Origin: Enterobacter hormaechei subsp. hoffmannii
GTDB taxonomy: Bacteria > Pseudomonadota > Gammaproteobacteria > Enterobacterales > Enterobacteriaceae
NCBI RefSeq assembly: GCF_001729745.1
Contig: NZ_CP017186.1
Span: 2,356,001 to 2,420,000, forward strand
Length of the DNA stretch: 64,000 nucleotides
Direction: 5' to 3'
A program made the position numbers and the translations under genes. The notes below the pieces were generated by a model. The model was not told where the DNA came from. It saw nothing but the letters and a program-made list of their open reading frames with translations, and searched no databases. Below are positions 1-64,000 of the stretch, piece after piece (position 1 is the stretch's first letter; each line of letters opens with the position of its first letter).

Positions 1-1599
1 CCTGTCGCTGTCAACCAGATGGCCTAGATTCAGCTGGCTCTTGCCGCCGTACTCCGTACTGACCTTGATATGCTCTTTCCCGCGCTCGTCGTCGAGGCGG
101 ATTTTGTTGTTCGCCGGCGTGCGCAGCACGTTGCGTCTGTAGTTGCGGATGGTGACGTGGTCGCCATGCGCCGAGTCGTGCAGCACACCGGCAATGTACG
201 GCCGGTCCGGGTTGCCGTCCTCAAAACCAATCGCCACCTCGGTGCCTGCCAGCAGCGGCAGGTGCAGGCCGTAGGTGCCCCCCGCATACGGGCGGGACTG
301 ACGGACCCACAGGCTCTCGAACCCGGTTTCCCAGTTCTCACGGTCAAACAGCATATTGACGCGGTAGCGACCGTCCTTGTCGATATGCCCGTAGGTGTCA
401 TTTTCGGTGGTGCTGGTGACGCGGGCCGGTAAGGTGCCGGCCATCACCGGGCGGCGGCCTGGCGCCGGGCGGAAGCAAAAATCCGCGCTGTCCGGGATAC
501 CGTCAAACCTGACGCAAAAGTCTGCATCACGCCGGGCATGGCTGTGCATCGCCGTGACCACCACGCCCTGGGTAAACACCTCCGCCACTTCGTACCCGCC
601 GGTGACTTTCAGCCGCATACCCGGTGAAAGGGTCGGGCAGCTGGTGAAAGCAACGGTCTGCGTCTGGCCATTCAGGTAGCGCTCATGCCGGATGCGGGCG
701 TAAAACGCCCCGGACTCCGCTGCCGGGTTGCGGTCATACGCGCTGCCCGGCGTCAGGTAGTTATCCGCCCAGTGGTAGGCATCACCGTACGTGGTGACAT
801 CCCCGCCGGTCGCGTCAACCCGGGTGTTCATGTCCTGCGTGGCCTGACGGTAGTTGTAGTCCCGGGTGCTGACCTGCTTCTGCACCACATTGTGATGGCA
901 TTCCATTCCCCAGACTGAATCCACGCCTTTTGAATGCTGGCCCGATGGCGGTACAGACGGCAGCGTCAGGCCTTTCTCATACCCCTGCTGGCTGTCATAA
1001 AACTCCACCACGTCAATGCTGAGGCGCGTGTCGGTGGTGAAGCGGAACCATATACCGACCTCACCCAGCAGGCGGGTGATAAAGTGCAGGTCGTCCTCAG
1101 CGTACTGCATCACCTGCTCACGGCGTGGATACTCTTTACTCAGTGAGAACAGGAAGTCCTGGCCGCGCATGCCGTGACGTTCGCGCAGGATTTTTTCCAC
1201 GATTTGCGGGACGGACATGTCCTGGTAAATCGCGTTCTGGTGCGAGCGGTCGAGCAGCGCCAGACGCGGCTCAAGCGTCAGGGCGTAGCGGGTTTCATCT
1301 TTTGACGTGCTGAGGCGTTCAAAACCGGTCACCACGCCCTGAATCACCCGCACCGGCTGCTGTATTTTGATACCGTAACCCTGGTCTACCGGGGCCTGTA
1401 GCGTCAGGGAAGCCGCTTTCATCAGCATCATCTCTTTGCTGATGGCATGATCCGCGCTGGTGAATTCAGTACGGTAGCTGAACGGCGTGCTCAGGGCTTC
1501 ATCGCCCTCAAATGCCAGCACATCAAGCCCTGCATCGCAGCCCTTCACCGAAAGCAGGTGATGGCTGTGGCTGAATCGTAAGGGAAGATTACTGCTCAT
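1..1599 (-). CDS. vgrG: VgrG/TssI T6SS tip spike protein, partial (C-terminus beyond window)
   Basis: The reverse strand is open from the ATG at 1599 to the window edge, giving 533 residues without a stop. The N-terminus (MSSNLPLRFSHSHHLLSV) and the order of gp27-like then gp5-like segments fit VgrG, the trimeric spike that caps the Hcp tube. The stretch around residues 400-460 carries the typical OB-fold block (tyrosine- and glycine-rich, ending in a GFEDGNPDRPYI motif). The start overlaps the clpV stop by 4 bp (ATGA), so translation is probably coupled. The C-terminus, which would show whether an effector domain is fused, lies outside the window. Confidence 0.93.
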   Translation of the reverse strand, partial: MSSNLPLRFSHSHHLLSVKGCDAGLDVLAFEGDEALSTPFSYRTEFTSADHAISKEMMLMKAASLTLQAPVDQGYGIKIQQPVRVIQGVVTGFERLSTSKDETRYALTLEPRLALLDRSHQNAIYQDMSVPQIVEKILRERHGMRGQDFLFSLSKEYPRREQVMQYAEDDLHFITRLLGEVGIWFRFTTDTRLSIDVVEFYDSQQGYEKGLTLPSVPPSGQHSKGVDSVWGMECHHNVVQKQVSTRDYNYRQATQDMNTRVDATGGDVTTYGDAYHWADNYLTPGSAYDRNPAAESGAFYARIRHERYLNGQTQTVAFTSCPTLSPGMRLKVTGGYEVAEVFTQGVVVTAMHSHARRDADFCVRFDGIPDSADFCFRPAPGRRPVMAGTLPARVTSTTENDTYGHIDKDGRYRVNMLFDRENWETGFESLWVRQSRPYAGGTYGLHLPLLAGTEVAIGFEDGNPDRPYIAGVLHDSAHGDHVTIRNYRRNVLRTPANNKIRLDDERGKEHIKVSTEYGGKSQLNLGHLVDSDR

Positions 1600-4241
1600 G
1601 CATGCTCACCTTCTGTCCGGTCAAACTCGAGCACTATGCCCTCTTCCTCATCCCAGCCAAGCGTCAGGGTATGCGGCTTCCTTCCCGCCGCCATCTGGCT
1701 CAGCAGCTGCTGGCTCAGGACCGGCAGAATCTGCTGGTTCAGCAGGCTGTCGATATTGCGCGCCCCGGTGTCCGGCAGCAGGCAGGCATCGGTCAGCGCA
1801 TCAGACAGGCTGTCTGCTATAGCGGTTTTCATGCCGTAATGCCGGGCCAGGCGCTGACTCACCTGGCCGAGCTTCATGCCGACAATCGTACGCATCGCTG
1901 CCTGTGCCAGCTGACGGTAAATCACCGTCTGGAAGCGCGCCAGCAGCGCGGGCTGGAAGTGGTCCCGCAGGACAGGACGCAGCAGTTCATGCAGGTCGCC
2001 TTCGGTGGCGTCCGGATTTTCATCCAGCATCTGCATGATAAGGTCGCTGCCAAGGTTCGAGGTCATCAGTATCACCGTGTTACGGAAGTCAATTTCCCGC
2101 CCCTCGCCGTCGCGCATGAAGCCCCGGTCAAACACCTGGTAGAACAGGTTCATCACGTCCCGGTGTGCCTTTTCCACTTCATCCAGCAACACCACGCTGT
2201 ACGGGCGCTTACGGACGGCTTCGGTCAGAATGCCGCCCTGACCGTAACCCACGTAGCCCGGCGGTGAGCCCTTGAGCTGCGAGACGGTGTGTGGCTCCTG
2301 GTATTCCGAGAGGTTGATGGTGATAAGGGACTTCTCGCCGCCGAACAGTTCATCGGCCAGCGCCAGGGCGGTTTCGGTCTTGCCTGTGCCGCTCGGCCCC
2401 ACAAGCAGGAACACGCCCTGCGGGCCGTTCTCCGGCGCCAGACCGGTTTTGCTGGCGCGCAGGCGCTGCGCAATGGCATTCAGTGCGCTGTCCTGGCCGA
2501 CAACGCGTTTCGCCAGACTGTGCTCAAGACTCAGCAGTTCCGTCTGCTCGTCCTTCATCAGGGAAGAGAGCGGTACGCCCGTCCAGTCGGCGATAACGGT
2601 GGCGACGGTACGCGCGTCCACATCCAGCCCCAGCAGCGGGGTATTCTGCTGCACGGCAGTAAGCTGCATCTGAAGGTCCGCAATCTCTCCCTGGCGGGAG
2701 ATATCCGTACGGCAGGCAAGCAGTTCTTCCGTGAGTTTCAGCTCCTGGCCGTACCGGGTTTCCCGTTCATCGAGCTGCAAAATGATGCCGACTTCTTCCT
2801 CTCCGATGGCGGCCAGACGTTCGCCGTGGGCGGTATTGCCCACCGCGATATCCTCCAGCAGCGCCTGTTTCTCCATGGCAAGTGCCGTGAGCTGCGCCTT
2901 CATCCTGGTCAGTGGCTCCGGCACCGTATCGAGGCTCATGCGGACACGGGCCGAAGCGGTGTCCAGCAGGTCAACCGCCTTGTCCGGCAGCTGGCGTCCG
3001 GTCAGATAGCGTCTGGAGAGCGTGACGGCCGCCCTGACCGCCTCATCGGTAATATGCACACCGTGGTGCTGCGCGTAACGTGGCTTGAGTCCCCGCAGCA
3101 TCAGGCACGCGGTGTCGTCGTCCGGCTCGTCAACTTTAACCATCTGGAAACGACGCTCCAGCGCGGCGTCGCGCTCAAAGTACTGCTTGTATTCGCTCCA
3201 GGTGGTGGCGGCGATGGTTCTGAGCTCACCGCGGGCGAGCGCCGGTTTCAGCAGGTTGGCCGCATCGGCGCCCCCCGCCTGGTTGCCCGCACCGATAATG
3301 GTGTGCGCCTCGTCAATGAAGAGCAGAACCGGCAGGGGTGACTGCTGCACCGCGTCGATGATGTTTTTCAGGCGCTGTTCAAACTCACCCTTCACGCCTG
3401 CACCCGCCTGTAACAGGCCGAGGTCAAGGGTGCGTACCGAGACCGGCTTCAGCGCGTCCGGCACATTGCCTTCCGCGATGCGCAGCGCCAGTCCTTCCAC
3501 GAGCGCGGTCTTGCCGACTCCCGGTTCGCCGACCAGAATCGGGTTGTTCTTGCGGCGCCGGGAAAGAATGTCCACCATCTGGCGGATTTCATTGTCGCGG
3601 CCATAGACCGGGTCGATTCTGCCCTCACGGGCGCGGGCGGTGACGTCGAGGGTGAACCTGTCCAGCGCATTCTGTAACGCCGGGTTCAGCTCTCCTTTTA
3701 TATCCGCATTCACCGGACGGCCGACAAACTCCACCTCATCGCCCTGCGTAAGCTCCGCTTCCTGCTGCACCTCCGGGCGTTCATCCGACTGCGCATCCAG
3801 AAGCCCCCGCAGGCGCTCAAGCTGGCTCTGCGCCAGCGTCAGCAGCGGCCACAGGCCGTCGCAGCGCACCAGTTTCGGTTTGTCCACCAGGGCCATCAGG
3901 AGGTGAATGCTGCGGATGTGCTCTTCCCCCGACAGCGAGGCGTGCAGCCAGGCCTCCTGCATCAGAGCCCGGACACTGTCCGACAGCTGCGGACGGCTGC
4001 GCACCGAACGTGGCAGGCTGTCCAGAAAACCCAGCATATCCTGCCATATCGTATCCATATCCCATTCGTAGCGCCGCGCCAGCACCGTCAGGTCGCCCTC
4101 ACCCTGCTCCAGCAGCTTCAGCAGCCAGTGCTCGGGCAGGATTTCCGCATGGGCGCGGGTCTGGCACAGGGAAGCGGCCCCTTCCATCGCGCGGGCACAG
4201 TAAGGGTTAAGACGGCGTAACAGGATGGCTGGATTTTCCAT
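1596..4241 (-). CDS. clpV: T6SS sheath-recycling AAA+ ATPase ClpV (TssH)
   Basis: The 881-residue product is a class of Clp/Hsp100 unfoldase that disassembles the contracted TssB-TssC sheath in the cytosol. It has an N-terminal sheath-binding domain (about 1-160), then AAA-1 with Walker A GEPGVGKT at 238-245 and Walker B LLFIDEAH near 307. A coiled middle domain (about 420-530) and AAA-2 with GPSGTGKT near 620 and VVLLDEVEK follow. Length and the VgrG neighbour separate it from ClpB. It lies 172 bp downstream of hcp, beyond a hairpin terminator, so its level relative to hcp may be set by read-through. Confidence 0.97.
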   Translation of the reverse strand: MENPAILLRRLNPYCARAMEGAASLCQTRAHAEILPEHWLLKLLEQGEGDLTVLARRYEWDMDTIWQDMLGFLDSLPRSVRSRPQLSDSVRALMQEAWLHASLSGEEHIRSIHLLMALVDKPKLVRCDGLWPLLTLAQSQLERLRGLLDAQSDERPEVQQEAELTQGDEVEFVGRPVNADIKGELNPALQNALDRFTLDVTARAREGRIDPVYGRDNEIRQMVDILSRRRKNNPILVGEPGVGKTALVEGLALRIAEGNVPDALKPVSVRTLDLGLLQAGAGVKGEFEQRLKNIIDAVQQSPLPVLLFIDEAHTIIGAGNQAGGADAANLLKPALARGELRTIAATTWSEYKQYFERDAALERRFQMVKVDEPDDDTACLMLRGLKPRYAQHHGVHITDEAVRAAVTLSRRYLTGRQLPDKAVDLLDTASARVRMSLDTVPEPLTRMKAQLTALAMEKQALLEDIAVGNTAHGERLAAIGEEEVGIILQLDERETRYGQELKLTEELLACRTDISRQGEIADLQMQLTAVQQNTPLLGLDVDARTVATVIADWTGVPLSSLMKDEQTELLSLEHSLAKRVVGQDSALNAIAQRLRASKTGLAPENGPQGVFLLVGPSGTGKTETALALADELFGGEKSLITINLSEYQEPHTVSQLKGSPPGYVGYGQGGILTEAVRKRPYSVVLLDEVEKAHRDVMNLFYQVFDRGFMRDGEGREIDFRNTVILMTSNLGSDLIMQMLDENPDATEGDLHELLRPVLRDHFQPALLARFQTVIYRQLAQAAMRTIVGMKLGQVSQRLARHYGMKTAIADSLSDALTDACLLPDTGARNIDSLLNQQILPVLSQQLLSQMAAGRKPHTLTLGWDEEEGIVLEFDRTEGEHA

Positions 4242-4345
4242 GAGACTCTCTCTTTATCAGTTCCGGACACGCTACCGCCCGTCGCTGTTCCCTGTTATTC
4301 AGGATCCCAAAGCGCATCAGGTCGGGCAGGCAGATTGTGTTTTTC

Positions 4346-4381
4346 TTTGCACAGCGTCCGTGCATACAGACGCTGTGCAAA
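4346..4381 (-). repeat. Second 13-bp inverted repeat between hcp and clpV
   Basis: TTTGCACAGCGTC (4346-4358) and its exact reverse complement (4369-4381) are separated by 10 nt. On the minus strand this hairpin forms just after the hcp terminator and before clpV. No T-run follows it, so it is not itself a standard terminator. It could protect the 3' end of the abundant hcp message or act as a processing site; that role is inferred. Confidence 0.65.
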
Positions 4382-4406
4382 AAACTGCGGACAGGGCCCT
4401 GTCCGC
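4379..4406 (-). terminator. Rho-independent terminator after hcp, inside the T6SS operon
   Basis: The 20-bp perfect palindrome at 4387-4406 (stem GCGGACAG, tetraloop GGCC) is followed on the minus strand by AG and six T residues (4379-4384). It lies 8 bp after the hcp stop codon. Its likely effect is to make hcp transcripts more abundant than clpV-vgrG transcripts. Confidence 0.8.
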
Positions 4407-4413
4407 ATGCGAC

Positions 4414-4905
4414 TTACGCGGTGGCGCGTTCGTTCCAGGAATCGGAATGAATGATGTTGCCGTCCTTGTAGGTCCAGGTGATTTTTTCGTAGCGCAGTTC
4501 AATCTGCTCGAGGTGGTTGTGCTTCTCGAACGCCGGATCTTTGATGTCGTGCATCTTCGGATTCACTTTCACCAGCTTCACGTTCTCAAGCTTCGTGTTG
4601 AAGTACTCCACTTCCTGGCCTGCGTCATTGATTCTGTACCACTTAAATTCCGCAGACTTCAGGGTCTGGCCGGTGGTCACCGCCTTGTACAGGTACGGGC
4701 TGGAGGAGTCGATTTCCTTGGTGAACAGGAACGGGGTGTGGATACGCGTGCCGGTCAGCTTGCCGGTGTTATTGTCGGTCGGGATGTACAGGTTATGCTC
4801 CTGGGCCACCACCTCGATGCTGCCTTCACGATCCTGAACGTCCACAGACCCTTTGATGTCCGAGCCGCCGTCGTCCTTCAGCCACAGATAGACTGGTATT
4901 GCCAT
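4414..4905 (-). CDS. hcp: T6SS inner tube protein Hcp (TssD)
   Basis: The 163-residue protein starts MAIPVYLWLKDD and has the Hcp beta-barrel length and the conserved pattern of the family. Hcp hexamers stack to form the tube expelled by sheath contraction, and are themselves secreted. The gene follows the OmpA-like gene after only 5 bp and is followed by a strong hairpin terminator. No effector extension is present. Confidence 0.96.
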   Translation of the reverse strand: MAIPVYLWLKDDGGSDIKGSVDVQDREGSIEVVAQEHNLYIPTDNNTGKLTGTRIHTPFLFTKEIDSSSPYLYKAVTTGQTLKSAEFKWYRINDAGQEVEYFNTKLENVKLVKVNPKMHDIKDPAFEKHNHLEQIELRYEKITWTYKDGNIIHSDSWNERATA

Positions 4906-4910
4906 GTTAA

Positions 4911-6617
4911 TTACTCCGTTAAGTTGTTATCAGCGCCATCATCCTGCGATGACGCGGGGGTGTTGCCCGGCAGCTGGCAGGCGTTCGCCTGCGGCACCAG
5001 ACTGATTTCGACACGGCGGTTCAGCGTCCGGCCTTCTGCCGTGTCGTTGGTGGCGACAGGACGGCTTTCACCGTAGCCCTGCACCGCAAAACAGCTCTCC
5101 GGCACGTCGCCGGTATCACGCATCCAGTCGCGCACGGACTCCGCACGCTTCAGGGACAGGACCTGGTTGGACTGGTCATCCCCGGTGCTGTCGGTATGGC
5201 CTGCGACCACAATCAGCCAGCCGGGTTTCGCCTTGATCCCCACAAGTGAGTTCACCAGCAGCTTTGTTGAGGCGGGTTTCAGCGCCCATTTGCCGGTATC
5301 GAACAGCGACATGCTGTCGAGGCGGATGATTTTCGGCGCGACCTTTTCCACAGGCTTTGGTGGAGGAGGTGGTGGCACATATGAGCGGATCGCTTCCAGC
5401 ACCGGTATTCGCAGACGTTCCCCCCGATAAAGCCCCAGACCCAGCCGGGCCGGTACACCATTGCGTGCATGCTCATCCAGCAGCGCCGCATCCTCGCGCA
5501 GCACCTGTACGGCGCTGGCTTTAGGACCGTAATCATCCATGGCGATGCTGTTGTAACGGACAATATCGAAGCTAACGCGTTGCAGCAGCTGGCGGTTGTT
5601 CCAGCCACTGCTGAGCAGTGCAGCAATGGTCGCCAGCGTGACGATTCCGAGCGCACCGCGCCAGGTTCGTCCATGCGGTGTCAGGCCTCGTCCTTCTGGC
5701 AGTAAAGGGAGGACAAAATTCGGGAACAGGGAAATAACCGTACTGTCCGTTCCCGCCGGCTGCCAGCCAGACACCTGCTGCATCGCAGTATGGCGGGACA
5801 ACCACGCTGTCCAGACAGAGGTGGCCATGCTTCCGGCCAGGATCGGGCCCAATCCCCACAGAACCGCAACAGGTTCAATGACAGGAATATCGGGGTTTTC
5901 ATCCATAAGGACAGCGTGGACGTGCTGTTGGAACCAGCTCATCAGGCTGTTCATAAGCACCTGTTGATGCATCGCAGGCGTTCCGCCAGTATTAACCCAT
6001 TCAGCAACTGAGCCAGGCGCTGAAGTCCCACTCCAGACTTTTACCCCTTCCCCCAGGATCGCCGTCTGCCAGAGCATGTCATTCATCATCGCACTGCCGA
6101 CCTGTCCATTCAGAACCAGTGGCACAGAATGGCCGGTTGCTTTACGCAACCGACTAATCTGCCAGCGCAGGGCAAGCAAACGACTGGTAAGGCGTTCACT
6201 GTCAGGGTGCTGCTGCGGACAAACACTGACCATCACTGACAGCTGACGTCCCCAGTCGGGGCGCAACCACAGTACCTGACGGGCGGCCTGCTCCAGTTCC
6301 AGATGATCCTCCACACGGATCCAGCAGCCCTGCGTGACAGTAAGTACCGGTGACTGATGCGGCCAGGCAAGCGGCAGATCGCCACAGACCAGTACCACGG
6401 GCTGGCAATAACTGGTTTCAGGCAGGTCCTCCAGACACAGGGTTAAATCGTGCTGCACGCGACGGCAGGCGACAGCCCAGAACGCCATGATTAGCCCCAG
6501 TACCGCCAGCAGGACGAGAACGGAAACCAGCCGGGATGCTGGCAGAAACCACAGGCAGACCACTGCACTCAGCAGGGCAGCCCAGAGCGCAAGCCCGCGC
6601 TGTTGTGCAGGGCTCAT
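4911..6617 (-). CDS. T6SS OmpA-domain protein with TssM-like membrane part
   Basis: The 568-residue reading starts at the ATG at 6617, which overlaps the tssL stop by 4 bp; an upstream extension would run deep into tssL and is unlikely. It has two hydrophobic segments at about 8-50, a cytosolic part, and a third membrane segment near 345-365. A proline-rich linker (VPPPPPP, about 440) leads to a C-terminal OmpA-like peptidoglycan-binding domain (about 455-545, with HTDSTG and NRRVEI). The segment after the third helix (ARLGLGLYRGERL) resembles TssM, so this looks like a short TssM-type anchor joined to a TagL-type murein-binding domain. The TssM resemblance is my own reading, not an alignment. 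Confidence 0.85.
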   Translation of the reverse strand: MSPAQQRGLALWAALLSAVVCLWFLPASRLVSVLVLLAVLGLIMAFWAVACRRVQHDLTLCLEDLPETSYCQPVVLVCGDLPLAWPHQSPVLTVTQGCWIRVEDHLELEQAARQVLWLRPDWGRQLSVMVSVCPQQHPDSERLTSRLLALRWQISRLRKATGHSVPLVLNGQVGSAMMNDMLWQTAILGEGVKVWSGTSAPGSVAEWVNTGGTPAMHQQVLMNSLMSWFQQHVHAVLMDENPDIPVIEPVAVLWGLGPILAGSMATSVWTAWLSRHTAMQQVSGWQPAGTDSTVISLFPNFVLPLLPEGRGLTPHGRTWRGALGIVTLATIAALLSSGWNNRQLLQRVSFDIVRYNSIAMDDYGPKASAVQVLREDAALLDEHARNGVPARLGLGLYRGERLRIPVLEAIRSYVPPPPPPKPVEKVAPKIIRLDSMSLFDTGKWALKPASTKLLVNSLVGIKAKPGWLIVVAGHTDSTGDDQSNQVLSLKRAESVRDWMRDTGDVPESCFAVQGYGESRPVATNDTAEGRTLNRRVEISLVPQANACQLPGNTPASSQDDGADNNLTE

Positions 6618-7303
6618 TTCACGGCTCCCGGCAGCAGGGTAAGCAGTGTCTGATCCAGCCAGCAATCCAGTCCCCACCATAATGCGGTGACCACCACCAC
6701 ACTCAGGCCAATGCGCATGGGCCATGAAGCAAGCCAACCCCCTATCCCCCGTCCGGCATGGCTTTCCGCCAGAACGGGATGGGGTTGTGAATAGCTGAAC
6801 GGCGCAACATGTTCATTAAGTGCATTCATGAGTTTCTGCCGCTCAGGATCGTTCAGGGAGCGGAAGTTGCCGAGGAATCCGAGCATCATGACCCGCTGGA
6901 AGCAGGTCACGACAGCGTGGTCAGGAGCCGGTTCACGCAGCACATCGCGCATCCGATCGCACAGCGTGTCACCGGCGTCCATGGTGCCAAGGAAGTGCCC
7001 CTGCAGGGGAATGTCATACCACTGCACGCAGGCATCATCCTCCACACCGCGACTCTTAACCGCCTCATCCAGCAGCGCACATTGTGCGGTGAGAATATGC
7101 CGGCAGCTGGCTTCATCAAGTTCGCCCGCTTTCAACTCACGCTGCACACGTTCGACATCAGCAATGCAACGCTCCCACAGCGTGCGCCCTTCTCCATCCT
7201 GAAATTTCGGACCGTGACGCAGGCTGATCACCTGCAGCCAGGTATCCTGCAGCAGGGCATCAATATCAATGGCCGCGGCAGCGCCGCGTTTACGCTCACT
7301 CAT
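6614..7303 (-). CDS. tssL: T6SS membrane-complex protein TssL (DotU family)
   Basis: The 229-residue protein has the DotU-type helical cytosolic domain (conserved CALLDEAV around 75-80 and a FLGNFRSL segment near 145). One C-terminal transmembrane helix lies near 195-215. TssL sits in the inner membrane with TssM and contacts the baseplate through TssK. It overlaps tssK upstream and the OmpA-like gene downstream, each by an ATGA. It has no C-terminal OmpA domain, which is supplied by the next gene. Confidence 0.95.
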   Translation of the reverse strand: MSERKRGAAAAIDIDALLQDTWLQVISLRHGPKFQDGEGRTLWERCIADVERVQRELKAGELDEASCRHILTAQCALLDEAVKSRGVEDDACVQWYDIPLQGHFLGTMDAGDTLCDRMRDVLREPAPDHAVVTCFQRVMMLGFLGNFRSLNDPERQKLMNALNEHVAPFSYSQPHPVLAESHAGRGIGGWLASWPMRIGLSVVVVTALWWGLDCWLDQTLLTLLPGAVK

Positions 7304-8640
7304 GTTCTCAGCACCGCAAAGAGTTCAAGTTCAGGCTCGCCGAGCATGCCCGGAACGTAAAACATGCAGGTGCCGCCCTGGAGCATTTCAGTGGCCTGAG
7401 GATGAGAGACATCAAGACTGAAATACTGATTTTCCAGACGTAACGGAATGGCTGCCGGCACATGGCGCAGCGGGGTCAGCGGCACGCCCACCCGCGATGA
7501 ATTGACGATACTTCTGACATGATCGGGGCTGCCAACCTTGCACTGGCGCGGGAACTGCTCCTGCAGCTGAGCTACCGGCACCATTGAACGCACGGAGAGG
7601 TAGTAATCCGCCCCTTCACGCAGACGCGGATCATGCAGACGGGCCTGCCAGAAGTGCAGCCGGGCATCGTGCTCAAGCTCAATCGCCACCACCCGCGATG
7701 GCAGACTGGCTTCCAGAAGGTCCCCCAGTAAATCAAACAGCGGCGGAAATACGTTATTCAGTTGCTCGTGCTGCCAGACCGGGATCGCACTCACCTGGTG
7801 CTCCAGCGAGAAGGTCAGCAGGCTGCCCGCCAGGCGGGCCAGCTCCGGATACAGGCGTTCAGGCGGACTTTGCGGATGGCGCTGAAACTGCCCCAGCACG
7901 GGCTCAGCGCTGTTGAGGGCATTCAGCAACCAGAACAGCGACACGTCGGCCACGGCAAAGTCTGCCATGCGCTCATTACTTTCCCGTCGCATGGCCATCA
8001 GTCGGCTCAGGCGTACACGTAGCTGGATCATCAGCTGTTCGAGCTGGGTTAACAGCCAGCGGCTGCCCTCGATGGCCAGGAGCGGGGGGAGAAACGTCTC
8101 ATCAGGCTGCCACGCCCCCTGCAGATCCTGCTGCAGGCGGGCAACCGGACAGGTCAGGTAATCGCTGTTGTTCTGATGTGCAAACCGCAGCGTCAGCTCA
8201 GGACGCATTACCGCAATCTGGCGGGTATCGTCCCCGAAGGTATTGCGGATATCCTGCCAACGCTGGCGATAGCGAACAGGACGCCCGGCTACCTCATCGG
8301 GCTTAAGACAGTTGCCACCATTCGCGCGCAGCAGCGGTAGCGCGAGCATCACTACCACCTCATTTGATTCACTCTCCAGCGCCAGAACCGGTGGCAGATC
8401 GTCAGCATTATCCGTGTCGATAAGCGTCCCGTCGGGGAAACGGATGTGCAGATGGCGGGCCTGCAGGCGGCCCAGTTTCAGTGCATCCGGTTCGAAAGTG
8501 GCTTCAATCACTCCCCAGGGATGGGAGAGGCCTAACCGGGCGATGCATTCCGCAGACCAGGCCGCATACGCGGCCTGTTGCTGGAAGTGCTGGGGAGAGA
8601 CCATCTGGCCCCTGCCCCATAACGGTTGTTCCGTTTTCAT
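7300..8640 (-). CDS. tssK: T6SS baseplate protein TssK
   Basis: The 446-residue product matches the usual TssK length. Its N-terminus (WGRGQMVSPQHFQQQ) carries the family pattern in which the protein opens with W.EG....PQHFQQ. TssK is a trimeric adaptor that links the baseplate (TssEFG) to the TssJLM membrane complex. The gene starts 15 bp after tssC and overlaps tssL by 4 bp. Confidence 0.96.
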   Translation of the reverse strand: MKTEQPLWGRGQMVSPQHFQQQAAYAAWSAECIARLGLSHPWGVIEATFEPDALKLGRLQARHLHIRFPDGTLIDTDNADDLPPVLALESESNEVVVMLALPLLRANGGNCLKPDEVAGRPVRYRQRWQDIRNTFGDDTRQIAVMRPELTLRFAHQNNSDYLTCPVARLQQDLQGAWQPDETFLPPLLAIEGSRWLLTQLEQLMIQLRVRLSRLMAMRRESNERMADFAVADVSLFWLLNALNSAEPVLGQFQRHPQSPPERLYPELARLAGSLLTFSLEHQVSAIPVWQHEQLNNVFPPLFDLLGDLLEASLPSRVVAIELEHDARLHFWQARLHDPRLREGADYYLSVRSMVPVAQLQEQFPRQCKVGSPDHVRSIVNSSRVGVPLTPLRHVPAAIPLRLENQYFSLDVSHPQATEMLQGGTCMFYVPGMLGEPELELFAVLRT

Positions 8641-8655
8641 GCTTCCTGCCTTACG

Positions 8656-10191
8656 TTACGCTTTCGCTTTCGGCATCTGGCTCACCAGAGAAAGGTTCAC
8701 ATCCATGCCTTCCACCTGGAAGTGCGGCACCGCAAACAGCTTCACGCGGAAGAAGCCCGGGTTGTCTTCGATATCTTCCACCACCACCTTCGCGTCACGC
8801 AGCGGATGAGAAGCCTGCAACTCATCGCCCGGATCGGTCATTTCCGTCACCAGACTACGCACCCAGGTATTCAGCTCCAGCTCCAGCAGACGGCGGTCCT
8901 TGGTGGTGCCGATGTTCTCGCGCTGGATGAGCTTCAGATAGTGCGCAATACGCGACAGCAGGAAGATGTATGGCAGACGGGCGTTGATGCGGCTGTTGGC
9001 CGTGGCATCTGCGGTGTCGTACAGCGCCGGTTTCTGCGCGGAGTTCGCCGAGAAGAAGCAGGCATAGTCGCGGTTTTTGTAATACGAGAGCGGAATAAAG
9101 CCGAGGTTGGCAAACTCAAACTCGCGGGTCTCCGGGATCATCACCTCAGACGGGATTTTCACCTGGTTGCCGGTACCCAAATCGTACAGATGAATAGGCA
9201 GATCTTTCACCGCCCCGCCCGCCTGCGGGCCACGGATCTGCACGCACCAGCCGTTATTGATGAAGCTCTTCACCATGTTTGACGCGAAGGAGAACGACGC
9301 GCTGGTCCACAGGTATTTCTCATGATCCGGGCCTTTCACCTGCTCAACGTAGTTAAAGCTGCGTACTGGTACGGTGTCCGGGCCATACGGCAGACGCCCC
9401 AGCACGCGCGGCATCACGAGGCCGATGTAGCGGGCGTCGTCGGTGTCGCGGAAAGATTTCCACTTGATGTACTCGGCGCGGTCGAAGTAGTTGCCGATAT
9501 CCTTAATCGCAGCAACCTCTTCCATAGAGTCTTTCAGGAAGAATTTCGGGCCGACAGAGCCAATAAACGGCATGTGTGCGGCGGCAGACACTTTCGAGAT
9601 GTTGCGCAGCAGCGCCACATCCTGCGGGCTGGCGTCAAATTCATAGGATGAAATCACGGAACCAATCGGCTCGCCGCCCGGGGTGTCGTATTCGGCGGTA
9701 TAGGTGTGCCAGTAGAGGCCGCTCTGGATCAGTTCCGGTGCATCCTCAAAATCCTGGCGCAGGTCGTCCTTGGAGACGTCCAGAATCTCGGTTTTCACAT
9801 TCTGGCGGTAGTCGGTGTTGTCCACCAGCTGCTTCAGGCCGCGCCACAGGGACTCCACCTTCTGGAACGCCTGGTGATGCATTACGGCATCCAGCTGACG
9901 GCTGATCTGGAAATCCAGTTCGGCGATATGGTGGTCAATCAGCGTTTTGTCGAGCTTCTCCACGGGCTGACCGGATTTGCGGATGCAGTCCATAAACACC
10001 TGCATCGCCGCCGTCAGGCGTTCACCCGCCGGCGCGTCAGAAAGCGCGGCATCATCCAGAAACGCATTGATATCACCCAGGCTCGAGGCCGGAGTCAGGT
10101 TGATTTTTTCAAACAGGGAGGCGTAAACGCCCTCTTTTTCCAGTACGATGATCTGCCCCTGCGCGGAGGCGGTTTCACTATTCACAGACAT
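8656..10191 (-). CDS. tssC: T6SS contractile sheath large subunit TssC (VipB)
   Basis: The 511-residue protein contains the TssC core (residues around 65-100 with FMDCIRKSG and HHIAELD; SLWRGLKQLV near 120; SFASNMVKSFI near 310). It forms the outer sheath with TssB. Two ATGs are possible at 10197 and 10191; the second is preferred because GGGA stands 8 bp upstream of it, while the first has no usable spacing. The gene lies 40 bp after tssB counted from the chosen start. Confidence 0.96.
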   Translation of the reverse strand: MSVNSETASAQGQIIVLEKEGVYASLFEKINLTPASSLGDINAFLDDAALSDAPAGERLTAAMQVFMDCIRKSGQPVEKLDKTLIDHHIAELDFQISRQLDAVMHHQAFQKVESLWRGLKQLVDNTDYRQNVKTEILDVSKDDLRQDFEDAPELIQSGLYWHTYTAEYDTPGGEPIGSVISSYEFDASPQDVALLRNISKVSAAAHMPFIGSVGPKFFLKDSMEEVAAIKDIGNYFDRAEYIKWKSFRDTDDARYIGLVMPRVLGRLPYGPDTVPVRSFNYVEQVKGPDHEKYLWTSASFSFASNMVKSFINNGWCVQIRGPQAGGAVKDLPIHLYDLGTGNQVKIPSEVMIPETREFEFANLGFIPLSYYKNRDYACFFSANSAQKPALYDTADATANSRINARLPYIFLLSRIAHYLKLIQRENIGTTKDRRLLELELNTWVRSLVTEMTDPGDELQASHPLRDAKVVVEDIEDNPGFFRVKLFAVPHFQVEGMDVNLSLVSQMPKAKA

Positions 10192-10231
10192 CAGCATATT
10201 CCCGGTTAATCCATTAAATTACACATGCCGC

Positions 10232-10723
10232 TTATTTCGGGGCCAGTGCACTCATTTCGTCGCGTAATTCCTGAGACAGCGCCGGGTCCTTAAGAATTTT
10301 CTCGAGTTCTTTTCTGAAAGTGGCGTTATCAAGAAGATTGGATTTGAGGTCGCGTAATAAATTACGCATGGCCAGCATGGCGCGGAGCTGGGGGATCTGG
10401 CGGGCAACCTGTTCAGGTTCGAAATCCTTAATATCGGAGAAATTCAGTTTTATACTTTCCTCCGAACCATCGACAGCCATGGTGTTAGGCACCGTCAGAT
10501 TAACCTCCGGGTTAAATTCCGAAAGTACGCTATTAAAGTTATTTTTGTTGACGTTGATTTTCTTCCTTTCGGACAATGGACGATTCTCTTTTCCATTACT
10601 GAAATCACCGACGGTGAGAAGTTTAAGCGGCAGTTCGACTTTCTTCTGCGCGCCGCCTGTATGCAGCGCCAGTTTTAAATTTATGCGTGCCTTGGGCACC
10701 TCATTCTGAAATGAATCGGCCAT
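10232..10723 (-). CDS. tssB: T6SS contractile sheath small subunit TssB (VipA)
   Basis: The 163-residue product begins MADSFQNEVPKARINLKL and has the family core LPLKLLTVGDFS near 30-41 and NFNSVLSEF near 62-70. TssB and TssC co-assemble into the contractile sheath. It is the first gene of the visible T6SS operon and has a good ribosome-binding site (AAGGGA, 5 nt before ATG). The 612 bp upstream are AT-rich and should hold the operon promoter, which I could not identify with confidence. Confidence 0.96.
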   Translation of the reverse strand: MADSFQNEVPKARINLKLALHTGGAQKKVELPLKLLTVGDFSNGKENRPLSERKKINVNKNNFNSVLSEFNPEVNLTVPNTMAVDGSEESIKLNFSDIKDFEPEQVARQIPQLRAMLAMRNLLRDLKSNLLDNATFRKELEKILKDPALSQELRDEMSALAPK

Positions 10724-11335
10724 AGCAGTCCCTTTCTTTGCAAGAAATACGAGTTAAGTGAGTGACGGGTCTTTACAAAACCATATTAGAGCAAAAGCCC
10801 ATTCATGATCAACTTTTCAGATCAAAGATCTGTATATGGATTTTTCTTAAGAATTTTCCACTAATCAGTAGTATTTATAAATTCCAGATATAAGTGGCAC
10901 GCAGAAAGTATTAACCATTTATTCACAATAGATTAGCAGGAACGTCTGCCTTGATAGAGAATATTGAATTCATTGCCACCTGTCGTTGAATAATTGATTT
11001 ATATCAATGCTGATCTAAGCATCAGCTGCAAAATCGCAGAGACATATCATCTTATTCAATAAACCTCCTGAATATGGAAAAATCCTATATCGGACAAAAG
11101 TCAGGTTTTAAATAGCAGGAATTAAGCTATTACATGGAGGATGTATAAATGCTTGCACGCTTTTCAATAAACTGGAAAAGAGATGTCGCTCGAAGCATTC
11201 ATCAAAAGAATAAATGATTTTTTATGAAAGGAATTTTGATAATAACTAGCCTGTAGGTACCATGAACCGTGTGTTCAGGCGCTTAAGCGATGTATAGCTA
11301 TTTGCCAAAACCACTTAAGCGCCTTTCCTGTTTTT
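10724..11335. other. AT-rich 612-bp intergenic stretch between tssB and mppA
   Basis: No gene of normal size fits on either strand. The stretch is clearly richer in A+T than the genes on both sides, as expected at the edge of an acquired T6SS island. It holds the tssB leader, a 22-codon ORF with a good ribosome-binding site (11149-11217), and a hairpin plus T-run on the plus strand (11277-11337). Confidence 0.8.
11149..11217 (+). CDS. Candidate 22-residue small protein
   Basis: The ORF is preceded by GGAGGAT at 11137-11143, well spaced before the ATG, and encodes a basic 22-residue peptide (MLARFSINWKRDVARSIHQK and two more residues). It has no membrane segment or recognisable family. A plus-strand terminator lies 60 bp downstream, so a short transcript could carry it. 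Chance occurrence in AT-rich DNA is quite possible. Confidence 0.3.
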   Translation: MLARFSINWKRDVARSIHQKNK

Positions 11336-11337
11336 TT
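11264..11337 (+). ncRNA. Candidate small RNA ending in a rho-independent terminator
   Basis: AGGCGCTTAAG (11277-11287) and its perfect complement (11314-11324) form an 11-bp stem with a 26-nt loop. Seven T residues (11331-11337) follow on the plus strand. CAGG (11276-11279) can alternatively pair with CCTG (11327-11330), placing a stem right against the T-run. A possible promoter is TTGATA (11236-11241), a 16-bp spacer and TACCAT (11258-11263). The T-run abuts the mppA stop codon on the opposite strand and does not suit an mppA terminator. No known sRNA is recognised. Confidence 0.35.
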
Positions 11338-12952
11338 AATGCTTTTCAATATACATTGTACGACTGTACGCAACATCCTCTGGGTTATTTATCGGATACC
11401 CTTTAACCCAGGGCTTAATGAGGCGGCCATTGGTGTATTGATAAATAGGGGCTATCGGCGCTTTCTCGGCGAGGATCTTCTCGGCCATGTTGTAGTCTGC
11501 ATTACGCGCTTTTTCAGTGGTTTCGAGCGTCGCCTGATGAATAATCTTATCGTAAGCAGGGTCGTTGAACCGTGAGATGTTGCCGGTGTGAGAGGACGTC
11601 AGCAGCGACAGGAATGTCGACGGCTCATTGTAATCCCCTACCCACGACGCACGGATCACGTCGAAATTCCCGGTATTGCGGCTGTCGATGTAGGTCTTCC
11701 ATTCCTGATTCTGCAACTTAACGTCAACACCCAGATTTTTCTTCCACATAGATGCGACGGCAATGGCGATTTTCTGGTGGTTTTCAGACGTGTTGTACAG
11801 CAGCGTTAATTTCAGCGGGCGCTGGGGACCATAGCCTGCTGCCTGTAATAACGTTTTCGCCTGAGCGTTTAGCTCCTGCTGCGACATCTGCTCAAATGGC
11901 GAGATTTCCGGTGTAAAACCGGCAGTGACATCGGGAGTGAAATGCCAGGCCGGTTTCTCACCGGTTCCCAGGACTTTTTCCGCCATAATACGTCTGTCGA
12001 TAGTCATGCTGAGCGCCAGACGTACGCGGGCATCCGCAGTTGGGCCTTTTCGTGTGTTAAACGCGTAGTAATAGGTCCCAAGCTGTGGCGGTGTATAAAC
12101 CTGTCCCGGAATATCTTTAAGCAGCTTCTGGTACATGTTTTTCGGAAATGATTCCGTAATATCGATATCGCCCGCCAGGTAGCGTTTGGTCGCTGAGGAC
12201 TCCTGGTTGATTGGCACAAAGGTGACTTTTTTAAGCACCGTGTTGGCGTTATCCCAGTAGTGAGTATTCGGCTCAACTACCAGTTTTTCATTCACCACGC
12301 GATCTTTCAGCACATACGCACCGTTGCCGATGAGCGCGCCAGGGCGCGTCCATTCTTTACCGCTTTCCACGTTTGCCTTTTGAACAGGATAGAACGCAAA
12401 GCTAGCCGTGAGGTTGCTGAACCATGGCAGCGGTTTATCCAGCTGCACGCGCAGCGTTTTAGCATCGACTGCCGTCACGCCGAGCGTTTCCGGTGCAGCT
12501 TTACCATCGATAATGGCCTGCGCATTATTAATACCCGCCAGCGCTGCAAACCAGGCGAAAGGTGACGTAGTTTTAGGATCAACCAGACGACGCCAGCTGT
12601 AGACAAAATCTTGTGCCGTCACCGGAGTGCCGTCAGACCACTTCGCGTTATCCCGCAACGTAAACGTCCAGACACGGTTATCGTTGCTCTGCCAGCGCGT
12701 CGCCACGCCGGGAACCAGCTCCCCTTTTTCGTTCTGATTCACCAGCCCTTCATAAAGGTCGCGGATCACCTGTATCTCGGGTAAACCCACCGCTTTTGCC
12801 GGATCGAGCGAGGCGGGTTCATCTTTAATGTGTCGAACCAGCTCCTGCTTTTGCGCCAGCTCCGTTCCCCTGGGAACCTCCGCGGCATATGAAAGTGAAG
12901 AAAACCCGCACAGCCACAGCGCAGTGCAAAGAAGCGAAACAGGATGCTTCAT
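11336..12952 (-). CDS. mppA: Murein tripeptide-binding periplasmic protein MppA
   Basis: The 538-residue OppA-type substrate-binding protein has a signal peptide ending near residue 23 (LSYAAEV). Its mature sequence matches E. coli MppA nearly throughout (QELVRHIKDEPASLDPAKAV and PEDVAYSRTMYI are recognisable). It binds L-Ala-gamma-D-Glu-meso-diaminopimelate released from peptidoglycan and hands it to the Opp permease. The divergent neighbour mpaA acts on the same tripeptide. In E. coli K-12, ycjY and pgrR lie between them; here both are absent. Confidence 0.96.
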   Translation of the reverse strand: MKHPVSLLCTALWLCGFSSLSYAAEVPRGTELAQKQELVRHIKDEPASLDPAKAVGLPEIQVIRDLYEGLVNQNEKGELVPGVATRWQSNDNRVWTFTLRDNAKWSDGTPVTAQDFVYSWRRLVDPKTTSPFAWFAALAGINNAQAIIDGKAAPETLGVTAVDAKTLRVQLDKPLPWFSNLTASFAFYPVQKANVESGKEWTRPGALIGNGAYVLKDRVVNEKLVVEPNTHYWDNANTVLKKVTFVPINQESSATKRYLAGDIDITESFPKNMYQKLLKDIPGQVYTPPQLGTYYYAFNTRKGPTADARVRLALSMTIDRRIMAEKVLGTGEKPAWHFTPDVTAGFTPEISPFEQMSQQELNAQAKTLLQAAGYGPQRPLKLTLLYNTSENHQKIAIAVASMWKKNLGVDVKLQNQEWKTYIDSRNTGNFDVIRASWVGDYNEPSTFLSLLTSSHTGNISRFNDPAYDKIIHQATLETTEKARNADYNMAEKILAEKAPIAPIYQYTNGRLIKPWVKGYPINNPEDVAYSRTMYIEKH

Positions 12953-13135
12953 ACGATCCCCTTAATGATGTCAGGTAACAGGCAGATGCGTAATTATTTG
13001 TTTCGAAACGGAGAAATGCAAATGCTTCCTCAGGAAAGTTGATGTCAGGCAATTTTACACACAGACGGAAACTATTTGATTAAGCGCGGGTTTTGCACAA
13101 CACTGCCAGAAGCGACTTCATCATCAGGGTTTATT

Positions 13136-13849
13136 ATGGCAACCACCCGACCAAGAACGGAACGCGGCGCCTTCCCGCCCGGGACTGAACATTATGGCCG
13201 CTCATTTTTAGGCGCCCCACTGATCTGGTTTCCGGCTCCCGAGCCCGATCGCACTAGCGGCTTAATCATTGCGGGCACACATGGCGATGAAAACTCGTCC
13301 ATCGTGACGCTTTCGTGCGCGCTACGTACGCTGGCCCCCGATTTACGACGACATCATGTGATTTTGACCGTCAACCCGGACGGATGCCAGCTTGGATTAC
13401 GGGCGAACGCACGAGGCGTTGACCTTAACAGGAACTTTCCGGCAGCAAACTGGCGTGCCGGTGAAACGGTGTATCGCTGGAACAGTTCGGCGCAGGAACG
13501 AGATGTGGTCCTGCTTACGGGAGAAAAACCGGGTTCCGAGCCCGAAACCCAGGCGCTGTGCCAGCTTATTCATAAGATCCACCCGGCCTGGGTTGTCTCT
13601 TTCCACGATCCCCTCGCCTGTATTGAAGATCCTCGTCATACGGCGCTCGGGCAGTGGCTGGCGGAAGCGTTTGCTCTACCTCTGGTAACCAGCGTCGGGT
13701 ATGAAACGCCCGGGTCGTTTGGCAGCTGGTGCGCGGACCTCAGTCTTCACTGTATCACCGCAGAGTTTCCGCCTATTTCCTCGGATGAAGCGAGTGAAAA
13801 ATACCTCAGAGCGATGACAGATCTTCTGCGCTGGCAGCCTCAAAGATGA
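13136..13849 (+). CDS. mpaA: Murein peptide amidase A (MpaA)
   Basis: The 237-residue M14-type zinc carboxypeptidase cleaves the gamma-D-Glu-diaminopimelate bond of murein tripeptide in the cytosol. GTHGDENSS supplies the zinc His and Glu, NPDGCQLG and DLNRNFP are substrate-binding blocks, and SFHDP carries the third zinc ligand. The start at 13136 is chosen because MATTRPRTERGAFPPGTEHYG aligns with the E. coli N-terminus; the open frame extends 20 codons upstream. Its last 10 bp overlap the end of the convergent ycjG gene. Confidence 0.95.
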   Translation: MATTRPRTERGAFPPGTEHYGRSFLGAPLIWFPAPEPDRTSGLIIAGTHGDENSSIVTLSCALRTLAPDLRRHHVILTVNPDGCQLGLRANARGVDLNRNFPAANWRAGETVYRWNSSAQERDVVLLTGEKPGSEPETQALCQLIHKIHPAWVVSFHDPLACIEDPRHTALGQWLAEAFALPLVTSVGYETPGSFGSWCADLSLHCITAEFPPISSDEASEKYLRAMTDLLRWQPQR

Positions 13850-14805
13850 AGTACGCCGGAGGTAAAACTCAGGGCGGGTGAAACGTCAACCGCCAGCCAG
13901 GTTGGGCCATCCAGATCGGCAAAACGCACGCTGTTCACCAGCGGGAGTGCAGCACCGATCGCTCTGGACGTGCACAACATACAGCCCAGCATCAGGGAAA
14001 AGCCTTGCGCCTGGGCATCTTGTGCCAGTGCCAGGGCCTCGGTTAACCCACCCGTTTTATCCAGCTTGATGTTCACCATCTCGTAGCGGCCCTTGAGGGC
14101 TGACAGGCTCTCACGGGTATGACAGCTTTCGTCTGCACAGACGGGAAGCGGATGAATAAAATTCGCCAGCGCGGCATCGTCTTCTGCCGGGAGAGGCTGC
14201 TCAAGCATGGCAACGCCCAGATCGGCAAGCAGCTGACAACGGGCTGCCAGCCCTTCGCTGTGCCATGATTCGTTCGCATCGACGATAAGGGTGGCATCAG
14301 GTACCGCCGCACGAATGGCGACCATGCGTTCGCTAATCAGACGATCGTCGAGCTTCACCTTTAATAAGGTTGCACCGGTTGCATATAGCGCCTGGGCGCT
14401 GGCCGCCATTTGCTCTGGTTCACCGATGACCACCGTTTGCGCGGTGACGATCGATTGCGGCAGCGTAACGTCCAGCAGCGAAGGTAGCGGTTTTTGTTGT
14501 TTCGCCGCTTCCAGACTCCAGAGTGCGCAGTCAATCGCGTTACGTGCCGCTCCGGCCGGCAACCTCTGCTGAAGAGCCTCACGCGTCAGGCCCGCCTGCA
14601 ACTCGGGCACCACCGTCATAATTTGCGCCATGACTGACGCCAGGCTTTCTCCGTAGCGAGGATAAGGGGTACATTCCCCGACGCCTTTTACGCCGTCCTC
14701 TTCACATTCAACCACGACCACACAGGCCTCATTACGGCTGCCACGCGAGATCACAAACGGGGTGTGCAATGGCCAGGCTTCTTCATAGACCTTAACGCTT
14801 CTCAT
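13840..14805 (-). CDS. ycjG: L-Ala-D/L-Glu epimerase
   Basis: This 321-residue enolase-superfamily enzyme epimerises L-Ala-D-Glu to L-Ala-L-Glu so the dipeptide can be degraded. The catalytic lysine pair appears as KVKLD near 150 and NIKLDK near 248. Metal ligands appear in VDANES, LEQPLP and CADES. The start at 14805 (MRSVKVYEEAWPLHTPF) has AAGGAGT upstream and gives the E. coli length. It completes a recycling set with MppA (uptake) and MpaA (tripeptide cleavage). Confidence 0.95.
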   Translation of the reverse strand: MRSVKVYEEAWPLHTPFVISRGSRNEACVVVVECEEDGVKGVGECTPYPRYGESLASVMAQIMTVVPELQAGLTREALQQRLPAGAARNAIDCALWSLEAAKQQKPLPSLLDVTLPQSIVTAQTVVIGEPEQMAASAQALYATGATLLKVKLDDRLISERMVAIRAAVPDATLIVDANESWHSEGLAARCQLLADLGVAMLEQPLPAEDDAALANFIHPLPVCADESCHTRESLSALKGRYEMVNIKLDKTGGLTEALALAQDAQAQGFSLMLGCMLCTSRAIGAALPLVNSVRFADLDGPTWLAVDVSPALSFTSGVLHL

Positions 14806-14911
14806 CACTGACTCCTTGCAGGCCGGAAAGGCAGAAAATTGGTTTGCCGTGCTAACTGCGGATGACATACACTAGCCACGACGTTAACTATTTGTAAACA
14901 GGAAGATATCT

Positions 14912-15418
14912 ATGTCACAACTCGTTCATTTCCAGGGCAACCCGGTTGCTGTTGCAGGTTCCATCCCACAGTCTGGCAGCAAAGCACAGCCTTTTACTCT
15001 GGTGGCTAAAGATCTGTCTGACGTCACGCTGAGCCAGTTTGCTGGCAAACGTAAAGTCCTGAACATTTTCCCAAGCATCGATACGGGCGTTTGTGCTGCA
15101 TCAGTGCGTAAATTCAACCAGCTGGCGACCGAAATGGACAACACCGTAGTGCTGTGCATTTCTGCTGACCTGCCGTTTGCCCAGTCCCGCTTCTGCGGCG
15201 CTGAAGGCCTGAGCAACGTCATCACCCTTTCCACTCTGCGCAGCCCGGATTTCCTGGAAAAATACGGTGTTGCCATTTCCGAAGGCGCGCTGAAGGGTCT
15301 GGCTGCTCGTGCGGTGCTGGTGATCGACGAAAACGACAACGTTGTTTTCAGTGAGCTGGTTAACGAAATCACTACCGAACCGGATTACACCGCTGCACTT
15401 GAGGCACTTAAAGCCTAA
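14912..15418 (+). CDS. tpx: Thiol peroxidase Tpx (2-Cys peroxiredoxin)
   Basis: The 168-residue protein matches E. coli Tpx nearly end to end. The peroxidatic cysteine is Cys61 (in TGVCAASV) and the resolving cysteine is Cys95 (in SRFCGAEG). It reduces lipid hydroperoxides and hydrogen peroxide using thioredoxin. A symmetrical terminator shared with tyrR follows 4 bp after the stop. Confidence 0.98.
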
Positions 15419-15422
15419 ACGT

Positions 15423-15450
15423 AAAAAAGCCTCTGCAAAGAGGCTTTTTT
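15423..15450. terminator. Bidirectional terminator between tpx and tyrR
   Basis: A 12-bp perfect stem (AAAAAAGCCTCT and complement) with a GCAA tetraloop has A and T tracts on both sides, so it can end transcripts from tpx and tyrR alike. Confidence 0.93.
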
Positions 15451-15452
15451 AT

Positions 15453-16994
15453 TTATTCGTCACCCTTCTTCTGATTTAACCCATACTCGCGCAGTTTATT
15501 CGCAATCGCGGTATGTGACACCCCAAGACGTTTAGCCAGCTTGCGCGTGCTCGGATAGCTGCGATAAAGCTGCGTTAACACCGAACGCTCGAAACGGCTG
15601 GTGATGTCATCCAGCGAGCCTTCCATTGCCTCTTCGCCTACCGAGACCGTCCCGGCATCGTAATCCGGCAACAGAATATCCTGAGGACGCAGTTCATACC
15701 CTTCAAGCTGAGTTAATGCGCGATAGACCGCATTTTTTAGCTGACGAATATTGCCCGGCCAGCCGTAACGCGTCAGCACGGTACCCAGGTCGGCAGAGAG
15801 CTTCGGACGCGGCACGCCCTGCTCGTCGGCAAAACGGGCGACGAAGAGTTCCGTCAACGGCATGATGTCCTGCGGGCAATCGCGCAGCGGAGGAATATTA
15901 AGCGTCAGAACGTTGAGACGATAGTAGAGATCTTCGCGGAATACCCCTTTCTGCACCAGCTCCACCAGGTTTTTCTGGGTGGCGCAGATGACGCGTACAT
16001 CCACGTGCACTTCATGATCTTCCCCCACGCGGCGGAACGTGCCGTCATTGAGAAAACGCAGCAGTTTCGCCTGCATGCGTGGCGACATTTCACCAATCTC
16101 GTCCAGCAACACCGAGCCGCCATTCGCCTGTTCAAAGAAGCCTTTTTTGCCTTCCGGCGCATGCCCGAACAGTTCACTTTCCACCGCATCTTCAGGAATA
16201 GACGCGCAGTTCAGCGCCAGATACGGTTTTGCCGCACGCGGGCTGGCCATATGCACAGCATGCGCCAGCAGATCTTTCCCCGTACCGGTATCCCCGGTAA
16301 TCAGCAGCGGTGCCGTAAGATTTGCCAGCTTGCGCGCCTGGTCGAGCACGTGACGCATCTTCGGGCTCACCGCAATAATCTGGCTGAATGCGCCGACGTC
16401 CTGGCTGGAAAGGTTCTGTAACTGGCGTCCCATGCGCACCGTGGAGCGCAGCATGATTACCGCGCCGGTGAGCACCCGCGCGGCATTTTCCCCTTTCAGG
16501 TAGACCGGCGTGATCTCCATCAGGAAATTCTGTCCATTGATGACGACGTGCTCGCTATGGGTATTTTGCGGGTTGCTGTCCAGCCAGCGCTGGAAATTAA
16601 AACCTGGGATCAATTGCGTGGCGTGATGACCGATAAGCTTTTCCTGAGTCTGCGCAAACAGCTGGCAACTGGCCTGGTTAACGCGCTCGACTTTGTTTTT
16701 CAGATCGAGAGAGAGAAACGGCTCCGGCATTGCTTCCAGCAGTGCGCTCAGCGCAAGGTGTTCCCGCTCGGATGGCATCCAGGGGATGGTGCGTACATCC
16801 GTAACGCCAGCGATACGGCGGATTTCGGCCATCAGGCTACTGAAGGTATTAAATTCAATTTCGGCAAAATTGAGGTAAATTCGCCCGACAGGGTCGATCT
16901 CTATGCCACGTAAATCAATGCTACGTAAAACAAGAAGATCAAGTAACTCGCGGGTCAGACCGAGACGGTCCTCACAAAAGACTTCCAGACGCAT
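15453..16994 (-). CDS. tyrR: Transcriptional regulator TyrR
   Basis: The 513-residue protein has an N-terminal ACT domain (1-70), a PAS domain (about 78-190), a sigma54-type ATPase domain (about 205-430, Walker A GDTGTGKD) and a C-terminal helix-turn-helix (TRKLAKRLGVSHTAIANKL). It controls aromatic amino acid synthesis and transport in response to tyrosine, phenylalanine and tryptophan. The GAFTGA loop of true sigma54 activators is missing (GHAPEGKKG instead), which is normal for TyrR, a sigma70 regulator. A TyrR box stands upstream. Confidence 0.97.
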   Translation of the reverse strand: MRLEVFCEDRLGLTRELLDLLVLRSIDLRGIEIDPVGRIYLNFAEIEFNTFSSLMAEIRRIAGVTDVRTIPWMPSEREHLALSALLEAMPEPFLSLDLKNKVERVNQASCQLFAQTQEKLIGHHATQLIPGFNFQRWLDSNPQNTHSEHVVINGQNFLMEITPVYLKGENAARVLTGAVIMLRSTVRMGRQLQNLSSQDVGAFSQIIAVSPKMRHVLDQARKLANLTAPLLITGDTGTGKDLLAHAVHMASPRAAKPYLALNCASIPEDAVESELFGHAPEGKKGFFEQANGGSVLLDEIGEMSPRMQAKLLRFLNDGTFRRVGEDHEVHVDVRVICATQKNLVELVQKGVFREDLYYRLNVLTLNIPPLRDCPQDIMPLTELFVARFADEQGVPRPKLSADLGTVLTRYGWPGNIRQLKNAVYRALTQLEGYELRPQDILLPDYDAGTVSVGEEAMEGSLDDITSRFERSVLTQLYRSYPSTRKLAKRLGVSHTAIANKLREYGLNQKKGDE

Positions 16995-17059
16995 GGGAAA
17001 TTCACCGTTTAAGCCAATAACAGTAAAATGATATGTCAGATCACGGTATTCGGGAAGGT

Positions 17060-17083
17060 GGCTGTCAACAAATATTGACAGCC
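17060..17083 (-). promoter_or_regulatory. TyrR box upstream of tyrR (autoregulation)
   Basis: GGCTGTCAA and its exact complement flank six bases, giving TGTCAA-N6-TTGACA. This matches the TyrR consensus TGTAAA-N6-TTTACA at the key positions. It lies 66 bp upstream of the tyrR start, where E. coli tyrR is known to repress itself. Confidence 0.85.
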
Positions 17084-17105
17084 CGCACGATTAGTAAACG
17101 AAACC

Positions 17106-18158
17106 TCACTGAGCAGGTTTTTTATTGAGCGTCTCTTTAAGCTGACCAATCAATTCGCGACGGAAATCCCCCAGCCGCGGCTTATCGCCATCGATCCAGG
17201 GGAGTGGACGACAAACCTCCATCGCTTTGATTCCTAAGCGTGCCGTCAGCAGACCGGCACCAATCCCCTGCGCCGCCCGGGCAGAGAGACGCGCCGCAAG
17301 ATCCTGCGACATCCAGTCCATCCCGACCTCCCGCACCAGTTCGCTTGCCCCGGCGAAGGCGATATTCAGCAACACCAGTTTGAACAGGCGCAGTCGGCTG
17401 TAATAGCCAAGCTCAATGCCATACAGTCTGGCGATGCGGTTGATCAGGCGCAGGTTGCGCCAGGCGATAAAGGCCATGTCCACCATCGCCAGCGGACTGA
17501 CGGCAATCATCAGGGTGGATTCCGCCGCCGAGCGGCTGATCTCACGACGAGCCTGCGCATCCAGTACCGGCTGAACAATGTGCGCATAGAGCGTGACCAC
17601 TTCCTGGTCATTCTGGGTTTCGTGGATCGCCGCATACCAGCGCTGAAGCGCCGGGTGAGAGTGATCTATCCCGGCCTGAGCCGCAAGCTTTTCACAAAAA
17701 GCACGCCCTTTTCCGGTGCCGTGACTGTGCAGCAGATCCCGCGCTTCATCGCGTTCGTGCGCACGCTGACGCAGACGCCAGAGGCGACGCCACTCGGTCA
17801 CGACCGAGCCGACGCCCGCACCAACGATCAACGCCCCGGCGGCGCATCCCCCCAGCGCTACCCAGTCCTGGGTTTGCCAGGCATTGACGCCCCACTGCAC
17901 GCCCTGACCAATTACGCTCACACCAAAAAGGGCTAACCCGGCGGTCACCATCTTACGCCACAGGCTGCGTTTCGGGCGCAGTGCCGCATCAACGACCGCT
18001 TCCGCCTGCCCCTCTTCAACCAACGGCTCCTCTGCCAGCACGGGAGCAAAGTTGTCGGCCTGCGGACCGGTGAAGGTTTGCGCTGTTCTAAACGCCTCAT
18101 GCGGGGACTGCTCAAGCTGGCCGGTAAAATCAATGCGGGGCTTTAACGGTTCCGTCAT
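17106..18158 (-). CDS. ycjF: Inner-membrane protein YcjF (UPF0283/DUF697 family)
   Basis: The 350-residue protein has two adjacent membrane helices near 68-90 and 98-120 and a hydrophobic C-terminal DUF697-type region. It is encoded with ycjX, overlapping it by 4 bp (ATGA). In E. coli the pair belongs to the heat-shock response; the molecular function is unknown. It lies 111 bp upstream of tyrR, which has its own operator there. Confidence 0.93.
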
Positions 18159-19552
18159 CGTAATTTATCTCCAATTAAAAACTCCAGCGCGGCATCCAGA
18201 CGGATATGCGGCAATGGCTGGTCAACGTTCATGCTCTGCGGACGGAAGTCTTCAAACTGAAAACCCTGGCTTTGCCAGAAAGCCTGGCCCGGCAGACGTG
18301 GGGGAACTTCGCCCGGATAGACCGTGAGCGGCTCACCGTCGCTGAGTCGGTTGCCCCGCAGGGCCGGAATTTTCTCGCCATTCACGTCAATCAACCCACT
18401 CTGCGTAGCCTGTACGGACGCCAGACCCAGACAATCCATACTAATCCCTTCGAACGCCGCGTTCTGCCAGGCATCCTGCACCAGCTGTTGCAGCAGGGAT
18501 ACCATGTTGGCGTGCTGATCGACCGTCACATGATCAGCTTTTGTGGCGGCAAACAGCAGCTTGTCGATGACCGGCGAGAATAAACGGCGAAACAGCGTAC
18601 GCTGGCCATAATGAAAACTTTGCATCAGCTGCGTCAGCGCCAGCCGCATATCATTGAACGCCTGCGGCCCGCTGTTGAGGGGTTGCAGGCAGTCCACCAG
18701 CACGATCTGGCGGTCAAAGCGTAAAAAATGATTTTTATAAAAACCCTTAACCACCTTCTCACAGTAATAATTGTATCGCTCGCGGAGCATACCGGCGTTG
18801 GTGGTCTTGTCTGCCTGCGCCAGCTTCGATTCGCCGATGCGGTCAACGTCCGGCCACGGGAAAAACTGTAGCGCGGGAGCACCGGCTAGATCTCCCGGCA
18901 GAACAAAACGGCCCGGCTGAATAAAATGCAGCCCCTCCTGCTTGCACTGATGCAGGTAATCCGTCCAGGCCTGGGCTATCACGGCCAGACGGTTTTCATC
19001 CGCCGGCGCCAGCGGATCCAGCCCTTCGCAAAGCTGGCGCCATTTGGTCGACCACTCTGCCCGCTGCCCCTGCAACAGACCGGTCATCTGCCGGGACCAG
19101 CTCAGGTAATCCTGCGCCAGCATCGGTAAATCGAGCAGCCATTCTCCCGGATAATCCACAATTTCGAGATACAGCGTGGACGTTTCTTTGAAGTGACGCA
19201 TCAGGGATTCATTCGAGCGAAAACGAAGCGCAAGGCGAATTTCGCTCACGCCACGCGTCGGGGTGGGCCAGGCGGGAGGCTCCCCGTATAACTGTGCCAG
19301 ACCTTCATCATAGGTGAAACGGGGGATGCCAAAATCACGTTGCGGTACGCGTTTTACGCCTAACAATCGCTCCTCGCGCACCGCGCTAAGCAGTGGCAGG
19401 CGCGCCCCAGCATGCAGGTTCAACAGCTGATTGACCATCGCCGTAATGAATGCCGTCTTACCGCTGCGGCTCAGCCCGGTAACGGCAAGACGCAGATGGC
19501 GATCAACGCCACGGTTCACCAGAGAATTGAATTCGTTTTTAAGTCGCTTCAT
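18155..19552 (-). CDS. ycjX: P-loop protein YcjX (DUF463, GTPase-like)
   Basis: The 465-residue protein starts [20 protein letters not shown] as in E. coli YcjX. A Walker A motif ([10 protein letters not shown]) lies at 26-35, and LVDCLQPL near 272 may serve as the Walker B region. Its family is nucleotide-binding with unknown physiological role, probably working with membrane protein YcjF. Upstream is a 155-bp gap shared with the divergent ycjW. Confidence 0.93.
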
Positions 19553-19707
19553 CGCCGTCCTTCATTGTCTGGAACCCTGAACAAAGTCACTTCAGAATAC
19601 AGTAAATTGGGGCAGATCGTTGATTATCAATTCTTAATTATTGCTATTGCCGTTTTCTCTCCAGTAAGATGGACGCAATTGCTGTCCGTCTGGAGTGAGT
19701 AAGGTGT

Positions 19708-20718
19708 ATGTCACCCACCATCTATGATATTGCCCGCGTTGCTGGCGTTTCGAAATCAACCGTGTCACGCGTTCTGAATAAACAAACGAATATTTCTCCT
19801 GAAGCGCGTGAAAAGGTGTTGAAGGCGATAGATGAGTTAAATTACCAACCTAATAAACTTGCCCGCGCACTCACCTCTTCTGGCTTCGACGCCATTATGG
19901 TTATTTCGACCCGCTCAACCAAGACCACTGCAGGAAATCCCTTTTTCTCAGATGTACTGCATGCCATTACGGCAAAAGCAGAAGAAGAAGGTTTTGATGT
20001 TATTTTACAAACGTCCAAAAGCAGTGAAGATGATCTGCAAAAATGCGTGGGTAAAATAAAGCAGAAGATGATCAAAGGCATCATCATGCTAAGCTCGCCG
20101 GCGAACGAGTCGTTTTTCTCGACGCTGGATGAATACGGTGTGCCCGTGGTCGTCATTGGTAAAGTGGAAGGAAATTACCAGAATATCTATTCTGTCGACA
20201 CGGATAATTTCCGCGACAGCGCCATATTAACAGACTCGTTTATCACGCATGGCCGCACCAAAATTGCCTGCCTGCATGCCCCGCTCGATTATCACGTCTC
20301 TATCGATCGCCTGGCGGGTTATAAATTCAGCCTTGAGAAACACGGCATCGAAATTAACCCGACCTGGGTTATCGATGGCGGCTATACCCATGAAAGCGCG
20401 CTTCAGGCGGCCTGCCAGCTACTCTCCTCAGACAACCCGCCCGATGCGGTTTTTGCGACTGATAGCATGAAATTGCTGAGTCTTTATCGTGCCGCGGATG
20501 CGCTAAATCTGGCGATCCCGGAACAGGTCGCAATGGCAGGATACAGCGACCCGATGCTATCTCTCATTTTAACCCCTGCACCAGGCGGCTTTGATATCCC
20601 CACGAAAAAGCTGGGCGAAGAGAGCTGCGATTTGTTGTTCAGGTGCATTGCGGATAAACCTGCGCCGCATAAGGTATTGGTTGAAACACATTTTTCAGAT
20701 GCAGCTTCGTTACGCTAA
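19708..20718 (+). CDS. ycjW: LacI-family regulator YcjW
   Basis: The 336-residue protein has an N-terminal LacI helix-turn-helix ([20 protein letters not shown], residues 5-24) and a periplasmic-binding-protein-like effector domain. It lies beside the ycj sugar operon and is its expected repressor. Two identical 14-bp operators with a central CG step (33449-33462 and 23507-23520) are its likely sites. The effector is not evident from sequence. AAGGTG precedes the ATG. It converges on ompG. Confidence 0.92.
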
Positions 20719-20720
20719 AA

Positions 20721-20742
20721 ACCAGGGGCAAACGCCCCTGGT
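20721..20742 (-). terminator. Terminator between ycjW and ompG
   Basis: ACCAGGGGC-AAAC-and complement forms a 9-bp stem. On the minus strand four Ts directly follow it, suiting ompG; on the plus strand it may also end ycjW transcripts. Confidence 0.8.
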
Positions 20743-20751
20743 ATAACGTCA

Positions 20752-21666
20752 TCAGAACGCGTAATTGACGCCGACACCCGCATAGTGGAAGCGGTCGCTC
20801 TCGCCTTCGTCATGATTTTCCCATTCGTAGGCATACTCGAGCGTCATGGAAAGGCCATTCGCAAAGTCATAAGCATAGAGCAGACCCAGTCGGTTGAAGT
20901 CATGCCCTTCACGAGTTGGATCGTCCTGCCAGTCCCAGTTTGACCAGCGATCGAGCCCCAGACGGGTGTAAGGTGTAAGCGTTGTCTGGCCTAATGAAAC
21001 AGGCAGGTAGGCACGAATCTCCTGGGTGGAGAATTCACCGTTATTACGTGAACTGTCCATATTGAAGCCACGCTCTAAATAGTAGTTAACTTTTGCAGAG
21101 ACGGTTTCGTTTATTGTCCAGGTAAATCCGGTTTCCGTTTCGACGCGGCTGTCAGAATAACCGGTTTTTCCCAGGTCATTCGCAAACTGGTACATGGCAA
21201 ACCAACCGCCAAAACGCCAGTCATCTGTTAATTTCACATCCCAGTCAGGCTGAATTTTATAGCGCTGCATATTAGCACTACCGTCTTTCGCACCGTGCTC
21301 ATCTTTAAAATGATATCCATAATTACGGAAACCGCCCGTAAGACCCAGCGTAAAATCCTCTGTGCCAATGAAGCGATACCGTAATTCAAATTCAGGACGA
21401 TCGAAATAGGTGCCGCGCGTCATGCTGCTGTAATCAACCGGGCCTTCCTGATACATCGCCAGTGAAATTGTCCACGCATCATACGTGGCGTTAAACCACA
21501 CGGAAGGTTCATATAATCCATCTTTATCGTCGCCCTGACCTTCGACGTTTTCAATTTCATACATGGCACCAATATTAAATTCCCACTGTTTGGTTGACTC
21601 TGTTGCTTGCGCGCAGCTTACCCCTGCGCACAGAACGAGCGCAGCACTTCTTAGTAGAGTACTCAT
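20752..21666 (-). CDS. ompG: Monomeric outer-membrane porin OmpG
   Basis: The 304-residue protein has a signal peptide (cleavage near ATA or AQA, residues 20-22) and alternating aromatic beta strands ending in an aromatic C-terminal residue (AGVGVNYAF), as in outer-membrane barrels. OmpG is a 14-strand monomeric porin for sugars. Its place beside ycjV and ycjW matches E. coli, so it probably supplies the outer-membrane route for the ycj substrate. A strong terminator separates it from ycjV, leaving under 30 bp for its own promoter. Confidence 0.93.
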   Translation of the reverse strand: MSTLLRSAALVLCAGVSCAQATESTKQWEFNIGAMYEIENVEGQGDDKDGLYEPSVWFNATYDAWTISLAMYQEGPVDYSSMTRGTYFDRPEFELRYRFIGTEDFTLGLTGGFRNYGYHFKDEHGAKDGSANMQRYKIQPDWDVKLTDDWRFGGWFAMYQFANDLGKTGYSDSRVETETGFTWTINETVSAKVNYYLERGFNMDSSRNNGEFSTQEIRAYLPVSLGQTTLTPYTRLGLDRWSNWDWQDDPTREGHDFNRLGLLYAYDFANGLSMTLEYAYEWENHDEGESDRFHYAGVGVNYAF

Positions 21667-21693
21667 TAAAATATTCCTTTATAATTAACATAC

Positions 21694-21720
21694 AAAAAAA
21701 CCGGAAACTTTCATTTCCGG
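21694..21720 (-). terminator. Strong terminator after ycjV, before ompG
   Basis: CCGGAAA-N6-TTTCCGG (21701-21720) is followed on the minus strand by seven Ts (21694-21700). It ends the ycjM-ycjV operon 13 bp after the ycjV stop. Confidence 0.92.
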
Positions 21721-21732
21721 CGAATACCTTTC

Positions 21733-22815
21733 TTATCTAATAGCTGCTTCAGTATCAGCATCGAAGAAATGGCACTTACTCATATCGAACTGGATGCCGA
21801 TATTATCTCCTGCAACGTAATCATCCGCCGCTCCCGCACGGACAACCAGTTCATGCCCGCCCACGTTGGCATAAAGCATAAATTCTGCCCCAGTCAGCTC
21901 AGCGACGCTGATCTTCGCCGCGATGTTTTCACCGCTGCGCTGTAGCGTGAGAATGTCTTCCGGACGGATCCCAAAGACGACCGCTTTGCGCTGGTAACCT
22001 TGCGCATTCAGTACGGCCAGCTTCTCCTCCGGGATCTCCAGACGCAGCGTTTCCGTCACGAAGTATCGGTCGTCGATCGCGCCACGAATGAAGTTCATCG
22101 CAGGTGAACCAATAAAGCCTGCAACGAACATATTCGCCGGCTCGTTGTAAACCTGCTTCGGCGCGCCCACCTGCTGGATGATGCCGTCTTTTAAAATCAC
22201 GATGCGGGTCGCCATGGTCATGGCTTCCGTCTGATCGTGCGTCACGTAAATCATGGTGGTATTGAGCTTCTGGTGCAGCTTGCTGATTTCAGCGCGCATC
22301 TGCACACGAAGCTTGGCATCAAGGTTTGACAGCGGTTCATCCATCAGGAAAACCCCGGCTTCACGCACTATCGCCCTGCCTAACGCCACGCGCTGACGCT
22401 GACCACCTGACAATGCGCCAGGTTTACGCTGGAGATAGTCGCGTAAACCCAGGATCTGGGCCGCCCAGCTAACACGTTCTTCGATGATGGAAGGTGCTAT
22501 TTTTTGCATCTTCAGACCAAACGCCATGTTGTCGTAGACCGTCATATGCGGATAGAGCGCATAGTTCTGGAAGACCATTGCGATATCACGGGACTTGGCG
22601 GGAACATCATTCATACAAACCCCGTCAATAATCAGTTCACCTGCGCTGATCTCCTCAAGGCCGGCAATCATTCGCAGCGTCGTGGATTTCCCACAGCCCG
22701 ATGGACCGACGAAGACGATAAATTCTTTATCTTCAATCTCGAGATTGAAATCCTTAACCACGTGGACCTGGTTATCATAGATTTTCTGAATGTGTTTCAG
22801 AGACAGTTGAGCCAT
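21733..22815 (-). CDS. ycjV: Sugar ABC transporter ATP-binding protein YcjV, intact
   Basis: The 360-residue protein is a MalK/UgpC-type ATPase. Walker A is GPSGCGKST (38-46), the signature is LSGGQRQR (about 135-142) and Walker B is VFLMDEPLSNLD. The C-terminal TOBE regulatory region (about 240-360) is complete. It should energise the YcjN-YcjO-YcjP importer. The E. coli K-12 copy is annotated as a pseudogene, as I recall; this copy shows no interruption. Confidence 0.95.
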   Translation of the reverse strand: MAQLSLKHIQKIYDNQVHVVKDFNLEIEDKEFIVFVGPSGCGKSTTLRMIAGLEEISAGELIIDGVCMNDVPAKSRDIAMVFQNYALYPHMTVYDNMAFGLKMQKIAPSIIEERVSWAAQILGLRDYLQRKPGALSGGQRQRVALGRAIVREAGVFLMDEPLSNLDAKLRVQMRAEISKLHQKLNTTMIYVTHDQTEAMTMATRIVILKDGIIQQVGAPKQVYNEPANMFVAGFIGSPAMNFIRGAIDDRYFVTETLRLEIPEEKLAVLNAQGYQRKAVVFGIRPEDILTLQRSGENIAAKISVAELTGAEFMLYANVGGHELVVRAGAADDYVAGDNIGIQFDMSKCHFFDADTEAAIR

Positions 22816-22828
22816 TATTAATTCCTTA

Positions 22829-23494
22829 TCAATACGCCCGGGATGCCCAGAACGCCGTCAGGCGTTCCCAGGTCAGTTCCTGCGTTGAATGAAGTTGTAA
22901 TCCCGCATGGTTCAGGCCAGGCCCAATCCCGACCGACAGCATTCCTGCGGCGTTGATCGCATCTACCCCTGCGGCGGCATCTTCGATACCAATGGCCTCT
23001 TCTGGACGCACGTTCAGTCCTTTACAGGCTGCAAGGAAGATCTCCGGGTCCGGCTTTGAGCGGCAAATGCGCGAAGCATCGGCGCAAAAATCGAAAGCCT
23101 GATGAATACCCAACGCGTGCAAAATCCCAGGGGCATTAAGCGATACGGATGCCAGCCCAATTTTGACCTTCGCGGCGCGAATATCCGCCAGCACGTCGCG
23201 AATACCCGGGAGCAGCGAATCCTGCGTCAGTGATGCCAGCGACTGGACGTAAAGCGCGTTTTTTTTCGTTGCCAGCGCCAGGCGCTGCTCGTCACTGAAC
23301 ATCCCCTCTTTCCCGCCATGTTTCAGAATGCGCTGGAGGGAGTCCATACGGCTTATTCCCTTCAGCTGTTCGTTAAATACTTCATCGAAGGTAATACCAA
23401 TCTCCTCCGCCACGGCGCGCCAGGCCAGAAAGTGAAGATGCGCGGTATCGGTGATCACCCCGTCCAGATCGAATACAACAGCGTTAAGCGTCAT
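22829..23494 (-). CDS. ycjU: Beta-phosphoglucomutase YcjU
   Basis: The 221-residue HAD-superfamily enzyme carries the nucleophile and acid/base pair in [12 protein letters not shown] (Asp9 and Asp11) and GLASVS as motif II. It converts beta-glucose 1-phosphate, the product of kojibiose phosphorylase YcjT, to glucose 6-phosphate. The ATG at 23494 is chosen for the strong site GGAGGGG just upstream. The first 11 bp overlap the ycjT 3' end. An operator-like sequence lies 13 bp upstream of the start codon. Confidence 0.95.
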
Positions 23495-25763
23495 GGCGCC
23501 CCTCCGTGGTAGCGGTCCCATTAACAGGTGCAAGAAAGTCCTTATACGCGCAGACTTTACGCCCTGATACATGCAGCGTTTTACCCCACAGCGTCAACGT
23601 GACAGGTGCGGTAGTCTCAATGGTTAACTGGTCATTTTCACAGTTAATGTGCATTGTTGCGTCCCGCCACCGCAGCGGGAAGGCGAGTTTCTGCCAGTGA
23701 ACAGGCAGTTTCGGTGAAAGATGCAGCTCCCCTTCGCTAATGTGCAGGCCAGCAAACCCCTGAATAGCGCCCAACCAGATCGCACCGGTGGCGGCAGCAT
23801 GAATACCGTCATCACTGCTGTGTGGGTCGTCCCCCAGGTCGATGGCGATACCGTCACGCCAGAAGGCATACGCCCCCTCGGTGTCACCGCAGCGTGCGAG
23901 CACAATGCCGTGAATCGCTTTACTCAGGGATGAATCATGAATCGTACGTGGCTCGTAGAACGCCAGATTGGCGGCACATTGCTGCGGCGTAAACCGTTCC
24001 GGCAGCAGGTAGTTAAGCATCACCACATCGGCCTGCTTCAGGATCTGCATCTCGTTCACTTCCGCGCGAGAGTAATCAAGCAAAATGGTTTGCTTACCCG
24101 CTTTGGCTTTATAGCGGCTCAGATCGATGGCAGGTTTTGCCATGAAGGTATCATCCTGCGGGATCACACCGTCTGCGTCGGCCTCTGGCAGCCACAGGCG
24201 CGCCAGGAACTTCCCGGCATTCTCCGTAAAACGCGCATCTTCACGGCCAAACATCGCCATAAACTGACGCGCGCAGGCAACGTTGTGCCAGGCCAGATAG
24301 TTGGTGTAGGCGTTGTTGTTGACATGCTCGGTGTATTCATCCGGTCCGATCACGTCATGGATCTCAAGACGACCATTGATTTCCGTCGCGCGTCCCATCC
24401 AGAACGAAGCGGTTTCTATCAGTAGCGTCAGCCCCTCATTGCGCATAAAGGCATCGTCGTGTGTTGCCTGCCAGTAAGCGACCACGGCCCAGGCGATATC
24501 AGCCACGATGTGATGTTCAGCGAGTGCGGAAGCCACCTTCTGGCGAACCCCGGTGCGGATGTTAATGGCCGCGAATTCTGGCGTCTCTTCCTGTCCGCTG
24601 GCCGCACTTTCCCACGGGAACAATGCACCCGGCCAACCGTTACGGCGCGCTTTTTCCCGTGCGCCTGCCAGATTAAGCCAGCGATAGCGTAGCAGGCTGC
24701 GGGCAATCTGCGGGCGGGTAAACAGATGGAACGGCAGCAGGAAAATTTCGGTATCCCAGAAGACGTGCCCCTTGTACCCCTCACCCGTCAGCCCTTTCGC
24801 CGCAATACTGCTTCGCTCATCATGAGCAGGCGTCATTGTCGTCAGATGCCAGACGGCGTAATCCAGCGCCAGCTGATCCTGTTGCTCTGTGGAAGTCACT
24901 TCCACACGTGCGTCGCGCCAGACATCTTTCCAGGCATACGCTGAGCTTTCAAGCAACGCCTCATAACCTCTTGCCGCACAGACTTTAAGATCGGCCAGCG
25001 CGTTGCGCGCGAATGACTCCTGCGACAGCGCTTTCTCGCTACGATGAGCCACCCAGACGATCTTCTCAAGCGTGACAGTGTCACCTCTAGCAATCGTCAG
25101 CGAATGATGCACGCTGAGACGGCGGTTTTTGGCGGTGAAACAGCTGTCGCTTTTCGTCGAGAGCTGGCAATACGCCGAAACCACAACCTCAGATGCACGG
25201 TCCTGCGTTTCATACACGCCCTGCATGTAGTGCTGGTCAAAGATCCTGACCGAGATTTCATCCAGATGCTGTCTGCCGCTGTTCGTTTGTGTCGCATCTA
25301 TGCCGGTTTTCAGCACGGCCTGAGCGTCGCCATCAAGCGGTGTGATCGAGAACTGCATTGCCACTAAGGGCAACTGGTCCAGCGAAACAAAACGACGGCT
25401 CTCCAGCCGATAACGTTTCCCGTCGGGTGCACGCCAGACAACGTTGCGATGCAGTTCGCCGTTAGCAAAGGCCAGCTCGCGCTGCCATTCAAGAATTTCG
25501 CCTGACAGGAGCGTGAAATTGACGCCATCAAGCTCAACATCAATACCGGTGATATCCGGCAGATTGACCAGCTCAGTAGTCTCGTTGCGACCCGCGCAAT
25601 GATAAAGCCCCGCGAGATACATGCCTCTGGTCTGCTGGGTGTAATCTTCTTCATGCGTAGCGCGAATGCCCATGTATCCATTCCCGCATGTCATGACAGA
25701 GGCATATTTGTTCAGGCTGTGAGGACAAAAGCCCGGATCGTTTAATACAGACACGTTCAGCAT
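23484..25763 (-). CDS. ycjT: Kojibiose phosphorylase YcjT (GH65)
   Basis: The 759-residue protein has the GH65 layout: an N-terminal beta-sandwich, then an (alpha/alpha)6 barrel and a short C-terminal sheet. Conserved blocks include [17 protein letters not shown] near 325-341 and [20 protein letters not shown] near 468-487, where the Glu of PDEYTEH is the expected general acid. E. coli YcjT phosphorolyses kojibiose to beta-glucose 1-phosphate and glucose. The start overlaps the ycjS end by 7 bp. Its last codons encode a site identical to the ycjM operator. Confidence 0.95.
23507..23520 (-). promoter_or_regulatory. Internal YcjW-type operator at the ycjT/ycjU junction
   Basis: TGGTAGCGGTCCCA here is identical over 14 bp to the site at the ycjM start. 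It has the imperfect palindrome and central CG typical of LacI-family operators (TGGNANCGNTNCCA). It lies within the last codons of ycjT and immediately before the ycjU ribosome-binding site. Confidence 0.6.
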
Positions 25764-26812
25764 AATGTCACGCTTTCCCCTGTTTCTGCTGATTCATAAA
25801 GCGCGGCAACAAGCTGTTGTATAACCAGACCCTGTTCTGCGTCAGCGATCATAACGTGCTCTCCCAGCACATGACGCACGAAGGCATCCATACTGCGCAG
25901 ATGGCGCTGATCGTCCGCCTCTTCACGATGGAAAAGGGTTTCTAAAACACCGGCTTCGTCGTTATAGATATGCGCCGGGAACAGCGTTGCGCCTGCCTTT
26001 TCACCGCAGAAAGAGACGTTCATGATGGACTGCTCGCGGATGTTAAGCGCAAAGGAGGTGTCCAGACGCAGAACGCCGCCGTTGCAGAATTCAATCGTGC
26101 CAAACAGGGCATCTTCCACGGTAAACTGCGTAGGATCCCATTCGCCAAACTGACCGTTGTGTTTCCGGTTCCCCAGTCTCTGGAAGCTGTGCGCGGTTAC
26201 CCGCTTCACAGCCGGGAAGCCCAACACGTACATCGCAGCATCCAGCATATGAATGCCGATATCGATAAGCGGCCCGCCACCCTGGAGCGATTTATTGGTG
26301 AAAACGCCCCACCCCGGCACACCGCAGCGACGCAGCGCCTGCGCGGAAGTGAAGTAAATTTCACCGAGTGTGCCGTTCATTACCGCATCGCGCAGGAGCT
26401 GGGTGTCCAGGGCAAAGCGATGATGAAAATCATACGCAAGGACTTTTCCTGCCTTGCGCGCCGCGATGCGCATCTGGTCGGCCTGTTCCGGCGTCATTGC
26501 CGGCGGCTTTTCACACATCACATGGCAACCCGCTTCGAGAGCCGCCATCACATGTTCAAAATGGAACCGGTTAGGCGAACAGACGCTCACCACATCCGGT
26601 TTTACTTTCTGCAACATCTCGTGAGCGTCCTGCCATGCCGTTGGAATGGCATAACGTTTCGCGAACGCCTGTGCCTGCTCAAGGCGGCTGTCCATGACAG
26701 CCACCATTTGAACATCACTGCGCGTGGCGTAATACGAGGCATGCACTTTGTCTGCAACCTGCCCGGCGCCAATGATGGCGACGCGCAGAGGCAAAGGTGT
26801 AGAAGCACTCAT
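25757..26812 (-). CDS. ycjS: D-glucoside 3-dehydrogenase YcjS (Gfo/Idh/MocA family)
   Basis: The 351-residue NAD-dependent oxidoreductase has an N-terminal Rossmann motif (VAIIGAGQVADK) and the family motif CEKPPA near 99. E. coli YcjS interconverts D-glucosides and 3-keto-D-glucosides, the last step of guloside-to-glucoside conversion by YcjQ, YcjR and YcjS. Possible ATGs lie at 26833, 26824 and 26812; the last gives exactly the recalled E. coli length. It follows ycjR closely and overlaps ycjT by 7 bp. Confidence 0.93.
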   Translation of the reverse strand: MSASTPLPLRVAIIGAGQVADKVHASYYATRSDVQMVAVMDSRLEQAQAFAKRYAIPTAWQDAHEMLQKVKPDVVSVCSPNRFHFEHVMAALEAGCHVMCEKPPAMTPEQADQMRIAARKAGKVLAYDFHHRFALDTQLLRDAVMNGTLGEIYFTSAQALRRCGVPGWGVFTNKSLQGGGPLIDIGIHMLDAAMYVLGFPAVKRVTAHSFQRLGNRKHNGQFGEWDPTQFTVEDALFGTIEFCNGGVLRLDTSFALNIREQSIMNVSFCGEKAGATLFPAHIYNDEAGVLETLFHREEADDQRHLRSMDAFVRHVLGEHVMIADAEQGLVIQQLVAALYESAETGESVTLC

Positions 26813-26826
26813 CACGCTCGTCATCC

Positions 26827-27615
26827 TTAGCATTCACGCAGGTAATTGAGTGAGTCCTGATAGGCTTGAGCCGGATCGTCGGCACGAACCCGGCACTCGT
26901 ACACCACATAACCCTGATAGTTATCAGCACGCAGCTGACCGAACAGGCTGGCGAAATCAAGGCTGCCGCTGCCCGGCTGATAGCGGTGGTTATCAGCAAT
27001 ATGCACATGACCCAGCAGATCGCGGTTGTGATGCAACGCTTCCGTCAGTGAGTCTTCTTCAATGTTCATGTGGTAGAAATCACCGATGATCTGCACGTGC
27101 TTCAGGCCGTTCTCTTCGATATAACGACGCGCGTCGGCCAGGGTGTTGATCATATGATCCTGATAGCGGTTCAGCGGCTCCAGGTAGACGGTAGTACCGG
27201 TGCGCGCTGCTACCTCATCCAGCCAGCGCAGGGAAGCGCTGACCGCTTTGCGATCGCCATCCAGGCTACGTGGCGAAGTCATTGGCGGCAGACGGAAGGT
27301 AAACATCCCCCAGGCAGCCGGGACGATAATCCCTTTGCCGCCCACTTCTGCCAGCGCTTCCAGAATGCGTTCAATCTGCTGGAGACCGTTCAGGCGGCGT
27401 TCTTCGATGAAATCCCCGATCCAGCCATCGTATCCGCCACACGCCGTCGTAACCGGCAGACCGGTGGCTTTGATAGCGGCTTTCACTTCGTCGAGATGTT
27501 CAACCAGCAGCCGGCCATCTATTTCGTAGCCATCAAATCCCATCGCTTTGATGTATTTGAATTTTTCCATGATAGTGGTCGGGAAAAAGGCCTAGTTTTG
27601 TGTTGCGATTTTCAT
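26827..27615 (-). pseudogene. ycjR: YcjR sugar epimerase with in-frame amber at codon 8
   Basis: The reading frame from the ATG at 27615 has AGGA upstream and encodes MKIATQN, then a TAG stop (27594-27592), then AFFPTTIMEKFKY and onward to 26827. E. coli YcjR reads MKIGTQNQAFFPENILEKF, so TAG replaces the CAG for Gln8. Without the stop the product would be 262 residues, exactly the E. coli length. The rest is intact, with TIM-barrel metal-site blocks such as VYLEPLNRY, IGDFYHMNIEED and HVHIADNHR. An internal ATG at 27570 could start a 247-residue form but has no ribosome-binding site and would lose the first beta strand. The enzyme acts as a 3-keto-glucoside/guloside 4-epimerase. It may be inactive, suppressed or a sequencing error. 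Confidence 0.85.
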
Positions 27616-27632
27616 GATTTGCTGTCCTTAGC

Positions 27633-28685
27633 TTAAAAAGTAACGCCCATTTTGATACTGAGTTCCGGGTGCTGATCGACATACTTCATGTAGCTTTCCG
27701 GGCTGGTGGTGAAGGTGACGACCGGGTCGATCAGATCTTCACAATTGAGATAACCGTTCATCAGCAATTCCCAGCAGGTCTCTTCAATACGCTTGCGACT
27801 CCAGCGTGGATAATCCGGGTTGGGTTCACTGCATGCGCGGGAGAAGACAATCTTCGCGTTGTTGAAGTGTGCTTCGCGGCCCAGGTTGAAGCCTGCCGCA
27901 AAAGGTTTGGCGAAAGCCACGTAAGAGATCGTGCCGCCGTAGGCGAGTCCGCGCAGCGCAGATTGCAGCGCATCTGCAAAGCCGCTGGTTTCGATGATCA
28001 CATCCGCGCCCTGCTTGCCGGTCAGTTTCTTAATTTCAAGACCGACATCGGTACCGATTGGGTTCAGGCAGTGGTCTGCACCGTGACGGCGGGCGATCTC
28101 ACAGCGATGTTCAATAGGATCGACACCAATAACCACTGACGCGCCAGCTTTTTTCGCCAGCTGAATCGCAATCTGGCCAATAGCGCCCAGCCCGACAACT
28201 ACAACGAAATCCCCTACGCGGACGTTAGCATCACGCACGCCGCTCATGGCGAACTGAGCCGGATCGTAACAAACGGCGTTTTTCCAGGATGCGCCCTGCG
28301 GCATTTTGCGCAGCTTATAGTTGTTCACCGCGTTGACGATGACCGTTTCCTGCAATGGACCGTAGCAGCAAACGCTGTCGCCGATCTGGTATTCCGTTAC
28401 GTCCGCACCACATTCGATGATGTCGCCGACGATCATGTTTCCCAGCTGGCATTTACCAAATTCGATGCCGCGTGCTGCCCCCTCTTCACGTGGGGTAAAC
28501 ATCTGCCACTCGGCGTTAAACTCTTCATCAATGAACGGGCTTGCCGCGCGGAAATCCACAACTTCGGTGCCGTGTTTCGGGGCGCCATAACGGGCACGAA
28601 TCTTCACTTCATGTGCTGCAACAGGACGATCTTCGTATTCCACCAGCGCCGCTACACGAGGCGCTGTCGCAACTAATTTTTTCAT
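27633..28685 (-). CDS. ycjQ: D-guloside 3-dehydrogenase YcjQ (zinc-type MDR family)
   Basis: The 350-residue medium-chain dehydrogenase has an N-terminal GroES-like catalytic domain and a Rossmann domain with VVGLGAIGQIAIQLAKKAG near 171. E. coli YcjQ oxidises D-gulosides at C3 with NAD. Its product is then epimerised by YcjR and reduced by YcjS. The gene ends 17 bp before the ycjR start. Length equals the E. coli protein. Confidence 0.94.
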   Translation of the reverse strand: MKKLVATAPRVAALVEYEDRPVAAHEVKIRARYGAPKHGTEVVDFRAASPFIDEEFNAEWQMFTPREEGAARGIEFGKCQLGNMIVGDIIECGADVTEYQIGDSVCCYGPLQETVIVNAVNNYKLRKMPQGASWKNAVCYDPAQFAMSGVRDANVRVGDFVVVVGLGAIGQIAIQLAKKAGASVVIGVDPIEHRCEIARRHGADHCLNPIGTDVGLEIKKLTGKQGADVIIETSGFADALQSALRGLAYGGTISYVAFAKPFAAGFNLGREAHFNNAKIVFSRACSEPNPDYPRWSRKRIEETCWELLMNGYLNCEDLIDPVVTFTTSPESYMKYVDQHPELSIKMGVTF

Positions 28686-28713
28686 GACTCACTCCTTGTT
28701 AAAATCGGCCGCC

Positions 28714-29556
28714 TCAGCCCTTTACGCCGCCGGCGGTCAAACCACTTTTAATAAAACGTTCAGACAGGGCATACATAATGACAACGGGCAGTGCGGTCAC
28801 AAGCGATGCCGCCATCATGCGACCCCAGATGTAATCTGGCGTACTGAAGAGCGTGTTCAGCCCCACCGGCAACGTGAAGTTGCTGGCGCTGGACAGGAAA
28901 ATGGAGGCGAACAGGTAGTCATTCCACGCCACCATGAAGCAGTAAACGAAGACTGACACCAGACCCGAGATCGCCAGCGGCACGGTGATGCGGAAGATGA
29001 TTTGCAGGCGGTTCAGGCCGTCCATCATCGCGGCTTCTTCTATCTCATCCGGGATAGTGTCGAAATAGCTGCGCAGCATAAAGACCGCAGTCGGCAACGT
29101 CTGCGTCACCATGGTGATGATCAGCGCCAGCTCGGTGTCATAAATGCCGAGCGCGGTGATGATTTTGAACAGCGGCACCACCAGCAGGATCCCGGAGAAC
29201 ATATAGACGGTGTAGAAGCTCGCATTGATCGTCGTGCGCCCTTTAAAGCGCAGTTTGGATAACGCATAAGCGCCCAGCGTACCGAGAAACACCGCAATGA
29301 CAGAGGAGGTCAGTGACACCACCATGCTGTTACGGAAATAATCCACAAACGGGAAAATCAGCGGGTTAAAGATGTCGATGTAGTGCTGTAACGTCCACTC
29401 CTGCGGCAGGATAGTCGGGTGCAGTGAGATCGCCTCTTTCGCGCTTTTGAACGATGTCATCAGCATCACAAAAAACGGAAACAGCGTGATAATCAGGAAT
29501 ACCGCCAGTCCCAGATAAAAACCGATACGGCCCAGAACGCGTTTATTTGTTGCCAT
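28714..29556 (-). CDS. ycjP: Sugar ABC transporter permease YcjP
   Basis: The 280-residue protein has six predicted membrane helices and the MalG-type cytoplasmic loop EEAAMMDGLNRLQIIFRI near 187-204, the ATPase docking site. It pairs with YcjO to form the channel. The start overlaps ycjO by 14 bp. Confidence 0.95.
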   Translation of the reverse strand: MATNKRVLGRIGFYLGLAVFLIITLFPFFVMLMTSFKSAKEAISLHPTILPQEWTLQHYIDIFNPLIFPFVDYFRNSMVVSLTSSVIAVFLGTLGAYALSKLRFKGRTTINASFYTVYMFSGILLVVPLFKIITALGIYDTELALIITMVTQTLPTAVFMLRSYFDTIPDEIEEAAMMDGLNRLQIIFRITVPLAISGLVSVFVYCFMVAWNDYLFASIFLSSASNFTLPVGLNTLFSTPDYIWGRMMAASLVTALPVVIMYALSERFIKSGLTAGGVKG

Positions 29557-30424
29557 TGAGGTTTACCCTTTTTCTGGTCAGCAGAATGACAGCGAATATG
29601 ATCACAAACAGCACAACGGAAATGGCGGCTGCTTTACCCAGGTCATTGAACGCAAAGGCGGTTTTGTAGAGATATACGCCCAGAATGTCGACCTTGGTGG
29701 TGAGCAGATAAACATCCGCAAACATGTAGAACATCCAGATGGTGCGCAGCGTGACCACCGTGGCCAGCACCGGCATGATGGCGGGCAACGTCACGATACG
29801 AAAACGCTGCCAGGCATTCGCCCCGTCCATCTCTGCCGCTTCGTACAAGGATTTATCAATGGTCTGTAGAATCGCGAGGAACGAGATAAAGGCATACGGG
29901 AAGTAACGCCAGATGGCGAACAGCACGACCAGGACAAAACTGCTGCCAGGGTTATCGAACCACAGCGGCGCCTGATCGTAGAGATGCAGCAGATCAACGC
30001 CAAGATAGTTCACAATTCCGTAGCCGTTGTTGAACATGTATTTCCAGGCAAATACCAGTGAAATAGACGGCGTCACATAGGACAGTATCACCAGTGAACG
30101 TGCCGTTTTCCGCATGCGGAATTCACGGTTAAAGAAGATCGCTACGGCCAGCCCCAGTCCGGTGCTGCCGATCACCACCAGCGCCGTATACCAGAACGTC
30201 ATCCACAGGGAGTGCCAGAACGCAGCATCGCCCAGGATGCGAATGTAGTTATCCAGACCGACGAACACCGCATCAATACGCGGATTCAGCGGTAAACGTA
30301 AAAAACTGATTTCAATGTTAGAAATCATTGGCCAGGCCACCAGGCCCCCCAGCAAAATCAGGCTGGGGGCCAACAGCAGCATGGCGAAAGGCATATCTGA
30401 ACGACCAGAAAACAACGTCTTCAT
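29543..30424 (-). CDS. ycjO: Sugar ABC transporter permease YcjO
   Basis: The 293-residue protein has six membrane helices and a MalF-type EAA loop (LYEAAEMDGANAWQRFRI, about 192-209). It is the partner permease of YcjP and lies 21 bp after ycjN. Confidence 0.95.
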   Translation of the reverse strand: MKTLFSGRSDMPFAMLLLAPSLILLGGLVAWPMISNIEISFLRLPLNPRIDAVFVGLDNYIRILGDAAFWHSLWMTFWYTALVVIGSTGLGLAVAIFFNREFRMRKTARSLVILSYVTPSISLVFAWKYMFNNGYGIVNYLGVDLLHLYDQAPLWFDNPGSSFVLVVLFAIWRYFPYAFISFLAILQTIDKSLYEAAEMDGANAWQRFRIVTLPAIMPVLATVVTLRTIWMFYMFADVYLLTTKVDILGVYLYKTAFAFNDLGKAAAISVVLFVIIFAVILLTRKRVNLNGNK

Positions 30425-30445
30425 AATTCCCTTCGCAAAGCGCTC

Positions 30446-31738
30446 CTATCGTTGTGATATCAGGTCAGTCAGTTTCTTCTGGCTGTTGCTTAACGTCGCA
30501 CTGAGATCTTTTTGTCCCACCGTCACGTTATGCACCATGGAACTGATAATGCCGGACCCGGTAACATCTCCCATGCGGGTAAAGTTCTTGTCGCCCACGG
30601 CACCAAACACCTGGACGTTCGGGAACTGCGCAATCAGCTCGTAAGGCAGTTGACCAAAGGCCTTGATAACGTCGTTGTTTTTCCAGGAATCAGTGCCCAC
30701 CACGAGTTTATTGACCGGTAGCGCGGCGCCCGGAGACATCATGACCCAATCAGAGGCGTTCTGAGCCTGCTCCATCCAGGTGACAAATTTCTCGGCGGCC
30801 TGCGTTTCCTCTTCGGTCTGGCCGGTAGTGATCGTCAAAGAAGTGATCATGCCGTACACGGCTGATGATTTTTCCGTCGGGACAACGAACCCCAGGTTGG
30901 CCGGATTGCCATCTTTGAAGACCGCGGGCAGGATATAGGTAGAGTAAACGGCCATAGGCGCAGAACCGTTCATGAAGGCGTCTTTGATCTCCATGACATC
31001 ATTCGAGCCCGGCATGGTGTTCGCGGCCAGTGCCCTATAAAACTCCAGCGCTTTCGACATCTCAGGGGTATCGATTTTCACGCTGCCGTTTGCATCAAAG
31101 ACGTTGGCCCCTCCTGACAAAGCAAATTGCGAGAAAGCCTGCTCCGTCATGACGCTTTCTGCGGTTGGAAGCGCGATACCGTAATGTTTTTTAGCCGGAT
31201 CGTTGAGCGCCTGACTGGCTTTCAGCAGTTGCTCCCAGTTGTGCGGCTCTTCAATACCCGCTGCCGCGAGCGCATCTTTGTGATACCAGACGCCGGACAG
31301 CCAGGCGCTAACCGGCACCCCCGTCCATGCGTTGCCATCTTCCGTGCGAACTACGCGTAAAATGCCGTCGTAAAATGTCTCCTCGCCCACCGCCTTGATG
31401 GCGCGGCCGATGGCGTCACGATCCAGTAGCTGCTCTTTATCCATGACTTTGGCGTAGTCATGGCTGATCTCAATCACCTCCGGCAGCGCACCGGTACGAG
31501 CCAGGGTAATTACCTTGGTGTTGTAGGCATCTTCTTCAACGGGTACCTGCTTCACCGTAATCGACGGGTTCTCTTTCTCGAATTTTTCAATCAATTTCGT
31601 GATAACGGCCTGACGCTCCTGTTCTACCGACGAGTGCATAAACTCAATGGTGACCTGAGATGCTTTATCGTCCTTACAGCCTGATAACAGGGCGCACGAA
31701 ACCAGTGCTGATAACAGCACAATTTTTGGCATTTTCAT
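30446..31738 (-). CDS. ycjN: Sugar ABC transporter substrate-binding lipoprotein YcjN
   Basis: The 430-residue protein has a lipoprotein signal peptide ending LLSGC with the lipidated cysteine at 21. Asp at +3 and +4 but Lys at +2 does not clearly indicate inner-membrane retention. The mature part is a family 1 extracellular solute-binding protein. Substrate is unknown; the operon suggests an oligosaccharide or glycoside such as kojibiose or a guloside. It lies 13 bp after ycjM. Confidence 0.94.
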   Translation of the reverse strand: MKMPKIVLLSALVSCALLSGCKDDKASQVTIEFMHSSVEQERQAVITKLIEKFEKENPSITVKQVPVEEDAYNTKVITLARTGALPEVIEISHDYAKVMDKEQLLDRDAIGRAIKAVGEETFYDGILRVVRTEDGNAWTGVPVSAWLSGVWYHKDALAAAGIEEPHNWEQLLKASQALNDPAKKHYGIALPTAESVMTEQAFSQFALSGGANVFDANGSVKIDTPEMSKALEFYRALAANTMPGSNDVMEIKDAFMNGSAPMAVYSTYILPAVFKDGNPANLGFVVPTEKSSAVYGMITSLTITTGQTEEETQAAEKFVTWMEQAQNASDWVMMSPGAALPVNKLVVGTDSWKNNDVIKAFGQLPYELIAQFPNVQVFGAVGDKNFTRMGDVTGSGIISSMVHNVTVGQKDLSATLSNSQKKLTDLISQR

Positions 31739-31751
31739 TTTAGGGTCCTTT

Positions 31752-33449
31752 TTAGTTTTCTTTAATCCACATTACCTGCCATGGATTGAGGATCAGCTCC
31801 GTACCGCTAATATCCTGTCCTGATAATAATTCCTTACCAGAAAGCGTTTGTTCATAAACGGTCTGCATTTTATTGCTAAAATTAAATAATGCTGTAATTC
31901 GCTCGCCATTTTCAGCAACACGAATAATTTTAAGAATTTGTTTACCCACTGCGTCGAAAGCAGCCTGACTATCCGGATGGAACGCCCTCTCGCCGCGACG
32001 AATAGCGATAAACTCACTCAAACGAGAATAAATTTGATAACGAATACTCTTCTTATTATTCAGTTCGCTATCAAGCTGCCCCGCCGTGTATTTTTTCCGG
32101 TTAATCGCGCGGTTATATCCGAGGCGTTCGACGCCTTCATAATCGTTCCGCGAACCAAGAATGCTCTGAATATAAACAGCCGGGACGCCTGGGAAACTTA
32201 ACAACACAGCATGCGCGAGGAGGAACCGTGCAATACGTTCCTCATCTGAACTGTCTTGTAAACTTAACGCATCAAGATAGGTGACATTAATTTCATAAGG
32301 GCTTCGCGTTCCGTCAGGATTATTTTTCCAGTTGACCAGCGCGCCTTCCTGCTGAAGATTTTCGACCAACGAGAGGATCTCTGATTCCGGAAGAATGCCG
32401 CGCAGCGGATTCAAACCGATACCATCATGCGAGGCCAGGAAATTAAACCATGTAGTGTGTGAAGAAGGCAGTGCCAGCGACCCCGCCCATTGGCAAAGTG
32501 CTTTCACATCCTGACGATGAACGGCATGCAGCACCAGCGGAGGTAAGGAAAACTGATAGACCATCTGGGCTTCGTTTTCACCATCACCGAAGTAAGAGAT
32601 GTTGTCTTTGTGCGGAACATTTGTCTCAGTAATGATCACCGTTCCAGGTGCCACGGCGTCCGTAATGGCGCGGAACAGCTGGATAAGGCAATGAGTTTGT
32701 TCCAGATGGATGCAGGTTGTTCCCGGGATTTTCCACATAAACCCGACCGCATCCAGACGGATATAACGCGCCCCTTCCATGAGGTAATGGAGCAGAACGT
32801 CAACCATTGCAATCAGCACCTGCGGCGAGGCGAAATTGAGATCGATCTGGTCATCGCTGAATGTAGTCCATAAATGACGAACGCTGCCATCATTAAGCGT
32901 AAACGGCGTCAACAGCGGTAGAGCGCGTGGGCGCGTCACCGCGGATAAATCGGTTTCCGGGTCGACAGAAATAAAGAAATCTTCATAACCAGGCTTCTGC
33001 GCCAGATAATTAGCAAACCATTCGCTTTTCGCTGACATATGATTGCAAACGAAATCAAACATTAAGCTGGCTGACTGTTTTAATTCCGCGACATCGCGCC
33101 AGTTTCCCGTTTCAGGTGCAACGGTATGATAATCAATAACGGAAAAACCATCATCTGATGACCACGGATAGAAAGGTAAAAGATGGACATGAGAAAAAGT
33201 ACGAGAAAGCCACTCATTATAGAACCGGGTAAATACCGGCAATGCTTTCTCCCCTTTCGCGGAGATCTGATCGGCATAGGTAATCAGAACAACATCTTTT
33301 TCATCCCAGCCTGACTTACGCTTCTCCGTAATATTAACCGCCGCCTGTTGAAGCTTAGTTAATAACACGTCAAGGTGTGCATCTGAAAATGATTCACCGT
33401 AAATATGATTGATAAGGTATTTAATTTTTGCGTTCACATTATTTTCCAT
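31752..33449 (-). CDS. ycjM: Glycoside phosphorylase YcjM (GH13_18, glucosylglycerate type)
   Basis: The 565-residue protein has the sucrose-phosphorylase-type GH13 barrel. YADQISAKGEKALP near 52 and HVHLLPFYPWSSDDGFSVID lie near the N-terminus, RLDAVGFMWK carries the nucleophile Asp, and IITETNVPH carries the acid/base Glu. E. coli YcjM is reported as a glucosylglycerate phosphorylase. The ATG at 33449 aligns with the family start but has no ribosome-binding site; a GTG four codons on is an alternative. A promoter and operator lie directly upstream, giving a leader of about 16 nt. Confidence 0.92.
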   Translation of the reverse strand: MENNVNAKIKYLINHIYGESFSDAHLDVLLTKLQQAAVNITEKRKSGWDEKDVVLITYADQISAKGEKALPVFTRFYNEWLSRTFSHVHLLPFYPWSSDDGFSVIDYHTVAPETGNWRDVAELKQSASLMFDFVCNHMSAKSEWFANYLAQKPGYEDFFISVDPETDLSAVTRPRALPLLTPFTLNDGSVRHLWTTFSDDQIDLNFASPQVLIAMVDVLLHYLMEGARYIRLDAVGFMWKIPGTTCIHLEQTHCLIQLFRAITDAVAPGTVIITETNVPHKDNISYFGDGENEAQMVYQFSLPPLVLHAVHRQDVKALCQWAGSLALPSSHTTWFNFLASHDGIGLNPLRGILPESEILSLVENLQQEGALVNWKNNPDGTRSPYEINVTYLDALSLQDSSDEERIARFLLAHAVLLSFPGVPAVYIQSILGSRNDYEGVERLGYNRAINRKKYTAGQLDSELNNKKSIRYQIYSRLSEFIAIRRGERAFHPDSQAAFDAVGKQILKIIRVAENGERITALFNFSNKMQTVYEQTLSGKELLSGQDISGTELILNPWQVMWIKEN

Positions 33450-33462
33450 GGTAGCGGTCCCA
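33449..33462 (-). promoter_or_regulatory. YcjW-type operator at the ycjM start
   Basis: TGGTAGCGGTCCCA fits a LacI-family operator (TGGNANCGNTNCCA) and is identical to the site at 23507-23520. It spans roughly +4 to +17 of the predicted transcript and touches the ycjM ATG, so a bound repressor would block promoter clearance. Confidence 0.7.
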
Positions 33463-33471
33463 CGGAGTGGC

Positions 33472-33500
33472 AATCTACTCCCATGAAAAATATCTGTCAA
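33472..33500 (-). promoter_or_regulatory. Sigma70 promoter of the ycjM-ycjV operon
   Basis: TTGACA (33500-33495), a 17-bp spacer and TAGATT (33477-33472) form a good sigma70 promoter on the minus strand. The start point would be near 33465, just before the operator. Confidence 0.7.
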
Positions 33501-33570
33501 CGGACCAGGGGGCTGAAAAAGGCATTCTCAAAGCAGCGCAATGCAGTAATGTGAGCTGCCGCAAAGAAAG

Positions 33571-33600
33571 AGAAAAAGCAGAGGGGGAATTCATGCCCTC
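33571..33600 (-). terminator. Probable terminator of the psp operon
   Basis: GAGGG (33581-33585) pairs with CCCTC (33596-33600). On the minus strand TGC and five Ts follow. It lies 34 bp after the pspD stop, where pspE stands in E. coli. Confidence 0.6.
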
Positions 33601-33633
33601 TCTCAGCGCGAGAAAGGGCTTATATGAGCGGGA

Positions 33634-33858
33634 TTAGCGTGAAAAGTAGCGACGTGAAACGCGTTTTGCCAGTTTTTGTAACAGCGGCTCCAGGGCGACC
33701 GCCAGCAACATTCTGACCGGCTTACGGGCAACAGACTTGATCGCCCAGCCCGCCACACCAGCCGGACCATAACGTAACGCCGTCATCAGAACCAGTTTAC
33801 CTGCGATTTTCAGGCCGGGTTTTACCTTCTGACCGGCCTGTTGCCAGTTTTGTTTCAT
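33634..33858 (-). CDS. pspD: Phage-shock protein PspD
   Basis: The 74-residue protein is basic at both ends with a hydrophobic, alanine-rich middle (about 20-58), consistent with a peripheral inner-membrane protein. It matches E. coli PspD closely. It follows pspC by 12 bp. The pspE rhodanese gene expected next is absent. Confidence 0.93.
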
Positions 33859-33870
33859 GTAAGTTCTCTC

Positions 33871-34230
33871 TTAAAGCTGACGGAAACGACTTCTCAGCGT
33901 AAAGGTATCGGAGGTGACATAACGTTCCATCTCGCGCAATCGCTTCTCCCCTGCGCTCAGCTGTTCATCCACCGCGTTAAGAAGATCGCTGCTGGTTGGC
34001 GTGTTTTCCGCATCCAGCTCACCTTCCGGCATCGGATCAAGTACAAACGACAGAATGATGTAAGCCACCAGTGTAATAAAGGCCAGGCCAAAGAAAATCG
34101 ACAATACGGTGACCACACGTACCAGTTTTACCGGGACATCCAGATAGTGTGCCAGCCCGGCGCAAACGCCCCGAACCATGCCCTGCTGCGGGATGCGCCA
34201 CAGTTTTTTATTCAGATTTAGTCCAGCCAT
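33871..34230 (-). CDS. pspC: Phage-shock protein PspC
   Basis: The 119-residue protein has an amphipathic N-terminal PspC domain (RGVCAGLAHYLDVP) and one membrane helix near 40-64. PspB and PspC sense envelope stress and draw PspA away from PspF. Its ATG shares one base with the pspB stop (TAATG). Confidence 0.96.
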   Translation of the reverse strand: MAGLNLNKKLWRIPQQGMVRGVCAGLAHYLDVPVKLVRVVTVLSIFFGLAFITLVAYIILSFVLDPMPEGELDAENTPTSSDLLNAVDEQLSAGEKRLREMERYVTSDTFTLRSRFRQL

Positions 34231-34454
34231 TAACGCTCCCTCCAGTTCGGGTGTTCCGCATCCAGGATGGCTTCCAGCGCCTGAATACGTTCGCGCATTT
34301 TGTTTGCCTCAGAAGAGAGCTGCGCCAGCCGCTGTTGCTCGCTTTGCGACAGCTCCCCGCGAGAAGAGCGGTTGCTGTAGTGCAGCCATAACCAGATGGG
34401 CAGAACAAACAGCACGAAAATTGTCAGGGGTATTGCCAGAAAAAGCGCGCTCAT
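34230..34454 (-). CDS. pspB: Phage-shock protein PspB
   Basis: The 74-residue protein has an N-terminal membrane helix (about 3-24) and a cytosolic coiled coil with leucine-rich spacing (about 36-66). It acts with PspC as the stress sensor. Confidence 0.96.
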   Translation of the reverse strand: MSALFLAIPLTIFVLFVLPIWLWLHYSNRSSRGELSQSEQQRLAQLSSEANKMRERIQALEAILDAEHPNWRER

Positions 34455-34503
34455 GTGTACTCCTTGTCTTGCGATGCGGCACGCTCAGGTGCCGCAGGAT
34501 TTA

Positions 34504-35175
<672 letters not shown>

Positions 35176-35220
35176 TCAATCCTCATAGTTCTGTTATCGG
35201 GCGATGCCCTGCTGAGTAGT

Positions 35221-35240
35221 TAATACAAATCCCATGCCAA
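35221..35240 (-). promoter_or_regulatory. Sigma54 promoter of pspA
   Basis: The minus strand reads TTGGCATGGGATTTGTATTA. TGGCAT is the -24 element and TTTGTA the -12 region, closely following the E. coli pspA promoter. It lies in the space shared with the divergent activator gene pspF. Confidence 0.85.
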
Positions 35241-35338
35241 CTTTTTATCTTATTGATTTTACTGAGTGTGATTGATATTTATCCATCCAGCGGCTATTCT
35301 CACCTGGTGAATATCACTAAGGAGTGGTTAATTTCATC

Positions 35339-36316
35339 ATGGCTGAATATAAAGACAATTTGATTGGCGAGGCAAACAGCTTCCTGGAAGTGCTTGAGCA
35401 GGTATCGCGCCTGGCGCCGCTGAATAAACCGGTGCTCATTATCGGTGAGCGCGGAACGGGTAAAGAACTTATCGCTAACCGTCTGCACTTTCTGTCTGGC
35501 CGCTGGGACGGGCCTTTTATTTCGCTTAACTGCGCGGCGCTGAATGAAAATCTGCTCGACACGGAGCTTTTCGGTCATGAAGCCGGCGCGTTTACTGGCG
35601 CACAAAAACGGCACCCCGGTCGTTTTGAACGTGCCGACGGTGGAACGCTCTTTCTCGACGAGCTGGCGACCGCGCCAATGCTGGTGCAGGAAAAGCTGCT
35701 GCGCGTCATTGAGTATGGCGAACTGGAACGCGTTGGCGGAAGTCAGCCGCTTCAGGTTAACGTTCGCCTGGTGTGCGCCACTAACGCCGATCTGCCCGCG
35801 ATGGTGGCAGAAGATAAATTCCGCGCCGACCTGCTGGACCGGCTGGCTTTCGATGTCGTCCAATTGCCGCCGCTGCGTGAGCGGCGCAGCGATATCATGC
35901 TACTGGCCGATCAATTTGCCATTCAGATGTGCCGGGAACTGGGCCTGCCGCTCTTTCCGGGCTTCAGCGAACAGGCCACCGAGACCCTGCTCGGTTACCA
36001 CTGGCCGGGGAATATCCGTGAACTGAAAAACGTGGTGGAACGGTCTGTTTACCGTCATGGCAGCAGCGAGACCGAACTGGACAACATTATTCTCGATCCG
36101 TTTCGGCGCGAGGTTAAACAGCCCCTTGCTCCGGCGGCGCGCCAGCATGATCCGGCGTTGCCGCTCGATTTACGCCAGTTCCAGCATCAGCAGGAGCAGC
36201 AACTGCTGGAACGGAGCCTGAAAGAGGCGAAATATAACCAGAAACGGGCAGCTGAACTGCTGGGTCTGACCTACCATCAGTTAAGGGCATTGCTCAAAAA
36301 ACATCAAATGCGCTGA
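35339..36316 (+). CDS. pspF: Sigma54 activator PspF of the phage-shock response
   Basis: The 325-residue enhancer-binding protein has no regulatory domain and begins directly with the AAA+ domain. Walker A is GERGTGKE (36-43) and the sigma54-contact loop GAFTGA is at 83-88. A Fis-type helix-turn-helix ends the protein (AAELLGLTYHQLRALLKKH). The ATG at 35339 matches the family N-terminus MAEYKDNL; an in-frame GTG at 35324 is less likely. Confidence 0.97.
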   Translation: MAEYKDNLIGEANSFLEVLEQVSRLAPLNKPVLIIGERGTGKELIANRLHFLSGRWDGPFISLNCAALNENLLDTELFGHEAGAFTGAQKRHPGRFERADGGTLFLDELATAPMLVQEKLLRVIEYGELERVGGSQPLQVNVRLVCATNADLPAMVAEDKFRADLLDRLAFDVVQLPPLRERRSDIMLLADQFAIQMCRELGLPLFPGFSEQATETLLGYHWPGNIRELKNVVERSVYRHGSSETELDNIILDPFRREVKQPLAPAARQHDPALPLDLRQFQHQQEQQLLERSLKEAKYNQKRAAELLGLTYHQLRALLKKHQMR

Positions 36317-36404
36317 CATTATCAGCACTTACCCCCAGACATTTTTACGAAGCAGGCGTAAGTGCGATACACTTTGCAGATCGAATCTAAAAACCTTAAA
36401 AACT

Positions 36405-38045
36405 ATGCGCCTGGTTTTATCATCCCTGTTTGCACTCGGTCTGTTCAGCAATCTGGCCTTTGCTGCGCCCGATCGTACTGCGCCTCCTGATATTCGTGAT
36501 AGTGGTTTCGTCTATTGCGTCAGCGGGCAAGTTGATACCTTTAACCCGCAAAAGGCGGGGAGCGGCGTGATTGTTGATACGCTGGCCGCACAGATTTACG
36601 ATCGCCTGCTCGACGTCGATCCTTATACCTATCGGCTGGTTCCGGAGCTTGCTGAAAGTTGGGAAGTGCTTGATAACGGCGCTACATACCGCTTTCGTCT
36701 ACGCGATGATGTCGCCTTTCAGCACACCCCGTGGTTTACGCCAACCCGTAAACTCAACGCGGATGACGTGGTTTTCACCTTCCAGCGCATATTCAACCGC
36801 AATCATCCGTGGCATAACGTTAATGGCGGAAACTTCCCCTACTTCGACAGTCTGCAATTCGCGGACACGGTCAAAAGCGTTCGTAAGCTGGATAACCGCA
36901 CGGTTGAGTTTCGCCTGACGCGCCCGGACGCCTCATTCCTCTGGCACCTGGCGACGCACTACGCGTCCGTCATGTCAGCCGAATACGCGGATCAGCTGAC
37001 GAAAAAGGATCGTCAGGAACGTCTCGATCGTGAGCCTGTGGGCACAGGACCCTTCCAGTTAGCTGAGTACCGCGCCGGACAATACATTCGCCTGCAACGA
37101 CACGATCATTTCTGGCGCGGCAAACCGCTGATGCCGCAGGTTATTGTCGATCTGGGTTCAGGTGGAACAGGCCGCCTCTCCAAACTGCTGACCGGTGAGT
37201 GCGACGTCCTTGCGTGGCCTGCGGCCAGCCAGTTGACTATTTTGCGCGACGACCCCCGCCTGCGCCTGACCCTACGCCCGGGAATGAACATCGCCTATCT
37301 GGCGTTTAACACCGATAAGCCACCGCTGAATAATCCGGCCGTGCGCCATGCGCTGGCGTTAGCGATCAACAATCAGCGTCTGATGCAGTCGATTTATTAC
37401 GGCACCGCGGAAACCGCCGCCTCTATTCTGCCCCGCGCCTCCTGGGCCTATGACGGCGAGGCGAAGATCACGGAATATAATCCGGCGAAAGCGCGCGAAC
37501 AGCTTAAAGCACTGGGGGCAGAAAACCTGACGCTTCAGCTGTGGGTACCCACCAGCTCTCAGGCGTGGAACCCCAGCCCGCTGAAAACCGCCGAACTGTT
37601 GCAGGCAGATATGGCCCAGGTGGGCGTGAAGGTGATCATCGTTCCTGTCGAAGGCCGTTTCCAGGAGGCGCGTCTGATGGACATGAATCACGACTTAACG
37701 CTGGCTGGCTGGTCTACCGACAGTAACGACCCGGACAGCTTCTTCCGTCCGCTGCTGAGCTGTGCGGCGATCAACTCCCAGACCAACTACGCCCACTGGT
37801 GTAACCGGGAATTTGATGCTGTGCTGCAAAAAGCCCTCTCATCTCAACAGCTTGCTTCACGCATTGAGGCCTACGATGAAGCGCAAGATATTCTGGCCAG
37901 AGAGCTTCCCGTGTTGCCGCTTGCCTCTTCCCTGCGCCTTCAGGCCTACCGTTACGATATAAAAGGGCTGGTACTCAGCCCGTTTGGTAACGCCTCCTTC
38001 GCGGGCGTGACTCGTGAGAAAGAACAAGAGGTGAAAAAACCATGA
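36405..38045 (+). CDS. sapA: Periplasmic peptide-binding protein SapA
   Basis: The 546-residue family 5 solute-binding protein has a signal peptide ending LAFAAPD (about residue 21). It is similar to E. coli SapA throughout. SapA is linked to antimicrobial peptide resistance in several pathogens; in E. coli the SapBCDF part exports putrescine. It overlaps sapB by 4 bp. Confidence 0.96.
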
Positions 38046-39007
38046 TTATATTTACCTTGCGGCGGCTGCTGTTACTGCTGGTCACCCTGTTCTTCCTGAC
38101 CTTTGTCGGCTTTAGCCTTAGCTACTTTACGCCGCACGCCCCGCTTCAGGGCTCATCCCTCTGGGACGCCTGGCTGTTCTGGTTTAACGGCCTGTTGCAC
38201 TGGGATTTTGGCGTGTCCAGCATCAACGGACAGCTCATCTCTGAGCAGCTGAAGATGGTTTTCCCGGCCACCATGGAGCTGTGTATACTCGCCTTTGGCT
38301 TTGCCCTCATGGTGGGGATCCCGGTGGGGATGCTGGCGGGAATTTATCGCAATAAATGGCAGGATAAATTCATCAGCGCGCTTGCCTTAATTGGCTTTTC
38401 CATCCCTGTTTTCTGGCTGGCGCTGCTGCTTACCCTCTTCTTTTCACTGACGTTAGGCTGGCTTCCGGTGTCTGGCCGTTTCGACCTGCTATATAACGTG
38501 CAAACGGTGAGCGGCTTCGCCATCGTTGACGCCTGGCTTTCCGATTCAGTCTGGCGCGACGAAATGATCGTGAGCGCCCTGCGCCATATGGTGCTGCCAG
38601 TGCTCACGCTGGCCGTCGCACCGACGACCGAAGTGATCCGCCTGATGCGCATCAGCACTATCGAAGTCTTCGATCAAAACTATGTGAAAGCCGCCGCCAC
38701 ACGCGGACTGTCTCGCCTGACGATTCTACGTCGCCATGTGCTGCACAATGCGTTGCCGCCGGTAATCCCACGGCTTGGGCTGCAATTCTCAACCATGCTG
38801 ACGCTGGCGATGATCACCGAGATGGTTTTCAGCTGGCCGGGCCTTGGACGCTGGATGATCAACGCCATTCGCCAGCAGGATTACGCTGCGATCTCCGCCG
38901 GAGTGATGGTGATTGGCTCGCTGGTTATTATTGTTAACGTTGTTTCCGATATTTTGGGTGCCATGGCCAACCCGTTGAAGCATAAGGAATGGTATGCCTT
39001 ACGATAA
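38042..39007 (+). CDS. sapB: ABC transporter permease SapB
   Basis: The 321-residue DppB-type permease has an N-terminal helix and five further membrane segments. The cytosolic loop [20 protein letters not shown] (about 218-237) docks the ATPases. It overlaps sapC by 14 bp. Confidence 0.97.
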
Positions 39008-39884
39008 CGTCTACAGCGAAAAGCGCACGCCTGGTGCGCTACGCACCGTGTGGCGTAATTTCTACGGCGACACCACGGCGATGATCGGCTTTTACGGCTG
39101 CATTGGCCTCGTGTTGCTGTGTGTTTTGGGTTCGTGGTTTGCGCCGTATGGCATCGATCAGCAGTTCCTTGGTTATCAGCTTTTACCGCCATCGTGGTCG
39201 CGTTACGGGGAGGTTTCGTTCTTCCTGGGGACTGACGATCTCGGACGCGACGTGCTAAGTCGTTTACTGAGCGGCGCCGCACCTACGGTAGGCGGCGCGT
39301 TCGTGGTCACCCTTGCCGCCGCGATATGCGGCCTTGCGCTGGGCATTTTTGCCGGCTCAACCCACGGGCTGCGGTCTGCCGTGCTTAATCATATTCTTGA
39401 TACCTTGCTCTCGATTCCTTCGCTGTTGCTGGCGATTATCGTCGTGGCCTTCGCGGGGCCGCACCTCACACATGCGATGTTCGCCGTCTGGCTGGCCATT
39501 CTGCCCCGCATGGTGCGATCGGTTTACAGCCTGGTTCACGACGAACTGGAGAAAGAATATGTCGTCGCCGCCCGTCTGGACGGCGCCACCACGTTTAATA
39601 TTTTGTGGTTTGCCGTGCTGCCTAACATTGCCGCCGGGCTGGTGACGGAGATCACCCGCGCTCTGTCGATGGCGATTCTTGATATCGCAGCGCTGGGCTT
39701 CCTGGACCTGGGCGCACAGCTCCCCTCCCCGGAATGGGGCGCAATGCTCGGCGATGCGCTGGAGCTGATTTACGTTGCGCCGTGGACGGTCATGCTGCCG
39801 GGCGCGGCCATTATGGTGAGCGTTCTGCTCGTTAACCTGCTTGGCGACGGGATCCGCCGCGCAATCAATGCGGGGGTGCAATAA
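38994..39884 (+). CDS. sapC: ABC transporter permease SapC
   Basis: The 296-residue DppC-type permease has the motif [18 protein letters not shown] near 80-97 and the loop [19 protein letters not shown] near 187. Its stop shares one base with the sapD ATG. Confidence 0.97.
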
Positions 39885-40876
39885 TGCCGTTACTTGATAT
39901 CCGCAACCTCACGATCGAAATTAAAACGGGCGAAGGCTGGGTTAAAGCGGTGGATCGCATCAGTATTACGCTCGCTGAGGGCGAAATACGCGGGCTGGTG
40001 GGCGAATCGGGTTCCGGTAAGAGTCTAATCGCCAAAGCCATTTGCGGCGTGGCAAAGGACAACTGGCGGGTGACCGCCGACCGTATGCGTTTCGACGACA
40101 TCGATCTGTTGCGTCTCTCCCCACGCGAACGCCGTAAACTGGTGGGCCATAACGTCTCGATGATTTTTCAGGAGCCGCAATCCTGTCTCGATCCGTCCGA
40201 GCGCGTCGGGAAACAGCTGATGCAGAACATCCCCGGGTGGACCTATAAAGGCCGCTGGTGGCAGCGTTTCGGCTGGCGTAAACGCCGTGCCATTGAGCTA
40301 TTGCACCGTGTGGGGATCAAAGACCATAAAGACGCGATGCGCAGTTTCCCCTACGAACTGACCGACGGTGAATGCCAGAAAGTGATGATTGCTATCGCCC
40401 TGGCCAATCAGCCGCGTCTGCTGATTGCGGACGAACCGACGAACGCGATGGAGCCAACGACTCAGGCGCAGATTTTCCGCCTGCTCACGCGTCTGAACCA
40501 GAATAACAACACCACCATTTTGCTGATCAGCCATGACCTGCAAATGTTGAGCAAGTGGGCGGATAAAATTGACGTGATGTATTGCGGACAAACGGTAGAA
40601 ACCGCGCCAAGTGAAGACCTGGTGACGACGCCGCATCATCCCTACACGCAGGCGCTGATCAGGGCGATCCCTGATTTCGGCAGCGCAATGCCACACAAGA
40701 GCCGTCTGAATACTCTGCCTGGCGCGATACCGCTGCTGGAATCGCTGCCCATTGGCTGCCGTCTGGGTCCGCGTTGCCCGTATGCTCAGCGTAAATGCAT
40801 TGAAACACCGCGCCTGACAGGGCCGAAAAATCATCTGTTTGCCTGTCATTTCCCGCTGAACATGGAGAGAGAGTGA
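39884..40876 (+). CDS. sapD: ABC transporter ATP-binding protein SapD
   Basis: The 330-residue ATPase has Walker A GESGSGKS (43-50) and Walker [14 protein letters not shown]. The usual LSGGQ signature is replaced by LTDGECQK, as in E. coli SapD. The C-terminal oligopeptide-transporter region has cysteines in [11 protein letters not shown]. SapD is also known to support Trk potassium uptake (TrkE). Confidence 0.97.
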
Positions 40877-40877
40877 A

Positions 40878-41684
40878 ATGGTCGAAACCTTACTGGAAGT
40901 GCGTAACCTGAGTAAGACCTTTCGCTATCGCACCGGCCTGTTTCACCGTCAGACCGTCGAGGCGGTTAAACCGCTGAGCTTTACGCTGCGCGAAAAGCAG
41001 ACGCTGGCGATTATCGGTGAAAACGGCTCGGGCAAATCGACCCTGGCAAAAATGCTCGCGGGTATGGTTGAGCCAAGCGGCGGTGAAATACTGATTGACG
41101 ATCATCCTCTGGAATTTGGTGACTACTCTTTCCGCAGCCAGCGCATTCGGATGATTTTTCAGGATCCGTCAACGTCCCTCAACCCGCGCCAGCGTATTTC
41201 GCAGATCCTGGATTTCCCGCTGCGGTTGAATACCGACCTGGAGCCGGAAGCACGTCGCAAACGGATTGTCGAAACCCTGCGTCTGGTAGGTCTCCTGCCC
41301 GACCATGTCAGCTATTACCCCCACATGCTGGCCCCGGGCCAAAAACAGCGTCTCGGACTGGCCCGCGCGCTGATCCTGCGCCCGAAGGTCATTATCGCCG
41401 ACGAAGCGCTGGCGTCGCTGGACATGTCGATGCGTTCGCAACTCATCAACCTGATGCTGGAGCTACAGGAAAAGCAGGGGATATCGTATATCTACGTGAC
41501 TCAGCACCTGGGCATGATGAAGCACATCAGCGATCAGGTGCTGGTGATGCACCAGGGTGAAGTCGTTGAGCGCGGCAGTACCGCTGACGTGCTGGCCTCC
41601 CCGCTCCACGACCTGACAAAACGCCTGATTGCCGGACACTTTGGTGAAGCATTGACGGCCGATGCGTGGCGGAAAGATCGTTAG
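40878..41684 (+). CDS. sapF: ABC transporter ATP-binding protein SapF
   Basis: The 268-residue ATPase has Walker A GENGSGKST (47-55) and Walker B VIIADEALASLD. Its signature is the altered form LAPGQKQR. It starts 1 bp after sapD and ends the operon. Its stop overlaps the stop of the convergent TetR-family gene by 4 bp (TTAG). Confidence 0.96.
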   Translation: MVETLLEVRNLSKTFRYRTGLFHRQTVEAVKPLSFTLREKQTLAIIGENGSGKSTLAKMLAGMVEPSGGEILIDDHPLEFGDYSFRSQRIRMIFQDPSTSLNPRQRISQILDFPLRLNTDLEPEARRKRIVETLRLVGLLPDHVSYYPHMLAPGQKQRLGLARALILRPKVIIADEALASLDMSMRSQLINLMLELQEKQGISYIYVTQHLGMMKHISDQVLVMHQGEVVERGSTADVLASPLHDLTKRLIAGHFGEALTADAWRKDR

Positions 41685-42271
41685 CCGTTGCGTAACCCGC
41701 TTGCCAGCAGAGTAAACACCTCGATGGCATGCGGCAGCGTCTTCTGCGGCTCATCACTCGCGGCAATCATCAAGGCAGCATTCAGCGCAACGCCGTTCAA
41801 CAGATGGGCTGCGACTTTCGCATCCATTTTTTTAAGCACGTTGCGTTCGATTAATTTTTCGATGGTCTGGCGGGTCGACTCAAGACAGCTGTTCTGGCTG
41901 GGCCATTGCGCCGGATCGCCCAGAACGGCCGGACCGTCAAGAAGCACGATACGCTGAACTTCCGGAACGAGCGCCATGTTGATGTAGGCGATGCCTTCCG
42001 CCAGCAGTCTCTCCCAATCATCGTCTGTGGCCGCGGCAACGGCTTTCGCGTTGCCCGCCATTTCGCTGTCTATCTGCGCGACCACCGCCGCCAGTAACCC
42101 TTTCTTATCTCTGAAATTATGATACAGCGCACCGCGCGTTAACCCCACGCTTGCCGTCAGTTCATCCATCGACGCTGCAGCAAAGCCTTTCTCAGCAAAC
42201 GCCTTTCGCGCCGCATGAATCAATTTTTCGCGATTTTCCTGAGCTGTTTCAGCACGACGTTTTGTAGCCAT
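41681..42271 (-). CDS. TetR/AcrR-family repressor
   Basis: The 196-residue protein has an N-terminal helix-turn-helix (about 27-52: MDELTASVGLTRGALYHNFRDK) and a helical ligand-binding domain of unknown specificity. It is divergent from a Rid-family gene. The 132-bp gap between them holds two 17-bp palindromes, the probable operators for both genes. E. coli K-12 has ycjD at this place instead. Confidence 0.9.
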   Translation of the reverse strand: MATKRRAETAQENREKLIHAARKAFAEKGFAAASMDELTASVGLTRGALYHNFRDKKGLLAAVVAQIDSEMAGNAKAVAAATDDDWERLLAEGIAYINMALVPEVQRIVLLDGPAVLGDPAQWPSQNSCLESTRQTIEKLIERNVLKKMDAKVAAHLLNGVALNAALMIAASDEPQKTLPHAIEVFTLLASGLRNG

Positions 42272-42304
42272 AGAACTTCCTATAAAAGCGATATTTTTAA
42301 TTTG

Positions 42305-42321
42305 ACATACGCGGCGTATGT
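42305..42321. promoter_or_regulatory. TetR-type operator 1 (overlaps the Rid gene promoter)
   Basis: ACATAC-N5-GTATGT, here extended to a perfect palindrome around a central G (ACATACGCGGCGTATGT). It starts inside the -35 hexamer TTGACA (42302-42307) of a promoter whose -10 would be TTACAT (42325-42330). Confidence 0.8.
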
Positions 42322-42336
42322 GAATTACATTTTTTC

Positions 42337-42353
42337 ACATACATTGCGTATGT
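42337..42353. promoter_or_regulatory. TetR-type operator 2
   Basis: ACATACATTGCGTATGT repeats the same ACATAC-N5-GTATGT half-site pair. It lies 32 bp, about three helical turns, from operator 1, so two dimers would bind the same face of the DNA. Confidence 0.8.
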
Positions 42354-42403
42354 TACTTCTCTTAAGTAACCACAACAACGCCTCTGACAGAAAAGGAAAT
42401 GCC

Positions 42404-42805
42404 ATGCATCCACGTAATCCTGTCTTCCCTGCCAATCGACATGCCCTTTATGAGGAGCATGGCTATTCGGCTGCCATTCGCTCTGGCGATCTGTTATTTG
42501 TTTCCGGTCAGGTCGGCAGCCGCAGCGATGGCACGCCTGAGCCTGATTTCGCCGCTCAGGTGCAGTTGGCATTCGATAATTTACAGGCGACTTTGGCCGC
42601 CGCAGGATGCACTTTTGACGATCTGATTGATGTCACGACGTTTCATACCGATCCAGAAAACCAGTTCCCCGTCATCATGGAGGTGAAAAAACTGGTGTTT
42701 CCACAGCCACCTTACCCAAACTGGACGGCTATCGGCGTTAACTGGCTGGCCGGATTTGATTTTGAAATTAAGGTTATTGCCCGAATCCCCTCGCCAGCGA
42801 ATTAA
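42404..42805 (+). CDS. Rid (YjgF/YER057c) family protein, non-canonical
   Basis: The 133-residue protein has the Rid fold pattern (GDLLFVSGQVG, then a conserved trimer-interface region). The start at 42404 has AAAAGGAAA just upstream; the open frame runs further upstream through the operators and is not used. Canonical RidA has an arginine (PAR) that binds the enamine carboxylate; here the matching place reads YPNWTAI, without arginine. It is therefore probably not a RidA-type enamine deaminase. The divergent TetR gene probably controls it. Confidence 0.88.
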   Translation: MHPRNPVFPANRHALYEEHGYSAAIRSGDLLFVSGQVGSRSDGTPEPDFAAQVQLAFDNLQATLAAAGCTFDDLIDVTTFHTDPENQFPVIMEVKKLVFPQPPYPNWTAIGVNWLAGFDFEIKVIARIPSPAN

Positions 42806-42991
42806 TATCCGGCCGTCTTAGCGTGAAGCTTCTGGCCAACCTCTGGTTGGATGAGGCGAACCCAGCACCTGGTGATATACTGCTGGAATACACACGAAAT
42901 AGCCTGATAAAGAGTCAGTTCAACGTCTTTCGTGCGCCCAGCCACGGCACGTGAGCGAGAAATATCGTGACACAAGGGGCTGTGAGTGGGC

Positions 42992-42997
42992 TATAAT
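42992..42997 (+). promoter_or_regulatory. -10 element of the probable fabI promoter
   Basis: TATAAT matches the sigma70 -10 consensus exactly, about 90 bp upstream of the fabI start. Its -35 is weak (GACACA at 42969-42974 with 17-bp spacing). The remaining 186 bp back to the Rid gene show no gene. Confidence 0.55.
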
Positions 42998-43086
42998 TTC
43001 GAGCTAATTTCGAATGATTTTGAAATACTGCCTGTAACGCTATGAATTACAAGGCAAAATAAGCAATGAATATAAGGATTAAAGCT

Positions 43087-43875
43087 ATGGGTTTTCTTTC
43101 CGGTAAGCGCATTCTGGTAACTGGCGTTGCCAGCAAACTGTCCATCGCATACGGCATCGCACAGGCTATGCATCGCGAAGGCGCTGAGCTGGCGTTCACC
43201 TACCAGAACGACAAGCTGAAAGGCCGTGTTGAAGAATTTGCCGCGCAGCTGGGTTCCAGCATTGTTCTGGAATGTGACGTTGCACAAGACGAAAGCATTG
43301 ATGGCATGTTTGCTGAACTGGCTAAAGCATGGCCGAAATTCGACGGTTTCGTTCACTCCATCGGCTTCGCTCCGGGCGACCAGCTGGACGGCGACTACGT
43401 GAACGCGGTTACCCGTGATGGCTTCAAAATCGCCCATGACATCAGCTCCTACAGCTTCGTTGCGATGGCAAAATCCTGCCGCGCGATGCTGAACCCGGGC
43501 GCAGCCCTGCTGACCCTGTCCTACCTGGGCGCAGAACGCGCTATCCCTAACTACAACGTTATGGGTCTGGCGAAAGCGTCTCTGGAAGCCAACGTGCGCT
43601 ATATGGCGAACGCAATGGGTCCTGAAGGCGTGCGTGTTAACGCAATTTCTGCGGGTCCAATCCGTACTCTGGCCGCTTCCGGTATCAAAGATTTCCGTAA
43701 AATGCTGGCACATTGCGAAGCGGTTACCCCGATTCGTCGTACCGTTACCATCGAAGATGTGGGTAACTCTGCGGCATTCCTGTGCTCTGACCTTTCCGCG
43801 GGTATCTCCGGCGAAGTGGTTCACGTGGACGGCGGCTTCAACATCGCTGCCATGAATGAGCTGGAAATCAAATAA
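43087..43875 (+). CDS. fabI: Enoyl-ACP reductase (NADH) FabI
   Basis: The 262-residue short-chain reductase-family enzyme reduces enoyl-ACP in the last step of each fatty acid elongation cycle. It carries the catalytic pair Tyr156 and Lys163 (YNVMGLAK). Gly93 and Met159, whose substitution gives triclosan resistance in E. coli, have the wild-type residues. The ATG at 43087 ([13 protein letters not shown]) has AAGGA upstream. A perfect terminator follows. Confidence 0.98.
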
Positions 43876-43882
43876 GTCTGTT

Positions 43883-43912
43883 ACTCTCTTCCCGCCTGGG
43901 AAGAGAGTTTTC
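43883..43912 (+). terminator. Terminator after fabI
   Basis: ACTCTCTTCCC-GCCT-and its exact complement form an 11-bp stem, followed by TTTTCT. Confidence 0.92.
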
Positions 43913-44028
43913 TCCCCTCCCCGCACTTCGTTATTCCGTTCTGCTATTTGTTATCACCTAACAATATTTTTCCCCTCATCCGCCTTACGCCAGGATATTG
44001 ATCGCCATTTTGAGATCAAGGAACGCCC

Positions 44029-45015
44029 ATGGAACAACGCCGTTTTTCCGGCAAAGGCCACTGGTATCACGAAACCCAGTCGAATCATTCGCAGACGGAC
44101 GTTCTGCCGCTGGTGCCTGAAGCCGCTAACGTCGACGATCGTTTTTTGCTCGATTTAGCCCTGCCTGACGACATTGCCGCAAGCTGTTGTGGGTGGCTTA
44201 CGCCAGCCCGAACGTTGTGCCGCCTCTTATTCCCACTCGATACTCCCGTAAACCGTCTGCACACGCTTAGCGCCTACGACAGACTGAGCACGGCGTTGAC
44301 GGTTTCCCAGGCGTGTGGCGTCCAGCGGCTCTGTAACCACTACGCGGCGCTCCTCGCCCCCCTTCCGGGCCCCGACTCTTCCCGGGAAAGCAATCGACGC
44401 CTTGCAGAAATCACTCAGTATGCCCGCCAGCTGGCGAGCTCTCCGGACGTCATTGACGATAAAGCGCAAACTCAGCTTGATGAGGTGGGACTGACAACGT
44501 ATGACATTGTGCTTATCAACCAGATCATCGGCTTTACTGGTTTTCAGGCGCGGGCGGTTGCAGTGTTTCAGGCGCTGCTTGGCCATCCGGTACGCTGGCT
44601 ACCGGGACACCACATTCAGCCCCATACACTACCGCTGAGCTTTACCCGATGGACAGCCACCCAGCCCGTAGTCGAACTAAAATATGCCAGTGCGGTTCAA
44701 CTTGAGGCGCTCTCACGCTGGCAGGCCGAACCTGCGCTTTCAGCGCTCACGCCGGTTCTCTGCCATGAGCCGATGCTGCTGAATCTGACGGGCGAGATAC
44801 TGGTTAACCACCCACAAAGCGAAGCCCAGCCATCTGCATTGCTCTCAGCCGCCCATACGCTGCTGCTTACGTCTCCCGATCGTTTTAGCGCCGCCCAGTT
44901 AACGCCTCTCACGGAGGCCGGTATCCCACCGGGCAAGGCAATTAACCTGTTAACCCACGGCGCTTTTAATGGCTGGCTGGACCGTCTTCGCGTGGCGCTT
45001 GGCAAAGAGGAATAA
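44029..45015 (+). CDS. yciW: YciW, carboxymuconolactone-decarboxylase-like protein
   Basis: The 328-residue protein has the YciW N-terminus (MEQRRFSGKGHWYHETQ) and lies between fabI and rnb as in E. coli. The middle (about 60-185) has the helical AhpD/CMD pattern but no CxxC redox pair. In E. coli yciW is regulated by CysB and tied to cysteine metabolism; the reaction is unknown. AAGGAAC precedes the ATG. Confidence 0.9.
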   Translation: MEQRRFSGKGHWYHETQSNHSQTDVLPLVPEAANVDDRFLLDLALPDDIAASCCGWLTPARTLCRLLFPLDTPVNRLHTLSAYDRLSTALTVSQACGVQRLCNHYAALLAPLPGPDSSRESNRRLAEITQYARQLASSPDVIDDKAQTQLDEVGLTTYDIVLINQIIGFTGFQARAVAVFQALLGHPVRWLPGHHIQPHTLPLSFTRWTATQPVVELKYASAVQLEALSRWQAEPALSALTPVLCHEPMLLNLTGEILVNHPQSEAQPSALLSAAHTLLLTSPDRFSAAQLTPLTEAGIPPGKAINLLTHGAFNGWLDRLRVALGKEE

Positions 45016-45103
45016 CCACACGCTTTACCTAAAGAGCGCTTGCTGTAGCAGTGAGAATCGCGTAAAACTGTCAGCCGCTCAATGGCTACGAAAATAGAAC
45101 ATT

Positions 45104-47038
45104 ATGTTTCAGGACAACCCGCTGCTAGCGCAGCTTAAACAGCAACTACATTCCCAGACGCCCCGTGCAGAAGGGGTCGTAAAAGCCACGGAAAAGGGCT
45201 TTGGCTTTCTTGAAGTTGACGGACAGAAGAGCTACTTCATTCCGCCTCCTCAGATGAAGAAAGTGATGCATGGCGACCGCATTTCGGCCGTTATTCATAC
45301 CGAAAAGGAACGAGAGTCTGCCGAGCCGGAAGCACTGATCGAACCTTTCCTGACCCGCTTTGTCGGGAAAGTGCATAAAAAAGACGATCGTCTTTCTATC
45401 GTACCGGATCATCCTCTCCTGAAAGATGCCATCCCTTGCCGCGCTGCGCGTGGCGTTGAGCATGACTTTGTCGAGGGTGACTGGGCGGTTGCCGAAATGC
45501 GCCGTCATCCTTTAAAAGGCGATCGCGGTTTCTACGCCGAGCTGACCCAGTTCATCACCTTTGGCGACGACCATTTCGTCCCATGGTGGGTGACGCTGGC
45601 GCGCCACAACCTCGAAAAAGAAGCGCCGGATGGCGTAGCGACCAAAATGCAGGACGAAGGTCTTGAGCGTCGCGATCTGACAGCGCTGGACTTTGTCACC
45701 ATCGACAGCGCCAGCACCGAGGATATGGACGATGCGCTGTATGCCGAAGAGGCAGCGGATGGCAAAATGCATCTGACCGTCGCCATCGCCGACCCTACCG
45801 CATGGATTGTCGAAGGCAGCAAGCTGGACGAAATGGCCAAAGTGCGTTCGTTCACCAACTACCTGCCGGGCTTCAACATCCCGATGCTGCCGCGCGAGCT
45901 TTCCGACGATCTCTGCTCCCTGCGTCCCCATGAAGTGCGTCCGGTACTGGCCTGCCGCATGACCATCGCGGCTGACGGTACCATTGAAGAAGATATCGAA
46001 TTCTTCGCCGCCACTATCGAATCCAAAGCTAAACTGGCTTATGACAACGTGTCCGACTGGCTGGAAAATACCGGCAGCTGGAAGCCTGAATCCGATAATA
46101 TCGCTGCGCAAATTCGTCTGCTGCATCGCGTCTGCCAGAGCCGCAGTGAGTGGCGCCAGACCCACGCGCTGGTATTTAAGGACCGCCCGGACTACCGCTT
46201 TGTGCTGGGGGAAAAAGGCGAAGTGCTCAATATCGTCGCCGAGCCACGCCGTATTGCCAACCGTATCGTTGAAGAAGCGATGATCTCCGCCAACATTTGC
46301 GCCGCACGCGTGCTGCGCGACAAGTTAGGCTTTGGCATTTACAACGTGCACACCGGCTTTGACCCGGCTAACACCGAAGCGCTGGCCGCCCTGCTCAAAA
46401 CCCATGACGTCCACGTCGATCCGGAAGAGGTGCTGACCCTGCCAGGCTTCTGCAAGCTGCGCCGCGAGCTGGACGCACAGCCGTCAGGTTTCCTTGACAG
46501 CCGCATTCGCCGCTTCCAGTCCTTTGCGGAAATCAGCACGGAGCCAGGCCCGCACTTCGGTCTCGGTCTTGAGGCTTACGCCACCTGGACCTCCCCGATC
46601 CGTAAGTACGGCGACATGGTTAACCATCGTCTGCTGAAAGCGATCATCAAAGGGGAATCTGTTGCCCGCCCACAGGATGAGACTACGTTGCAGATGGCAG
46701 AGCGTCGCCGTCTGAACCGTATGGCGGAGCGTGATGTCGGCGACTGGTTGTACGCGCGTTTCCTGAATGATAAGGCAGGGACTGACACCCGTTTCCCGGC
46801 TGAAATCATTGACATCAGCCGCGGCGGTATGCGCGTGCGTCTGGTGGATAATGGCGCCGTTGCCTTTATTCCTGCCCCGTTCCTGCATGCCGTTCGCGAC
46901 GAACTGGTTTGTAGCCAGGAAAACGGGACCGTGCAAATTAAAGGCGAAACGGTTTACAAAGTCACTGACGTGATTGATGTAAACATCGCTGAAGTCCGCA
47001 TGGAAACCCGCAGCATTATCGCGCGCCCTGTCGCCTGA
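45104..47038 (+). CDS. rnb: Exoribonuclease II (RNase II)
   Basis: The 644-residue 3'-5' exoribonuclease has two N-terminal cold-shock domains (about 1-170), the RNB catalytic domain (about 190-520) and a C-terminal S1 domain. Acidic catalytic residues lie in [13 protein letters not shown] near 200-212. Length and sequence agree with E. coli RNase II. Confidence 0.98.
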
Positions 47039-47049
47039 TAACCGCGTAG

Positions 47050-47084
47050 ACTCCCGGCCGTTCCGTTCAGGGATGGCCGGGAGT
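47050..47084 (+). terminator. Hairpin after rnb
   Basis: ACTCCCGGCC (47050-47059) pairs perfectly with GGCCGGGAGT (47075-47084). Only a mixed TTCTCCCC tail follows, so it may be a weak terminator or a 3'-end stabiliser. Confidence 0.6.
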
Positions 47085-47244
47085 TCTCCCCAGTATTATC
47101 TCTCGCAAAATCATCGTTTTTTCTCACACTTTTCTGTTTCCTACCGCCACATTTCGCCAGAATTATCTACAGTAAAAAGAGCCGTCATAGTCGACTGCAA
47201 ATGAATAATTTGTGCGCTACTCAGCAGCCGCGGGAGAAAACGGG

Positions 47245-49233
47245 ATGGACGATCTGGAGCAGAATTTGCTGTTTCGTTACATGGGTACGCATAGCCCCTG
47301 GTGGCGACTAACAGCAGACAGCAATGCTCTGCATCTTGCTGCCAGTGAAAGCGCTGACATCGTTCAGGTGGTTGCGCTGGACGATGAGCAGGCTGCTCTG
47401 ATTCGCCAGCTCACCGTTATCACCGCCAGCATTGCCATGACCCTTCCCTTGTATGGTTTGGACGTTCCCGTCCATCTTGTCGGTCGTAAAATTAACAAAA
47501 ATGAGTGGGCGGGAACGGCATCAGCATGGAACGACACGCCTTCCGTGGCGCGCGATCTGGCGCAGGGACTCTCCTTCGCCGAACAGGTGGTGTCCGAAGC
47601 TAACTCCGTAATTGTCATCCTCGACCAGAACGGGAATATTCAGCGCTTCAACCGTTTAAGTGAAGAATATACGGGCCTGAAGGAACAGGAAGTCATCGGG
47701 CAAAACGTGTTTAAACTGTTCATGAGCCGCAGCGAAGCCGCGGCCTCAAAACGCAACATCACCGGTTTTTTTCGTAACGGCAGCTCCTACGAAGTCGAAC
47801 GCTGGATCAAGACCCGCAAGGGGCAACGCCTGTTTCTCTTCAGAAATAAATTCGTTCACAGCGGCAGCGGGAAAAATGAAATTTTCCTCATCTGTTCGGG
47901 TACCGACATCACGGAAGAGCGTCGGGCCCAGGAGCGCCTGCGCGTTCTCGCCAATACGGATACGATTACCGGTTTGCCTAACCGAAATGCCATCCATGAG
48001 CTGATCTCCGACGCCATCACCTCCCGGGGTGAAACGCAGGTGGGCGTGGTTTATCTCGATCTGGATAACTTTAAAAAAGTGAACGATGCCTATGGGCATA
48101 TGTTTGGCGACCAGCTGCTACAGGCCGTTGCGCTGGCGATCCTGAGTTGCCTGGACGACGGACAAACCCTGGCGCGCCTGGGTGGGGATGAGTTTATCGT
48201 GATGGCCACCGATACCTCGCAGGGCGCTCTGGAAGCTATGGCGTCGCGCATTCTGACCCGACTGCGGCAGCCTTTCCGCATCGGGCTGATAGAGGTTTAC
48301 ACTGGCTGCTCGCTTGGTATCGCGCTTGCGCCCCAGCACGGTAACGATCGGGAAAGCGTCATTCGCAATGCCGACACCGCCATGTACACCGCCAAGGAAA
48401 ATGGCCGGGGTAAATTCTGCGTCTTCTCGCCAGAGATGAACCAGCGCGTATTTGAATATCTGTGGCTGGATACCAACCTGCGTAAAGCGCTGGATAACGA
48501 TCAGCTGTTAATTCACTACCAGCCAAAAATGACCTGGCGCGGCGAAGTCAGAAGTCTGGAGGCGCTGGTGCGCTGGCAGTCACCAGAGCGTGGCCTGATC
48601 CCGCCGATGGAATTTATCTCCTATGCAGAAGAGTCAGGGCTGATAGTGCCCCTTGGCCGCTGGGTTATGCTCGATGTGGTGCGCCAGGTGGCAAAATGGC
48701 GCGACAAAGGGATCAACCTGCGCGTCGCGGTCAACGTCTCCGCCCGTCAGCTGGCGGACCAGACCATCTTCAGTGACCTGAAGCAGGCGCTGAAAGACCT
48801 GAATTTTGAATACTGCCCGATTGACGTGGAATTGACCGAAAGCTGTCTCATCGAAAATGAAGAGCTGGCCCTGTCAGTGATCCAGCAATTTAGCCGCCTG
48901 GGGGCGCAAATTCACCTTGATGACTTTGGTACGGGGTACTCTTCCCTGTCGCAGCTGGCGCGCTTCCCTATCGACGCCATCAAGCTTGACCAGTCCTTCG
49001 TCCGGGATATCCATAAGCAGTCCATTTCACAGTCGCTCGTGCGCGCGATAGTCGCCGTGGCACAGGCGTTGAATCTGCAGGTCATTGCTGAAGGGGTGGA
49101 GAGTGCAAAAGAAGACGCCTTTCTGACGAAGAATGGCGTCAACGAACGGCAGGGTTATCTTTTTGCTAAGCCCATGCCCGCAGCCGCATTCGAGCGATGG
49201 CTAAAGCGCTATCAGGCCAGGAATGTCCGTTAG
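47245..49233 (+). CDS. rpfR: RpfR/PdeR: DSF-sensing PAS-GGDEF-EAL protein
   Basis: The 662-residue protein has an N-terminal RpfF-interaction domain (about 1-90), a PAS domain (about 110-225) that binds cis-2 unsaturated fatty acid, GGDEF (intact at 313-317) and EAL (439-441, with DDFGTGYS retained). In E. coli the orthologue PdeR (YciR, Gmr) hydrolyses cyclic di-GMP and regulates curli through DgcM and MlrA. In Cronobacter and Burkholderia RpfR acts as the DSF receptor. The rpfF gene lies convergent here, so RpfR is the better name. The ATG at 47245 gives the family N-terminus ([14 protein letters not shown]); the open frame extends 11 codons upstream. Its TAG overlaps the rpfF stop by 4 bp. 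Confidence 0.94.
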
Positions 49234-50099
49234 CTGGCTTTGCGTAAGCCCGTCGCCTGATGGCGATTTTGCAGCATAACCAGCCGCTCCATGTAGGCGA
49301 TATCCTTCGGTTCAAGGCAGAAGGCGGCATCCACCCAATCCTCTGTAATGTCCATCAACTCGCTTCGCGGAAGTGGCAGAACACGCGTACGCGCGCGCAG
49401 CATGGCCCTTACGCCGTTCAGCTTCGGCTGTAGCGTGTCGATAAACGTCCGTACCGAAACATAGCTCTGTAACGGCTCGAATAAGAGATCCACAAGACCG
49501 TGCTGTTCATACCATTCCGCCGTATGCGACTCACCTTTATAAATCAGCGCCTCTGCCATTTTCATGCCGGCACGACGCGCCACCAGTGAATAACCGCCCA
49601 TGCCCGGGAACAGATTGAACGCGATTTCCGGAAAGCCTAATCGGGCATCGCGCTGGGCCAGAATGAAATGATGCGCGAGCGCGGCTTCAAACCCGCCCCC
49701 TAACGCGCTTCCTTCCACCATCGCCAGCGTGACAGCACCGGTATCGAACCCTCGTGAGGCGGCATGAACGCAGTCCACACAGGCCCGGGCATAGGCGCGT
49801 AACGCTTCGCGTCGGTTGTTTTTGATGCACTCAACGAAGAATTGTAAATCACCGCCAGTATTGTAGATGTCAGGGACCAGCGATCCGGTGACCCAAAAAT
49901 CAACGACATATCCGGACTGGCGAACCAGCCAGGAGAGATTCATGATCTCCTCGATCAGCGCATGATTGAAGCAAGGCCGTGGCGTGGCACGTAACATCAT
50001 CCACACCGTGCGCCGTTCGGCCTCATAATAAGCCGCCAGTTGAGTGAATCGTTCAGCATCAGTAAACAATGTGCAGGTTGTCTGGTTGATAACTGTCAT
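49230..50099 (-). CDS. rpfF: RpfF: DSF (cis-2-unsaturated fatty acid) synthase
   Basis: The 289-residue crotonase-family protein has the length of Xanthomonas RpfF. The catalytic pair of glutamates is present as Glu138 (ALGGGFEAA) and Glu158 ([17 protein letters not shown]), the same 20-residue spacing as Glu141 and Glu161 of that enzyme. RpfF uses acyl-ACP to make a diffusible cis-2 fatty acid signal. It sits between rpfR and yciZ, a position empty in E. coli K-12. The gene tail overlaps rpfR. Confidence 0.94.
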
Positions 50100-50290
50100 A
50101 GTCGAATTCCTCTTATAAAAAAGCGCGTTGCGCGCAGTTTTAGACTAATCCACCCCTACAACCCGCAGCATACGGGGGTTAAATTTGTCACTTTCATTTA
50201 TGAACTTTGGTTATTGCATTTTTTACCTTCTCTTTTGAATCAATTTTCTGCATCATTGATAATATTAACTTTTCGCTTCAGGGTGAGCTT

Positions 50291-50473
50291 ATGTCTAACA
50301 TTGATGCAACAGCCGTGGCACAGCGTATTGATACTGTGCTGGATATTCTTGTCGCGGGCGATTATCACTCTGCTATCCGTAATCTTGAGATCCTCAAGTC
50401 TGAACTGCTGGCTGAGAACGGCACTGATAACGCATCAGAATCCACTCAACCAAAAGCCCCGTGGGAAGTGTAA
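50291..50473 (+). CDS. yciZ: YciZ small protein (UPF0509 family)
   Basis: The 60-residue protein has the family core [18 protein letters not shown] and the C-terminal KAPWEV. The ATG at 50291 follows GGGTGAGC; the frame is open further upstream, but that part has no similarity to YciZ. Function is unknown. It lies 37 bp before yciT. Confidence 0.9.
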
Positions 50474-50510
50474 CCACGTCGTTTTCGCCCTTGCCTTTTA
50501 AATGGATGCT

Positions 50511-51263
50511 ATGAATTCCCGACAACAAATCATTTTGCAGATGGTGATCGATCAGGGACGCGTAAGCGTAGTCGATCTCGCTAAAGCTACCGGCGTTTCT
50601 GAAGTCACCATTCGTCAGGATCTGAATCTTCTGGAAAAACAGAGCTACCTGCGGCGTGCGCACGGATATGCCGTTCCACTGGACAGTGACGACGTTGAAA
50701 CCCGCATGATGAACAATTTTGCGCTCAAGCGGGAACTGGCGGAGTTTGCTGCATCCTTAGTGAATAACGGTGAGACCGTCTTTATTGAAAATGGCAGCAG
50801 TAACGCCCTTCTGGCGCGCACGCTTGCCGATCAAAAAGACGTTACCATCATTACCGTAAGCAGCTATATCGCCCATCTGTTGAAGGAAACTCGCTGCGAG
50901 GTCATTCTGCTGGGCGGCATTTACCAGAAGAAAAGCGAAAGCATGGTGGGGCCATTAACGCGTCAATATGTTCAGCAGGTTCACTTCAGTAAGGCATTCA
51001 TTGGCATTGACGGCTGGCAGCCCGACACCGGCTTTACCGGTCGCGACATGATGCGTTCAGACGTGGTGAACGCCGTACTCGCCAAAGAGTGTGAAGCGAT
51101 TGTGCTGACCGATAGCTCTAAGTTTGGCGCCGTACACCCTTATACGATGGGTCCGGCTTCGCGCTTCAGCCGTGTGATCACGGATGAGCGTTTACGCGAT
51201 GAATATCGCCAGCAATTAGAACAAGACGGCCTGACTGTCGATATTGTGAAAAAAACGGCCTGA
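50511..51263 (+). CDS. yciT: DeoR-family regulator YciT
   Basis: The 250-residue protein has an N-terminal DeoR helix-turn-helix ([20 protein letters not shown]) and a sugar-phosphate-sensing domain ([28 protein letters not shown]). A second ATG 9 bp upstream (50502) is possible; 50511 matches E. coli YciT. Its ligand is not known from sequence. Confidence 0.93.
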
Positions 51264-51272
51264 TTATCCTGC

Positions 51273-51293
51273 TGCGCCCGAATAATGGGCGCA
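51273..51293 (+). terminator. Hairpin after yciT
   Basis: TGCGCCC pairs with GGGCGCA over a 7-nt loop, 9 bp after the yciT stop. The tail is T-poor, so termination strength is uncertain. Confidence 0.55.
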
Positions 51294-51472
51294 CTTAAAC
51301 CTTTCTCTGAGAGTATTCCGACCCTTCCTTTAAGAGTTTTTACCTGTTGAAACTGTTCTAAACACGTAAAATTAATATTAGCGATATAACAGGAAGTGAC
51401 TATCACCTGCGTGATGATGTAACGCCTGCGCGACCAGCTTTCACGGGAACAGAATTTAAGTATGGATATTGT

Positions 51473-51479
51473 CTATACT
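51473..51479 (+). promoter_or_regulatory. Sigma-S-type -10 element of osmB
   Basis: CTATACT followed by TAAAG resembles the extended -10 preferred by RpoS, 47 bp upstream of the osmB ATG. The E. coli gene is RpoS- and osmotically controlled. Confidence 0.55.
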
Positions 51480-51525
51480 TAAAGTGCATTCCTTTCCGTG
51501 AATCGATAATTCAGGAGAAAGTATT

Positions 51526-51744
51526 ATGACCTTTACCAGCAAAAAATTAGCCGCCGCTGTTCTGGCAATCACTGTAGCAATGTCTCTGAGCGCTTGCTCT
51601 AACTGGTCTAAACGTGACCGTAACACCGCGATTGGTGCCGGTGCTGGTGCGCTTGGTGGTGCAGTATTAACGGATGGTAGTACGCTGGGTACATTAGGTG
51701 GTGCTGCCGTAGGTGGTATTATCGGTCACCAGGTGGGCAAATAA
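51526..51744 (+). CDS. osmB: Osmotically inducible lipoprotein OsmB
   Basis: The 72-residue protein has a lipoprotein signal ending LSAC, lipidated at Cys24. The mature part is a glycine-rich glycine-zipper region (AIGAGAGALGGAVL, then TLGGAAVGGIIGHQVG). It is an outer-membrane lipoprotein of the stationary-phase and osmotic response. Confidence 0.97.
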   Translation: MTFTSKKLAAAVLAITVAMSLSACSNWSKRDRNTAIGAGAGALGGAVLTDGSTLGTLGGAAVGGIIGHQVGK

Positions 51745-51809
51745 TCACCATAACGGCTCTCACCGGTATAATAATATATTTTGTATTTTCAGGTCTGACT
51801 TACGCACGT

Positions 51810-51841
51810 AAAAAAAAGAGCCACGGCAATGTCCGTGGCTC
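51810..51841 (-). terminator. Terminator after yciH (also usable by osmB)
   Basis: GAGCCACGG and its complement form a 9-bp stem with a 6-nt loop. On the minus strand eight Ts follow directly. Confidence 0.92.
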
Positions 51842-51848
51842 ATTTATT

Positions 51849-52175
51849 TTAACCGCCCGCCAGTTTGACTTTCATACCTTTGGCTTCCAGCAGCGTTTTA
51901 ATTAAATCCCGCTTATCGCCCTGAATCTCAATTATGCCGTCTTTTACTGCCCCACCGCATCCGCACTTCTTTTTAAGCTCAGCGGCGAGCTTTACCAGCT
52001 CTGCATCATCCAGATCAATGCCGCTGACAAGGCAAACGCCTTTCCCTTTTCTGCCACTGGTCTGGCGCTGAATACGCACGATTCCATCGCCTTTCGGACG
52101 TTCAGCTTTCTCTTTTGGCTCTTCAATGCGCCCGGTATCTGTTGAATAGACCAGACGAGTGTTGGCATCACGCAT
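51849..52175 (-). CDS. yciH: YciH, SUI1/eIF1-family protein
   Basis: The 108-residue protein has the SUI1 core with RKGKGVCLVSGIDLDD and LKKKCGCGGAVKDG, like eukaryotic translation initiation factor eIF1. In E. coli it can influence initiation fidelity. Its ATG shares one base with the pyrF stop (TAATG), so the pair is co-translated. Confidence 0.96.
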   Translation of the reverse strand: MRDANTRLVYSTDTGRIEEPKEKAERPKGDGIVRIQRQTSGRKGKGVCLVSGIDLDDAELVKLAAELKKKCGCGGAVKDGIIEIQGDKRDLIKTLLEAKGMKVKLAGG

Positions 52176-52912
52176 TATGCCCCCTTTTTCAGTGATGCAT
52201 TAATCGCTTTCAGAGTCTCTGCCGGATGAGCGGATTGCGTCACCGGGCGACCAATTACCATATAGTCTACCCCCGCGCTCAGCGCCTGCTCTGGCGTCAT
52301 GATGCGTCGCTGATCCCCTGACTCGCTGCCTGCCGGACGGATACCTGGCGTTACCAGTTTAAATTCGCGGCCTAACTCAGATTTGAAGCGAACCGCCTCC
52401 TGAGCTGAACAGACCACGCCATCAAGCCCACACTGTTGCGTGAGGCGCGCCAGACGCTCCGCATGTTCGGCAGGTGACAACGTCACACCCAGGTCACGAA
52501 GGTCAGATTCATCCATACTGGTCAGCACGGTGACGGCGATAAGAAGCGGAGCGTCATTGCCAAACGGCACCAGCGCTTCGCGCGCAGCCGTCATCATACG
52601 TGCCCCACCGGAGGCATGAACGTTAACCATCCACACACCCAGTTCAGCCGCCGCAGCAACGGCGTGGGCAGTGGTATTCGGAATATCGTGGAATTTCAGG
52701 TCGAGGAAAACGTCGAAACCACGCTGGTGCAGATCGCGGACGATTTGCGGACCGAACAGCGTAAACATCTCTTTGCCTACTTTAAGACGGCAATCCCGGG
52801 GATCAATACCATCAACAAAGGCCAGTGCGGCGTCACGGTTATTGTAATCCAGAGCAACAACTACAGGAGAATCGGTAACTACGCGGGAAGTGGAGGAAGT
52901 AACAGACGTCAT
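52175..52912 (-). CDS. pyrF: Orotidine 5'-phosphate decarboxylase
   Basis: The 245-residue TIM-barrel enzyme makes UMP from OMP, the last step of de novo pyrimidine synthesis. [19 protein letters not shown] (catalytic Lys and Asp) and [17 protein letters not shown] (phosphate binding) are present. The start at 52912 has AAGGGC upstream and gives the E. coli length. Confidence 0.97.
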
Positions 52913-53096
52913 GACCAGCCCTTTTCGTCTATGGGCGCGCAGCGGCGCGGAACAGATAAACGGCGTGCATTCTACCTGCCCTCGGGGTAAATGAACAGAA
53001 TCGAATGCTTTTCCTGTTGAACCACAGACCGCACGGTGCTGAAAGAAATAATGCACTCTTTAGTATGTTGTAACTAAAATGGAGTGTTTTAAAAAA

Positions 53097-54266
53097 TCAC
53101 TGCCCGTCCAGACCACGAATTGGCTTGATGGTGGACCAGGCCCGGCAGGAAGGGCAATGCCAGTAGAGCGAATAGGCGGTGAAGCCGCATTTCTGGCAGC
53201 GATAGCGCGGCTTGCTCCGCACCTGTTCACCGACCATGTCTCGCAGCACCATCAGGCTCTCTTTAGCGCGCCCTTCTTCTGCATCGTTAAGATGATAATC
53301 CATCAGCTTGTGGAAGACGCGCATCGTCGGATGGCGCTGCAACTGACGGGTAATGTATACCTGGGCGGTATCACTCCCTTCGTGCTCTTCGACGACATCC
53401 GACAGCATCAGCTCGGCTGTGGCACCGGTGTTTTCTTCAACACAGCGGCGCAGGAATGCAACCCACTCGTCCTGCTTACCTAACTGCTGATAGCAGGTTT
53501 GCAGCATTTCCAGCGTTTCGCTGACCAGCTCTTTGTCCTGATCGATAACGCGAAGCAGGCTTTCCACGGCTTTGGCGTAATCACCATTAGCCATAAAGAC
53601 CCGCCCCATCATTATCGAGATGCGGGCGCTGTTGCGATCGGCCGCGGCGCCTTTTTTTAGCAATGCCATGGCCTTATCCATGTCATCGCTACCCATTTGC
53701 TGAAGGGCCAGCTCGCAGTAAAAATGGGCAATTTCGACGCGCTGTTTATCTTTGCCGAGTTTGACCAGCCGTTCGGCGGTATCAATCGCTTTTTGCCAGT
53801 CGCTGGTTGCCTGGTAGATTTGCAGAAGTTGCTGAAGCGCACCGATACGGAAATCGGTCTCATCCACCAGCTGAGAGAACATATCTTCTGCGCGATCGTA
53901 CAGGCCCGCCGCCATGTAATCTCTGCCCAACTGCTGCACGGCCAGCAACCGTTGCTCATAGGTCAACGATGCGCTTTCCATCAGGGTCTGGTGGATACGG
54001 ATGGCACGGTCAACCTCTCCGCGCGAGCGGAACAGGTTTCCCAGGGTGAGATGCGCCTCTACGGTGCCGGTATCCTCTTTGAGCATGTCGAGGAACAGAT
54101 CGACCGCTTTATCCTGCTGATTGCTCAGCAGGAAGTTCACCCCCGCAACGTAGTCACGGGAGAGTCGGTTTGCTTCATCCTGTTTTGTTTGTTGCGCGCT
54201 TCTGCGGCCCATATACCAGCCATAGGCTGCGGCGACAGGCAAAAGCAGAAACAACAACTCCAGCAT
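53097..54266 (-). CDS. lapB: Lipopolysaccharide assembly protein LapB (YciM)
   Basis: The 389-residue protein has an N-terminal membrane anchor (1-19), TPR repeats over most of its length and a C-terminal rubredoxin-type metal site (CQKCGF and CPSC near 357-374). LapB directs FtsH to degrade LpxC and so balances LPS and phospholipid synthesis. It follows lapA by 6 bp. Confidence 0.97.
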   Translation of the reverse strand: MLELLFLLLPVAAAYGWYMGRRSAQQTKQDEANRLSRDYVAGVNFLLSNQQDKAVDLFLDMLKEDTGTVEAHLTLGNLFRSRGEVDRAIRIHQTLMESASLTYEQRLLAVQQLGRDYMAAGLYDRAEDMFSQLVDETDFRIGALQQLLQIYQATSDWQKAIDTAERLVKLGKDKQRVEIAHFYCELALQQMGSDDMDKAMALLKKGAAADRNSARISIMMGRVFMANGDYAKAVESLLRVIDQDKELVSETLEMLQTCYQQLGKQDEWVAFLRRCVEENTGATAELMLSDVVEEHEGSDTAQVYITRQLQRHPTMRVFHKLMDYHLNDAEEGRAKESLMVLRDMVGEQVRSKPRYRCQKCGFTAYSLYWHCPSCRAWSTIKPIRGLDGQ

Positions 54267-54272
54267 ATTCGA

Positions 54273-54581
54273 TTATTCCTTGACTACCGGCACACCAGAG
54301 CTCGCCGGAATGTCAGTCGCAGGCGTAAGTTGATGTTCAAGTCGTTTAATTTTACGTTCAGCGCGAACAAGGGAAACACGAACCTTAAGCCAGAACAGGC
54401 CACATACAAGCCAGCCGATGACAAAACCCGCTGCGAATAACACAGCCAGCAGGCTCGACACCCGGTACTCGCCCTGCGCCAGCAGATAGTTGAAACTTAC
54501 CTGTTGATCGTTTTGCGCGCCCAATGTGACTGAAATGACAAAAATCGCCAACACCAGTAAGAAAATGAGTAAATATTTCAC
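54273..54581 (-). CDS. lapA: Lipopolysaccharide assembly protein LapA (YciS)
   Basis: The 102-residue protein has two membrane helices (about 2-21 and 42-66) followed by a basic coiled tail (DUF1049). It is co-transcribed with lapB. The 148 bp upstream to pgpB hold its promoter region. Confidence 0.95.
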   Translation of the reverse strand: MKYLLIFLLVLAIFVISVTLGAQNDQQVSFNYLLAQGEYRVSSLLAVLFAAGFVIGWLVCGLFWLKVRVSLVRAERKIKRLEHQLTPATDIPASSGVPVVKE

Positions 54582-54729
54582 ATGACTTCCCGTTATGTGG
54601 TTCGAGCGTATAAAGCGTGTTCAACTCACTGCAATCAGCCTTATAAGCTACCATTTTAGTGGCGGGCGCGAAACGGAAAAAGTAATGCGCCCTTCATGGA
54701 TTTATGGTCAAAATGCGGAATATCAAGCT

Positions 54730-55497
54730 TCAGGTTCCGCCTGACTCCCTTTCGGCTATTTCTTCCTTCTCTTCCTGCGGTGGCGTCAGAGGCCCACAGA
54801 AACGTTGTGCAAGCCAGGTCGCCAGCGTAACCAGTACCCACGAAATCAGCGTAGCCACCACCAAATCACGCGGCCAGTGCATCCCCAGCAGCATCCGGCT
54901 GCCCATTACGCCTGTCGCCCAGACCAGCAAAATCGCAATCGTGAGGGTACGTCGACGTGGCCAAAGCAGCCCCACGCCGAGTAGCGCCCAGCTGGCAGCA
55001 AACATCGTATGTCCGGAAGGAAACGCAAAGCCGGTCTCTTTTTGCCAGTGTTTGCGTAAAAATGTCGGGATATCCTGCTGTTCCGCAAGCTGTTCTTTCA
55101 CCAACGCCCCGCGATCCTTACGCTTTAAAGTGTAGAACTCATCTACCGGAATATGGTGCGTTTTTTCCAGCCAGATAACAAAGGGACGGGGTTCCTGCAC
55201 GCGATCTTTCACCCACGACTTCACCCCCTGCCCGACAAGAATGGCACCTCCGAGAATGGCAAATAATACCAGAGCCGCGCGAAGACGAAAGCGCAGGCAC
55301 CACAGGAACCAGGCACAGAGCAGCACGTGCGTAATAATCCCCCAGGGCTGGGTGACCGTCTCAGTTATCCAGTATAAGGCTTTCAGCCACGTCTCGTTTT
55401 GTCCGGGCTTCCACATCCAGCCGGAGAACCAAACAATCAGGGGTATAACAAGCAATACGGCGGCGCCTGCGGCCGTGCGTCTGGCAATTGAATGCAT
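54730..55497 (-). CDS. pgpB: Phosphatidylglycerophosphatase B
   Basis: The 255-residue inner-membrane PAP2 phosphatase has the three motifs: KDRVQEPRP, PSGHT and SRMLLGMHWPRD. It dephosphorylates phosphatidylglycerol phosphate and undecaprenyl pyrophosphate. The ATG at 55497 is preferred because AGGAGAGGAC stands directly upstream; an extension of 11 codons is possible. Confidence 0.95.
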   Translation of the reverse strand: MHSIARRTAAGAAVLLVIPLIVWFSGWMWKPGQNETWLKALYWITETVTQPWGIITHVLLCAWFLWCLRFRLRAALVLFAILGGAILVGQGVKSWVKDRVQEPRPFVIWLEKTHHIPVDEFYTLKRKDRGALVKEQLAEQQDIPTFLRKHWQKETGFAFPSGHTMFAASWALLGVGLLWPRRRTLTIAILLVWATGVMGSRMLLGMHWPRDLVVATLISWVLVTLATWLAQRFCGPLTPPQEEKEEIAERESGGT

Positions 55498-55694
55498 GTC
55501 CTCTCCTTTTTCACTAAGCACCACAATCATAACTGAATTTCCACCTTCTGGTGGATATGTCGGATCGTGCGTTTAACGTCCGTATAGCGTGGTGGTGATT
55601 AGGTGAAGTAGCCGGGCTTGTGGCAAAATAGTCCAATACAGAAAGCAAAATGGGGCAAAGGCACGAAACGTGTCAGCCTGGTATGGAGAATCAC

Positions 55695-56285
55695 ATGCAG
55701 CTTAAACGTGTGGCAGAAGCCAAACTGCCAACCCCATGGGGCGATTTCCTGATGGTGGGTTTTGAAGAACTGGCAACCGGACAAGATCACGTCGCCCTGG
55801 TATACGGTGACATTTCGGGGCAGACGCCGGTACTGTCCCGCGTTCATTCTGAGTGTCTGACCGGTGACGCGCTCTTCAGCCTGCGCTGTGACTGCGGTTT
55901 CCAGCTCGAAGCCGCTCTTTCTCATATCGCAGAGGAAGGACGTGGCGTGCTGCTGTATCACCGCCAGGAAGGACGCAATATCGGTCTGCTGAATAAAATC
56001 CGCGCCTACGCGTTGCAGGATCAGGGCTATGATACCGTCGAAGCAAACCATCAGCTCGGCTTTGCTGCTGACGAGCGCGATTTCACCCTCTGCGCAGATA
56101 TGTTCAAGCTGCTGGGCGTGGACGAAGTGCGTCTGTTGACCAATAACCCGAAAAAAGTGGAGATCCTCACTGAAGCGGGCATCAATATCGTTGAACGCGT
56201 GCCGCTGATTGTTGGCCGCAATCCGAAAAACGCGCACTACCTCGATACCAAAGCTGCAAAGATGGGGCACCTGCTGAGCGAGTAA
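55695..56285 (+). CDS. ribA: GTP cyclohydrolase II
   Basis: The 196-residue enzyme opens GTP to start riboflavin synthesis. Zinc cysteines lie in [17 protein letters not shown] (54, 65 and 67), and [11 protein letters not shown] is catalytic. The start at 55695 ([16 protein letters not shown]) follows GGAGAA. It converges on acnA. Confidence 0.98.
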
Positions 56286-56293
56286 ACGCAAAA

Positions 56294-56315
56294 CGCCCGG
56301 CACTTCTGCCGGGCG
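56294..56315. terminator. Terminator between ribA and acnA
   Basis: CGCCCGGC-N6-GCCGGGCG forms an 8-bp stem. TTTT follows on the minus strand and AGATTT on the plus strand, so it can serve both genes. Confidence 0.85.
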
Positions 56316-56322
56316 AGATTTA

Positions 56323-58998
56323 TCAGTCCAGCATTTTACGAATCACATAATGTAAAATGCCGTCATTCTGGTAATAGGTTAGCTCTGTTGCCGTATCAAT
56401 ACGACACCGACAATCCAGCACTTCTGTTGTACCATCTGCCCGCGTTAACTTCATCGGAACGGTTTTACCCGGTTGCAGATTTTGCAGACCGCTGATATCA
56501 ATCTGCTCTTCCCCGGTCAGACCCAGCGTTTTACGCGTTATGCCCTGCGGGAACTCCAGCGGCAGGATCCCCATCCCGATCAGGTTTGAGCGGTGGATAC
56601 GTTCAAAGGATTCGGCAATCACCACGCGAACCCCGAGCAGACGTGGACCTTTAGCCGCCCAGTCGCGACTGGAACCAGAGCCGTACTCTTTACCGGCAAT
56701 AACGGCCAGCGGCGTACCCTCCTGCTGATACTTCATGGCTGCGTCATAAATTGAAATGACCTCTGTATCTGGCAGGTGGCGCGTCATGCCCCCTTCCACG
56801 CCCGGGACCATTTCATTACGAATGCGGATGTTGGCAAATGTCCCGCGCATCATCACTTCGTGGTTACCGCGGCGCGAACCGTAGGAGTTAAAATCGCGAC
56901 GTTCCACGCCACGGCTTTGCAGATACCGACCTGCCGGACTGTCCGCTTTGATGCTCCCCGCTGGTGAGATATGGTCAGTGGTGACGGAATCGCCCAGCAT
57001 CGCCAGAATGCGCGCGCCGTGAATGTCTTTCAGCGGTGCAGGCTCCGCCAGCATCTCATCGAAGAAGGGCGACAGGCGAATATAGGTGGAATCATCCTGC
57101 CAGTCATAGGTATCGGAACCCACCACGTCGATCGCTTTCCATTCCGCTGTACCTTCGAACACTTCCGCATACTCTTTGCGGAACATCTCGGTGGAAACTT
57201 TCTCTACCGCGCGCGCAATTTCACGCGATGATGGCCAGATGTCTTTCAGATAGACAGGTTCATTTTTGCGATCGTGACCAATCGGATCGGTCGCCAGGTT
57301 AATGTTCATGTTTCCGGCCAGAGCATAGGCTACAACCAGCGGCGGCGAGGCCAGCCAGTTGGTTTTCACCAGCGGATGAATACGCCCCTCAAAGTTTCGG
57401 TTACCGGAAAGTACCGCGCCAACGGTCAAATCACCCTGCTTGATCGCCACTTCAATAGGCTCAGGCAGTGGACCAGAGTTACCGATGCAGGTCGTACAGC
57501 CGTAACCCACCAGATTAAAGCCCAACTCGTCGAGGTACGGCGTGAGTCTGGCCTGCGCCAGGTAATCGGAAACCACTTTCGAACCAGGCGCCAGGGACGC
57601 CTTAACCCACGGCTGTGGCTTGAGTCCCAGTTCTACCGCTTTTTTCGCCAGCAGCCCGGCAGCCATCAACACACTCGGGTTGGACGTGTTGGTACAGGAG
57701 GTGATAGCGGCGATCACCACGGCGCCGTCAGGGAGCTGATACTGATGCCCGTTCAGAACATAGTCCACCGGACGGTGATCTTTTTGCGCGGCGTTAACCT
57801 CCAGCTCATTGCTGGCGGCAAAGGCTTTCGGAACGTTGCTCAGGGCAACGCGGTCCTGCGGTCGTTTCGGCCCTGCGAGGCTTGCCTCAACGGTGCCCAT
57901 ATCCAGTTCCAGCGTGCTGGTAAATACCGGCTCGTCACCCGGGTTACGCCACATGCCCTGCGCTTTGGTGTAGGCCTCTACGAGCGCCACCTGCTCCTCG
58001 CTGCGACCACTGAGGCGCATATACTCCAGCGTAACGCTATCAATCGGGAAAAAGCCGCAGGTCGCACCATATTCCGGCGCCATGTTGGCGATGGTGGCCC
58101 GGTCCGCCAGCGGCAGTGAATCCAGACCATCACCATAAAATTCAACGAATTTACCCACCACGCCATGCTTACGCAGCATCTGGGTGACCGTCAGAACCAG
58201 ATCCGTGGCGGTAATGCCTTCGGACAATTTACCGGTCAGCTTAAAGCCCACCACATCGGGAATGAGCATCGATACCGGCTGGCCGAGCATGGCCGCTTCC
58301 GCTTCAATACCACCGACGCCCCAGCCCAGAACGCCAAGGCCGTTAATCATGGTCGTGTGTGAATCGGTGCCCACCAGCGTATCCGGGTAAGCCACCCACT
58401 CTTTATCCTGCAATTCACTCCAGACGGCTTTGCCGAGATATTCCAGGTTGACCTGGTGACAAATGCCGGTGCCTGGTGGAACAACGCTGAAGCGGCTGAA
58501 CGCCTGCTGACCCCATTTGAGGAAGACATAGCGTTCATGGTTACGTTCCATCTCCAGACGGACGTTTTCACCGAAAGCATCGTCGTCACCAAAGTGATCG
58601 ACGGTGACGGAGTGGTCGATGACGAGGTCTACCGGTGAGAGCGGGTTCACCTTAGCCGTATCGCCCCCGAGACGCTTAACAGCTTCACGCATGGCGGCCA
58701 AGTCCACAACCGCCGGCACGCCGGTGAAATCCTGCATCAATACCCTGGCCGGGCGGTAGGCAATTTCTTTGTCTGCGTGAGCATTTTTCAGCCACCCTGC
58801 CAGAGCCTGGATATCCTCCTCGGTAACCGAGTCGCCATCTTGCCAGCGCAAGAGGTTTTCCAGTAGTACTTTCAACGACTTGGGTAACCGCGAAATGTCC
58901 CCAAGCGTCCTGGCAGCCAGCGGTAAGCTGTAGTAGCGCCAGGTTTTATTTTCCGCCTGTAATGTGTCCTTACTGGCTTCGCGTAGGGTTAACGACAT
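56323..58998 (-). CDS. acnA: Aconitate hydratase A
   Basis: The 891-residue enzyme interconverts citrate and isocitrate. Iron-sulphur cluster cysteines lie in SCTNTSNPS and [10 protein letters not shown]. The swivel domain carries [17 protein letters not shown] near 765. AcnA is the stress- and stationary-phase aconitase. Its 5' region is isolated from the small upstream genes by a terminator at 59132-59157. Confidence 0.98.
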
Positions 58999-59131
58999 AA
59001 GCTCCTCCTTAAAAACAGGGATGTCCTGACAATCATCAGGGCTGTAATTAAAGATAACACAAAGATGTCGTAACGTTTTGATAACAACCCAAATTGATAA
59101 ATTTAGGAATGGTCCAACGCGAGGGATTAAA

Positions 59132-59157
59132 CAAAAAACCCCGCCGTGGCGAGGTTT
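59132..59157 (-). terminator. Terminator after the ymiA-yciX-ymiC group
   Basis: On the minus strand AAAACCTCGCC pairs with GGCGGGGTTTT, and the T-run reaches six. It lies 6 bp after the small ymiC-like ORF, so acnA needs its own promoter in 58999-59131. Confidence 0.8.
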
Positions 59158-59163
59158 TACGAT

Positions 59164-59265
59164 TTAGTGTAAGGCCAGCCAGAGGAGCTGACACCAGAAG
59201 AGGATCGAGGCTGAGAATACGCCGAGCCATGACCAGTATTTTACGGTTGTCATGTTATTCATCAT
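59164..59265 (-). CDS. ymiC: Small membrane protein, YmiC-like
   Basis: The ORF encodes at most 33 residues, starting MMNNMTTVKYWSWLGVF. It is almost entirely a single hydrophobic, tryptophan-rich helix ending LLWLALH. ATGs at 59265, 59262 and 59253 are all possible, with no strong ribosome-binding site. Its position just upstream of acnA is that of the small E. coli gene ymiC; the name rests on position and general character. Confidence 0.6.
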   Translation of the reverse strand: MMNNMTTVKYWSWLGVFSASILFWCQLLWLALH

Positions 59266-59399
59266 AGGGACACCAGACTTTAATTATTTAAGGATGCGAG
59301 GTCTGCCCTCGTTCTATATTGCTGATGTGTATTTATTAAGGAGTACAAAAGTGCACAGTCTTTATTCAGACTATTTGCATCATTACGCAAAAATCAAAA

Positions 59400-59570
59400 T
59401 TATTGTTTTTTGGGTTCGTCTTCTGCGAACACATCAATAAAGGCCTGCTGCTGTGGCGTCAGTTGCCAGGAGGCTGGCACGCTGGTTCCTGGCGCCTTAC
59501 GCGCTTTGTGAGCATTGTCACGAAGCTGACACATCTCTTTTCTCGCGTCAGTACGCACCGTCATGACCAT
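59400..59570 (-). CDS. yciX: YciX small protein
   Basis: The 56-residue protein (MVMTVRTDARKEMCQLRDNA, then a KAPGTSVPASWQLTPQQQ region) is polar and unlike its membrane-bound neighbours. It starts 2 bp after the ymiA stop, so the two are coupled. E. coli yciX occupies the same place. Function is unknown. Confidence 0.75.
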   Translation of the reverse strand: MVMTVRTDARKEMCQLRDNAHKARKAPGTSVPASWQLTPQQQAFIDVFAEDEPKKQ

Positions 59571-59572
59571 AT

Positions 59573-59713
59573 TCAACCCCAATATTTCCAGACGAGAAGA
59601 GCAACAACCACCCAGAACAGGGCAGAGCCGAGAAAGACCGCCAGCCAGGCTTTACGCTTAAGCGCGGGATCCCTTTGCGGTTCTTCACTTCCTGACGGCA
59701 TTGCTAACCTCAT
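59573..59713 (-). CDS. ymiA: YmiA small membrane protein
   Basis: The 46-residue protein reads MRLAMPSGSEEPQRDPALKR, then one membrane helix (AWLAVFLGSALFWVVVALLV) and a short WKYWG tail. It matches E. coli YmiA. It is followed 2 bp later by yciX and lies downstream of cysB. Confidence 0.85.
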   Translation of the reverse strand: MRLAMPSGSEEPQRDPALKRKAWLAVFLGSALFWVVVALLVWKYWG

Positions 59714-60049
59714 ACAATCGATATCGCTTATCATTTAGAGACCAAACAATTGGCACAAGTAATCATCTGATGAGATAAATCCTAAAGAAACTTTAGCCGA
59801 AAAGCCAGTGAATTTACGAATCTGAGCCTGGGAAAATTCAATCTTTTGACCAGAAATAAATAATTGAAAAGAATAATTTGCACACCTGTAAATTAGTTTC
59901 TACTTTTGTCGCAAATTTGCGACAGTAAAACCCTATTCATCAAATGGGTTATGACGATATATGACAGTAGGCGCAGATGAGGTTAATTCTAATTTAGATT
60001 TAAAGTGGGAAACCGGTATCTTTCCAGAAGAGAAAGATACCGGGTGTAA
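59714..60049. other. Gene-free 336-bp stretch between ymiA and cysB
   Basis: The stretch is AT-rich and holds the ymiA leader and the cysB 3' hairpin (60013-60043). No convincing ORF or structured RNA was seen between them. Confidence 0.7.
60013..60043 (-). terminator. Hairpin after cysB
   Basis: CCGGTATCTTTC and its exact complement form a 12-bp stem with a 7-nt loop, 6 bp after the cysB stop. Only TTTCCC follows on the minus strand, so termination may be partial. Confidence 0.7.
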
Positions 60050-61039
<990 letters not shown>

Positions 61040-61156
61040 TTAGCGCATGCGTCAATCGCTTAATACGATTTGATAATAAGAAACGGGTTAACTATAACCA
61101 CTATATCATTTATAGCCAGGCTGTATAGTACGGAACAAAAAATAATAACAACGTAA

Positions 61157-61184
61157 TAAAAAAGGGCCGGAAGTCCGGCCCTTT
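61157..61184 (-). terminator. Terminator after topA
   Basis: AAAGGGCCGG-AAGT-CCGGCCCTTT forms a 10-bp stem, with a run of Ts continuing on the minus strand. It lies 27 bp after the topA stop. Confidence 0.9.
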
Positions 61185-61210
61185 CACAGGTAAGTTACGG
61201 TAAGGGAAGA

Positions 61211-63808
61211 TTATTTTTTACCTTCAACCCATTTCCCGTCGACAAAGAAGGCTGACCAACCGGTCGCTTTACCCTCTTTCTCTGCCGCCACGTACTGCTG
61301 CTTCGTTTTACGGCTAAAGCGCACCACGGTTTTGTTGCCTTCCGGATCCTGCTGTGGCGCATCGGCCAGGTAACGCAGTTTCTCCGGCAGACGGTCGCGG
61401 AAGCGGTACAGCTCTTCTACCAGCGGCGCACGGGTTTCGCGCGATTTCGGGAAGGTGTTGGCCGCCAGGAATACCCCGGCAGCGCCGTCACGCAGCACGA
61501 AATACGCATCTGACTTCTCGCACGGCAGCTCAGGAAGCGGAACCGGATCTTCCTTCGGCGGCGCAACTTCACCGTTACGCAGGATCTTACGCGTGTTTTT
61601 ACAGTCGTCGTTGGTACATGCCATGTACTTACCGAAGCGTCCCATTTTCAGGTGCATTTCGGAACCACATTTCTCACACTCAACGATCGGACCGTCATAG
61701 CCCTTAATGCGGAACTCACCTTCTTCGATCTCATAACCGTCGCAGGTTGGGTTATTACCGCAAACGTGCAGTTTACGTTTTGGATCGATCAGGTAGCTGT
61801 CCATCGCCGTGCCGCATTTCTTACAGCGGCGCTTGGCGCGCAGTGCGTTGGTCTCCGCATCGTCACCTTCCAGCACGTTGAGAACTTCGTTCTCCGGCAC
61901 GAGGTTGATAGTGGTTTTGCAACGCTCTTTCGGCGAAAGCGCATAACCAGAACAGCCGAGGAACACGCCCGTGGTTGCGGTACGGATCCCCATTTTACGG
62001 CCACAGGTTGGGCAGTCGATGCTGGTCAGTACCATCTGGTTAGGCAGCATGCCGCCTTCTTCAGGATCTTTCTCAGCTTTCTCAAGCTGGTTGGTAAAAT
62101 CGCTGAAGAAGCTGTCGAGAACTTTCTTCCACTCGGCCTTATGGCTGGCAACCTCATCGAGACTGTCCTCCATCTGCGCGGTGAAGTCATAGTTCATCAA
62201 CTCACGGAAGTTAGCTTCCAGACGGTCGGTAACAATCTCACCCATTTTTTCAGCATAGAAACGACGGTTCTCAACGCGAACGTATCCACGATCCTGAATG
62301 GTCGAAATGATTGACGCATAGGTAGACGGGCGACCGATGCCGCGTTTTTCCAGCTCTTTTACCAGCGACGCTTCGCTGAAACGCGCAGGCGGCTTGGTGA
62401 AGTGCTGGGCCGGTACCAGATCAACCAGCGACAGCTCGTCGCCTTTGTTGACGGAAGGCAGAGTTCTGTCTTCATCACCTTTACGCAGCGCAGGCATCAC
62501 TTTTGTCCAGCCGTCGAAACGCAGAATGCGGCCGCGCGCTTTCAGGCGGAAATCACCCGCGCCAACGGTCAGCGTAGTGGAGTCGTATTTCGCTGGCGTC
62601 ATCTGGCAGGCCACGAACTGGCGCCAGATCAGCTGATACAGCTTCTGGGCGTCCGCTTCCATATCTTTAAGAGATTCCGCCAGAACGGAAACGTCAGAAG
62701 GACGGATCGCTTCGTGCGCTTCCTGAGAATTCTCTTTGCTGGCGTACTGATTAGGACTGTCCGGCAGGTATTTCTTACCGAAGTTGTCCTCGATATAGCC
62801 ACGCACCATGCTGACAGCGTCCTGGCTCAGGTTGGTGGAGTCAGTACGCATGTAGGTGATGTAACCCGCTTCATACAAACGCTGGGCCATCATCATGGTT
62901 TTCTTCACGCCGTAACCCAGACGCGTACTTGCCGCCTGCTGAAGCGTTGACGTGATAAACGGTGCGCCAGGCTTGCTGCTGGTCGGTTTGTCTTCACGAT
63001 CCAGCACCTGATAACGCGCTTTTTCCAGCAGCGCTACGGCGGCCATGGTCTGATCGCGATTTTCAGGACGGAACGGTTTGTCGTTGTGGTGGCTCACCTG
63101 CAACGGCAGCGCATCGCCGCCCGGCGTGGTGACATTCGCATCCACTTCCCAGAACTCTTCCGGGACAAACGCTTTGATCTCGCGTTCACGTTCGACAACA
63201 AGACGAACAGCCACAGACTGCACACGTCCCGCAGACAGGCCGCGAGCGACCTTTTTCCACAGCAACGGCGAAACCATGTAACCTACAACGCGGTCCATAA
63301 AGCGACGCGCCTGCTGAGCGTTAACACGGTCGATATTCAGTTCACCCGGCTTTTCAAACGCCTGACGAATCGCATTCTTTGTAATTTCGTTAAACACTAC
63401 ACGGCTGTAGCGTTTGTCATCACCCCCAATCACTTCCCGCAGGTGCCATGCGATGGCCTCCCCTTCGCGGTCAAGGTCGGTTGCGAGATAAATGTGGTCT
63501 GCTTTTTCAGCAAGCTGCTTCAGCTCGTTAACGACTTTTTCTTTGCCTGGCAGCACTTCGTATTGTGCATCCCAGTTGTGCCATGGGTTAACACCCATGC
63601 GGTTGACAAGCGCGCTACGTTCATCCTTTTTAGGCTTTTTAGCCCCTTTGGTGGAGGTAGAGTCTGCGCTCTTTTTGCTGGCTGAGCCACTTGTCGGCAA
63701 ATCGCGAATGTGACCAACGCTGGACTTAACCACGTAGTCATTGCCCAGATATTTATTGATCGTTTTGGCTTTTGCCGGGGACTCAACGATGACGAGAGCT
63801 TTACCCAT
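61211..63808 (-). CDS. topA: DNA topoisomerase I
   Basis: The 865-residue type IA enzyme relaxes negative supercoils. The Toprim domain ([23 protein letters not shown] near 111-118) and the active-site tyrosine in [14 protein letters not shown] near 319 are present. Three C-terminal zinc fingers follow, with CPTCG, CKKCG and CEKCG. The ATG at 63808 has AAGGTGA upstream; a GTG two codons earlier is possible. Confidence 0.98.
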
Positions 63809-63867
63809 ATTCACCTTTACCTAATTTAATTCTTCCAGGAATACGCCGCACGTTGATTTCCCTTCCG

Positions 63868-63902
63868 CTGACGACGAGCCATTGATATTGCGACGTCGTC
63901 AG
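63868..63902. promoter_or_regulatory. Inverted repeat in the topA leader
   Basis: CTGACGACG (63868-63876) and its exact complement (63894-63902) are 17 bp apart and 60-94 bp upstream of the topA start. The remaining sequence to the window edge should hold the topA promoters; no gene is seen. Confidence 0.5.
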
Positions 63903-64000
63903 GGGATATCAACCCCTTTGTCTTACCGAACGTCAGTATGGCGACATCCAGGTCATTGAGTTTTCGGGTATTTTTCTCACATCAAAGTTCATTCGTGACG

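Follow-up and report, generated by a model that had tools for sequence, protein, structure and literature searches.

The question raised by this locus is whether an amber codon close to the start of ycjR marks a gene broken by mutation, a stop that the cell reads through or bypasses, or an error in the determined sequence. The window, that is, the whole stretch of 64,000 nucleotides analysed here, comes from the genome of Enterobacter hormaechei subsp. hoffmannii, which is 4.68 Mb in 2 contigs. The minus-strand frame of ycjR runs from 27615 to 26827, and its 789 bases make up 262 codons and the terminal stop. It reads MKIATQN, a stop, and then AFFPTTIMEKF onwards, with the TAG at 27594-27592 being the sole internal stop. 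The stop is a real feature of the assembly, and the TAG at codon 8, the length of 262 residues and the intact ycjQ and ycjS flanks described in a first-pass annotation of this DNA were all confirmed in the letters.

The identity of the gene was examined from the part of the frame that remains open. The 247 residues from codon 16 aligned end-to-end with residues 68-314 of PDB 6wn6 (phmmer, E 2.1e-145), an entry titled 3-keto-D-glucoside 4-epimerase whose source organism we take to be E. coli (YcjR). The same residues matched PF01261, the xylose-isomerase-like TIM barrel family. By its match to this characterised YcjR the frame belongs to the YcjR family; the other mark of the family, a full-length frame with the TQNQ-FFP segment and barrel strand 1, was not found because the frame stops at codon 8. 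The Escherichia YcjR N-terminus quoted in the first-pass annotation is present in one of the named loci (L025).

The features of the cluster are collected in Table 1. The ORF of ycjS spans 25757-26833, and a start at 26812 gives a product of 351 aa. The porin gene is presumably ompG-like, judged by position, and the names ycjP, ycjO and ycjN are likewise our assumption on the same grounds. No match to Rfam RNA elements was found at 18000-35000. At 26700-28800, there were no promoter-like sites (1.6 in shuffles) and one terminator-like site, lying on the opposite strand (2.2 in shuffles). At window position 27617, between ycjQ and ycjR, the nearest whole genome (G027) is one base shorter, and therefore its ycjR ORF reaches 22 codons further upstream than the usual start. 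For the counterparts of the ycj genes in E. coli, roles are given in PMC11543891.

Table 1. Features of the ycj cluster and of the altered site in ycjR (positions in the window).
Feature	Position	Strand	Description	Basis
ycjW	19708..20718	+	LacI-type regulator	family match
Porin gene	20752..21666	-	putative ompG-like porin, open	no family match
ycjV	21733..22815	-	ABC transporter ATPase, open, 360 aa	family match
ycjU	22829..23497	-	beta-phosphoglucomutase, open	TIGR01990, 261.5 bits (cut-off 189.4); start inferred
ycjT	23484..25763	-	glycoside hydrolase family 65 protein, open	family match
ycjS	25757..26812	-	Gfo/Idh/MocA dehydrogenase, open	family match; start inferred
ycjR	26827..27615	-	3-keto-D-glucoside/guloside 4-epimerase, AP_endonuc_2 TIM barrel, interrupted by a stop at codon 8	
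Downstream ATG	27568..27570	-	in-frame, ycjR codon 16; possible but poor restart, 247-aa product	
Dcm site	27591..27595	-	CTAGG in the window; CCAGG, a Dcm site, in G027, G001 and G030, the genomes closest to it	
Amber codon	27592..27594	-	TAG, ycjR codon 8; Gln codon in 95/95 distinct relatives	
ycjQ	27633..28685	-	zinc-dependent dehydrogenase, open, 350 aa	Pfam family match
ycjP, ycjO, ycjN	28714..31738	-	presumed ABC transporter parts, open	position
ycjM	31752..33500	-	alpha-amylase family, open	sucrose-phosphorylase-like below model cut-off

The relatives were used for finding out how codon 8 is read elsewhere. Among 22 named loci compared over about 6.7 kb, those of E. quasihormaechei (L002, 92.6% identical) and E. 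cloacae M-7 (L001, 92.1%) ranked highest, and the nearest whole genome, G027, was 95.4% identical over 200 kb aligned. The alignment of the window with G027 starts at 8620. At 1596-10723 on the minus strand, the window carries a run of genes that resembles a portion of a type VI secretion cluster and includes a ClpV-like ORF of 881 aa, as judged by eye from N-termini.

Codon 8 encodes Gln in all the 80 named ycjR loci that were kept from 149 found (68 CAG and 12 CAA), and it is CAG in all 26 whole-genome relatives that gave a match, where the ycjR frame is 262 codons throughout. As 11 of these 26 duplicate the ycjR sequence of a named locus, the two sets together hold 95 distinct sequences, mostly one genome per species, and Gln stands at codon 8 in every one of them. 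The stop is thus private to this genome among those relatives. E. coli copies of ycjR, located in 3,932 of 5,426 genomes, stand outside this count. Furthermore, T5, Q6, N7, Q8, F10, F11 and P12 are invariant across 24 aligned members of the YcjR family ranging from Enterobacter to Paenibacillus. A recoded amber codon is expected to be kept in relatives, and none of the 95 distinct relatives carries the stop; the case that the first-pass annotation had named as refuting its reading, sister strains all carrying TAG, was absent from this between-species comparison.

The possibility that useful YcjR is still made, either because a suppressor tRNA reads through the UAG or because translation restarts at the ATG at 27570, draws on the presence of this in-frame ATG 21 nt past the stop, from where a 247-codon ORF runs, and on the undecayed state of the remaining frame. 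We consider it highly improbable. The 82 tRNAs found in the genome (Rfam RF00005, read by ARAGORN) include none with a CUA, UUA or UCA anticodon, in a search that scored 150 of 173 first-look candidates and did not list tRNA-Sec, so that unusual tRNAs may escape it. No tRNA gene lies within the window. Amber suppression, which the first-pass annotation had proposed together with a check for suppressor tRNAs, therefore finds no tRNA with a CUA anticodon among those recovered.

Restart at 27570, proposed in the same place, fares no better. The best pairing with the anti-Shine-Dalgarno sequence ahead of this ATG is -2.4 kcal/mol at 19 nt, versus -5.7 kcal/mol at 8 nt ahead of the true start. Codon 16 encodes Met in 11 of the 26 whole-genome relatives and in 13 of the 80 named loci (the sets overlap), and a conserved alternative start at codon 16 was rejected on this distribution and on the weak Shine-Dalgarno pairing. 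In a good structural model of an intact relative (mean pLDDT 86.2, 79 over residues 1-10, pTM 0.88), barrel strand 1 is made up of residues 2-5 and is followed by a loop, residues 6-14, that carries most of the invariant segment. A product begun at codon 16 loses the invariant TQNQ-FFP residues along with this strand, and on the model the 247-aa protein should therefore not fold normally.

A backup for the broken gene was also looked for. The genome gave a single ycjQR match, i.e. no second copy of ycjR, and its seven PF01261 matches, ycjR included, contain no close paralogue: apart from ycjR itself, the best long alignment is 22% identical. A further proposal treats the stop as a conditional switch that is maintained, in which low-level read-through or re-initiation would let a trickle of YcjR through, and loss of the epimerase with both dehydrogenase genes still open would alter the product of the pathway, with 3-keto-guloside accumulating or being diverted; we regard this as even less probable than useful read-through or restart. 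We read the locus as a gene broken in an ordinary way, with no novel reading of the code.

The sequence around the stop was then compared with that of the nearest genomes. In G027, G001 and G030, a CCAGG site extends over ycjR codons 7 to 9; the base that differs is its inner C, the target of Dcm methylation, which reads T in the window. The genome encodes dcm (NF007772, 899.3 bits against a cut-off of 710) and the adjoining vsr (TIGR00632, 167.3 bits against a cut-off of 97.85). The two defining marks of a nonsense mutation at a Dcm site, an ancestral CCWGG with its inner C turned to T and a Dcm methylase in the genome, are thus both found here. According to PMC9520237, the inner C of CCWGG is the target of Dcm, and very-short-patch repair acts against its conversion to T by deamination; citing Cherry 2018, the same text gives for E. 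coli and Salmonella a C-to-T rate 8-fold above that of C residues elsewhere. In the genes examined, 19 further codons in 13 genes are one Dcm-type step away from amber, so the opportunity for such a mutation is common. As a separate observation, another open frame, 660 codons long, at about 3409679-3411550 of contig C1 of this genome (L177, L178) matches PF00145, a cytosine methylase family, in two pieces.

An excess of C-to-T changes at Dcm sites between related genomes would be a supporting sign of such a mutation and not a defining one; no excess was seen, and these changes are depleted instead. Of the 202 inner Dcm cytosines conserved in G027, G001 and G030, one became T in the window, namely that of ycjR, and the corresponding counts for those three genomes are 0/192, 0/192 and 0/216, respectively. 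Over the 200 kb aligned with G027, the Dcm C-to-T changes number 2/992 in this genome and 3/990 in G027, and between these two genomes C-to-T is rarer at Dcm sites than across all C/G (2.6-2.8%). Similarly, the synonymous change of CTG to TTG at CCTGG was found at 0/168 and 0/162 sites between sister genomes, as against 1.4-1.9% in CTG contexts with one shared flank and 2.9-3.0% in the remainder. The Dcm hotspot thus appears, from these alignments, to be invisible in long-term divergence between sister genomes, despite the short-term hotspot in print. Efficient very-short-patch repair, or selection on the remainder, may explain the depletion. The depletion fits a young allele, though it gives no direct support for one; since C-to-T changes at Dcm sites seldom persist, the T in ycjR would be young. 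The claim of a Dcm mutation depends on the context of the ycjR site and not on any excess.

These counts also bear on the accuracy of the sequence, because general miscalling at Dcm motifs would hit many Dcm sites. An isolated consensus error is a different matter: a lone Nanopore miscall at a Dcm-methylated CCWGG would look identical to the mutation. The amber codon of ycjR has its T where Dcm would methylate CCAGG, the Dcm motif is a known weak point in Nanopore base-calling (PMC6591954), and the assembly of 2 contigs suggests that long reads were probably used. Against such an error stand the lack of a systematic excess in the counts given above and the state of the second Dcm C-to-T site of this genome in the 200 kb alignment, where, judged by eye, the change leaves the amino acid unaltered in the frame that appears to be the coding one; the site also falls in further open frames, and the change is non-synonymous in one of them. 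On balance, we hold an isolated error to be unlikely, and it keeps more weight than read-through, restart or a switch. A systematic Nanopore artefact at Dcm sites was rejected, since 1/202 in the window and 2/992 over 200 kb leave no excess for it to explain. Of the base-calling error suggested in the first-pass annotation, the systematic form thus falls away, and the isolated event stays as a rival.

A wider comparison of ORFs with G027 over 264 kb also speaks against an error. When the ORFs of G027 were sought in this genome, 13 of 155 looked broken, as did 11 of 156 in the reverse direction, and general decay of the assembly was not seen. Among the 13 flagged ORFs of G027, one is ycjR, two look start-extended when their N-termini are inspected by eye, and ten were scanned against Pfam; in four of the ten, the domain begins past the stop or indel, as in frames extended upstream, and the six without a domain are in our judgement non-coding frames. 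This Pfam scan was confined to these ten, all of them flagged in the one direction. In addition, no insertion private to the window versus all three relatives (G027, G001 and G030) was found, in a count confined to insertions.

The remaining length of ycjR was checked for signs of age. The pN/pS of ycjR versus G027 is 0.066, which falls inside the range of 0.000-0.113 spanned by the cluster's 11 other genes, and the copies in G027, G001 and G030, the three nearest, are equal in length to that of the window. Besides codon 8, YcjR of the window departs from the consensus of these three at residues 40 and 226, both of which are variable in the family. By these comparisons, ycjR appears to be without decay beyond the stop. 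Taken with the private stop and the Dcm motif, this undecayed state makes a recent nonsense mutation, one of the readings offered in the first-pass annotation, the best supported of them. We consider it probable that ycjR carries a young nonsense mutation at a Dcm site and that its loss of function removes the epimerase step.

The course of such a mutation can be set out as follows. Dcm would have methylated the inner cytosine of the CCAGG site, and the 5-methylcytosine would have been deaminated to T; the mismatch would have evaded very-short-patch repair and then been replicated, turning the Gln codon into UAG. Ribosomes would halt after seven residues of YcjR. As no suppressor tRNA was found and no good restart is available, essentially no YcjR would be made, and the step that links the dehydrogenases YcjQ and YcjS would be lost. 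This epimerase step is most likely missing. Expression of ycjS and of the genes downstream may also fall through polarity or lost translational coupling, and reduced ycjS expression through lost coupling is possible.

The loss could in principle have been selected rather than incidental, i.e. an adaptive shutdown of YcjR in this lineage. The stop comes very early, and the remaining genes of the cluster are open. Furthermore, ycjQR found no match in nine of 35 same-genus relatives (G005, G011, G016, G020, G023, G028, G031, G033 and G035, two of them under 90% complete), so that loss seems tolerated in the genus and the locus seems dispensable there. These features have to be set against a single mutation in a single genome, no parallel truncation, and intact ycjR in all 26 of the whole-genome relatives that bear the gene, and adaptive shutdown is to our mind the least probable of the explanations considered. 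Across the genus, the ycjQR locus seems to come and go.

If the young Dcm-site mutation is real, the strain should not convert D-gulosides to D-glucosides through the YcjQ-R-S route, and the proper annotation of ycjR would be a pseudogene, not a 247-aa protein. One and the same CCAGG motif is prone both to mutation and to Nanopore miscalls; a private amber in such a motif therefore needs read support before further use.

Comparison with known systems places this case among familiar ones. In a survey of Salmonella truncation mutations (PMC9241588), which reports 1,136 of 3,368 core genes with one in at least one analysed serovar, the mutations resemble that of ycjR in being premature stops without a frameshift in an otherwise intact gene; that survey spans 214 genomes, whereas the ycjR case is one gene in one genome. 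The ycjR of the window has its family and its place in the operon in common with E. coli YcjR (PDB 6wn6). Unlike the E. coli protein, the window copy halts at codon 8, and a full-length product is not expected from it. In the lacI gene of E. coli, changes of CCAGG to CTAGG at Dcm sites are amber hotspots, the C-to-T change arising from deaminated 5-methylcytosine. The lacI hotspots come from a mutation assay, unlike the event in ycjR, which we infer by comparison in one genome; the two share the base change, the methylated motif and the codon that results, and dcm and vsr are present here.
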